DNA of 42,186 nt. Origin: Verrucomicrobiales bacterium (GTDB lineage Bacteria; Verrucomicrobiota; Verrucomicrobiia; Limisphaerales; JAQGOY01). Every line of letters begins with the position of its first letter. Positions within the stretch are counted from its first letter, which is position 1. The position numbers and the translations under genes were made by a program. The notes below the pieces were generated by a model. It searched no databases. It was not told the DNA's origin and saw nothing but the letters and a program-made list of their open reading frames with translations. Below are positions 1-42,186 of this stretch, piece after piece. The stretch spans positions 1 to 42,186 of the forward strand of contig JAQGOY010000258.1 in assembly GCA_028293375.1 (NCBI GenBank), read 5' to 3'.

Positions 1-56
1 AGCCCTGCTTTCTCCATCTTTTCCCTAAAGGGACTGAATTTTCCCAAGTCTTGCAT
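1..56 (-). CDS. Possible 5' end of the next minus-strand gene (partial)
   Basis: On the minus strand an ATG at 56-54 opens a frame with no stop to the window edge; it reads MQDLGKFSPFREKMEKAG. It lies about 87 bases past the secretin stop, on the same strand. The short peptide is reminiscent of the N-terminus of UDP-glucose-pyrophosphorylase-type proteins, but 18 residues cannot settle this. No Shine-Dalgarno sequence is visible, which is common in this window. It may be chance. Confidence 0.3.
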   Translation of the reverse strand, partial: MQDLGKFSPFREKMEKAG

Positions 57-142
57 AGTTAGCCGATTGGGCTTCGCGAAACTAAGTCCGTGATCCACGT
101 TTGTCCATCGGGCGCCTTACCGAACACTTCTGCCTTCCGAAA

Positions 143-2380
143 TTAAAAGTCTTTATCGACTTTTCGACCCTGCAATTCCTTGTCAGTTTTAATCCTCAAT
201 GCCTTTTCCTCTTCGAAGTTTTCTACTTCAGCCTTCTTGACCAGGGGGAGCCGGTTTTGATCTACTGCTGCTGCCAGTGCGGCTGCTTCGGCTGTAGGTA
301 ATACTTTCGGACGAATTAAAACGATTAGCTCGGTACGAGTCATCGTGTCCGTATTACTTCGGAAAAGCGCACCCAGATAAGGGATATCTTTCAAATAAGG
401 AATACCGGCTCTCGATTTGGTTTTGTTTGAAGTGATAAACCCGCCCAGCATGATGGTTTCACCATCCTTGACCGAGACCGTGGAAAGGGCTTCGCGCTTG
501 TTGATGGTTGGAACGGAGTTTCCATCAATCGTCGTGGGTGCCCCGAGTTGATCGATGGTTTGAGAAATTTCCATCACCACCAAACCATCCGGAGTAATGT
601 AAGGAGTTACGTCAAGGCGAGTGGCAACATCCTTTTCCTGATACTGGGAAGAGGGAGTTCCGTTAAAACCGATTTGTGTTCCCGTGATATAAGGCACGGA
701 AGTTCCAATACTAAAGGATGCCTGCACGGCATGAGTGGTTTGTATTCGAGGACGTGATATGACGTTGACCGAATTATTGTTGGCAAGGGCAGCCAGTGAA
801 ATATCGAAATTGTTGCCGATTTGTCCAAAATAGCTAAAGCCTGATGGAAGGCTGCTGGCCAGGTTGGTCACACTTCCCAGGAACGGAAGATTGTTGTTCC
901 TCAGCCCCCCCGCCGTCGATACGTCCCCGAATACTTTCGGATGCTGGAGGTAGTTCACACCAAAGGTTTGTCCCTTATCCAAGGTTACTTCCATGATGAT
1001 CGCTTCGATTAAAACCTGCGAGAGAAGCACATCCACTTTGGCCACCAAATTGGTGATCATTTCCAAATCCTGCTTATTAGCAAAGACCAGCAGAGAATTG
1101 GAATTGCGATCAGGAACAATGCGGGCATCTCCCAAAAGGCTGCCCTGAGCTCCAGCTCCTCCCGCCCCTGCGCGGTTGGCGATATTGTTTAAACGAGAAG
1201 CAAAATTAGCCTGGGCGCCGCCGGGATTGTTTTGAAGACTTTGCAAGGCTCCAGTGGTTCGTGACTGCCCATTCGCTCCCTGGCCCAGCCCACCACCAGC
1301 CCTTCCCGTTCTTCCGGCCGTGCCGGCAGACGGAGAAACTGCGCTTCCCGTGATCAGGCTGTTCATGGTATTATACATTTCCTCCACCTTGCCGTACTTG
1401 ATCGGAATAACGGCGAGTTTATAATCACTCTCTGGTGGCACATCGATCGCCTCAAGCACTTCCAACGACCGTTTTAGATTTTCCGAATAATCCCGAAGAA
1501 TAATGGTTGCGCTGTTGGGAAGGGCAATTATTCCCGAAGGTGCCCTGGCAATTGATTGAATGGCCTGGAGGGCGTCCTGGACGGCAATATATTTCAGCGT
1601 GACCATTTTAGTCACGTATTTGCCTGCGTCTGGAAGTTCATCGGCAGGAACGTCGCTGAATTTTGCGCCGTTGATGGAAGCCGCCTGTTCAGGAACGATC
1701 TTGATAAATTTTTCACCGATGGGAATCACGGTGATTCCGTTCATTTCCATGATCGTTTCCAGCACCATGATGCCTTCAGTGCGGGTCAGAGGAATCCGCG
1801 TTTCGAGATAGACAGGCTGTGCGGCCATTTGCGGATTAATGGCAGAGGCGCCCTGAGCGCCCCGGAGGATTACTTTCTGCGTCAACTCCGCGTACATTTT
1901 GAATACCTGTTCGAGGGCTATTCCCGCGGGGTAGTTCCAGTCTTTAATCGTCAGAGGCTCCTCGGTTTTTGCAACAGCCTGGGCGGAAACGCCAGTGCGA
2001 GTATTGGCGACAGCGGCTGGTCCTGGGGCGGCAGTTAATGGAGCGGGTCTGGGAACTTCAATGACTGAATTGGTCACACCCACTGCGATAGAGTTAGTAC
2101 CGGTAGTTGTTCGAACCGGAGTTTGCAAGGGAGCTTGCACCAGGGGAGTGATGACGGTGTTGGTAGCGGTGGTTTCGACAATTACGCCATTTGTTCCCGA
2201 AGTAACCTGCGACGGGCCGACAATAAAATTGGTCCGGTTGAGGCGGCCAGGGATGACGCGCCGCACCGCATTGGTACTGGGGGAAATGACTGAATTGGTT
2301 ATATTTCCCGTGGCGCTGGGCTGGGCAAGCAGAGTGGCCGAGGAGAGCGTCAGTAATAAGACTGGGTAAATGGTTTTCAC
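143..2380 (-). CDS. gspD: Type II secretion / type IV pilus secretin, GspD-like
   Basis: Outer-membrane secretin of 745 aa, the last gene of a four-gene operon. Residues 1-20 form a signal peptide ending in ALLAQ-like sequence. Residues 21-140 are a Thr/Asn/Pro-rich low-complexity stretch. Small N-domains follow at about 141-235, 250-315 and 318-345. A Gly/Ala-rich insert at about 345-415 interrupts the last N-domain. The secretin core runs from about 455 to 715 and shows VNVISRPRIQT, DGETIMLGGFITSNKTK and the family hallmark IPYLKDIPYLGALFRS. The length is normal for GspD. A GspD multimer would form the outer-membrane channel for the GspE, GspL-like and GspM-like proteins encoded just upstream. 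The gene begins 6 bases after the PilO/GspM-like stop. PilQ of a type IV pilus is the alternative name; the sequence does not decide between them. Confidence 0.93.
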   Translation of the reverse strand: MKTIYPVLLLTLSSATLLAQPSATGNITNSVISPSTNAVRRVIPGRLNRTNFIVGPSQVTSGTNGVIVETTATNTVITPLVQAPLQTPVRTTTGTNSIAVGVTNSVIEVPRPAPLTAAPGPAAVANTRTGVSAQAVAKTEEPLTIKDWNYPAGIALEQVFKMYAELTQKVILRGAQGASAINPQMAAQPVYLETRIPLTRTEGIMVLETIMEMNGITVIPIGEKFIKIVPEQAASINGAKFSDVPADELPDAGKYVTKMVTLKYIAVQDALQAIQSIARAPSGIIALPNSATIILRDYSENLKRSLEVLEAIDVPPESDYKLAVIPIKYGKVEEMYNTMNSLITGSAVSPSAGTAGRTGRAGGGLGQGANGQSRTTGALQSLQNNPGGAQANFASRLNNIANRAGAGGAGAQGSLLGDARIVPDRNSNSLLVFANKQDLEMITNLVAKVDVLLSQVLIEAIIMEVTLDKGQTFGVNYLQHPKVFGDVSTAGGLRNNNLPFLGSVTNLASSLPSGFSYFGQIGNNFDISLAALANNNSVNVISRPRIQTTHAVQASFSIGTSVPYITGTQIGFNGTPSSQYQEKDVATRLDVTPYITPDGLVVMEISQTIDQLGAPTTIDGNSVPTINKREALSTVSVKDGETIMLGGFITSNKTKSRAGIPYLKDIPYLGALFRSNTDTMTRTELIVLIRPKVLPTAEAAALAAAVDQNRLPLVKKAEVENFEEEKALRIKTDKELQGRKVDKDF

Positions 2381-2386
2381 GGTGCT

Positions 2387-3052
2387 TTATTTCGGGTTGG
2401 GTAATTTGACGACGGGCGGTTTTGAGCGCTCTGTGGGTCGATTCGTAGAGACGGTCCTGGAGGCTGCCTGCGAAGCTTTTTTTAATTCGGCGGCAGCTGC
2501 GGCTTTTTTTAAGTCTTTTCGGTAACTGGCCATCAATGTTGCTGTTCCTGAAAGCTGAAAGTTTTGAAAGTCCGGCCGAATGGACAGGGCGGCCACCCGG
2601 ACAATGGAGTTTCCTTTTCCTATGTCATATAGGAAATCAACCAACGACTTTTCTTTGGCGTTAAACTGAATAGCAACGCCACTTTCTGTGAAAAACGAAT
2701 TGGTAGTGGCGGAAGATGCGTGCGGAGAGATATTACCGAGCATCAGGCCGCTTTGATTGGCTACCTGGCTGACTGAACGTAGGAGATCCAGCGCCTGCTC
2801 CTCTGGAGGGACGGTTCCCCCCTCTCCTTTTAACTTTTCAAGTTTCACATTGTAACCAGTGCTATCCTCTATTTCTTTGTTCCAGTTGTTTAGCTGCGTG
2901 CTGACCTTCGCGTAACGATTGTTGTAACGCTGCCAATCCATGAAGTGCGGCCAGACAAAAACGGCGTTTAATACCATGAAGAGAACAATGGCTCCTCCAA
3001 CGACCAGTCTGCGTTCACCGGTTGATAAATTAAATCTATCTAAAAAGTTCAT
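2387..3052 (-). CDS. PilO/GspM-like inner-membrane assembly protein
   Basis: Bitopic inner-membrane protein of about 221 aa. The chosen start is the ATG at 3052: it overlaps the upstream stop as ATGA and has a good AAGGAGG Shine-Dalgarno at about 3056-3062. A start 12 codons further upstream is open but lacks this signal. A short cytoplasmic tail is followed by one transmembrane helix (about residues 18-38), a helical coiled-coil-like stretch, then an alpha/beta domain that fits the ferredoxin-like fold of PilO/GspM. The C-terminus is Lys/Ala/Pro-rich. In this family the protein pairs with PilN/GspL to form the periplasmic ring between platform and secretin, which is what its place between the PilM/N-like gene and the secretin suggests. 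The family call rests on topology and context because PilO sequences diverge strongly. Confidence 0.75.
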   Translation of the reverse strand: MNFLDRFNLSTGERRLVVGGAIVLFMVLNAVFVWPHFMDWQRYNNRYAKVSTQLNNWNKEIEDSTGYNVKLEKLKGEGGTVPPEEQALDLLRSVSQVANQSGLMLGNISPHASSATTNSFFTESGVAIQFNAKEKSLVDFLYDIGKGNSIVRVAALSIRPDFQNFQLSGTATLMASYRKDLKKAAAAAELKKASQAASRTVSTNRPTERSKPPVVKLPNPK

Positions 3053-4446
3053 TCGGCCTCCTTGTAGAGCACGCATCGCACCTGCCATGTCTGAGTTCTC
3101 CCCGCCCCACCCTGAGCAGGATTGGCGTGTATGGATGGCGGGTCAACCCTGCTAAACAACAAGTGGTCGTTCACGGTTGCCTTTCCTAAGGAGGAGATGA
3201 AATCGTAAAATTGCGAAACCTGATCTTCAGGGAATTTGCCGGAAAGCACGAGGGCTTCATTCTTTGAGAACTGAAAATTCTCCAAACTCACATCAGTGGG
3301 CAGCAAATCCGCCACCGTTTTATAACAATCCAATGCGGCGAATCTCAGATTCACCTTGTCCTGCAATACCCGAACCTGTTCTTTCAATAAAAGTGAGTTG
3401 GTGTACGATTGGCTAATTTGCTGAATTTCCTTCTCCACCTTCGCCACCCGATAATTTAGGAATTGCAAGTAGCCCAGGTAAATGACGGCAAGGACAATGT
3501 AAACGATCAGAACTGCTCCTATGCCTTTCATCCAGAGCCTGTCCACAAATTGCTGGGTATATTTAACCCCAAACTCCGGCGGCAATAACTGCCCGGTGAC
3601 GTTGCGCGAGGTGGCGCGATTGGCGTTCAAACCGGCCAATACTGGTTGAGGAGTGGATGGAAAAAGAGTAACGTCTCCTGTTTCGGATATTGGAACCAGG
3701 CACTCCTGCCATTCCGCACCCACCGCGCCGTCGGCCACCACGTGCAACCGCGGAGGCTCAGTCAGCCACCCTTCCAATTCTCCCGCCCAGGCGATTTGTG
3801 CGATTTGTTCCTGCAGCCTTTGCGCCCGGTTCTCCTGACCACCCACGGAAACCAATGATAAATGCTGAAGAAAACCGTTCTTCCACCAGGCCATGAGGCA
3901 AGGTTCCGTAGAAATTTGTGGAGCGTACAAATACACTCCGTCTTCGCCATGCGGGCTCGAAATCAACAAGTCTATCGCCGGAATATCCAACCGGTCAGGA
4001 TAATAACCTTTTGCTTCCAGCCGTCCCAGATACTCCTCCACGACCGAGCGCGCGACAATTACCACGATCACTGGCTGTTGGTCCTCAAAAGGCGGTAGAA
4101 TCTGGGCGCTCCAGACGATTTGAGCAACCGGAAGAGGACTGATCTTTTCCAACTGAAACTCCAGCATCGATTTGAGCTCCGCGATATCCGATCGCGGAAG
4201 ATGGACGACCTTGATGAAAACCTTGTCAATCGGAAGCCAGGCAATGTTGAGCTTCTTTTGTAAAAGGTTTGTCCATTGCTTTACAATGCTCTTTGCAGGC
4301 AGTGTTTCGGCCGGAGAAAAAGCCCGATCCGACTTAAGTTTGAAACCGCCCTTTTGGTATTCAAACTCCCAAAGCCTCTGGCCTTGCAAGCCAATTTCCA
4401 GGACATTGGCGCTTTCCCAGTTAACGTTCTTTACGTTTTTAGCCAT
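3049..4446 (-). CDS. Fused PilM-PilN (GspL-like) assembly protein
   Basis: Protein of 465 aa combining two normally separate pilus proteins. Residues 1-270 resemble the actin-like cytoplasmic PilM/GspL domain, but the nucleotide-binding motifs are poorly kept. Near residue 287 an LLPPEF motif matches the NLLP motif that begins PilN proteins. It is followed by one transmembrane helix (about 308-330), a coiled coil (335-370) and a periplasmic PilN domain (about 375-460). GspL has this same overall order. The protein would sit in the inner membrane and couple the GspE ATPase to the PilO-like protein. Its start overlaps the end of gspE by 16 bases and its stop overlaps the next ATG, suggesting translational coupling. 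A second, longer PilM-PilN fusion lies at 24527-26323. Confidence 0.82.
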   Translation of the reverse strand: MAKNVKNVNWESANVLEIGLQGQRLWEFEYQKGGFKLKSDRAFSPAETLPAKSIVKQWTNLLQKKLNIAWLPIDKVFIKVVHLPRSDIAELKSMLEFQLEKISPLPVAQIVWSAQILPPFEDQQPVIVVIVARSVVEEYLGRLEAKGYYPDRLDIPAIDLLISSPHGEDGVYLYAPQISTEPCLMAWWKNGFLQHLSLVSVGGQENRAQRLQEQIAQIAWAGELEGWLTEPPRLHVVADGAVGAEWQECLVPISETGDVTLFPSTPQPVLAGLNANRATSRNVTGQLLPPEFGVKYTQQFVDRLWMKGIGAVLIVYIVLAVIYLGYLQFLNYRVAKVEKEIQQISQSYTNSLLLKEQVRVLQDKVNLRFAALDCYKTVADLLPTDVSLENFQFSKNEALVLSGKFPEDQVSQFYDFISSLGKATVNDHLLFSRVDPPSIHANPAQGGAGRTQTWQVRCVLYKEAE

Positions 4447-6182
4447 AGAGAAGCTTTGGGTTCTTCCACCAGCGATTTAAGATGCTCTTCGGTCTGGGTC
4501 ACGCGCAACACTTCCTCAATTGTAGTCAAGCCCAACCTCACTTTATTCCACCCATCTGTCCTCAGGGTTCGCATTCCGTTTTCAATGGCTTTCTGGGCGA
4601 TGGTTGATGCCGGCGCCCGGTTCATCACCAGCGGCCTCAGCACTTCCGTTAACAATAATAATTCGTAAATACCCATACGTCCCTGATATCCCAGCTGACG
4701 GCATTTCTCACAGCCCGCCCCCTTGTAAAATTTTGCCGTCCCAATCTCGTTTTCAGGGAATCCGATTTTCAAAAGAAATTCCGGCGCGACCTTCTGCTCT
4801 TCCTTGCAATGAGGGCAAATGGTGCGAACCAGCCGCTGGGCAAGAACTGCTTCCACTGAGGATGCCACCAGGAATGGTTCGATACCCATGTCAATCAACC
4901 GGGTGAACGCACTGGGGGCGTCGTTCGTATGCAGGGTGCTAAATACAAGGTGTCCCGTCAGGGCAGCCCGGATTGCAATTTCGGCCGTTTCGAGGTCTCG
5001 AATTTCGCCCACCATGATCACATTAGGATCCTGACGCAGGATGTGGCGCAGCCCCATGGCGAAAGTCAAGCCGATGTCCGACCGAACCGCGATTTGGTTA
5101 ATCCCCTTTAACTCGTATTCCACCGGCTCCTCGATGGTGATGATTCGCTTCGAAATGGAGTTGATGGTGCTCAGGAAAGAATAAAGGGACGTGGATTTAC
5201 CGGACCCGGTCGGCCCCGTCACCAGCATGATCCCATGCGGCTTCACGATAATATCTCGAATAGCCGTTTCCTCCACAGGAGAAAACCCTAACTTTTCCAT
5301 GGTAAAAAATATTTTACCACGCGTTAGAAGACGGAGCGAGACGCTCTCTCCATAAACAGTGGGCACGGTGGAAACGCGGATATCGATTTCTTCCCCTTTG
5401 ATCCGTACATTGATGCGGCCATCCTGCGGCAGGCGTTTTTCCGCGATGTTCATCCCGGACATGACCTTGATGCGCGAAATCAGGGCTGCCTGGTAACGCT
5501 TCAATTGTGGAGGCATCGGGGTCTGGTTCAGAATTCCGTCGATACGATAGCGAATGCGCAACTCATCCTCGGCGGGCTCAAAGTGAATATCCGTAGCGCG
5601 GTCCTTGTACGCTTCCCAGATGATTTGATTGACAAACTTGATGACACTCGCTTCCTGGTCGCCTTCAGTGATTTCCTTGTCCACATCAACGACCAATTCC
5701 ATCGGCTCGTCAGTCGCCATTTCATCCAGCGTTTCAGCGCCAACCCCGTAATATTTCTTCAGGGCCTTTTCAATTTCCGCCTTTGGAGCGAGTGCAAACC
5801 GAACTGGACATTTGGCGTCAAATTGAACGGCTCCCAGCATGCCAGGATCAAAAGGGTTGCTGACGGCGATTTCCAGGATTTGGCCATCCATCCTGATGGG
5901 CAGGACGAAGTATTGAAAGGCTACTTTCGTGGAAATTTTCTGTCGAACCTCTGGTGGTACATCGGTCTTTGGAAGATCGAGGTACGGCCAACTCAACGCT
6001 GCCGCGAGTTGCTGCAGGAAGAGTTCCTCCGAAAGACCTTTTTCCCGGGCAATGAAACTTAAAAGTGATTCCTGCGAACCGTTTTCAGCGGTGATTTTCC
6101 ATGCTTTGTTCCACTCCTCAAACTCTAGTGGAGTTGCTAACGCATGGTCGGCTAAAAGCTTTTTTATTGAAACAAATGCCAT
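4431..6182 (-). CDS. gspE: GspE/PilB secretion assembly ATPase
   Basis: Cytoplasmic hexameric ATPase of 583 aa that powers pseudopilus or pilus assembly. The N-terminal GspE domain (about 1-150) would dock on the GspL-like partner. The ATPase core shows the Walker A motif GPTGSGKS at 323-330, an Asp-rich segment EEPVEYELKG around 351-360, the Walker B/VGEIRD motif at 387-396 and a His-box segment STLHTND at about 415-421. A zinc-binding tetracysteine module follows with CPHC at 456-459 and CEKC at 491-494. All key residues are present. It is the first gene of the operon. No gspF/pilC or pseudopilin gene follows, so these partners must be encoded elsewhere. GspE and PilB are hard to separate by sequence alone. 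Confidence 0.95.
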   Translation of the reverse strand: MAFVSIKKLLADHALATPLEFEEWNKAWKITAENGSQESLLSFIAREKGLSEELFLQQLAAALSWPYLDLPKTDVPPEVRQKISTKVAFQYFVLPIRMDGQILEIAVSNPFDPGMLGAVQFDAKCPVRFALAPKAEIEKALKKYYGVGAETLDEMATDEPMELVVDVDKEITEGDQEASVIKFVNQIIWEAYKDRATDIHFEPAEDELRIRYRIDGILNQTPMPPQLKRYQAALISRIKVMSGMNIAEKRLPQDGRINVRIKGEEIDIRVSTVPTVYGESVSLRLLTRGKIFFTMEKLGFSPVEETAIRDIIVKPHGIMLVTGPTGSGKSTSLYSFLSTINSISKRIITIEEPVEYELKGINQIAVRSDIGLTFAMGLRHILRQDPNVIMVGEIRDLETAEIAIRAALTGHLVFSTLHTNDAPSAFTRLIDMGIEPFLVASSVEAVLAQRLVRTICPHCKEEQKVAPEFLLKIGFPENEIGTAKFYKGAGCEKCRQLGYQGRMGIYELLLLTEVLRPLVMNRAPASTIAQKAIENGMRTLRTDGWNKVRLGLTTIEEVLRVTQTEEHLKSLVEEPKASLWLKT

Positions 6183-6213
6183 CTGGTTAAAAGTCTCTCA
6201 TTGAAAACAGCCG

Positions 6214-6241
6214 AGAGTAGAAAAAGTTGCGCACAAGTCAA
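6214..6241 (-). promoter_or_regulatory. Candidate sigma-70-type promoter for the gspE operon
   Basis: Read on the minus strand, TTGACT (6241-6236) is followed after 16 bases by TACTCT (6219-6214). The -35 box matches the consensus at five of six positions; the -10 box is weak. It lies about 30-60 bases upstream of the gspE ATG within the 149-base divergent spacer shared with purU. No promoter for purU was convincing. Confidence 0.35.
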
Positions 6242-6331
6242 AGGTTTAACTTTGTTTAGGGGCTTCCGAGTGGTTGAAAATAGCCATTTATTCTACACTT
6301 TTGCTGAAATTGAGACAGAATATGGCAGCGA

Positions 6332-7177
6332 ATGAAAATATTTGCCACCATTACTGTCATTGGTAGGGATAAGACAGGTGTCGTTGCCGCCATCACCAGT
6401 TTTCTCTTCGAACAAAAAGGAAATATTGAAGCCCTCGAGGAACAAGTTACCCGGGGCCAATTCAGCATGACCATCCAGGTTTCATGGAAACCGATAGATT
6501 GTTCCAGGGTGAAGCTCCTTGATGGCCTGGAAGCAATAGGTCGCAAACTGCAGATGGAGATGGCGATTCGTTTCACCCAACCGGGCGTTCGCCAACGAAT
6601 GGCTGTTTTCGTTACTCGGGAAGACCATTGCCTGAAGAGCCTGTTGGAAAACGTAAAATCGGGCAGGTTGAAGGCGGAAGTCGCCGTGATCGTCTCTAAC
6701 AGAGGCAACCTGAAGTCGATTGCGAAAGAACATAATATTCCGTTTCGAGTCTTGGATTGGACGGATCGTGCTACGGCAGAGAACAAAGCCCTGGCCCTGC
6801 TCGACAAATTTGGGGCAGATTTCGTGGTGCTGGCACGGTTCATGAAGATTCTTTCCCCCAATTTCGTTTGGCGTTTCAAAAACAAGATTATCAACGTCCA
6901 CCCCTCACTCCTCCCCAGTTTTCCGGGTCCACAAGCGTACCGGCAGGCATACGAACATGGTGTCAAGGTCGCGGGCGTCACAGCTCATTTTGTCAGCATG
7001 CAACTGGATGAGGGGCCGATCATTGTTCAGAAAAGTTTTGCCATCAGGCCATCCATGTCCCTGGCTGAAATTGTGTGGGCGGGACAGAAACTGGAGGCAG
7101 TTGCCCTCGTGAAAGCAGTCCGCCTCTACTTGTCGAAAAGACTGGATGTCTATTGGGGAGTAGTGCGCGAAATTTAA
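6332..7177 (+). CDS. purU: Formyltetrahydrofolate deformylase
   Basis: Enzyme of 281 aa that hydrolyses 10-formyltetrahydrofolate to formate and tetrahydrofolate, balancing one-carbon pools. An N-terminal ACT domain (about 1-85, beginning MKIFATITVIGRDKTGVVAA) is followed by a formyltransferase fold (about 89-270). The catalytic triad can be read as Asn188, His190 (INVHPSLLPSF) and Asp226 (LDEGPII). The length and the ACT-plus-hydrolase order are typical of PurU and exclude PurN, which lacks the ACT domain. It is divergent from gspE. Its TAA stop is interlocked with the TAA of the esterase gene on the other strand through the shared palindrome TTAA. Confidence 0.93.
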   Translation: MKIFATITVIGRDKTGVVAAITSFLFEQKGNIEALEEQVTRGQFSMTIQVSWKPIDCSRVKLLDGLEAIGRKLQMEMAIRFTQPGVRQRMAVFVTREDHCLKSLLENVKSGRLKAEVAVIVSNRGNLKSIAKEHNIPFRVLDWTDRATAENKALALLDKFGADFVVLARFMKILSPNFVWRFKNKIINVHPSLLPSFPGPQAYRQAYEHGVKVAGVTAHFVSMQLDEGPIIVQKSFAIRPSMSLAEIVWAGQKLEAVALVKAVRLYLSKRLDVYWGVVREI

Positions 7178-8079
7178 GGCGGAAAGAGAAAAGTAAGAGG
7201 GCGCCAGCTTCTCAACTTCCAGTAAAATTCATTATGTTGACTGGTTAGGGCTTCCTTCCGTTTATTTTCAGGTAATCCTGCCGCCATCATTTCCTCCTCA
7301 GTGGCAGGCTTTTCATCGACATAATAAGAGAGCTGCTTTTCGGGCCAGCCCAAGCTTTTTAATTTGGTATAAACTGCAAACGTATTTGTGCGGCCATCGT
7401 CTCCCCCGGAATAGTCCATAACCCCGCTGTCCAGGTAAATTGGAAACGTTATTCCGGGTTTGTCAGTCGGTTTCAGAACCATGTCCAAAAAGTATCTCTT
7501 TTCCACCTGGTAAGCTCCGGAAAGACTTGCCGCTCCACCAAATATATCCCGGTGTTCCCAAGCCAGTGCCAGGCTGGAAATTCCACCCATCGAGGATCCC
7601 ATGACTTTGGTGTTTTTCGGATCCGCCAAAGTTCGGTATTCCTTGTCGATCACCGGTTTCAACTCTTCAATCAAAAATTTCGCGTACTTGTCGAATCTCG
7701 AATTCCGATTGGTTGAAGTTCCCAGGTATTCCGTATAGCGGTCCTTCCCACAATCTATCGCTACCATGATAAACGGAGCCGTTTTCTTTTTATCGATTAA
7801 TTCATCCGCAGTTTTATCCAGGTTCCAATTACCCCAGCCAAAAGCAATGTATGGCCCCGCCGTTGAAAACACGTTTTGGCCATCATGCAGATAGAGCACG
7901 GGAAAGCGCCGATCCCCTTCCGAGTAGCCTGGAGGCAGGTAAACCCTGAGTCGACGATTTCCTCCGAGGCTGACGGAAGGAAAATCCCTTTCCAGAATCG
8001 TTCCAGCATGGGCGGGGGCAAAATCAGCCATGGATAGGATGATAGTAAGAAAAAGACAAAATGTCGATTTGATGCTCAT
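7174..8079 (-). CDS. Exported esterase of the esterase-D / Fes family
   Basis: Alpha/beta-hydrolase of 301 aa with a signal peptide (about 1-25, cut after AHA). The fold is recognised from RRLRVYLPPGY and PVLYLHDGQNVF, typical of the putative esterase family that includes enterochelin esterase and feruloyl esterases. The nucleophile is Ser163 in GSSMGG. Candidate acid residues lie in the DSGVMDYSGGDDGRT segment (about 217-231), and the likely catalytic histidine is His282 in SQHNEFYWKLR. It would act in the periplasm or outside the cell. The substrate cannot be deduced; carbohydrate esters and siderophores are both handled by relatives. The gene is convergent with purU and divergent from the TPR lipoprotein, only 50 bases apart. 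Confidence 0.85.
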   Translation of the reverse strand: MSIKSTFCLFLTIILSMADFAPAHAGTILERDFPSVSLGGNRRLRVYLPPGYSEGDRRFPVLYLHDGQNVFSTAGPYIAFGWGNWNLDKTADELIDKKKTAPFIMVAIDCGKDRYTEYLGTSTNRNSRFDKYAKFLIEELKPVIDKEYRTLADPKNTKVMGSSMGGISSLALAWEHRDIFGGAASLSGAYQVEKRYFLDMVLKPTDKPGITFPIYLDSGVMDYSGGDDGRTNTFAVYTKLKSLGWPEKQLSYYVDEKPATEEEMMAAGLPENKRKEALTSQHNEFYWKLRSWRPLTFLFPP

Positions 8080-8129
8080 GAGAAAACCTACGGATTGTGG
8101 GAATCACGCTACCATGCTAGGATGCAGAG

Positions 8130-9089
8130 GTGAAACCAATTATAGGGCTTCTTCTACTTTGTCTTTTCCTTTGCCTCCCGGCATGTTCGACGACGAATAA
8201 GATCATGAGCGATTCCCCCACGGTTTCTGCTAAAAACGACCCATTGGAATCAGAGTATCAACAACTGCTCCTGGATGATGATGCAGCCCAGGAAGAAGTG
8301 GATGGGTGGATCAAGGAGGCCTCAGCGCAGGAAGAAAATTCAACAGCCCGCCAAACGTTAAATCTCCGGGTCAAGCAACGGTTGGACAAAACGCGGAGCG
8401 CATACAAGGAATTTCTTCTCAAAAACCCAACACATGCCAGGGCTCACCTCGCCTTCGGAAGTTTTCTCAATGACATTCAGGAAGAAGAAGCGGCTGTGGA
8501 CGAGTGGGAAAAAGCAAAGGAGTTGGATCCTGCAGGCTCAGCATCCTGGAACAATCTGGCCAATCATTATGGGCATCGCGGCCCGGTGAAAAAAGCCTTT
8601 GAATATTATCAAAAAGCAATCGACCTCGCACCAAATGAACCTCTCTATTACGGTAATTATGCCACCACGGTTTATCTCTTTCGTCAGGACGCACAGGAAT
8701 TTTTCAAAATTTCCGAGGATCAGGTCTTTGCCAAGGCACTAGACCTTTACCGTGCTGCAATCAAGCTCGACCCGACAAATTTCGTTCTTGCCACCGACTA
8801 TGCCGAAAGTTTTTACGGCACCAAACCTCCGCGATATGAGGAGGGTTTGAAAGCCTGGAACGAAGCATTGCCCAAAGCCCGAGACGCAGTGGAGCGCGAA
8901 GGCGTGCTTATTCATTTGGCCAGGGTAAATATAAATCTTGGAAAACTGGAAGCGGCGAAGACTAACTTGAACCTCGTCCAAAATCAGATGTATGCTCAAT
9001 TGAAAACCAGCCTGCAGCGAAGAATTGAGAAAGCTTCAACACCTGAGCCGGGCGCTGAAGAAAGGCCGGACAGGCCCATTCAGAAATGA
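8130..9089 (+). CDS. TPR-repeat lipoprotein
   Basis: Protein of 319 aa with a lipoprotein signal peptide whose lipobox is LPAC (Cys19), so it is probably anchored in the outer membrane facing the periplasm. The start codon is GTG. After a charged, Glu-rich stretch (about 35-90), TPR-like helical repeats begin around residue 100, with the clearest units in ARAHLAFGSFLNDIQEEEAA, SASWNNLANHYGHRGPVKKA and PLYYGNYATTVYLF. TPRs mediate protein-protein contacts; the partner is unknown. It is a single-gene unit: divergent from the esterase upstream, and its TGA stop directly abuts the mpl stop codon on the opposite strand with no base between. Confidence 0.8.
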   Translation: MKPIIGLLLLCLFLCLPACSTTNKIMSDSPTVSAKNDPLESEYQQLLLDDDAAQEEVDGWIKEASAQEENSTARQTLNLRVKQRLDKTRSAYKEFLLKNPTHARAHLAFGSFLNDIQEEEAAVDEWEKAKELDPAGSASWNNLANHYGHRGPVKKAFEYYQKAIDLAPNEPLYYGNYATTVYLFRQDAQEFFKISEDQVFAKALDLYRAAIKLDPTNFVLATDYAESFYGTKPPRYEEGLKAWNEALPKARDAVEREGVLIHLARVNINLGKLEAAKTNLNLVQNQMYAQLKTSLQRRIEKASTPEPGAEERPDRPIQK

Positions 9090-10493
9090 TTATTTCCGAT
9101 CTGACCTTCCCAGCGCAGCCAGAAGCTTTTCGTGGATGCCCCCGAAGCCGCCATTGCTAAAGACGCAAATAACATCATCGGGTCGAGCCCCCCTGACGAC
9201 ATGATCCACAATGGATTCTACGGTCGGCAAATAGGCCGCCGGCTTACCGGCCAGCTTCAAATCCTCCATTAACTTTTCCGGGTTGAGTCGCTTTTCGACC
9301 GGAAGCAAATCCAATCTCGCGACTTCTGCCACCACCACCTGATCGCACCGTTCCAAGGCTTCCACCAATTCCTGTTGAAAGACATTTCTCCGGGTGGTAT
9401 TCGAACGAGGTTCAAAAATGGACCAAATTCGCCGGCTTCCATACTTTAATCGTAACGCCCGCAACGTTTCGCGAATCGCTGTCGGGTGATGCCCAAAATC
9501 ATCCACAACCGTCACTCCACCAGCCGTGCCTTTCACTTCCATTCGCCTTTTGATTCCTTGAAAGGTGTCAAACGCACCCTGGATCTGGTCATCCGAAATA
9601 CCGCAGTGACGCGCCGCAGCGACCACTGCAAGCGCATTTCTTACGTTTAGCTCACCAATGAGCCCTAACTTAAACTCATATCCAAGCACATGAAACCGGG
9701 AGCTTTCTTCGCTGAATTCAAACTCAGTGGCTCTCAAGTGATTGTCTTTTCCCAAACCGAATCGCTTCACCGGGCAATGGCTCACATTCAACAAACTTTG
9801 CAAGTTAGGCTCGTCCCCATTTGCCAAAAGCAGCCCGTTTCGAGGGATAATATTAATGAATCGTTTGAAAGAAAGTTGGATGGATGCCAAATCATCGAAA
9901 ATATCGGCGTGGTCATACTCCAGGTTGTTGAGTATGGCCACTTCAGGAAGGTAATGGAGGAATTTGCTTCGCTTGTCGAAAAATGCGGTGTCGTATTCGT
10001 CCCCTTCGATAATGAACCAGGGACTTTCGGTGAATCTCGCCCCCTGTCCCAGGTTGGTCGGAATGCCGCCGATGAGATAGCTGGGATTGTATCCGTTATG
10101 CTCGAACACCCAGGTTAACAGCGAGGTGGTGGTGGTTTTCCCGTGAGTACCAGTTACCACGATGCTCCGTTTACCCCGAATGAAGAACTCTTTGAGTAAT
10201 TCGGGTAACGAACAATATCGAAGCTTTGCTTCAAGCACCGCTTCTGCCTCCGCATTTCCCCTGGAAATTGCGTTCCCAATCACCACGAGGTCCGGCTTGC
10301 GCGATAGGTTTTGTTCGGCGAAGCCTGTCATTACCTCAATGTTGCGACCGGCAAGGAACGTCGACATCGGTGGATACACATTATGGTCCGAGCCCGTGAC
10401 CTTGAACCCACGTTCCTGCATGGCGACGGCTGCAGAGGCCATCGCAGTTCCACAAATACCAACAAAATGAACCGACTTGATTGAATGAAGCAT
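9090..10493 (-). CDS. mpl: UDP-MurNAc:L-alanyl-gamma-D-glutamyl-meso-DAP ligase
   Basis: Murein tripeptide ligase of 467 aa, which attaches recycled L-Ala-gamma-D-Glu-meso-DAP to UDP-N-acetylmuramate in the cytoplasm. The N-terminal Rossmann-like domain shows VHFVGICGTAMA, the central Mur ligase domain has the ATP-binding P-loop TGTHGKTTTT (about 114-123), and the C-terminal domain includes VVDDFGHHPTAI and FEPRSNTTRRN. The IGGIPTNLGQGAR segment and the EGDEYDTAFFDKRSKF segment are typical of Mpl rather than MurC. It implies peptidoglycan recycling and meso-DAP peptidoglycan. It is followed on the same strand by no other gene; upstream gatB ends 10 bases away, so the two may be cotranscribed. 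Confidence 0.94.
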   Translation of the reverse strand: MLHSIKSVHFVGICGTAMASAAVAMQERGFKVTGSDHNVYPPMSTFLAGRNIEVMTGFAEQNLSRKPDLVVIGNAISRGNAEAEAVLEAKLRYCSLPELLKEFFIRGKRSIVVTGTHGKTTTTSLLTWVFEHNGYNPSYLIGGIPTNLGQGARFTESPWFIIEGDEYDTAFFDKRSKFLHYLPEVAILNNLEYDHADIFDDLASIQLSFKRFINIIPRNGLLLANGDEPNLQSLLNVSHCPVKRFGLGKDNHLRATEFEFSEESSRFHVLGYEFKLGLIGELNVRNALAVVAAARHCGISDDQIQGAFDTFQGIKRRMEVKGTAGGVTVVDDFGHHPTAIRETLRALRLKYGSRRIWSIFEPRSNTTRRNVFQQELVEALERCDQVVVAEVARLDLLPVEKRLNPEKLMEDLKLAGKPAAYLPTVESIVDHVVRGARPDDVICVFSNGGFGGIHEKLLAALGRSDRK

Positions 10494-10503
10494 TCGGCGA
10501 AAG

Positions 10504-11928
10504 TTAACCCTTCAGTTTTCTCTCCAGGACGTCGCCAACAAGTCCAGGGTTTGCTTTTCCTTTGCTGATTTTCATCACCTGCCCTTTGAGGAAGTTTAGC
10601 GCGGCCATCTTTCCGGCTTTGAAATCTTCGACACTTTTTGGATTGGCGGCGATCACTTCATCGCAAAACTTGTCAATCGCCCCGCTGTCACTGACCTGGG
10701 CAAGGCCTTTCGAGTTCACTATCTCTTCAGGATTTCCGCCATCGGCGAACATTTCGGCAAAAACATCCTGGGCTATTTTGCTGCTGATTTTTCCGCTTTC
10801 CACCAGGTTTATCAATTGCAAGAGGGCCCGGGGTTGAAATTTTAGACCTTCCAGGGATTTGCCTGATTCTGTGATTTTTGCGCGCAGATTGTTAATCACC
10901 CAATTCGCGACGGACTTCGGCTGCCTTGCTTCGCCGGCAATCGATTCAAAGTATTTTCCGAGCGGAACATCATTTACAAATGTCTCGGCGTCGCCTGCGG
11001 GCAACTGGTAATCCCGAATAAACCTTTGCTTTTTCGCCAACGGGAGTTCCACCACCCTGCTCGATATTTCCGCAAGCCATTCTGCGGTCGGCTCAAAAGG
11101 CATAAGGTCTGGTTCCGGAAAATAACGATAATCATGCGCCTGTTCCTTGCTGCGCATGATCTCTGTCATGCCGGTATCGTCGTCCCACCTTCGCGTTTCC
11201 TGGAAGAGTTCTCCGCCTTTGAGCAAAACTTCAATTTGTCTCGGAATCTCATATTCCAGCGCCTTACGAGCGCCGCTGAAAGTGTTCATGTTCTTGATTT
11301 CGATCTTTTTGCCCAGTGCCGTGGCCCCTTTGATCCTAACGCTCACATTGACATCGCAGCGCACCATTCCCTTCTCCATGTCGCAGTCACTCACTCCACC
11401 GTAAATCAGTATGTCCTTCAATGCGTTTAAATAAGCGTAAGCCATGTCCGGGCTCGTAATATCCGGTTCTGAGACAATCTCCAGCAAAGGCACCCCTGCA
11501 CGATTGAAATCAACTCCGCTGAAACGTTCGAAATGGAAGTTCTTTCCCACGTCCTCTTCCAAATGCGCTCGGGTTATCCTGACTCTTGAAATGCCTCCGT
11601 TGAACTCAAAATCGACATATCCATTTTGGGTTGACGGTTTGTCGTACTGCGTGACCTGGTAGTTTTTGGAAGCGTCCGGATAAAAATAATTTTTACGGTC
11701 GAATTTTGCGTAAGCGGGAATCGCACAATTCAACAGCAATCCAGCAAGTGTGGTCAGCCTTAGCCCTTCTTCGTTGGCAACTGGAAGGACCCCGGGGAAG
11801 CCCAGGCAAATCGGACAAACATGGGTATTGGGAGAGGCTCCAAATTCATTCGCGCATGAACACCACATCTTCGATCGTGTCTTGAGCTGAACGTGTGTCT
11901 CTAAACCAATTACCGCTTCGTATTCCAT
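10504..11928 (-). CDS. gatB: Asp/Glu-tRNA(Asn/Gln) amidotransferase subunit B
   Basis: Protein of 474 aa, the tRNA-binding and kinase subunit of GatCAB, which converts misacylated Glu-tRNA(Gln) or Asp-tRNA(Asn) to the correct amide form. It begins MEYEAVIGLETHVQL and carries the zinc-site cysteines in WCSCANEF and CPICLGFPG, the signature FDRKNYFYPD, and the catalytic-cradle segments VDFNRAGVPLLEIVSEPD and GMVRCDVNVSVR. The C-terminal helical and YqeY-like tail runs from about 300 to the end. gatA and gatC are not adjacent, so they must lie elsewhere. Confidence 0.96.
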   Translation of the reverse strand: MEYEAVIGLETHVQLKTRSKMWCSCANEFGASPNTHVCPICLGFPGVLPVANEEGLRLTTLAGLLLNCAIPAYAKFDRKNYFYPDASKNYQVTQYDKPSTQNGYVDFEFNGGISRVRITRAHLEEDVGKNFHFERFSGVDFNRAGVPLLEIVSEPDITSPDMAYAYLNALKDILIYGGVSDCDMEKGMVRCDVNVSVRIKGATALGKKIEIKNMNTFSGARKALEYEIPRQIEVLLKGGELFQETRRWDDDTGMTEIMRSKEQAHDYRYFPEPDLMPFEPTAEWLAEISSRVVELPLAKKQRFIRDYQLPAGDAETFVNDVPLGKYFESIAGEARQPKSVANWVINNLRAKITESGKSLEGLKFQPRALLQLINLVESGKISSKIAQDVFAEMFADGGNPEEIVNSKGLAQVSDSGAIDKFCDEVIAANPKSVEDFKAGKMAALNFLKGQVMKISKGKANPGLVGDVLERKLKG

Positions 11929-11992
11929 ATTGCAGTGAGCATTTTTCGCTGAACCTTTCCAGATTGAAATCTTTTTTTAAATAAACTCGTGA

Positions 11993-13369
11993 TCACTTGG
12001 ATAGACGAGTGTTTAGCCAGTTCTCCGCTTCGGCAGCAGTCGTGAATTGTCCGTCGAGTTGAGCTTCGTATGCTTCGTCCAGTATCTTTTTAAAATTGGG
12101 TCCTGGAACCCATCCCCTTTGAATTAAATGCCGTCCCTGGATAAGGGGTTTTGGACCGCCCTTGTCCACGGTCAATAACCTCGCTTTCTCCATCAACAAC
12201 TCCAAATCCTCTGATGATTTTGGGGTGCGGGGTGGACGACCTCCCCGGTCGGCTTGCATAACAAGGCAAAGTTTTGGGATTGTTGCTGGCTCCAATCGTT
12301 TGGACAATCTTCTAACTCCACGCTCGTTTAAATTCCCGGCAGGTATCATGTGGTTTTGAATCAGGGGTAGCACTCCTTCGATGATTCTTATGGGCATCCC
12401 CAACCGTTTAAGTAAACTCTCTGCCAACGGAAGGCCTTTGGTCTCATGCGCGGGCGACGATATTCGGGTGTTGCCGTCTTCCGCTATCAATTGTGTTGTT
12501 CCTGGTTTTCCAATGTCGTGAGTGAGAACGGCAAGCATTAGGCAAAGTTTATCCTCTTCTGTCTGAGCTCGCCATTCTGGAAGCCCCACAAGAGCATCAC
12601 AGCAGTAATTAGTGTGGATCCACACATCTCCCTCTGGATGCCAACGAACATCCTGAGGAGTCCCTTCCATTGCCGCCAGCTCGGGATAATGCTGCAGCCA
12701 TCCCGTGGCCGATAAAAACCCAAGTCCCAGTTTTGGTGATTTGCTCTGGGTTGCCCATTTGATCCACTCATCCCGCACCCGCTCCACTGGCAATTCTGGA
12801 TAGGTGTGAGCCATCGATCGGCACAACCGAATGGTTTCGGGAGCAGCTTCCAATTCGAACCTCGAAACAAATTGGAACCCACGCAACACACGCAACGGAT
12901 CCTCGCCAAAGGCGTCACTGGTATGTCGAAGGATACCCGCGCGCAGGTCTTGAAGTCCGCCATGATGATCTAACAGTTCTTTGGCAGCCACATGGAACAT
13001 CATTGAATTGATTGTGAAATCCCTACGAGCAGATGCTTCCTCCGGTTGCAACGTTTCGTCGAAGGAGATCTTGAACCCTTTGTGTCCGACGGATGTTTTA
13101 GAATCCCGCCGGGGAATGCTAAAGTCATAGTTCTCCCCATTTTTCGACCGCAGCTTCACCACCCCGAAAGATTTGCCCACAAGGTCGGCTCTGCCCCACG
13201 GTTCCAGCGCTTTTAAGAGTTCCTGGTAACTGACTCCGAATACCTCGATATCGAAATCCTTGACCTGCAATTGTAATATAGAGTCGCGAACGCAACCCCC
13301 AACCAGGTATGCAGATTTAAATACAGATGAAGCGGCCAGTATTTCTGCTAAATCTGTTGGTACATTCAT
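11993..13369 (-). CDS. cca: CCA tRNA nucleotidyltransferase / poly(A) polymerase family, with HD domain
   Basis: Nucleotidyltransferase of about 458 aa that adds or repairs the 3' CCA of tRNAs. The head domain has LVGGCVRDSIL and the metal-binding DFDIEVFG, then the RRDFTINSM and DPLRVLRGFQF segments that define the class II family. An HD phosphohydrolase domain follows, with LTHDIGKPGT and the HETKG and QNHM histidines, as in E. coli-type CCA enzymes with 2',3'-cyclic phosphodiesterase activity. The ATG at 13369 (MNVPTDL) is preferred; a TTG ten codons upstream at 13399 is also open. Poly(A) polymerase I is a close relative and cannot be fully excluded. Confidence 0.88.
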   Translation of the reverse strand: MNVPTDLAEILAASSVFKSAYLVGGCVRDSILQLQVKDFDIEVFGVSYQELLKALEPWGRADLVGKSFGVVKLRSKNGENYDFSIPRRDSKTSVGHKGFKISFDETLQPEEASARRDFTINSMMFHVAAKELLDHHGGLQDLRAGILRHTSDAFGEDPLRVLRGFQFVSRFELEAAPETIRLCRSMAHTYPELPVERVRDEWIKWATQSKSPKLGLGFLSATGWLQHYPELAAMEGTPQDVRWHPEGDVWIHTNYCCDALVGLPEWRAQTEEDKLCLMLAVLTHDIGKPGTTQLIAEDGNTRISSPAHETKGLPLAESLLKRLGMPIRIIEGVLPLIQNHMIPAGNLNERGVRRLSKRLEPATIPKLCLVMQADRGGRPPRTPKSSEDLELLMEKARLLTVDKGGPKPLIQGRHLIQRGWVPGPNFKKILDEAYEAQLDGQFTTAAEAENWLNTRLSK

Positions 13370-13427
13370 GAACCGGTTTCCAAATCTAACGCTCTTCAAT
13401 CGGCAATCAAAGGTCCTTTAAAAATCG

Positions 13428-14015
13428 TCATACCAATCGCCGGATAACGGCATCCACTTGATCTTCTGTAACCTTCAGTGTCGCTTCCGTCCAAACCACG
13501 AAATTCGATAGTGAGATTTTAGCCTCCACGGGCATTTGGGCGACCACTCTCTGCCCGATTTCCACTGGCGACCAACCTCGTTTTTCCAGGCGAGTCATTT
13601 GAGAATCCTCACCGCAAGCAACACAAACGATGAAATCAAACTGGTCTCTTACTCCGATTTCGAACAACAAGGGTATGACCACGAAACTGATCTCTGTGCC
13701 ACCATCTTCCCATTCTTTAACTTTATGCATCCAAACCGCTCGTATCTCTGGATGAAGAATCATTTCCAGATCCCTTCGGGCCTCACCATTTGAAAAAACA
13801 ATTCCGGCAAGTGCTTTTCTATTCAACACTCCAGGTTCTGCTATGACCCCTTCTCCAAAACGGAAAATTAGCTTCTGATATATGGCCTTATCGTCTTCGA
13901 CCAACTGGCGCGCTATTGAATCCGTATCGATCACTCTGTGGCCCAACCGCTGCAGGTAATCGGCTACGGTCGATTTACCCATTCCTATCCCGCCAGTTAT
14001 GCCAATCTTCAACAC
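13428..14015 (-). CDS. coaE: Dephospho-CoA kinase
   Basis: Enzyme of 195 aa that phosphorylates dephospho-CoA in the last step of coenzyme A synthesis. The P-loop is GITGGIGMGKST near the N-terminus, followed by DTDSIARQLVE and the LHPEIR segment typical of CoaE. The length is normal. The start is a GTG at 14015 (a TTG follows immediately as the alternative), with GAGAGG directly adjacent rather than at normal spacing. Only 10 bases separate the start from the U-tract of a strong terminator, so there is little room for an independent promoter; see findings. Confidence 0.93.
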   Translation of the reverse strand: MLKIGITGGIGMGKSTVADYLQRLGHRVIDTDSIARQLVEDDKAIYQKLIFRFGEGVIAEPGVLNRKALAGIVFSNGEARRDLEMILHPEIRAVWMHKVKEWEDGGTEISFVVIPLLFEIGVRDQFDFIVCVACGEDSQMTRLEKRGWSPVEIGQRVVAQMPVEAKISLSNFVVWTEATLKVTEDQVDAVIRRLV

Positions 14016-14025
14016 CTCTCGATAT

Positions 14026-14059
14026 AAACAAAAAAGGCCCGGGTCGTAAACCCGGGCCT
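14026..14059 (-). terminator. Intrinsic terminator of the exported-protein operon
   Basis: A perfect 10-bp stem, AGGCCCGGGT (14035-14044) with ACCCGGGCCT (14050-14059), closes a 5-base loop. On the minus strand it is followed by TTTTTTGTTT (14035-14026). The stem is almost all G/C. It lies 17 bases after the stop of the 1001-aa gene, so it ends transcription of the 14077-19852 genes. Confidence 0.92.
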
Positions 14060-14076
14060 CGTTGTAAACCTAAGAA

Positions 14077-17000
14077 CTAAGGAACTTTGGGCGAGGAGCG
14101 CACCCTGTAGAACCTCGAAGTGTTCGTTCCAATCTTGTCGGAATAAGTAAGATTGGTAGCGACGCCAGAGAATATATTGGTCATTCCAGTCCACTGAGCA
14201 TTACTGGAGACATTCTTGAACTCAACGAAGTTGGTGGTATTAGCAATCGAATTCCAACTTAACAGAGCAGTTGGAGTGGGTGTAGGTGAATATTTAACTT
14301 TGAGAGCCACAGAACTTCCATTGAGAGAAGTTGGGAAGTTATTCCCGTTGAGAGCGGGTGCAGGGGGTGCGGAAGCTTGAACAATTCTGCCGCCGGTCAG
14401 AGTTGTGAGATCGCTTACCGAGACTGCCGCCCCGTTCGCTGTCACATTATCAACATAGAGAGTGATATTATCGTCGATAATTAAACCATTCCCCACGTCC
14501 GCCGCATTGCCGAAAAGCGATAATGTCTTGACGTAAATAGCGCTTCCCGGTGCCGCCCCAGAGATACGAGCAGAACTCAGGAGTGCAGTCGCGTCAACTT
14601 GAAGCTCACCGATCGCTAGATTATTGACAAAACCAGAAGCCGAAGGACCCCGATCTTCCCCTGGCCAGGTCAATACAAATTCCTTGAACGACCCTGGTGA
14701 AAGAGTAACTACCGAATTAAGGAGATCCCCCTGTGCGGGTCGAAAAGGTATGGTTAAAGCTGTCGATGCTAATAATTGGCCACCGGAGCTGTCATCGAGG
14801 ACATTGGTAACTTGTAAATAGAGATCACCGCCGCTTTCCAGCAGTCCACCACTCATTAGTTTCAGTTTATCAGCATATACAAATGAGGCCACTCCCGCGA
14901 ACACGTCCCCACCCACATCCACTTCCGGACCCTGCAATTTCAAGAAGCCACTTGCCTGGATTGAGAAATTGTTGGAGATGATGAGCGCTCCAATTTCAAC
15001 ACTATCACCTGAGATAGTTCCATTGTTGACCAGATTAACTAAAGGGGTGACCCGGTCGGACCCAAGCCGTATAAATCCGCCAGATGACAACAACCCGTTG
15101 TTCGTAAAATTCATCAAACCGATAAAATTCGTTACGCTAAGATTAACTGGCGTTGTAATCGAAGACGCTGGATCGATGGTGAGATTTGGCGTAGTGAACT
15201 TAACGTTCTCGTTCGCGAATAAAGTGTCACCAATGTGAATGTCAGCTGCGCGAAGAACGAAATTATCAACCCTGACTTGAAGATTGTTGATGAATGCGGG
15301 ATCTACGATAAGGATATGGAAAAATGTCGTATTTGTGATAACTGCATTCGTTGTAACCAAGTTTGTCACCGTCAAGTTTGTCACGAAGAGATTTGCTCCT
15401 GCAATATTGGTGAGAAATGAATTTGTCGAAAAGAAATTTGTAAACTGAACCCCAAATCCGAGGAAATTGTTGGTGATGAATTCACTTGGAGGCAATGTCG
15501 CCAGCAGAGAATTAGTATCTGCTAAATCTATATTTGTAATGGTGGTAACCAGAACATTGGTAGTTGTAGCATAATCGTTCGTCCACGTAGAGGAAAAGGC
15601 CTTAATTGTTCCACCAAATCTTTCGACAGTTTGGGGATACCAATTGGATACCGTGACGCTTGAAGCAGTAGATATCAAATCAAGATTGATGAAAGGAGCA
15701 TCCAAAGTTGGAAGGACACCATTGATAAGATTCGTCGCTTTTATGTCAATAGATGTCCCGGCTTTAAGTCTGCTTTTGGCCAAGTTTACATTACCCCCAC
15801 TAATCTCGATTCTGCCTGGCAAATTAGTGCTGGCTGTTGGATCTCCAAATGGATCGGTAGGGGCAGGAGCTAAATAAGGACTGACTATACCCTGTGGTAA
15901 CTTGAGAGGATCAGTCTTAAAGGAATACGAAGCATAATTGTTCGTGACGTTTCGACCCAGATATTGAGGACCGTTCAAGAGATTGCGGGAGTATGGCGCG
16001 TTCGCGCTTGCGGAAGTGCCGAGAGGCGCCACTCTTCCAAAGAATCCAACATTCACACCCACCAGGTAATTAGTAGGCACCCTTAAACCCATCTGGCCAG
16101 CATAATAGACATAGTTGGTTCTAGTTGCTAAATCATCTTGTATAATAATGTTTTCGGTAACCGTCTGCAATGAAACATTGTCAAACTGCGTTGATTGGAA
16201 GGTCACACCCGCAACTTGAGGGCCACCAGTGTCAAAGAATTCCACACCAAACTGAACCCCAGCCAACTGATTCGTCCTCACAAAAACAACCTGGGTAAAA
16301 TTGGCGTTGGTAAATGCAAAGGCAGCGTATGCACCACTCCCACCAGCGCTTCCACTTCGCGCTTGTCTTTCATCGGCAAACCAATTGCCCCGAGAGTAAC
16401 TATAATTGATCTGGTCGAACGTAATGCCGCCCACGAAAGTTCCGGGTCCGAAAGTGGAAAGCTGCAATCCCCCAGGAAAACGACTGGGAATAAATTCATT
16501 GATTCCGATGGCTGCACTCAGAGGGTAATATGTTGGGCCAGGGGTAGGAACAAACGGCGCTTGGAAGATCTGGCCTGTGCTATTTGGTAACACTAATACC
16601 CCATTTGTTATATCCAAAGAAGTTAAGTCAGCGAAAATTCCTGAAGCTTCGAATCCGCCACCCTGTAGTTGCAGTTCCTGCCCTCTCAGGTCCACGATAC
16701 CGTTTGCCCCACTCAACATTAAGCCCTGACTGGTAATGTTAGTTGCTCGAACCAGCACTCGTTGAATACCGTCCACAACACCTTTGTTCACAAATGTGTT
16801 CAAAGGTGAATTGATAAGATTACCGTTTACTGGATGAAGATAGTCAAACAAGAAACCTGGGCCTGACGCCAGGGAATTTTTGTTAGTCCAAAATAAAGTA
16901 TTTTGAGTCTCATAGGGCAATAGTCCGCCCAATACCAGATTTGCGTAATTCACTACGGCAACTGCGTCTACTTGCGGCGTTTCAGAAAGCACCGCTGTTT

Positions 17001-17082
17001 TAAATTCGTACAGGGGCAGTGTGGCTGCCCTTGTAGACAGGGTGATGGATAAGAGAATAATGGTCAGGAGGTTACGGCTCAT
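14077..17082 (-). CDS. Large exported Thr/Asn-rich protein, unknown function
   Basis: Protein of 1001 aa with a signal peptide (about 1-19, SITLSTRA). I do not recognise a named family. The body is rich in Thr, Asn, Val and Gly with many short beta-strand-like segments, consistent with a beta-helix or beta-sandwich surface protein. Residues about 545-585 contain a run of five-residue units with Asn at every fifth position (ANLFV, TNLTV, TNLVT, TNAVI, TNTTF), close to the pentapeptide-repeat pattern. The last 80 residues contain a module with LLSWNSIANTTNFVEF and a terminal SRFYRVRS; similar endings are common on exported verrucomicrobial proteins. There is no Cys-rich, sortase or exosortase tail. 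It is the last gene of a three-gene run behind the 899-aa secretin; the spacer to the previous gene is 11 bases. Confidence 0.75.
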   Translation of the reverse strand: MSRNLLTIILLSITLSTRAATLPLYEFKTAVLSETPQVDAVAVVNYANLVLGGLLPYETQNTLFWTNKNSLASGPGFLFDYLHPVNGNLINSPLNTFVNKGVVDGIQRVLVRATNITSQGLMLSGANGIVDLRGQELQLQGGGFEASGIFADLTSLDITNGVLVLPNSTGQIFQAPFVPTPGPTYYPLSAAIGINEFIPSRFPGGLQLSTFGPGTFVGGITFDQINYSYSRGNWFADERQARSGSAGGSGAYAAFAFTNANFTQVVFVRTNQLAGVQFGVEFFDTGGPQVAGVTFQSTQFDNVSLQTVTENIIIQDDLATRTNYVYYAGQMGLRVPTNYLVGVNVGFFGRVAPLGTSASANAPYSRNLLNGPQYLGRNVTNNYASYSFKTDPLKLPQGIVSPYLAPAPTDPFGDPTASTNLPGRIEISGGNVNLAKSRLKAGTSIDIKATNLINGVLPTLDAPFINLDLISTASSVTVSNWYPQTVERFGGTIKAFSSTWTNDYATTTNVLVTTITNIDLADTNSLLATLPPSEFITNNFLGFGVQFTNFFSTNSFLTNIAGANLFVTNLTVTNLVTTNAVITNTTFFHILIVDPAFINNLQVRVDNFVLRAADIHIGDTLFANENVKFTTPNLTIDPASSITTPVNLSVTNFIGLMNFTNNGLLSSGGFIRLGSDRVTPLVNLVNNGTISGDSVEIGALIISNNFSIQASGFLKLQGPEVDVGGDVFAGVASFVYADKLKLMSGGLLESGGDLYLQVTNVLDDSSGGQLLASTALTIPFRPAQGDLLNSVVTLSPGSFKEFVLTWPGEDRGPSASGFVNNLAIGELQVDATALLSSARISGAAPGSAIYVKTLSLFGNAADVGNGLIIDDNITLYVDNVTANGAAVSVSDLTTLTGGRIVQASAPPAPALNGNNFPTSLNGSSVALKVKYSPTPTPTALLSWNSIANTTNFVEFKNVSSNAQWTGMTNIFSGVATNLTYSDKIGTNTSRFYRVRSSPKVP
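15320..15450 (-). repeat. Pentapeptide-like Asn repeat within the 1001-aa protein
   Basis: The encoded segment can be cut into consecutive five-residue units FTNFF, STNSF, LTNIA, (G) ANLFV, TNLTV, TNLVT, TNAVI, TNTTF. At DNA level the phrase GTCAAGTTTGTCAC illustrates the near-direct repetition. The ANLFV unit fits the A(D/N)LXX consensus exactly; the others fit in part. Confidence 0.55.
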
Positions 17083-17093
17083 AGATTCCTCAA

Positions 17094-18659
17094 TTATGGA
17101 GTAAGAACTTGGTTTTCCACATCCAGTATACTTGCCCCTTGTGGGTAGACTGTAGGCTCGGTGTCAGTTCCGTCATAGGAACCCCATCTTACAAATCGAG
17201 TGGCAGATGTGTCATCGAAACCAGTTCCTGGGCGAGCATTGTACTCAATGGGTAAGATGTTATTATAAATGACTACAAAGGGGCCAAAAATCACACCCGG
17301 CCCGGCTCGTGTTCCTACGACCGTATTGTTAGCACCAAAAGAGGTAAAACCTAACGATCGAAAAGAAAGAACGGGTCTTAAATTATTGATAAGCCCCAAA
17401 TCGCCCGCAGCGAAAATAACGTCCGGCGTGGTGATCGCTCTACTAACAATTTGTGAGACAAAAGCGCCATTGGTGACAAACCTATCGCTGAATGTATTGG
17501 TTATGTTCTTGAAGCTAACTCCCAATAAGGAATCAAATCTACCCTGAACAAAAGTGATTTTGTCAACACCAGCCCTTAAAGCGATATTAACTGGTAGATT
17601 GGTTCCAGGAGTATTAGTGACGCCACCCACCACATTCGTGTTGATAACTCCACCCACCACATTCGTTAGAGTAATATTTGTGAGAATCGTACCAAATGGT
17701 GAGTCATAAGGGTTGGGCAGCGCAGTAGCTATACTGTTGATTCCGAATGACGAGCCATAGGGGCTGGTTGCTCCAACACCAACAGTTACGCCACCGCCAA
17801 CATTTCCACCGCCAACTGTTCCCGGAACGGCGGCCGGTCCTGAAACCAGTCTAATGCTAGGATTAACCCCTTCATTGTTGAAGTTTTTCGGACTGTATAT
17901 GTATTTGAGTCCCCCAACATCATCACGGGTAAGCCCGGTCAGATAGGTTCCAACGTTTGCAAATAGTGTATAAGACGCAACTGAGTGGAAACCAACAAAG
18001 TCGGGGTCGACTTTTTGGTACTCGTCGGCGTCGTAGAAGGTTGGTACAGTATATTCATGAACGACGTAGCCGTAATGGGCTCCGTTGACAGCATTAGTCT
18101 GAAGCAAGGTAACTGGATCGTAATTCCTTGAAATAACGAAATAGTTCGTAACTTGGGGGGCAGGACCGGTCAAGGTCCTGTTATAAAGCAGCCAAGTGAA
18201 ACGTTCTGGATTGGCAAGACCTAAACCTTCCATCATATAACCCAGCGAAAAGGATTTAACATCCAATAAGGATGCTGTGGTAGCACGGAAATTTTGTCGC
18301 GTAGTGTCCAGCGGAAATTCCGTTAGTGCTGCGCTCATTTTTGAAGTAGGCGGAAGGTTGTTCAATATTCCGAACGCTTTCCCGACTTCTGTCATTCCCT
18401 TAGAACCGAAATAATCGACGAATGTCTCGTCGAACCCATAAACAACGACAGGCACATTCCACCGATATTCATCACCTAGTGCCATGGGCCCACCCAAATC
18501 ACCTAAATAAGCGGTGTTATAGCCTAGAATGGGTATTTGATAACTTGCAAACTGTCCAAGAAGTGCAAACCCTTTTGCGCTTTGTGTAAGGCTAAAAGTC
18601 ATCAGCGCCAACAGCACCGAAATAAAGGTAAATTTAAAGCGATTGTACATACAAATCAT
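17094..18659 (-). CDS. Exported protein of unknown function
   Basis: Protein of 521 aa with a signal peptide (about 1-31, ending SAKGFA). The ATG overlaps the upstream stop as ATGA; an in-frame ATG three codons in is possible. The N-terminal 230 residues contain YRWNVPVVVYGFDETFVDYFG and a segment TGLTRDDVGGLKYIYSP that recalls the end of matrixin-type metalloprotease domains (a D-D-x-x-G-L-x-x-I-Y pattern). However, the zinc-binding HExxH motif is absent, so a protease cannot be claimed. Residues about 270-320 are Gly/Val-rich, and a nine-residue tandem repeat (NVVGGVINT, NVVGGVTNT) follows. The C-terminal part is beta-rich. The middle gene of three exported-protein genes. Confidence 0.75.
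   Translation of the reverse strand: MICMYNRFKFTFISVLLALMTFSLTQSAKGFALLGQFASYQIPILGYNTAYLGDLGGPMALGDEYRWNVPVVVYGFDETFVDYFGSKGMTEVGKAFGILNNLPPTSKMSAALTEFPLDTTRQNFRATTASLLDVKSFSLGYMMEGLGLANPERFTWLLYNRTLTGPAPQVTNYFVISRNYDPVTLLQTNAVNGAHYGYVVHEYTVPTFYDADEYQKVDPDFVGFHSVASYTLFANVGTYLTGLTRDDVGGLKYIYSPKNFNNEGVNPSIRLVSGPAAVPGTVGGGNVGGGVTVGVGATSPYGSSFGINSIATALPNPYDSPFGTILTNITLTNVVGGVINTNVVGGVTNTPGTNLPVNIALRAGVDKITFVQGRFDSLLGVSFKNITNTFSDRFVTNGAFVSQIVSRAITTPDVIFAAGDLGLINNLRPVLSFRSLGFTSFGANNTVVGTRAGPGVIFGPFVVIYNNILPIEYNARPGTGFDDTSATRFVRWGSYDGTDTEPTVYPQGASILDVENQVLTP
17623..17666 (-). repeat. 27-bp tandem unit encoding NVVGGVxNT twice
   Basis: CCACCCACCACATTCGT occurs at 17623-17639 and again at 17650-17666 on the plus strand, a period of 27 bases. 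It encodes two nine-residue units in the 521-aa exported protein. Confidence 0.8.
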
Positions 18660-19852
18660 TGCAAAAGTTTAGAGGCCATGTCGAAACCACTTCCCACTTT
18701 TGGGGTAGACCACACAGCTACAGGAATTCCAGAATTATTTATGAACAAACTCGGGTGAATTTGTCGCCCCTTTGTGAGGTCATTCACCTGAAACTCTTCA
18801 CCCTGAGACTGAAGCGTAGTCGAAAGTTGGACTCCATAAATTCCTTCCTCCGAACCATCCCGGCCAATATTCGTCCACAAGGCGATAAATCCGTCTTTAT
18901 TCGCCTTAATGTGACTGGAAAACCCACCGCCATTTTCGGGAATATTTAATGGCAGCACATCGGTAAGCGCAACTCCGGTATTACTAAATTTTCTAGTATA
19001 TGTATTCCACTTTCCATCATTGCTATAATTTCTTTCGGACCAAACAGCAACAAAACCACCGTCTGGAGAGGATGCCAATGTTGGACTGCTGCAAACATTA
19101 TCCGAAGTATTTAATCTAAACTCACTGGTGACTACGGCCCTCGCAGGCGAGTAGATTTTGGCGTAGGCATCAACGCTGTTGCTCGTCCGGACTGCCTGCG
19201 CTGACCAACCCACTACGTAGTTGTTGTTTTTAAGGGATGTAGACTCACCTCCCAGACAAACATATTTGGCATAGGCGTTAATCTTTATTTCGGCTCCCCA
19301 TTTAACCCCGGCATTATTATAAAACTGACCGTAGACCGCCGGTTGCGTGCCGTTGATTCGGTAACTAGTCCAGGTGATCAACATGCTGTTAGTGTTTGCT
19401 GAAACATGCGGGTCAGTCTGGAATCCATAGAAGTAAGTGTTTGCGAGCAAATCACCTGTTATTGGTTTAGCTCCAATTATTCTCAGGTATACTTGTTGGG
19501 CTCCCTGCTTACCACCCTGCCAAACTATGGCCGAATTACCGTTGGACAATAAGGCAATATCTGGATTCTCCTGGTCAGCGACCTTTTGAATATTAGCAAT
19601 ACCTATTCCTGGAATAACGGAGCCATCAGGATTCAAACGACAAAAGCCGATCCCCATCCCGTTTTTGTCAATTGAATTGTCCTGCCAAACCAGATATCCT
19701 CCCTTGGGTCCCAGCGCAACTTTTGGCTTGGTTTGATCGCCCTTAAGCTGACCAACAAGAAGCTTTTCAGTTTGAGCTGAAGCCGCTGAAGTAAAAAGGG
19801 CACAGGCGCAAGTACACAAGCCAAGGGAGAGGAAACGACTGGATTGAGACAT
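18656..19852 (-). CDS. Exported beta-propeller-like protein
   Basis: Protein of 398 aa with a signal peptide (about 1-26, ending AASA). The mature part shows repeating blades of about 50-60 residues, each with an aromatic strand of the type GGYLVWQD, NSAIVWQGG, NSMLITWTSY, NNYVVGWSAQ, GGFVAVWSER, DGFIALWTN and IPVAVWST. Seven such strands can be counted, which fits a seven-bladed propeller, but this is a visual count only. No catalytic motif is seen; a binding or surface role is likely. It is the first gene of the three-gene exported run that ends at the terminator near 14035. It lies 95 bases after the 899-aa secretin stop on the same strand. Confidence 0.72.
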   Translation of the reverse strand: MSQSSRFLSLGLCTCACALFTSAASAQTEKLLVGQLKGDQTKPKVALGPKGGYLVWQDNSIDKNGMGIGFCRLNPDGSVIPGIGIANIQKVADQENPDIALLSNGNSAIVWQGGKQGAQQVYLRIIGAKPITGDLLANTYFYGFQTDPHVSANTNSMLITWTSYRINGTQPAVYGQFYNNAGVKWGAEIKINAYAKYVCLGGESTSLKNNNYVVGWSAQAVRTSNSVDAYAKIYSPARAVVTSEFRLNTSDNVCSSPTLASSPDGGFVAVWSERNYSNDGKWNTYTRKFSNTGVALTDVLPLNIPENGGGFSSHIKANKDGFIALWTNIGRDGSEEGIYGVQLSTTLQSQGEEFQVNDLTKGRQIHPSLFINNSGIPVAVWSTPKVGSGFDMASKLLQ

Positions 19853-19883
19853 ATAATCTTATTATCAATTACGCAGGATTTTG

Positions 19884-19916
19884 TCCATCAGTGATATTCT
19901 TATTCGTGCTGATGGA
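19884..19916. other. Inverted repeat between the secretin and exported-protein genes
   Basis: TCCATCAG (19884-19891) and CTGATGGA (19909-19916) form an 8-bp perfect inverted repeat with a 17-base loop. On the minus strand no U-run follows, so it is not a standard terminator for the secretin mRNA; on the plus strand it is followed by TTTTGTT but no plus-strand gene precedes it. It could be an attenuator, an mRNA stability element or an operator. Confidence 0.4.
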
Positions 19917-19947
19917 TTTTGTTCTCCATTTAATTATCCCGATCAAA

Positions 19948-22647
19948 TTATGGATTGACGAAGCCGGATTGCGCTCCAATTCCAGACTTCGCGAACGGAA
20001 ACTCTTCGTCGATATGCATGCGGTTTCCAGAAGGATCAATAATCGTCGGTGTTACAAAGATCATTAAATTCTTCTTGATCGAATTTTGACTCTCACTGCG
20101 GAAGAATCTTCCCAGGAACGGCAGATCGCCAAGCATAGGAATTTTGTCTTTCAGTTTTTGAGTGTCTTCGGAAAGCAATCCACCCAGAACAACAGTCTGA
20201 CCATCCCAAACGATACAGCTCGTGGTGACCTGGCGAATTCGGAAGTGAGGGAGTGGCAGCACAGCGGTAAGTGAGGTGCCGAGCGTGTTGCCGGCCACTG
20301 ATTGTGCCTGCGGGACGAATTTGCCGGGATCATCATAACCAATGAATTCCGTTACGGCTGGAATCAAGGTCATGTGGACCGAATAACCATCCGAACCAAT
20401 AGAGGGAATTACGTCCAGGGTTGGCCCAACTGGGAATGTGGTTGTGGTGAATTGAATGGTCGCCGCAACGCCTGTTCCGGCAGTGCCACCTGCTGCCGCA
20501 GTTCCGGCCGTTCCGCCCGACGCGGTGTTTCCGGCTGCGACTCCGCTGACGATTGTCAGCTGGTCAAGCACGGTTATTTGGGCCTGCACACCACTTACAG
20601 TAGTTACGCGAGGAGCGTTGAGGACGTCGATTCCAGAGCGTTGTTCCATGGCTCTAATCGCCAACCTGAATTGAGGATCAGTTAAAATTCCCGAAATCGT
20701 GGCGACAGTAGGAATACTATCTCCGCCAATGTTTGGGCGAAGTCCCGAAGTCAAGAGATTGTCCGACACGCTTGGAGGAATTGCTCCCGCACCAGGAATC
20801 ACCCCAGCAGCAGTGACGATCCCAGGGCCTGGAAAGTTACCCGAAGGGTTTGCAATTGAGGGAGTTCCGTTGAATGATGGGGCAGTCCCGCCTTGGGCGC
20901 CAATCGATTTGTTGTTAAGGAGCATGTTTCCAAGAAACCAATCGAACCCGAGTGCTCGTGAATCAGTTTGGCTAAGTTCAGCGAACTTCGCTTCAATCGT
21001 AATCTGGCCGGGAGTGCGGTTCAGGGTATCTATGGCCTGTTGAATGATTTCGATGTCTTCAAGAGTTGCACGGATGAGCAGCAGTCCAGCGCGATGATTG
21101 AAGAAAACTGCTTTTGGTGGGGCAAGGTTGACACCTGCAGCTGTAAAATAGGCATTAACCAAGGCATGGAAATTCGCGGTATTGTTGGTTTTCGTAACTC
21201 CGGTGATTCCGACACCACCGGCGCCGCCTACTCCCGCTTGAGTCTGGGACTGACCGCCACCCTGAGAACTACCGCCAGCTGCCTGAACGGGCGAAATCAA
21301 AACGCGAGGAACTGCGAACGATGGATCGCCCGAGCTGCTACCGCTGCTGGAGCCGCCACCGCCGCCACCCGTCGTGCCACTTTGGATGGAAAAGCTGAGA
21401 CCGACGACACTTTCCAGTCCCTGCAGGAAGGTGTCAGGATCAACTTTAATTTGCTTTGTATAAAGCGTTGGACCGTTATCTTGAGATTTTGGTCGGAACA
21501 TTACTGCATAATCTTCGACGGTAAACGTGATTGGCTGATCTGCTACTTTCACGATGGCATCCAAAACTTGGGCAAGGGAGACATCTTTCAGACGGGACAA
21601 ACGAACCGTAATGGCTTGCAGATCTACTGGGGCCGGGGGTGCCACGGGAGCTCCGGTCGCATCTACAAGAGTGGCACTCGCAGTTGAGTCCACATGGTTA
21701 TTCAACATGAAATTCAGTCCCTTGCCTTCTGGGTCACGGCGGGTTGATTCATCAGACAATTGTTTGAGAACTTCTCCCAGGGGCAGGTTGTCATAATTGA
21801 CTTCGTTCAACCTGATCTTATCCAACTTTTGGTAAATTGAGTTTCTACCTGCGCTTGTGCGAAGGTCGGTACTCCGTGCGTATGGATTTGGCACGGGTAA
21901 CACATCGCGCTGCTCATCCGTCATCCAGGCTTTTTCAACGGCGACGATTTTTTTGCCGGTCACCGTGTCACGCATCTCCGCATTTTCAGCGAACCGACGT
22001 TCATTGATCAGCTTTAAGTAATGGAATGCTGTTTTATTCTCCGGATCAGCGGCTACCACTTCCTTGAATCGGAGTTCGGCGTTATCAAGTTTTCCCGCCT
22101 CGAAAAGCAATTTTCCGTTCTGCAATTTCGTATTGATGTCCACATTTTGGCGAGCAAAGTCCGGCAGCATGCCAAGAACATCCGGGCTTGGAACTGTTCC
22201 TAAACTCGCGGCAAGAATACGGTCATTTTCAGCTTTGAATTTCGCTGCTACAGCATTCGTAGGGTCGATCTTCAATGCCCGGCTTAATTCTACATCGGCA
22301 GCCGCATAATCCGCGCGAAGGGCATCTTCTTTGGCCAGTTGAATTCTAAGATTAACAAGCATATCCACAGCGGATCTCTTGTCACCTTCCACAGTCGGAT
22401 CGCCAATCCCTATTTGCGGAATATTGGAAACGGCTTCCTCGAGCAATTTGACAGCTCTGTCTATATTTTTGGCTCGAATCGCCACCCTAGCCTCTTCCAC
22501 TTTAAGTTGTAGAGTCTGAGCTGCGTTTTGGCGTTTTACGGATTCAATAATTGCTGCTTCTGCCGCCGGATCAGTTTGGGCAAACACGGCGTGCGTGATT
22601 GAGACCACGGCAAGAAGACCGAGGGTGAATTTGGCTGCTTTGATCAT
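19948..22647 (-). CDS. TPR-containing secretin (PilQ-like, Amuc_1098-like)
   Basis: Outer-membrane secretin of 899 aa, larger than usual. Residues 1-23 are a signal peptide. Residues about 45-225 form helical TPR-like repeats (AIRAKNIDRAVKLLEEAV, ALKIDPTNAVAAKF, ELRFKEVVAADPENKTAF). A secretin N-domain (VNYDNLPLGEVLKQLSDES) lies at about 283-385. A Gly/Ser-rich insert follows at about 424-482. The next N-domain is at about 488-542, and the secretin core is at about 545-885 with VLNAPRVTTVSG, GQTVVLGGLLSED and IPMLGDLPFLGRFFRS. It is the last of four genes in the order PilM/N, PilO-like, PilP-like, secretin. TPRs in secretins may replace a pilotin such as PilF; this is inference. By eye it corresponds to Amuc_1098 of Akkermansia. 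Confidence 0.93.
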   Translation of the reverse strand: MIKAAKFTLGLLAVVSITHAVFAQTDPAAEAAIIESVKRQNAAQTLQLKVEEARVAIRAKNIDRAVKLLEEAVSNIPQIGIGDPTVEGDKRSAVDMLVNLRIQLAKEDALRADYAAADVELSRALKIDPTNAVAAKFKAENDRILAASLGTVPSPDVLGMLPDFARQNVDINTKLQNGKLLFEAGKLDNAELRFKEVVAADPENKTAFHYLKLINERRFAENAEMRDTVTGKKIVAVEKAWMTDEQRDVLPVPNPYARSTDLRTSAGRNSIYQKLDKIRLNEVNYDNLPLGEVLKQLSDESTRRDPEGKGLNFMLNNHVDSTASATLVDATGAPVAPPAPVDLQAITVRLSRLKDVSLAQVLDAIVKVADQPITFTVEDYAVMFRPKSQDNGPTLYTKQIKVDPDTFLQGLESVVGLSFSIQSGTTGGGGGGSSSGSSSGDPSFAVPRVLISPVQAAGGSSQGGGQSQTQAGVGGAGGVGITGVTKTNNTANFHALVNAYFTAAGVNLAPPKAVFFNHRAGLLLIRATLEDIEIIQQAIDTLNRTPGQITIEAKFAELSQTDSRALGFDWFLGNMLLNNKSIGAQGGTAPSFNGTPSIANPSGNFPGPGIVTAAGVIPGAGAIPPSVSDNLLTSGLRPNIGGDSIPTVATISGILTDPQFRLAIRAMEQRSGIDVLNAPRVTTVSGVQAQITVLDQLTIVSGVAAGNTASGGTAGTAAAGGTAGTGVAATIQFTTTTFPVGPTLDVIPSIGSDGYSVHMTLIPAVTEFIGYDDPGKFVPQAQSVAGNTLGTSLTAVLPLPHFRIRQVTTSCIVWDGQTVVLGGLLSEDTQKLKDKIPMLGDLPFLGRFFRSESQNSIKKNLMIFVTPTIIDPSGNRMHIDEEFPFAKSGIGAQSGFVNP

Positions 22648-22674
22648 GGGTTTTTTCTTTTGAAAATCTGAATA

Positions 22675-23454
22675 TTACTTGGGGGCAGTATATTTCAATG
22701 TCGTTTGCTTCTGATTGGAATTGGCCAAGACTCTAACTTCATTCTCTGTGATGGCAATCACTTTATAGTCATCTTCGTTGAAACTTATAACGTCCCCGAC
22801 ACGCTTTCCTGTGAAGTTCTTGTTCTCCAAATCGTAGCGCAAATCGGCGGAATACCCTTCCACCCTCGAAAAAGGAGTTGTTTTCGTAACCATTGCTTTT
22901 TCTTTTGTGTCTGCCACTTCGATTTGAAATCCAGTTGGATCTTCTGGCGGTCCTTGTATAGACAAAAGTGTGAAGTATTCGTTCTTCGCATTCCCAGGAG
23001 GCAGCGAGACATATTTGGTCTGTTTTTTCAATTCTGCAGGCTTTGTCGACGCTTCCCTGGTAACGCTGAAATAATAACTATTACCAATTTGCTTTTCGAA
23101 TGAGATGATGTAACGCAGGTAGTTAATCTTAACCAACTTGACCTGCAGCTTTTCATCGGAGTCCAGCTTCACAAGCGTGCCATTGGGTTTCTTCTTCCAA
23201 ATAACCGGGTTAAACAGGTTGTGCTCGCCTGAAAGCACAATCTTTTTCGGATTTTTAACCGAATCAAGGGCGGCATCCAAAGAGCTAACCTCGTTTGTCG
23301 CAGCCGCCTTTTTCTTTGCTGGCGCAGTGACAGCGCTCGTGGCTTCCTCCTGGCTCTTCTGCAGTTGCAAAACCAGAGCTACAGAACCTCCCAGAAATGC
23401 CACCAGTACAATGGCCAGGATCACCTTCTCGTAATGTTTTTTTAAAAACTCCAT
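22675..23454 (-). CDS. PilP-like bitopic membrane protein (Amuc_1099-like)
   Basis: Protein of 259 aa. A short cytoplasmic N-terminus (MEFLKKHYEK) precedes one transmembrane helix (about 11-31), a Lys/Ala-rich linker (about 35-60) and a periplasmic beta-rich part. The last 45 residues (GKRVGDVISFNEDDYKVIAI onward) look like the small beta-domain of PilP/GspC that contacts the secretin N0 domain. Its place between the PilO-like gene and the secretin matches pilP in the canonical pilMNOPQ order. It begins 6 bases after the previous stop. The PilP assignment is inference from topology and order; by position it corresponds to Amuc_1099. Confidence 0.68.
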   Translation of the reverse strand: MEFLKKHYEKVILAIVLVAFLGGSVALVLQLQKSQEEATSAVTAPAKKKAAATNEVSSLDAALDSVKNPKKIVLSGEHNLFNPVIWKKKPNGTLVKLDSDEKLQVKLVKINYLRYIISFEKQIGNSYYFSVTREASTKPAELKKQTKYVSLPPGNAKNEYFTLLSIQGPPEDPTGFQIEVADTKEKAMVTKTTPFSRVEGYSADLRYDLENKNFTGKRVGDVISFNEDDYKVIAITENEVRVLANSNQKQTTLKYTAPK

Positions 23455-23460
23455 TTTAAA

Positions 23461-24507
23461 TTATTTTCCAGGGGTAGGTTTGAGCTTAACCAGGTCGATC
23501 AAAAGAGAAATGTGAAGAGGTCTTTCGTACTGCACCGTAATCAAATTGTTCGTGCTTCCAGGAACAACGATCCTGGGCGCCTTTGGAGGCAGCGCGACTG
23601 TTGGGGCATTGGCAGTTCCCGCGCCACGACCATAGACTGACTCAAAAGTCGCGGCTGCCGTTTTTGGCTTGCTTGCATCACCGACGGGTGCCACAGGCCT
23701 GCGAACTGTCGCCGCGGCATTTGTAGCGGCTGCATATTGAGACTCTGCCACGAAGTTTGCCATGACATCATGCGATGGTTCCACGTTAATACTTTTCACT
23801 ATATAGAAATTCGTAGAACGCTGCAGGGCGTCAAGAACTGCCGCCAACTCGGCGCTAAAGCCTCTAAATGCGATTTCGTAGGGTTGATTAACTGAAAAGG
23901 CATTGGTAATGGGCGTAATCCCATAAAGAAATTCGAGGCTGCTGGATGATATATCTTCGCTTCCAGGAATTGGGGTGCGCCTCACCGCTTCTATGCGGTT
24001 GACCTTCGCCTCAATCAGGATATTGACCAGCTGCTTGATATCATCCAATTGAACCAACCAGTTATCCACGGAATTTGTTGAAAAAAGTAAGGGTTTCTTT
24101 TGTGGTTGAAATGAGAATTGATAATCAGGAGGAATGGATATGCCCGCATTTGTCGAGCGGCTTTGGAGATCACTGATTGTAGATAACAGTATCTTTTTGA
24201 ACTCCTGGTCGTCTGTTGCTTTGGGCCTTGGAACAAGGCCCACATTGAGATACCTTTTGGCCTCTTCTATCTTGCCGCTGATCCTTTGATCTTCAGCTTT
24301 TACTGCAGCAACTGGATCATCGACGTTCCCATACTCTGCAAGATCCGCAACCAACTTGTCGTGCTGACTCACTGCAGAAGCGTACGCCACATTGACGGCT
24401 TCCAGATCCGACGCTTTGGAAAAATAATACCAGGCTGCCGCTCCCAAAAGAATGAGGGAGACGGCGCCGCCAATGGCGTAAAAAAGGTTTCTTTTGACCC
24501 AATCCAT
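23461..24507 (-). CDS. PilO-like membrane protein of the Amuc_1100 type
   Basis: Protein of 348 aa. A seven-residue cytoplasmic N-terminus (MDWVKRN) precedes a transmembrane helix (about 8-29), a coiled coil (about 32-85), an alpha/beta domain and a second alpha/beta domain. The stretch PYEIAFRGFSAELAAVLDAL followed by TNFYIVKSINVEPSHD aligns by eye with the C-terminal domain of Amuc_1100 as I remember it (LEIAFQGDRESVLKAM, then YLFTVNSIRI). A low-complexity Ala/Pro segment (about 240-300) precedes a final strand (NLITVQYERPLHISLLIDLV) with the same order as Amuc_1100. The domain layout is that of PilO. It lies 19 bases after the PilM-PilN gene stop. Amuc_1100 is the well-known outer-surface/pilus-associated immunomodulatory protein of Akkermansia. 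Confidence 0.72.
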   Translation of the reverse strand: MDWVKRNLFYAIGGAVSLILLGAAAWYYFSKASDLEAVNVAYASAVSQHDKLVADLAEYGNVDDPVAAVKAEDQRISGKIEEAKRYLNVGLVPRPKATDDQEFKKILLSTISDLQSRSTNAGISIPPDYQFSFQPQKKPLLFSTNSVDNWLVQLDDIKQLVNILIEAKVNRIEAVRRTPIPGSEDISSSSLEFLYGITPITNAFSVNQPYEIAFRGFSAELAAVLDALQRSTNFYIVKSINVEPSHDVMANFVAESQYAAATNAAATVRRPVAPVGDASKPKTAAATFESVYGRGAGTANAPTVALPPKAPRIVVPGSTNNLITVQYERPLHISLLIDLVKLKPTPGK

Positions 24508-24526
24508 AGAGTGATCTCGATTAAAA

Positions 24527-26323
24527 TTAAAACTTAAACGACTTTTTGAGCTTCACTTCCATGTTGAAAGAGAACGTTTGGGGATCCGGACTCGCAGAGG
24601 TTGTCATCCTGATCGCGTCCTTTTCAAAAAACCCGCTATCTTTGAAGGTATTCAAAACCCTGTAAGTCACTGCAGCATTAAGGTCCTCCGCCACGTTCAC
24701 ACCCCTGAAAATCAGGCGAATCCGGCTGATTTCATTTGGTGGGCCTTTTTCCTGCTGTCTCCTGGCGAGAATGTCTTTCTTGGTCAACCCGTAAGCCTTC
24801 ATCATCGCCTCATCCATCTCAGGCTCGTCCGACCCTTCGTCGCCTGCCATGTATCCGGGCAAAATGGGTTCAAACTTTTCGATCCAGACCCCAACGTCTT
24901 TTCCGCTTTCTTCCTTCTGCTTTTGCTCGATGGCGATCATCAATTTGCGGAATTCCTGGAGCGTGTTGGCCCAGAGAACCCGGTTATCGAAGGAGCGTGA
25001 TAGTGTGTCGGCGAATGATTGTTTCTTATCGAGTTCATTTTTGGCCGAAAGAATGGCATCGCTCTTCTTTTTCAAAGGATCAACTTTTGCATTGATCTGG
25101 TCCAATGCCGTTGCCTTGATGTCGGTCAATTTGCCTTCGTAAAAGGCGAACGCGAGCGCCCCCGCGACCAGCACCGCGGCGGTCGCAACGAAGAATGGTT
25201 TTTTTGCAGCCAACTCCTGTTTCTGAAGCGAGCTTTTCGGCATCAAATTCAGTTCAACTGGGCAATGAGCCAGGTTTCTCAAACCAAGACCAACCACTTC
25301 TCCGAAGGAGTGAGCGATTTTTGATAACTCCTCGAGATTAACTCCTGCATCAAACTGCACGTTTCGGAACGGATTGAAATAATCAACCGGGATATTCAGT
25401 TTTTCATTAAAAAACTGGGCTGTGTAAGGCATGATGGATGCCCCGCCGGACAGGAACAAGCGGAGCGGGGCCGACCCACCCTGTTGGCCGCGGTAAAACT
25501 GAATGGTCTGGTTGACCTGCATGTGGAGCCGGGTCATAACCTGACGGGCAATTTTGGAAATCGCGGCCGCCTGCGGATCTTCCGGCTCCTCGTAGGCGCC
25601 TCCCAGGCTGACGAATCCTTTTTCTATCTTGGCTCTTTCAGCTTCACCAAAGGGCAGCTTCGCTTCTGTGGCAAAATCCTGGGTGATCGAGTTTGCTCCG
25701 ATATTGATGCTGCGAGAGTAGATTTTTCCCTTTTCGAAAAAGAGGAGATTGCTTGTCTTGGCGCCGATGTCCAGCAACATGGTGCAACCTTCCTGGTCAC
25801 CGTAGTTATACCGAAAAGCGTTGCAAAGAGCGGCCGGCGAAACATCCACCAAATCCAGCTTCAGGCCTGCGCCTTCACCGACACGAAATAGCCCCTCGAC
25901 GATCTCTGACTTAATGGCGACCAACAACACTTCCAACTCGCCGGAAGGCATTGTTCCGAGGATTTGATAATCCCAAACCACGTCTTCCAGCGGAAATGGA
26001 ACGTTTTGCTGGGCTTCATACTGAATGATCTGGGTAACCTTGGAGGTGTCGACCTGCGGAAGTTTTACAAATTTGGAAAAAACGTGGAAACCCGGAGCAC
26101 AAACGTTGATGTGCTTGGTGGAAAATGAATTTTCTGAAAGAAGCCCCTGGAGTGCCTTGACCATGGCAGTTTCGCGAGTGGATTCCTGCGCGCCTTCCTG
26201 CCCAAGTGATTTTAAAGCATATTGCTTTAAGCGCAAGCCGCCTGCATCTGTGATCTCAAACTGCGCCACTTTCAGGGAACCCGCCCCGAAATCCGCCGCT
26301 AAAAACGATTTTTGATTCAACAT
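24527..26323 (-). CDS. pilM: PilM-PilN fusion protein (Amuc_1101-like)
   Basis: Protein of 598 aa. Residues 1-350 are a complete actin-like PilM domain with phosphate-1 (AADFGAGSLKVA, 9-20), phosphate-2 (LLDIGAKTSNLLF, 183-195) and adenosine (LSGGASIMPY, 291-300) motifs, so ATP binding is likely retained. At 357-362 ELNLMP matches the NLLP motif that starts PilN. A transmembrane helix follows (about 376-396), then a coiled coil (about 400-440) and a periplasmic PilN domain to the end. The fusion tethers the cytoplasmic ring directly to the periplasmic one. First gene of the four-gene cluster; an AAAGG sequence lies about 8 bases before the ATG. The C-terminal domain is larger than in the 3049-4446 fusion. 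Confidence 0.88.
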   Translation of the reverse strand: MLNQKSFLAADFGAGSLKVAQFEITDAGGLRLKQYALKSLGQEGAQESTRETAMVKALQGLLSENSFSTKHINVCAPGFHVFSKFVKLPQVDTSKVTQIIQYEAQQNVPFPLEDVVWDYQILGTMPSGELEVLLVAIKSEIVEGLFRVGEGAGLKLDLVDVSPAALCNAFRYNYGDQEGCTMLLDIGAKTSNLLFFEKGKIYSRSINIGANSITQDFATEAKLPFGEAERAKIEKGFVSLGGAYEEPEDPQAAAISKIARQVMTRLHMQVNQTIQFYRGQQGGSAPLRLFLSGGASIMPYTAQFFNEKLNIPVDYFNPFRNVQFDAGVNLEELSKIAHSFGEVVGLGLRNLAHCPVELNLMPKSSLQKQELAAKKPFFVATAAVLVAGALAFAFYEGKLTDIKATALDQINAKVDPLKKKSDAILSAKNELDKKQSFADTLSRSFDNRVLWANTLQEFRKLMIAIEQKQKEESGKDVGVWIEKFEPILPGYMAGDEGSDEPEMDEAMMKAYGLTKKDILARRQQEKGPPNEISRIRLIFRGVNVAEDLNAAVTYRVLNTFKDSGFFEKDAIRMTTSASPDPQTFSFNMEVKLKKSFKF

Positions 26324-26474
26324 ATGTGCGCCTTTACTTGTCCACGAAAACCCATATTTCGAACTCGTGACAATTGGAGTCCGTGCTGGTTACAAGATAA
26401 TCCAACCCGGGGTCAAATAGAAAACACGACGTTCTGAAAATATTTAGTTTGCGGGTATTGATTTAGCCGAAGTT

Positions 26475-27431
26475 CTACACTTTTCCCCGGAAATACTCAA
26501 TCGTTTTTATCAGGCCTTCACCTAACCCAACTTTAGGTTCCCATTTCAGGATTTTCTTCGCCCTCGATATGTCGGGCTTCCGCTGCCGGGGATCATCCTG
26601 GGGTAACGGCCTGTAAACCACCTTGCTCTTTGAACCAGTCGCCTTGATAATTTCATGGGCAAAATCCAAGACGGTCAGTTCACTGGGATTGCCAATATTC
26701 ACCGGCAAATTGGTGGAACTCATCATCAACCGATAAATCCCCTCTATCAAATCGGCGCAGTAACAAAAACTGCGGGTCTGTTTCCCCTCACCGAACACCG
26801 TCAGGGGTTTGTTTTTAAGTGCCTGACTAACAAAAGCGGGCACCACCCGACCATCGTTCAACCGCATGCGGGGGCCATAAGTATTGAAAATCCGGACTAT
26901 CTTCGTATCGACCTTGTGCTCCCGGTGATAGGCCATCGTAATGGCTTCTGCAAATCGTTTGGCTTCATCATAGCAACCTCTCGGGCCAATGGTGTTTACG
27001 TTTCCCCAATATTCCTCCGTCTGGGGATGCACCAGGGGATCGCCATAAATCTCTGAGGTTGAGGCCAGAAGAAACTTTGCCTTTTTATGAGCGGCAAGCC
27101 CTAGCGCTTTGTGTGTCCCTAGCGAACCCACCTTGAGCGTTTGAATCGGGATATCCAGGTAATCGATTGGGCTGGCGGGTGAGGCAAAATGCCACAGGTA
27201 ATCAACGTCAAAGTCCAAAAATAGAAATTCAGTCACATCCTGTTCGATAAAACGGAAATTTTTATTTCCCGCAAGATGCGCAATATTGTCAACCGACCCG
27301 GTCACCAGATTGTCCAGCGTGACAACTTTGTGCCCCTTTGCCAGCAGGTAATCTGTCAGATGAGAGCCCAAAAAACCTGCGCCTCCAGTAACGACGGACG
27401 TGGGCTTTGCCCCTTTCTTCTTTAAACTCAT
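26475..27431 (-). CDS. UDP-glucuronate decarboxylase (UDP-xylose synthase)
   Basis: Short-chain dehydrogenase/reductase of 318 aa that converts UDP-glucuronate to UDP-xylose in the cytoplasm. It has the NAD-binding motif GGAGFLGSH near the N-terminus, the [11 protein letters not shown] segment typical of UXS enzymes, and the catalytic YDEAK (YxxxK) in [14 protein letters not shown]. Other family marks are IFNTYGPRM and [13 protein letters not shown]. Its start lies 2 bases after the sugar transferase stop, so it is the last gene of the exosortase/polysaccharide operon. It would supply UDP-xylose (or the 4-keto intermediate) for the polymer. dTDP-glucose dehydratase is a less likely relative. 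Confidence 0.9.
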
Positions 27432-27433
27432 AA

Positions 27434-28831
27434 TTATTTAGCGCCTTTTGCAAACAACACCACCGGAACGGTCATCCAAAGGATTTTCACGTCCAACCAG
27501 AAGGACCAGGTATCGATATACTCCAGATCCAGCCTTACCCACTCTTTGAAATCGTAAACGTTGTTCCTTCCCTTAATTTGCCAGAGACATGTCAACCCAG
27601 GCTTTACACTCAGGCGACGGCGATGTGCAAAATCGTCAAAGCGTTTGACCTCGTCCACTGGCAATGGCCGTGGACCAACAAGGCTCATGTCCCCTTTCAA
27701 TACGTTGAAAAGCTGTGGAAATTCGTCAAGGCTGGTTTTCCTCAACCACTTCCCAAATCGTGTGATGCGTGGGTCGTTGGTCACCTTAAACACCGGCCCT
27801 GTCATCTCGTTAAACTGCTCCAATTCCTGCTTCCTTTGCTCCGCGTCCGTCACCATGGAACGAAACTTATACATCACGAAAGGTTTTCCATTGAGGCCAC
27901 TTCGCTTTTGCCTGAAGAAAATAGGACCCGGACTTGTCAGTTTCACAGCCAACATGACCGCCACCAAAATTGGGCTGAGTACGACCAGTAGAATAAAAGA
28001 ACCTGCCAAATCCAGAGCCTGCTTGGAGAGCGCCTGCCAGGAAGTTTCTGGAGTGGATCGGAAAATCAATACCGGCTTCCCATGAAAATCGTCGAGTGAC
28101 GTCCGAGAAATCGTAGTCTTGAAAAAGTCTGCCATCAGCCAGACCTCAACTCCCTCTAATTCACAGGCTTGTATCGCTTTTTCCACCAAACCGAAAATCG
28201 TATGCCGCGCGTTGACGATCACTCCGTTGACCGCGTGTTCATGTAGAAATTCAACGAATTCCTCGATTGAAATCTTGTTCAAATCGAACTCCGCCAGGAC
28301 TTTAATGCCGTCACTTTGGTTTTTTTTCAGCTCCATTTTCAGCTTAATCGTGTCTTCAGCCGTGCCCATGAGAACGACCCTCTTCTGGATTTGTGATGAA
28401 GCGAAATCGATGTGAATCCCCAGGCGGACCAGCTCCTCTTTCAGGTAGACGAGCACAAAAGCAATTGCGCCGAACAAAAATATAACGGAGCGGCTGATCT
28501 GCGGCTGCGCTTTAAATAGCCATATAGCAAAAATGCAGGACAAAACACAAATCGCCGATCCCTTGAGCAAAATCCAGGCGGTTTCTCCTCTGGCAGGAAG
28601 CAATGGTCGGGAATAGAAGCCCTGCGACTCCAAAACAAGCGGTGCCAAAGGAACAATTAGCAGATACAGCCAAATAAAATTATCAAAACTAGTGATCTGG
28701 GAAGCGCCCCCAAGAATTTCAATTTTCCAATGGGACCGCAAAAGATGTGCGAGCCACAGACTCATCGCAAACAAAGAAGCATCCAACAATTGGTGGATTT
28801 GCATTCTAAGTTGTAAGTGCCGGCGCAGCAT
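27434..28831 (-). CDS. Polyprenyl-phosphate sugar-1-phosphate transferase
   Basis: Integral membrane enzyme of 465 aa that starts exopolysaccharide repeat units by moving a hexose-1-phosphate to undecaprenyl phosphate. Four or more transmembrane helices occupy about 1-135. A Rossmann-like CoA-binding-type domain ([12 protein letters not shown] onward) is at about 148-255. A further hydrophobic helix ([20 protein letters not shown]) leads into the catalytic bacterial sugar transferase domain with [40 protein letters not shown] and [11 protein letters not shown]. All conserved blocks are present. The same family accompanies exosortases in many EPS clusters. The ATG at 28831 or one nine codons in may be the start; neither has a strong Shine-Dalgarno. 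Confidence 0.92.
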
Positions 28832-28886
28832 GAAGAGCTAATTTACGTTATAAAAGAAACTTACAGAGAAAACAAGCTGCCATCCA

Positions 28887-29642
28887 TCATAACGAACCCT
28901 TTAATTCGGGTTTCTTTGCCACCCCAGATTCTGAGCCTGGGAGTGTTGTCTGAAATTTGGGTATCGCCTCGGAAAGAAAATCAAACATCCTTTTTTGAGT
29001 CTGCTCTTCCTCACCTTTGTGACACACCGAAAAACTGGATATGTAAGCCCATCTGTCCAGTTTACCAGTGGTTAACAAATGTTTCGACATCAACCAGATG
29101 CGTTCCCAGTGTCCGCAAGCCAGCGAGTTTTCGGCAACGAACCAATAAAGGTATACCCCGCTTAGGGTGCGGGTCTGGCCATTGATGACGTCATCTTTAT
29201 TGATCGTAATTTTGCTCACAAGCATTTTGCTGGAAGGAGAAGTCTTAAGCTCGAGCGGGATCCCCATTTCCTCCGAAACGATCTTCCATCCATGCCCTGG
29301 AAGGCAAAACTGCGGTTTGTGAATACTGGTCCGGTCCGTCCCCATCAACACCGCATTCAACGCCACGCCAAAACCATCGCCATTTCGGTAAAGGCGCTGC
29401 ATCAGAGAAGTATCCTTGGGCAGCGTGTTATAAACTTCCTCAGTCGTGGGAATAACTTCCGAAAAGTAAGGTCCCACGGTGAGAGGGAGCAACAATTTGA
29501 CGTTTTGTTTCCCGGCAATAGGCTCGAACCTTAGCCCGGGATTGCCTAGTTTTTGCGTTGCCCGTAGATGAACTAAAGCGAAGCATCCGCCTCCCATGAT
29601 CAAAAACGCCACTAAGACGATGACTATCCGCGACCGTTTCAT
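28887..29642 (-). CDS. epsI: Exosortase-associated EpsI-family protein
   Basis: Protein of 251 aa with one N-terminal membrane segment (about 5-25) and an EpsI domain. Family marks are SLMQRLYRNGDG, HKPQFCLPGHGW, YLYWFVAENSLACGHWERIW and TGKLDRWAYIS. The role of EpsI is not well defined; it is encoded next to or fused to exosortases and is thought to help in protein sorting or exopolysaccharide export. Here it is a separate gene, whose ATG overlaps the exosortase stop as ATGA, implying coupled translation and a shared job. Confidence 0.9.
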   Translation of the reverse strand: MKRSRIVIVLVAFLIMGGGCFALVHLRATQKLGNPGLRFEPIAGKQNVKLLLPLTVGPYFSEVIPTTEEVYNTLPKDTSLMQRLYRNGDGFGVALNAVLMGTDRTSIHKPQFCLPGHGWKIVSEEMGIPLELKTSPSSKMLVSKITINKDDVINGQTRTLSGVYLYWFVAENSLACGHWERIWLMSKHLLTTGKLDRWAYISSFSVCHKGEEEQTQKRMFDFLSEAIPKFQTTLPGSESGVAKKPELKGSL

Positions 29643-30595
29643 GTATTCTCTCTCCTGACCGCATCCTCGGAAAAATAGTGATTAATCAACAACAGCAGCA
29701 CAAAGGCAGGAATATAAAAAATGATACCGAGTCTTTCGTGAACGAAATCCCCTCCTTTTTGCTGAAACGCTTCTGCCGCAACAATAATACTGCTTAGCCT
29801 CATGATGTTGCAAGTGATGGCCAGAGGTATGGCAAGAAGGATGATCAGAACGCGTTTCCACCAACTATTAAAGCTGAGGAAAGCAAAGATTGTGTTGATG
29901 AAGAGCATGAGCAAAAGACTCTTGATTCCACTACAGGCTGCAGCAACGTCATAATGAAACGTGTGCGCCGAATCGAATATCTGAGTCCCCTCCTCCACTA
30001 CCTTTATGCCTAGAACCCCTTTCGAGAACATGACAGTAAGATGAGTGGCCATAAACCGAAGTGGGATGGTCACCTTCTCCATGAGATGAGTCAGAGGAAT
30101 GGCAAAAATGAAAAGGCAAAACGGAAAGCTCGATTTCCGGAGAAAATCCCAACCCCAGACCAGTCCGCAGATGAAGTAAATCCCAACAAAAAGGGCTATC
30201 GAAGACAATCGCGGTTGTTGTAAAATGTAGCCGGCGATGTGGACTAGCATAGCTAAGGCAAGAAGGATCAAAATAGAAGGTGCATTCCTGGGCACAATTT
30301 TTTCGACCTCTTTCCTCCTCCACCATAAGATTCCAAGAATTACCCAGGGCACAAGCACGCCGTGTTCATCATCCGCGCCAGGTGACTGATAGCACTGTGA
30401 AAGCCAACTGAAAAGAGATGCTGTGTCAAAGTAGCCAAATGTAGAATTGCCAACGAAGTAAAAAATGGCCAACCACGGCGCCAAAATCATCAAAAACAGG
30501 CCTTTATCTGGAATGCGGAACACAATGTCCTGGATTTCAGCCAATAATGATTCTTGTCTAGGGCCTGGCACTTTCGCTGTACTTTCGGATATCAT
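29639..30595 (-). CDS. xrt: Exosortase (EpsH/Xrt family)
   Basis: Multi-pass inner-membrane cysteine transpeptidase of 318 aa with about eight hydrophobic segments. The catalytic residues can be read as Cys221 (AAACSGIKSLL), Arg266 (CNIMRLSSIIV) and His286 (FVHERLGIIFY), all in the expected spacing. The early motif DDEHGVLVPW is also typical. In other bacteria exosortases cut and transfer proteins with PEP-CTERM-like tails, often tied to polysaccharide production. No protein in this window has a clear tail of that type, so its substrates lie elsewhere. Which Xrt subtype it is cannot be settled by eye; a verrucomicrobial type is likely. Confidence 0.93.
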   Translation of the reverse strand: MISESTAKVPGPRQESLLAEIQDIVFRIPDKGLFLMILAPWLAIFYFVGNSTFGYFDTASLFSWLSQCYQSPGADDEHGVLVPWVILGILWWRRKEVEKIVPRNAPSILILLALAMLVHIAGYILQQPRLSSIALFVGIYFICGLVWGWDFLRKSSFPFCLFIFAIPLTHLMEKVTIPLRFMATHLTVMFSKGVLGIKVVEEGTQIFDSAHTFHYDVAAACSGIKSLLLMLFINTIFAFLSFNSWWKRVLIILLAIPLAITCNIMRLSSIIVAAEAFQQKGGDFVHERLGIIFYIPAFVLLLLINHYFSEDAVRRENT

Positions 30596-30689
30596 TGAGG
30601 AAAAATTTGTTACACCACCATATAAATCTAAGACACATTTCTAAAAGTGATACGGCATAGCCGTGAGACCATCTCAACGGTAGTTCTGT

Positions 30690-30920
30690 TCAGTTTGATG
30701 TCGAGCCCGCAATTTCGGTATCGTATCCATGGAAATTCTTGAGCTCCCGCCCAGGAGTCAATTGTACCGCATTAAACCACTTATCATTAATCCCTTGAGC
30801 GAATCTCGGGATGTGGCGAAACGAAACTGGCCGTAAAATTTCCTCGCTGGAATCGAAATTTAGGGGCGATTTCCATTCATCCTGGGAATAAACCTCGATT
30901 CTCCATAAGGCTGATTTCAA
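30690..30920 (-). CDS. Small hypothetical ORF between ligase and exosortase
   Basis: A frame of 76 aa with a TTG start, no Shine-Dalgarno and no recognised domain. It contains a plausible folded segment, EEILRPVSFRHIPRFAQGIN, and is on the operon strand in an otherwise 343-base gap. The frame stays open upstream into the end of the ligase gene, so it may be the 3' remnant of a larger gene rather than an intact one. The remaining 94 bases before the exosortase hold nothing I can name. Confidence 0.35.
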   Translation of the reverse strand: MKSALWRIEVYSQDEWKSPLNFDSSEEILRPVSFRHIPRFAQGINDKWFNAVQLTPGRELKNFHGYDTEIAGSTSN

Positions 30921-30937
30921 AAACTTGGAAGACTCGA

Positions 30938-32437
30938 CTAATGAACCCCGATGGGATGAGCAAATATGGCTGGCGCTTGTTTTTCGACCACCCTTTCAAC
31001 CAGACCGCGTTGTTTCGCACTTTCACCAAATGTATAAAGTCCTACAATACTGAGTACCAGCTCATTTGTGGGGAAGCCTCCGGCAGCCCAGCCAAAAACA
31101 ACCCAAATAATCATGTAGTAAAACCCCAGAAAACAAAAAGCCAAGGCAGGACTTCGAACCCCCTCTTTTCGGATGATTGGATAGATCTTCCTGATGAGCA
31201 ATACCAACACTCCTGCGACTAATAAAATTCCGCAAAAACCTGCTGTGGCGATAACCGTAAACCAGCCTGACTCATATGCTCCCAAATCAGCTGCTTGATT
31301 AAGCGCAAGTTGAAAATTGATATCTGAATTTCCTGATTGTGGATAGGAGCTCGAATCAAACTTTTTGATTCGATTCCCGAAAAGGAAAGTCCACGGGGAA
31401 GAAAGCCACCTTTCGAGAGCTATTCTTCTCAATTCGGAATGCCAAACATCACTGCCTTCCGTTCCCATGATGTCGCCATGGGTAGAGTCAAAAACCAAAA
31501 TGCTTAACGTTCTCTGCATCCTCGGCTCCAACGTGTCTATAGCTCTGGGACTCACATTCAAAAATGCAAGTAACGCGACGGTCATCGCGAAGAAACCGGC
31601 AAACCAAATCCAAAGACGGTTGACCCACGCAAATAGAAGAGGAAAAACGAGGAAGGAAACGACGGCGACTCTTCCTCCTCCCATCAGCAGCGCTCCCACA
31701 CTAAAGATAGCAATTCCAAAATTTATTGCCCTTACAAATGAGTTCCGAGTAAAACTGAAAGCGCACAAGGCACAGCACGCGGCGCCAGCCCCACTTAACC
31801 GAAGATCGTCCGTGGATTGAGCAGAACCTGGAAGGATTAGGTTAATTACTGGAATATAATTGAACGCAGGGAAAAAATAAGTCAGAAGGGTCATCCCCAT
31901 TCGAAAAATAAGTGTTCCGTAAAGGAGGTAAAAAGCCATTTTGCTGAATTCTGTTTTTCCAACTAAATGGAAAAGAAAGACAAAGCCAACTCCCCACATA
32001 AATCCGAAGTATGCGCGTAGAATGTTACCAAAACCACCTTCTCCTGAAAGACGGGCCCAAAATAAGCTCCACCCCATGTGGATGAGCAAATATGCCACCA
32101 GAAGTTTGACCATCAACAAAAGAGGCCTTCTTTTCTCCATCATGCCGTTTTTATTAAGCGCAATGGCGAAAATAAGCGGCAGGATGGACATCAGCAAAAA
32201 AACCTCGTGCAGGTAAAGTTTGAAACCAAACCAAAGCACAGTTCCCGATGCAAACGCTGCGGGTATGAGAACCCACCACCATCGAGCGCTGGTAAAGAAG
32301 AAGAGAACCATCACGACTCCGACAATCAACTTGATGACGCCATACTGCGCCTGTTCAGCTATCATTAGTCCAGCGAACAAGGAAAAGCCCATGACCGCGA
32401 GGAACGGAGCCCAAAATTTTAGATTGAAATAGTGCAT
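30938..32437 (-). CDS. O-antigen ligase/polymerase-like membrane protein
   Basis: Polytopic membrane protein of 499 aa with about 11 or 12 hydrophobic helices. A large hydrophilic loop at about 300-390 contains RIALERWLSSPWTFLFGNRI and SDINFQLALNQAADLGAYESG, the region where WaaL/Wzy proteins carry their catalytic loop (an R..W...P..G-type pattern and a following acidic/His-poor loop). The last helices and a charged tail complete the protein. It would polymerise or ligate lipid-linked glycans on the periplasmic side. First gene of the exosortase operon. WaaL and Wzy cannot be separated from sequence alone. The ATG is immediately preceded by AGGAA, part of a 13-base motif repeated at 32878. 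Confidence 0.78.
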   Translation of the reverse strand: MHYFNLKFWAPFLAVMGFSLFAGLMIAEQAQYGVIKLIVGVVMVLFFFTSARWWWVLIPAAFASGTVLWFGFKLYLHEVFLLMSILPLIFAIALNKNGMMEKRRPLLLMVKLLVAYLLIHMGWSLFWARLSGEGGFGNILRAYFGFMWGVGFVFLFHLVGKTEFSKMAFYLLYGTLIFRMGMTLLTYFFPAFNYIPVINLILPGSAQSTDDLRLSGAGAACCALCAFSFTRNSFVRAINFGIAIFSVGALLMGGGRVAVVSFLVFPLLFAWVNRLWIWFAGFFAMTVALLAFLNVSPRAIDTLEPRMQRTLSILVFDSTHGDIMGTEGSDVWHSELRRIALERWLSSPWTFLFGNRIKKFDSSSYPQSGNSDINFQLALNQAADLGAYESGWFTVIATAGFCGILLVAGVLVLLIRKIYPIIRKEGVRSPALAFCFLGFYYMIIWVVFGWAAGGFPTNELVLSIVGLYTFGESAKQRGLVERVVEKQAPAIFAHPIGVH

Positions 32438-32450
32438 TTCCTAGAATAAC
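32438..32450 (-). repeat. 13-bp repeat copy 1, at the ligase start codon
   Basis: On the minus strand GTTATTCTAGGAA directly precedes the ligase ATG. The same 13 bases occur at 32878-32890, 440 bases away in the same orientation. Confidence 0.7.
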
Positions 32451-32873
32451 GAGGACAAAATTATGAATTTTTCGATTTTCGGCTCTTCTTTCTATTTTCT
32501 CAGTTAATTTAGTCTTTAGTTCGTCCGTCAGCCTAAACTGGCATTTACCATAAAAATGAAAACACTCCCAAAAATCAATGAATTTCTGATGTCACTCTGC
32601 TAAGTTCTTACAACCCAATCCTGCAGATTTCGATCGAACGAGGCCAAAGTTCAAGTTTTCCGAGTGATGTCCATGTTTATTTGCATCTACTGACCAATGC
32701 ACTCGCTTTGCGAATGGCTGAGCTTGACCCCATGTGTCGGACCACGGAACGCAGTTTTTAAGTTATACTCTTCCGGGCTATCCTGACCTGTTTTGGTTTA
32801 TGTTTCTGTGTTGAGTTCCGAAATTCTTCCCAATTTGAACCGAAGAGGCATGACGGCAGTTGGGGCCACGCTA
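32451..32873. other. Non-coding, AT-rich spacer with no recognisable gene
   Basis: No ORF with family resemblance was found on either strand. The spacer separates the minus-strand exosortase operon from a decayed plus-strand acyltransferase. A short frame ending near 32900 (NRRGMTAVGATLVIPRITS) could be more of that decayed gene, but this is uncertain. Confidence 0.5.
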
Positions 32874-32890
32874 GTTATTCCTAGAATAAC
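32874..32890. repeat. 17-base palindrome carrying 13-bp repeat copy 2
   Basis: GTTATTC (32874-32880), a 3-base centre CTA and GAATAAC (32884-32890) form perfect 7-base arms. It contains the second copy of the motif that precedes the ligase start. It lies at the front of the decayed acyltransferase. Confidence 0.65.
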
Positions 32891-33318
32891 AAGTTACTTT
32901 TTTTAACCCGTCACATAAGCGTTTTTTATTTCACATTTACTCGTATTGATGCTCTTGGATTTGGGGCACTTCTTGCTCTGATGATGACCGCCCATTCAGC
33001 AGCCAGGCGGTCAAATGAATTAATCTCTTTACGGTGGATGCGGACAATCGGCATTATCAGTTATGGTCTGTATGTCTTCATCCAATTTGTTTTGAGTTGA
33101 CGCACAAACTTATAGCGTTTTCCAATCTTTATTGGGCGATGACAGTTTCGTTCGCTCTTGTGATTTTGGTAGGTTATCTAAGATTTCGATTTTTTGAATC
33201 GCCTATTTTGGCTCCCAAATGCAAATTCCAATCTGAAACAGTTCCAAATCAAATGCATTGCCTGAACCAAACGAAGTATCTTCGAACTGACTCAGCTTCA
33301 CTCGGCCGATTTTTATAA
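32885..33318 (+). pseudogene. Decayed acyltransferase-3 family gene (3' part)
   Basis: The frame from about 32885 to the TGA at 33100 reads TFTRIDALGFGALLAL and later TIGIISYGLYVFIQFVLS, which match the C-terminal blocks of acyltransferase-3 (OafA-type) O-acetyltransferases: TRLDALxxGALLAL and ISYxLYxxH. The sequence then continues in another frame, from about 33095, as LIAFSNLYWAMTVSFALVILVGYLRFRFFESPIL, the usual last helix and RFFESP ending of the family. So at least one frameshift separates two adjacent family segments. The N-terminal two-thirds of the gene, with its catalytic His, is missing. It is a relic of a sugar O-acetylation gene in the glycan island. Confidence 0.75.
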
Positions 33319-33341
33319 TCAATCCCAACTCTCAACCTAAA

Positions 33342-34184
33342 ATGGCTCCATCAACACTAGACTTAATTCGAAAATTATTCGGCCACAAGTTTCCACGGTG
33401 GGGATCACTCGGATACAAGTGGTTTCTTCGGCAACGGCCGGACCGGATAACGACAGAATTATTTCCTGGCGTTCGCCTGTCCCTGGACTTGAACGACGAC
33501 GCACAACGAACTTTTTACTATTATGGCGATCGATATGAATTTCCTACCGGCTCCGTCCTGGCTTCATGGTGCAGCGGCGCCAGTTTATTCTTCGACATCG
33601 GCGCAAACCTTGGATTTTTTTCCCTGCTGTTAAGATCCAAATGTATTCCTATAAGGATCATAGCTTTCGAACCAAATCCACTAGTGAATGGTCGTTTGAA
33701 ACAAATAATCGAAGAGAATCAACTATCAGACATCACAGTGGAGAACTTTGGCCTTTCCAATTTAAAGGCAGTACTTCCTTTACATCCAGGCCAGGAAAAT
33801 GATGGGCAAAGCACTTTTGGGCAGCACCCGCTGCTGAGCAAGCTGACCGTGGCCCATGCCGAAGTGCTTCCGTTCGATTCTTACTGCGACTTAAGGGGAA
33901 TCAAGCTACCGGACAAGCCAGAATGGGTGGCGAAGATCGATGTTGAAGGATTCGACTTGAAGGTTCTGGAGGGGATGTCCCGCGCGCTGGAACACAAAGC
34001 TTTCAAGGGAATTGCGGTTGAAGTGAACGAATTCAATCTCTCATTTTGTGAAGCTAGCGCAGAAAAGTTGAGAAAGTTCCTGACAGCCCGAAACTATCGA
34101 CAATTGACGAGAGATGAACTCCCCAAAGGCCACACATCTACAGACAATGAGTTTTATGTCCCTGATGCTCAAAGACCTAATTGA
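33342..34184 (+). CDS. FkbM-family methyltransferase (copy 1)
   Basis: SAM-dependent methyltransferase of 280 aa. The SAM-binding motif is FFDIGANLGFFSLLL (about 84-98), followed by AFEPNP and the family segment KIDVEGFDLKVLEGM. FkbM relatives O-methylate sugars, lipids or natural products; in this context a sugar of the surface glycan is likely. The N-terminal 80 residues (FPRWGSLGYKWFLRQRPDRI onward) match the second FkbM gene at 35198, so the two are paralogues. It is convergent with the GT9 gene; their 3' ends overlap by 16 bases. Confidence 0.87.
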   Translation: MAPSTLDLIRKLFGHKFPRWGSLGYKWFLRQRPDRITTELFPGVRLSLDLNDDAQRTFYYYGDRYEFPTGSVLASWCSGASLFFDIGANLGFFSLLLRSKCIPIRIIAFEPNPLVNGRLKQIIEENQLSDITVENFGLSNLKAVLPLHPGQENDGQSTFGQHPLLSKLTVAHAEVLPFDSYCDLRGIKLPDKPEWVAKIDVEGFDLKVLEGMSRALEHKAFKGIAVEVNEFNLSFCEASAEKLRKFLTARNYRQLTRDELPKGHTSTDNEFYVPDAQRPN

Positions 34185-35188
34185 GAAAGGGCCGTGAGCG
34201 CCAATTGACGGCCGGTAATTTCGCCGCGGAAGTCGCAATGTGTGTGAGTGCGGGAAAAATGGGCTTCGCATTTTTCCCGGGGCAGCTCGATAGCTAGCGA
34301 TGAAGTTGCCTGCGCCCCCCAGACTTTTGCGCATAATCCCGGTCTGCCGCAAAATGGGGAAACGGTTCTAACCCCCAGCGCCGAGGCGAGGTGCAGCGTC
34401 CCGGTGCTCGGACATATAACCATCTGCACCTGCGAAAGGATTGCTGCAAATTCCCGAATATTGAGCTCGCCGAATGCATACCAGATTCTGCGCGACTCCT
34501 TCCATTCGGAGGGCCATTTCGAAACCAAAGATGCTTCTTTTCTAGTCCCGGTGACAACAATTCCTAGATTTGTGTTCTTCAACAAAGTCACTGCGGCTTG
34601 CTCATATTGAGCAGAATCAAGATTGCAGGCGCTTCCCCCTGAGCCGGGATGAATACAAATGACATCCACGTTGCCCAGTCTTTCCTTCAGGCAACCACGA
34701 GCGTGATTGCGTTCGGATGCTGTCACGAATACCTCCGGCTGAGAAATGTCCGTGCTCAACCCAAGCGCGCGTGCCAGCTCAAGAAGAATTACAGCGTACG
34801 GGCGAGGTTGCTCGATAATCCTCGACCTTAGGCAATTGTGTCCCGTCAATCTCCCCCAGACCCCACTCCAAAGCGCAATTCTCAATTTCGCGCCACTCAT
34901 CGCTGAAGCCCACAGCAGTTGTCGCGGATAGCCGTACGGAAGGAGGATAGCATCAAATTTTTGTTTGCGAAAAAAAGCACCCAACGCCACCCAGTCCTTG
35001 GGAAACTGAGGTGCAATATCCTCGAAGTTTTTAATCGCCGCCACTGATGGATTTTCAACTAAAATTCCTGAAATAGCTGCGGGTGCAATCGCCGTGACTT
35101 CATGACCAGCTTTTGCCAGCACCTTCAAAAGTGGAGTCGTGAGAACCAAATCTCCAAGATGGTCATTTCTAACAACGGCAATTTTCAT
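34169..35188 (-). CDS. GT9-family glycosyltransferase (heptosyltransferase-like)
   Basis: Protein of 339 aa with a GT-B fold of the ADP-heptose transferase family. It begins MKIAVVRNDHLGDLVLTTPL, the family's N-terminal motif (R-x-D-x-x-G-D). The C-terminal half has ICIHPGSGGSACN and CPSTGTLHLASALGVRTVSPF, the nucleotide-sugar binding region (usually SGPxHxA; here STGTLHLA). It would add a heptose or a related sugar to a lipid-linked glycan on the cytoplasmic face. It lies between two FkbM methyltransferase paralogues and starts 10 bases after the second one ends. The acceptor cannot be read from the sequence. Confidence 0.85.
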   Translation of the reverse strand: MKIAVVRNDHLGDLVLTTPLLKVLAKAGHEVTAIAPAAISGILVENPSVAAIKNFEDIAPQFPKDWVALGAFFRKQKFDAILLPYGYPRQLLWASAMSGAKLRIALWSGVWGRLTGHNCLRSRIIEQPRPYAVILLELARALGLSTDISQPEVFVTASERNHARGCLKERLGNVDVICIHPGSGGSACNLDSAQYEQAAVTLLKNTNLGIVVTGTRKEASLVSKWPSEWKESRRIWYAFGELNIREFAAILSQVQMVICPSTGTLHLASALGVRTVSPFCGRPGLCAKVWGAQATSSLAIELPREKCEAHFSRTHTHCDFRGEITGRQLALTALSQLGL

Positions 35189-35197
35189 TCCGAGAGG

Positions 35198-36031
35198 CTA
35201 GGGCTTTAGTTCGAAGAAGGCGTTGCCGGACGATGTCATTGTTGCTCTGGTGATCCCTTGAGGGCAGGCACGGTATCCGTGAGATTCCAGCAAATCAAAA
35301 ATTTCAGCCGCGGTTGCCTGGCAAAGATTCAACGTGAATGGGTTAATCTCCACGACCAGTCCTAGAAACGCTTTCGCGGCAAGCGCGCTCCTCATTCCTC
35401 GAAGTACTTTTAGTTCGAATCCTTCAACATCAATTTTTGCGCACCAGGCTGGCGATGAAGGCAAACCTAGGGACTTTTCGATTATGAAGTCATCAAAACG
35501 AACAACCTGAATCGAGTTAAATGGTGCTTGGCCTATTAGCTCCGGGTGTTTGCCGAATGTCGAATGCCCCGAATCGACTACGCCTTTGAATAAATCCAAC
35601 TTCTTGCTTTCTTCTCCTAACCCCAGGTTATAGGGATGCATTCTTTCCAAGGCATTTGAATCTTTGGCGGATTGTACAAGAGCGAAAGTTTCGGGATTGG
35701 GTTCAAAGGAATACACTTCCAGCTCGGGGCATCGGGCCAGCATGAGAAAACTGAAAAAACCATAGTTGGATCCGATGTCAAAGAAACAGGTCGATCGTTT
35801 CCCCCAACTCTTCAAAATATCCGCCGTGGGAAATTCAAAACGCTCCCCCTGCCAATAGGTTGTTCTTTGAGTATCGTCATTAAAATTGAGGGGTACTTTA
35901 ATCCCTTCAAACAGCTCGACTGTTGCACGCCTCGGCATCAGTTGGAAAAAGAGATCGTACGCCTGCCTCCCCAGCCTTGGAAACCGGAAACCACTTGACT
36001 TTCTAATCATCTCAGAAACCGCAACTCGCAT
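35198..36031 (-). CDS. FkbM-family methyltransferase (copy 2)
   Basis: SAM-dependent methyltransferase of about 277 aa. It has FFDIGSNYGFFSFL, SFEPNP, HSTFGKHPEL and KIDVEGFELKVLRGM, each matching copy 1 in order. The ATG at 36031 is chosen because MRVAVSEMIRKSSG lines up without gaps with the start of copy 1 (MAPSTLDLIRKLFG); a GTG nine codons further upstream (36058) is also open. It is probably in one transcript with the GT9 gene downstream. Probable target: a hydroxyl group on a surface-glycan sugar. Confidence 0.87.
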   Translation of the reverse strand: MRVAVSEMIRKSSGFRFPRLGRQAYDLFFQLMPRRATVELFEGIKVPLNFNDDTQRTTYWQGERFEFPTADILKSWGKRSTCFFDIGSNYGFFSFLMLARCPELEVYSFEPNPETFALVQSAKDSNALERMHPYNLGLGEESKKLDLFKGVVDSGHSTFGKHPELIGQAPFNSIQVVRFDDFIIEKSLGLPSSPAWCAKIDVEGFELKVLRGMRSALAAKAFLGLVVEINPFTLNLCQATAAEIFDLLESHGYRACPQGITRATMTSSGNAFFELKP

Positions 36032-36215
36032 TCCGGAAACATAACGGCTGTCGCCCACTCATCAAGGAATTGTTCAGCGAGGAACATTTTACCGCAGTTT
36101 GAGGATTTACACCATTCGGACCCCTCAAAGGACAATTAAGTATCCATCAATATGGGCTTTGCGAGTCTGAAAAGCGTGGAAACCACGACTTTTTAACCGT
36201 GTGCATCCTGCGCAT

Positions 36216-37013
36216 TCAGGCTTTGGGCGATACTTTTAAAACCGCGAGAGTAGTTCCAGAAATGTGGATTAGGTTTTTAAAGTTAATGTCATTCAGCATT
36301 AATTCATTCAACGCCTGGTTCACTCCGGGCCAACAACTCGCATAGTCGTGAAAAAAAATCGTGCCTCCTTGTTCCCGGATCAGCGCGATGGCTTTCTTTG
36401 CATCGTTTAGCACATATTCGTAAGCGTGACTGCCATCCACAAACACCAAATCCATGCTTGCCTTATATGGGGAAAAATCAAAGGACGCCGAATCACCAAA
36501 AACCTGAGTAATGCACTTTGACAATGCTGAGTTGCTTTGGAACCTTTCCCCCGAAGATTCCTTATTAATGAATGCTCTGTCTGCTATTTCCGTTTTCAGC
36601 TTGGTGTTTTGAAGATCGGCTCTTGGCAAATCCAAAGTGATCACGCGCCCAGGAGAAATCATGTTGGCGGCCATGTTCAACGTTGTTCTTCCATCAAACG
36701 TCCCAATCTCAAAAATATTTCTTGCTCCGATCTTGCGAATGGTGCGATTCAGGACAACCAACTCTGTAGTGGTAACATTGCCCGGCATTGCCTCGAGACT
36801 GAGGAGGTGAAGCCTTTCGTCATCAGGAGCAAAGTCATCGATCGAAACAGTTGGTAACAGTAGTGGAACATCTTTTCTTCCCAGCCCAAAGTGAAAACAA
36901 AGAGTGAATATCAAATGGCGGTTTACGGCCGAAAAGACCCCAAATGTAAACAGGTAGATGCAACAACAAATTCCATATAAGTATTTGGGAAGAAATCGAA
37001 GGGCAGCAGGCAT
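36216..37013 (-). CDS. Class I SAM methyltransferase with hydrophobic N-terminus
   Basis: Protein of about 265 aa. Residues about 8-30 (LYGICCCIYLFTFGVF) form a hydrophobic, Cys-containing helix that may anchor it in the membrane. The methyltransferase domain has NIFEIGTFDGRTTLNMA (motif I), VITLDLPRA (acidic motif II), DLVFVDGSHAYEYVLNDA and GGTIFFHDYASCWPGVNQAL. This pattern, with VDGSHxYxxVxxD and HDY, is that of the CmcI/TylF-like or Methyltransf_24 group, which act on sugars and small molecules. The ATG at 37013 is preferred; a TTG at 37043, two bases after the rfaE2 stop, is also open. Neither has a clear Shine-Dalgarno. Confidence 0.8.
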   Translation of the reverse strand: MPAALRFLPKYLYGICCCIYLFTFGVFSAVNRHLIFTLCFHFGLGRKDVPLLLPTVSIDDFAPDDERLHLLSLEAMPGNVTTTELVVLNRTIRKIGARNIFEIGTFDGRTTLNMAANMISPGRVITLDLPRADLQNTKLKTEIADRAFINKESSGERFQSNSALSKCITQVFGDSASFDFSPYKASMDLVFVDGSHAYEYVLNDAKKAIALIREQGGTIFFHDYASCWPGVNQALNELMLNDINFKNLIHISGTTLAVLKVSPKA

Positions 37014-37044
37014 AATTTTTAATTGTTTATGTGAACGCGTCAAT

Positions 37045-37530
37045 TTAGAGGCTGCTTATTTTGGCTATCAGGCCGGTGGTAGATCTTTCAGGGATGAGCC
37101 GCAGAATCTGGATGCGGCCGCCACAATTTTCAACCGCCTGACGTTCTTCGGCGTTCAGTTGCTCCAGGGTGTAGTCCCCACCTTTCACATAGATATCTGG
37201 AGACGCCATTTTTAAAAAATTTGTTGCCGTTGCTTCCTCAAAAACAAAAACTCCGCTTACCGCTTCAAGAGCTGCAAGTACTGATGCCCTGTCGCTTTCG
37301 TTGTTCAACGGTCTTGCCGGTCCCTTCAGTTTCTTCACTGCCGTGTCACCATTCACGCCAATCAACAAGGCGTCCCCGAGGTTCCTCGCTTCTTGCAAAT
37401 ACGATACATGACCCAAATGGAGCAGGTCGAAGCACCCGTTGGTCACAACGAGCCGTTTGCTTTGTTTCCGGAGGTCACTTCTCCACGAGTTCAGCGTGGC
37501 CTGAGTCAATACTTTTGCCTGAAAATCCAT
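37045..37530 (-). CDS. rfaE2: D-glycero-beta-D-manno-heptose 1-phosphate adenylyltransferase
   Basis: Nucleotidyltransferase of 161 aa that makes ADP-D-glycero-D-manno-heptose from the sugar-1-phosphate. It has the cytidylyltransferase-type motif TNGCFDLLHLGHVSYL with HLGH, the family segment VGVNGDTAVKKLKGPARPLN, YVKGGDYT and the ISTT-like ERSTTGLIAKI near the C-terminus. It corresponds to the C-terminal half of HldE; the kinase half (RfaE1), GmhA, GmhB and the epimerase HldD are not in the window. Its product would feed the GT9 heptosyltransferase-like proteins nearby. Confidence 0.92.
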   Translation of the reverse strand: MDFQAKVLTQATLNSWRSDLRKQSKRLVVTNGCFDLLHLGHVSYLQEARNLGDALLIGVNGDTAVKKLKGPARPLNNESDRASVLAALEAVSGVFVFEEATATNFLKMASPDIYVKGGDYTLEQLNAEERQAVENCGGRIQILRLIPERSTTGLIAKISSL

Positions 37531-37686
37531 TCGTTGCGAAATTATCAGGTTGCTATGTTATTGCAATTATTGAATCACCTACACACTAGGATGAAATGAA
37601 GCACCTCCGACACAGCAACGATTTGTTAAACCTGCAGCATCAGCCCCTGAAAAGTAGTGCAAACTTCAGCGCGCCGCAGGGCTGGT

Positions 37687-38802
37687 TCAGTATCGCGCAA
37701 GCATCTCCTCAAAAAGATTTTCATAAAGCGAACAAATGACTTCCCAATCGTAGAATTTTGCAACGCGCTCCTGCCCGCGTCTCCCCAACTCGGCCGCAAG
37801 GGCAGGGTCCTTCGCCACCTGCCTGATGGCGCGAACAAGAGTTATTTCCGCGTTTGCATCCTCGAACGTTATTGCAGTGTCTTTGACCACTTCAAGATTT
37901 CCAGGTGTGTCACGGGCAATGACACAGTTCCCAAATCCCATTTGATCCAGAAGCACTGGTCTTGTTGCATCAATCGCCGTGGGCAAGATAAATGCACGCG
38001 CGTGATAACTCAATTGTTGATAGGACTCACCAAACAGATATCCAGTCATGATGATTTTTCCCTTCGAACGTTGCGCAAGCCCTTCAAGCTTTCCAATAAA
38101 CGCTTTTTGATAGGGAGCATCACCAATCACAACCAGCGGGAGATCCACCCCGCTCTCAATATGCGCTCTCATAGCCAGATCCGCTGCGTTTTCTGGTGTC
38201 AGCCGAGAAACATACAAGAAATAATTCTTCGACTTTAAACCCAGCTTTTCGAGATGACTCGTTCCGGGATCCTTTGTAACTACGTTAGATCCATACGGGA
38301 TGAGCTGGGGAACAATGCCGTAAAGTGTTTTGTAGCGCTCCAGGATGGTTCCATTGTCAGCAATGACTATATCGGCAAGTTTCGAGGCCCATTTTTCGCT
38401 TTTATATAACCACCACCGGCCAAAACCTGTCCATTTTGCGCGTGCAAAGTCCGCGCCGTCAACGTTGACCACCGTTTTCATTCCACCAAGCCTGGGCACA
38501 ATGGAGAACAAGCTATTTCCGACGCCGCAGAAATAGACTATGTCGTAGCCTTTAAACAATGCATGAATAACACTGAGCCCGGTATGCAGGATGGTGTCAG
38601 TCCCCTTCGTGGGAAGAGTCGGAAGGTGAACAATTTTGACACCATGGAATTCTGCTTTCCGATATTTGTTAAACGGAATACGATTGTAAACAGTCACCTC
38701 ATGGCCTCGGCTCACGAGTCGCACAGAAATCTGCTCCAGAAATGTCTCGAAACCGGAATAGCAGGCAGGAATCCCCCGCGAACCTAAAAAACCAATACGC
38801 AT
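37687..38802 (-). CDS. Glycosyltransferase (GT4-type, with DUF1972 N-terminus)
   Basis: Retaining GT-B glycosyltransferase of about 371 aa. The start MRIGFLGSRGIPACYSGFET is the signature of the DUF1972/rhamnosyltransferase-like N-terminal domain. The C-terminal Rossmann domain has YFLYVSRLTPENAADLAM, PLVVIGDAPYQ and the ILPTAIDATRPVLLDQMGFG acceptor/nucleotide-binding segment, in place of the usual E-x7-E motif. An ATG 23 codons further upstream exists but the extra residues do not match the family. The sugar donor is unknown. 156 bases separate it from rfaE2, enough for a separate promoter; I saw no convincing one. Confidence 0.87.
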   Translation of the reverse strand: MRIGFLGSRGIPACYSGFETFLEQISVRLVSRGHEVTVYNRIPFNKYRKAEFHGVKIVHLPTLPTKGTDTILHTGLSVIHALFKGYDIVYFCGVGNSLFSIVPRLGGMKTVVNVDGADFARAKWTGFGRWWLYKSEKWASKLADIVIADNGTILERYKTLYGIVPQLIPYGSNVVTKDPGTSHLEKLGLKSKNYFLYVSRLTPENAADLAMRAHIESGVDLPLVVIGDAPYQKAFIGKLEGLAQRSKGKIIMTGYLFGESYQQLSYHARAFILPTAIDATRPVLLDQMGFGNCVIARDTPGNLEVVKDTAITFEDANAEITLVRAIRQVAKDPALAAELGRRGQERVAKFYDWEVICSLYENLFEEMLARY

Positions 38803-39313
38803 ATTGCTTCGTGCCACTGAATTCTGACTAAAAACGAGTCCATTACATAGCGGCTTTAAGTGGAAAGACAAACATTAGTTTCGCCCGCGAACTGCAAATT
38901 CCAAGACGTCCAGTCTATCCCCATTAACAAAATGGATTTCCAATCCCGGGGAGAGAACGGGGATTCGGATCCTTGCGGAAAACCGCAGCCTACATTTCAG
39001 GCTTAATCCCTCCGAAACCCTGGCCAGTAACAAGTTCCTTTGACTGCCCAAGGTTGGACCAATTACAGGTATTTTAACTACTTTTATCGATTAATCAAAA
39101 ACTTGAATCCACAAACAGCGTCGAAGAAACCAAAGGCGAAAAAACGGCATCCAGAAGCGCCATTTGATGCATTTTATTTGGTTTTTGAAAGTGATAATCG
39201 GAATTTCTGCTCACCTCCAGAAAGCTTGCCTCCCCTTTCCATACCTCCTACAAAGATAAAAGCAAATCGGCAGCAGCCCGAGCTGTTTCCCGCTTTTCGT
39301 AGCTTTGACGAAT
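38803..39313. other. About 500-base spacer without a supported gene
   Basis: This divergent spacer lies between the GT4-type gene (minus) and a methyltransferase (plus). A plus-strand frame from 39040 overlaps the methyltransferase start but has no family resemblance. It must contain the promoters of both flanking genes. No terminator, tRNA or repeat was recognised. Confidence 0.5.
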
Positions 39314-40006
39314 ATGGACGAATCAAAAAAAAGTAGAAAACTTTGGGGTCCTCTTGAATTTGCCATTCTTACCGGCTCAGGTATCGATATAGGCTGTGGT
39401 CCCGATCCTGTAACACCAAATGTCTATAAATTCGATGTACAGGACGGTGATGCAAATGAAATCACTAAATACGTTCACGACCAATTCGATTTTGTCTATG
39501 CTTCCCATTGCCTCGAACACATGCACCGTCCTGACAAAACTTTACTAGAGTGGTGGAAATTAGTGAAACCAGGGGGGCATCTTTTTTTCATGGTTCCTGA
39601 TGAAGACCTTTACGAACAGGGAGTATTCCCCAGCAGATTCAATCCGGACCATAAGGCGACGTTTACTATTTCAAAGGATAAAAGCTGGTCACCTGTTTCC
39701 TTCAACGTATTACAACTGGCACACTCTCTTCCGGAGGGGCAGCTTGTAAAAATAGCCTTGCAGGACCAGGGTTACGATCGTCGTTTGATCCGCCATGGAC
39801 TTTCTCGTTCTCCCTTGACTGCGGCCGCTCGTTTTTTTCTAAGAAGTTATTATTTCGCGCGAAGGCGAAAATTTGGGCCAGCACTGCCAGCTTTCGAAAG
39901 TCTCATGTCTCATTTTTCCCAAGTAGACCAGACTCTTCGATCTAATGTCGTGGCACAAATTCAGTGCATTGTTAAAAAGAACCAAACCTCACAACCTATC
40001 AGATAA
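39314..40006 (+). CDS. SAM-dependent methyltransferase (Methyltransf_11 type)
   Basis: Protein of about 230 aa. Motif I is SGIDIGCGPDPVTP, followed by QFDFVYASHCLEHMHRPDKT and LVKPGGHLFFMVPDEDLYEQG, which is the standard Methyltransf_11/23 order. The C-terminal third is basic and has no known motif. The ATG at 39314 is preferred over the TTG at 39305. It is a lone plus-strand gene among minus-strand glycan genes, convergent with the GT9 gene downstream with a 29-base gap. The substrate is probably a glycan or lipid-linked sugar; this is inference from context. Confidence 0.82.
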   Translation: MDESKKSRKLWGPLEFAILTGSGIDIGCGPDPVTPNVYKFDVQDGDANEITKYVHDQFDFVYASHCLEHMHRPDKTLLEWWKLVKPGGHLFFMVPDEDLYEQGVFPSRFNPDHKATFTISKDKSWSPVSFNVLQLAHSLPEGQLVKIALQDQGYDRRLIRHGLSRSPLTAAARFFLRSYYFARRRKFGPALPAFESLMSHFSQVDQTLRSNVVAQIQCIVKKNQTSQPIR

Positions 40007-40035
40007 ATTCCTGACATCTGAACGCTACTACTCTA

Positions 40036-41163
40036 CTACTTAGGCTTCTGGAGCAAACTAGCGATTTTTGAAGCGGCCGCGTAGATATCAATTCCAAATC
40101 GAGGTTCAATTTGATCTTCAGGATTTACCAGTTCGATAGAACCACATAGATCCGTCTCAGAGTCACAATATATTCCAGCTTCCTCCCGCTTAAACCAAAT
40201 ATTTCGCACAAAAACGACTGGGACATTTGCTGCATTAGCAATATGTCTGGGACCAGAATCCGTGGTAAAGACTAAATCCACATTTTTTAAGAAAGCGCAC
40301 ATTCCAAGAAGGCTTAACTGACCCGCCAGGATGGTGGCCCCGAGGTTATATTGTTCATTGATTTTGTTCAGCACTGTCTCATCGGACTTGGCCCCGCACA
40401 AAACGAGATTTACCGAAACCATTTTTTTAAGTTCTACCAGGGTTTCAGCAAACGCTTCGCTGGGCCAGACTCCACTCTTTTGTCGGCTTGTGATAAAAGC
40501 AGCCAAGATGTTGGGTCCGAGGTGCTTCACCCTGTTCCATTGTTCTGTGGCCGTTTTTAAATGTGAAGGACTCGGATAAAGGATTGGCCTAAGATTCCAA
40601 TCAGGGTTGGTATTCGTGATCTGTGCGGTAAAATCACTGTAATAGGAAGGAAAAGCATTGGGAAAAGAAATATGTATGGGGTGGGTGATCAGAGCAGACA
40701 GACCCTTGAAGATAAACCCCACCCTGACCCCAACCTTCAATTTCACTGCCACTTTTAGGTCCCGGACGTGGTGAACCGTGTTTGTAAGAAACACTGCATC
40801 AAAATCGTGCTTTCGGAGAACCTTCAAATTGTCATCTGTCAAAGTCCCGTGATCATTGGTTCTTAAAGCCAGAGGAATGCAGAACGGATTATTTTCAAGA
40901 ATTTCCGCGTTTCCCGGCTCTGTCAGGTAATAAAAAGTAGTGCATGGAAAAGAACTGGCCAGTTTCGGAAAACAATGCGTTCTATACAAAATATCCCCAA
41001 TGTGACTATCGCCCAGAATTAGAACTTTCTTCCACTGCGCCATCGGTTTTGGTTTTGGCAGGCAAAGAGCGCAGTATAGTCGAAGCAACGGCCACAAAGC
41101 TTCCGTCAGCAGGGCCATATAGTAGTTACGGGGCTTTCTGAACGATTGCTTGATTAGCTTCAT
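40036..41163 (-). CDS. GT9-family glycosyltransferase (second, divergent)
   Basis: Protein of 375 aa. A basic, hydrophobic N-terminal stretch of about 45 residues (ending PKPKPMAQW) precedes the GT9 domain, which begins KKVLILGDSHIGDILYRTH. The C-terminal half has AAFITSRQKSGVWPSEAFAE, LVLCGAKSDE and FTTDSGPRHIANAANVPVVF, the heptosyltransferase SGPxHxA sugar-nucleotide motif in its usual form. The N-terminal extension could attach it to the membrane. Its ATG overlaps the GT2 stop as ATGA, so the two are translationally coupled. Only distantly similar to the GT9 at 34169. Confidence 0.85.
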   Translation of the reverse strand: MKLIKQSFRKPRNYYMALLTEALWPLLRLYCALCLPKPKPMAQWKKVLILGDSHIGDILYRTHCFPKLASSFPCTTFYYLTEPGNAEILENNPFCIPLALRTNDHGTLTDDNLKVLRKHDFDAVFLTNTVHHVRDLKVAVKLKVGVRVGFIFKGLSALITHPIHISFPNAFPSYYSDFTAQITNTNPDWNLRPILYPSPSHLKTATEQWNRVKHLGPNILAAFITSRQKSGVWPSEAFAETLVELKKMVSVNLVLCGAKSDETVLNKINEQYNLGATILAGQLSLLGMCAFLKNVDLVFTTDSGPRHIANAANVPVVFVRNIWFKREEAGIYCDSETDLCGSIELVNPEDQIEPRFGIDIYAAASKIASLLQKPK

Positions 41164-42186
41164 GCGACCTTTTTTGAGCGAAAGATATATTTTAATTTAA
41201 TCAACCTTCGCCCCAACTGATATATCATTAAGCAACATATTCTCACAACTCGGAAATGCCCATGTTCCAGAATCCATAACCACAAACCCACCCGCCTTTC
41301 GCGGCCAAAAATTCTTCTGACTTTGGAAGAAATGACGCGCAGTTCATCTCTCGACATGTATGGAACACTTTGGATTGTAACCTTGGGGACGTTTGCAAGC
41401 GCGGTCAGGTAATGCACTTTCAAATCCTCATGAAAGAGTAATCCCTCTTGGGCAAGCTCTTCATAAAACTCATAAAGGCCAGTGACAATTTCATCAAATT
41501 TCCCTTTTCCAGGCGGAATCCCGCAAGCATCGTATTCGTTGCGGATTTGTGCTGCCATAAGTCTACGGCCTATGAATAATGCTGGAAGTTTGTTCCCTGC
41601 GGTTAACCTCAAAGCTACTTCATTGTAAATTCCCGACCTGACTTGTATCGCTTCATCCGCATGTTGTTTCCCTTTTACCTCTCGAATCCTTAAGACTTTT
41701 TCCAGGATTTCGCGCGCTTGAGGTCCAGCATATACATAGCCTGAATAATGACCAACTCCTGGTTGCTGAACAATTTCATGTGCCTTCTCAAAAACAACAT
41801 CTACCTCGGGGGCCACAATCACAGACCGTGTGTTTACATCCTTATAGTAACCGTAATAATTCAAAAAGATGAGCGAGTAATCTCTTTCGGCAATGGTTGC
41901 CAGTATCTTTGGAATGGCGCCTGGAACATAACGATCGTCGTCGGACAAAATGGCTATGTAATTTCCTGTTGAAGCCCTGATACATCGAATCGTATTTCCG
42001 TCGAATCCTACATTTTTCTCGTTATGAAGGATATTGATCCATGGGAATTTTTTTTTAAGGTCGTCAAGCCATCCCTTTGTTCCATCCGAGGATGCATTGT
42101 TGACAATGATCAGTTCCACTTTGTCGAGATAAGGCTCGATCTGTGGAATAAGGTGGTTCAGTCCTTCTTGCAGATCTCGGATTCTA
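41160..42186 (-). CDS. GT2-family glycosyltransferase (5' end beyond window)
   Basis: Inverting GT-A glycosyltransferase; about 341 residues are in the window and the frame is open to the right edge. The upstream codons read RDLQEGLNHLIPQIEPYLDK, directly joined to ELIIVNNASSDGT, the typical GT2 nucleotide-binding start, so the gene begins outside. The acidic metal-binding segment is ILSDDDRYVPGAI (DDD in place of DxD). The C-terminal 100 residues are basic and end in a hydrophobic amphipathic stretch, perhaps a membrane association. First visible gene of a two-gene unit with the GT9 gene. Confidence 0.88.
   Translation of the reverse strand, partial: RIRDLQEGLNHLIPQIEPYLDKVELIIVNNASSDGTKGWLDDLKKKFPWINILHNEKNVGFDGNTIRCIRASTGNYIAILSDDDRYVPGAIPKILATIAERDYSLIFLNYYGYYKDVNTRSVIVAPEVDVVFEKAHEIVQQPGVGHYSGYVYAGPQAREILEKVLRIREVKGKQHADEAIQVRSGIYNEVALRLTAGNKLPALFIGRRLMAAQIRNEYDACGIPPGKGKFDEIVTGLYEFYEELAQEGLLFHEDLKVHYLTALANVPKVTIQSVPYMSRDELRVISSKVRRIFGRERRVGLWLWILEHGHFRVVRICCLMIYQLGRRLIKLKYIFRSKKVA

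Follow-up and report, generated by a model that had tools for sequence, protein, structure and literature searches.

The PilY1-type propeller is a tip protein of type IV pili. The described system closest to the locus considered here is the Amuc_1098–1101 machine, which has been studied in Akkermansia and has relatives throughout the phylum; matches to the PilM/Amuc_1101 family are present in 277 of 289 genomes of the phylum, part of them being generic PilM matches. It has been reported that the Amuc_1098 secretin is the most abundant outer-membrane protein of Akkermansia (PMC4960237). In the order Limisphaerales, one whole order appears to have inserted a module of three exported proteins directly behind this secretin. 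No description of the trio was found in a literature search, which reached few subscription journals.

The window, that is, the whole stretch of DNA analysed, is the 42,186-base contig C100 of a genome that is 76% complete. Upstream of the trio, the genes for a PilM-like protein, an Amuc_1100-like protein, an Amuc_1099-like protein and the secretin lie on one strand and in this order, which is the gene order of the Amuc_1098–1101 cluster of Akkermansia muciniphila, and these families are the best NCBIfam matches. However, the four scores of the window (499.6, 74.9, 24.4 and 366.8 bits) all fall below the curated equivalog cut-offs (650, 180, 50 and 750 bits, respectively). The features of the locus, in the direction of transcription, are as follows:

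24527–26323, minus strand: PilM/Amuc_1101-like gene, 598 aa (NCBIfam E 1.6e-149)
23461–24507, minus strand: Amuc_1100-like gene, 348 aa (NCBIfam E 7e-21)
22675–23454, minus strand: Amuc_1099-like gene, 259 aa (NCBIfam E 2e-5, together with its position in the cluster)
19948–22647, minus strand: Amuc_1098-like secretin gene, 899 aa, with a TPR N-terminus (NF042912 E 2e-109, 366.8 bits; Secretin E 4e-31)
19853–19947, minus strand: gap of 95 bases between secretin and PROP, where some relatives have an exonuclease gene
18656–19852, minus strand: PROP, 398 aa, exported, predicted seven-bladed beta-propeller; the window copy is a short form
18656–18659, minus strand: stop/start overlap of PROP and P521, ATGA
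17094–18659, minus strand: P521, 521 aa, exported, from an unnamed family of this order only, without HExxH
17083–17093, minus strand: spacer of 11 bases between P521 and P1001
14077–17082, minus strand: P1001, 1001 aa, exported; the model shows a beta-solenoid and, at the C-terminus, an FN3-like domain
14080–14340, minus strand: the C-terminal FN3-like domain (CTD) of P1001
14034–14060, minus strand: intrinsic terminator 3′ of the trio, a 12-pair stem and then TTTTGTTT
13428–14015, minus strand: coaE, apparently the ancestral right-hand neighbour of the cluster, outside the module

The earlier note had described three same-strand reading frames of 398, 521 and 1001 aa immediately behind the secretin, with an ATGA overlap and an 11-base spacer inside the run and a single strong terminator at its end. 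The coordinates were confirmed with all three frames on the minus strand, and the overlap, the spacer and the terminator are in place. "Immediately behind the secretin" is true of the window, but it is not general because a 5′-3′ exonuclease gene lies between the secretin and PROP in 32 of 77 relatives. Eight of the 12 pairs of the terminator stem are G–C, TTTTGTTT follows directly, and the site is the strongest among 17 terminator-like sites, all others having at most 8 pairs; the number of these sites (17) is not above that in shuffles (mean 16.0), and promoter-like sites around the trio are no more frequent than in shuffles. The start of P521 may be its fourth codon, which is the start in most relatives in a 25-member alignment.

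Among 58 genomes of the order Limisphaerales, PROP is found in 49, P521 in 48 and P1001 in 47, some weak P1001 matches covering only its C-terminal domain. Genomes of the order that apparently have no machine are incomplete and were left out as evidence on the absence of the trio. P521 homologues with 33–45% identity, adjoined by PROP and P1001, occur in about 48 families of the order, and P521 is absent from all 288 other genomes of the phylum as searched with a 25-row profile. Gene order was established in 60 regions from the order, and the addition of 80 named loci brought the set to 117 P521 loci once duplicates had been removed. Among the distinct P521 loci, 66 have flanking DNA long enough for a judgement, and in 63 of these secretin, PROP, P521 and P1001 stand in the same order and on the same strand; at the other three, a P521 paralogue stands alone. 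The earlier note had proposed to check whether trio and four-gene cluster co-occur in other genomes; they do, and their linkage is far stronger than a single genome could have revealed. The same note held that a trio found apart from the secretin in relatives would count against it; P521 paralogues and a single P521–propeller pair (L227, in one genome, no secretin nearby) do occur without secretin and P1001. In L087, from a genome that is 95% complete, the secretin, exonuclease and coaE genes are kept and all three trio genes are absent.

Outside the order, in 20 loci from other orders and classes, the genes for PilM, Amuc_1100, Amuc_1099 and the secretin are followed by coaE in most cases, with an exonuclease gene and a gene for a membrane protein of ~680 aa variably present between secretin and coaE. 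The trio is in none of these 20 loci, a point in which the window differs from the Amuc_1098–1101 cluster; in the phylum as a whole, the cluster does not regularly include it. Since the secretin is mostly followed by coaE in loci outside the order and the trio is lacking there, the trio is taken to be an order-specific insertion and the locus itself older. Most simply, the ancestor of the order, or a still earlier lineage, acquired the module in a gene neighbourhood that already existed, at a site with the secretin (or exonuclease) gene on one side and coaE on the other, and the order has inherited it since. Throughout the phylum, the locus has also held on to exonuclease and coaE genes, which are unrelated housekeeping genes without an obvious connection to the machine, and because they too are kept there, conserved adjacency alone is no proof of a functional link. 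In loci from other classes (L216–L220 and L223–L225), the ~680-aa protein encoded between secretin or exonuclease and coaE is a multi-spanning membrane protein. It was considered as a distant propeller and rejected, as it spans the membrane several times and by eye resembles a glycosyltransferase or oligosaccharyltransferase.

A simple heuristic finds in each of PROP, P521 and P1001 a hydrophobic stretch at the N-terminus, accompanied by AxA-like cleavage sites, and no membrane segment further on, in agreement with the signal peptides that had been assigned to all three. The 398-aa protein had been called propeller-like, which fits its seven W[STQ] motifs at spacings of 55, 50, 55, 55, 55 and 55 residues. 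Judged from this repeat spacing, it consists of tandem blade repeats of one length and is, on its sequence pattern, a seven-bladed beta-propeller. It differs from known propellers of this kind in that it matches no Pfam propeller family and in that its relatives add further parts: most homologues are ~650 aa long, with an extra fn3 domain, TSP3 repeat and C-terminal domain, and the short form is limited to the window copy and a few others. The resemblance to the PilY1-like tip adhesin of type IV pili is one of domain type only. A DxDxDG motif (TSP3/EF-hand-like) is found in many propeller homologues of the order and in no Amuc_1099-like reading frame read there, and several Amuc_1099-like proteins outside the order (L207–L226) carry it.

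P521 has no match among the families of Pfam, NCBIfam or the PDB. Its 25-member alignment contains many invariant residues, and an HExxH or HExxHxxGxxH zinc site is absent from it. The AlphaFold2 model of P521 has a mean pLDDT of 78, and its best Foldseek matches are mostly matrixins; they are weak, none exceeding a probability of 0.23, and E is about 1. The stretch LTRDDVGGLRYLY resembles the end of the matrixin domain, both in a weak Foldseek match and by eye. In these two respects P521 is weakly reminiscent of the matrixin (M10) metallopeptidases, but it differs from them in having no HExxH and in an hhalign probability of only 4% against M10 members of the same order. The idea that P521 is a degenerate matrixin was therefore not adopted and remains a lead. 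Matrixin-family (M10) matches are present in the window genome (C186:2548-3021) and in relatives; the M10 proteins read have HExxH, and in most of them a domain of the kind seen at the end of P1001 forms the C-terminus. Stand-alone P521 paralogues at three loci have an additional C-terminal domain. Several very long P521 paralogues (up to ~1300 aa) lie away from the secretin in genomes G007 and G023 (L080, L082 and L227–L230).

The 1001-aa protein had been described as beta-rich, and its AlphaFold2 model agrees, with a beta-solenoid followed by the C-terminal FN3-like domain. In this architecture P1001 is like beta-solenoid surface proteins with a C-terminal FN3-like domain; it differs in that the solenoid has no confident structural match and contains two unusually long strands (residues 485–518 and 570–602, 33–34 residues each). 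Between these strands, within residues 485–602, the model has a low-confidence loop, and the stretch is rich in TN repeats. For the CTD region, Foldseek returned many FN3 structures with probability up to 1.0 over ~75 residues and E about 1, the query being the whole model, and the CTD is accordingly modelled as having an FN3 fold. Pfam and NCBIfam have no entry for the CTD, nor for P521 or the solenoid of P1001, and all three could be described as families.

The CTD is widespread. At E up to 0.1, the window genome has 29 copies; most of the relatives searched have 18–85 each, and G007 has none. In a sample of 49 genomes from the whole phylum, 21 have the CTD. Its carriers include P1001, most propeller homologues and the stand-alone P521 paralogues; the P521 of the cluster and the window's own PROP have none. 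In every reading frame read that has a significant copy (three genomes; L187–L206), the domain ends 0–5 residues before the stop codon, and this extreme C-terminal placement is the behaviour of a sorting or anchoring signal. As a beta-sandwich at the very C-terminus of many large proteins, the CTD is like the T9SS-type C-terminal sorting domains of Bacteroidota, but it matches no such Pfam or NCBIfam family and shows no link to the Amuc-type machine. In the phylum sample, the CTD does not track the machine: in genus f60 g60, no CTD copy accompanies the strong machine matches (down to E 1e-227), and f75 genomes have 10–15 copies with only weak PilM matches. The CTD may be an ordinary accessory domain. 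Homology of the CTD with Amuc_1099 was rejected, the match consisting mainly of a short TSP3/EF-hand-like motif.

The co-evolution of trio and machine was followed by correlating the patristic distances of gene trees (Spearman rho) over 30 loci in which all seven genes are full length. Genes of the trio correlate with one another at a mean rho of 0.79 and those of the machine at 0.73, against 0.44 for pairs of one trio and one machine gene; the pairwise tree distances are not independent of one another. The division into trio and machine is the best of all 35 three-gene splits, the excess of the within-trio mean over the mean between trio and machine has a bootstrap 95% interval of 0.21 to 0.46, and the picture is unchanged on leaving out any one locus. 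By rho, trio and machine are two separately co-evolving blocks; the trio thus behaves as a unit whose tie to the machine is loose. The correlation within the trio may come from a shared fast evolution of exported proteins.

Because the trio is kept behind the machine in nearly all relatives and co-evolves as a unit, it probably encodes a surface complex. The preferred reading, to which a probability of about 0.5 is given, is a module whose three genes encode an extracytoplasmic complex, probably at the outer surface; the module is encoded with the machine but partly independent of it. The module lies downstream of the Amuc_1098–1101 pilus-like machine and is probably co-transcribed with it; PROP, P521 and P1001 would be exported by the general (Sec-type) route and would act together, and they may bind one another. 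A place at the outer surface is suggested by the propeller, the solenoid, the FN3 domain and the calcium-binding TSP3 repeats of relatives, which are typical of surface proteins. The three would be made with the machine, so that they might be assembled or anchored beside the secretin. It is also conceivable, if on the doubtful side, that an order-specific surface complex of propeller, P521 and solenoid docks on the Amuc_1098-type secretin and so gives the pilus-like machine a new function.

The trio could instead supply accessory parts of the machine: specific to the order, they would sit on the secretin as an outer ring, cap or tip, with a role like that of the PilY1-type propeller tip protein or of the secretin-associated proteins of type IV pili. 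The invariant position behind the secretin and the co-inheritance across the whole order fit such a role, and a propeller encoded beside a pilus-like machine recalls PilY1 by analogy; however, co-evolution with the secretin is low (SECR–PROP 0.29, SECR–P1001 0.32 and SECR–P521 0.46) compared with 0.75–0.86 for PilM–SECR and A1099–SECR, the machine occurs without the trio across the phylum and in L087, and the N-termini of the trio show no apparent pilin-type leader. This role is considered unlikely. Co-evolution speaks rather for a surface complex that is separate from the machine but made with it. The existence of two separate co-evolving blocks also fits a bystander operon, an independent three-protein system sharing only transcript and locus with the machine, like the coaE and exonuclease genes kept at the same place. 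Over 16 loci, coaE also tracks the trio (rho 0.59–0.75) about as well as it tracks the machine genes (0.51–0.75). Against the bystander, which is regarded as quite improbable, it can be said that the trio proteins are exported like those of the machine and that the trio stands beside the machine in about 48 families, but both observations are consistent with a bystander too. Secretion of the trio as cargo through the Amuc_1098-like secretin, with the CTD as address, would account for a domain at the extreme C-terminus, its many copies per genome, and its occurrence on P1001, most propeller homologues and the stand-alone P521 paralogues. This routing is not supported because CTD presence does not follow the machine, and the CTD was rejected as an address for the Amuc_1098-type machine on this independent distribution; the cluster P521 and the window's PROP have no CTD, the domain may be an ordinary accessory one, and the cargo reading is considered very improbable. 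The earlier proposal of "cargo, surface ligands or accessory parts" is thus partly supported: a conserved, order-specific exported module stands (63/66 loci), and the roles as cargo, ligand or machine part are unproven.

The first machine in the window (143–6182) is type II secretion-like, with a GspD-type secretin, a GspM-like protein and a GspE/PilB ATPase, and a 465-aa protein encoded amid these genes (3049–4446) has no NCBIfam match. At 28887–30595, an exosortase of the XrtA/EpsH family and an EpsI-like protein are encoded in an exopolysaccharide gene region.
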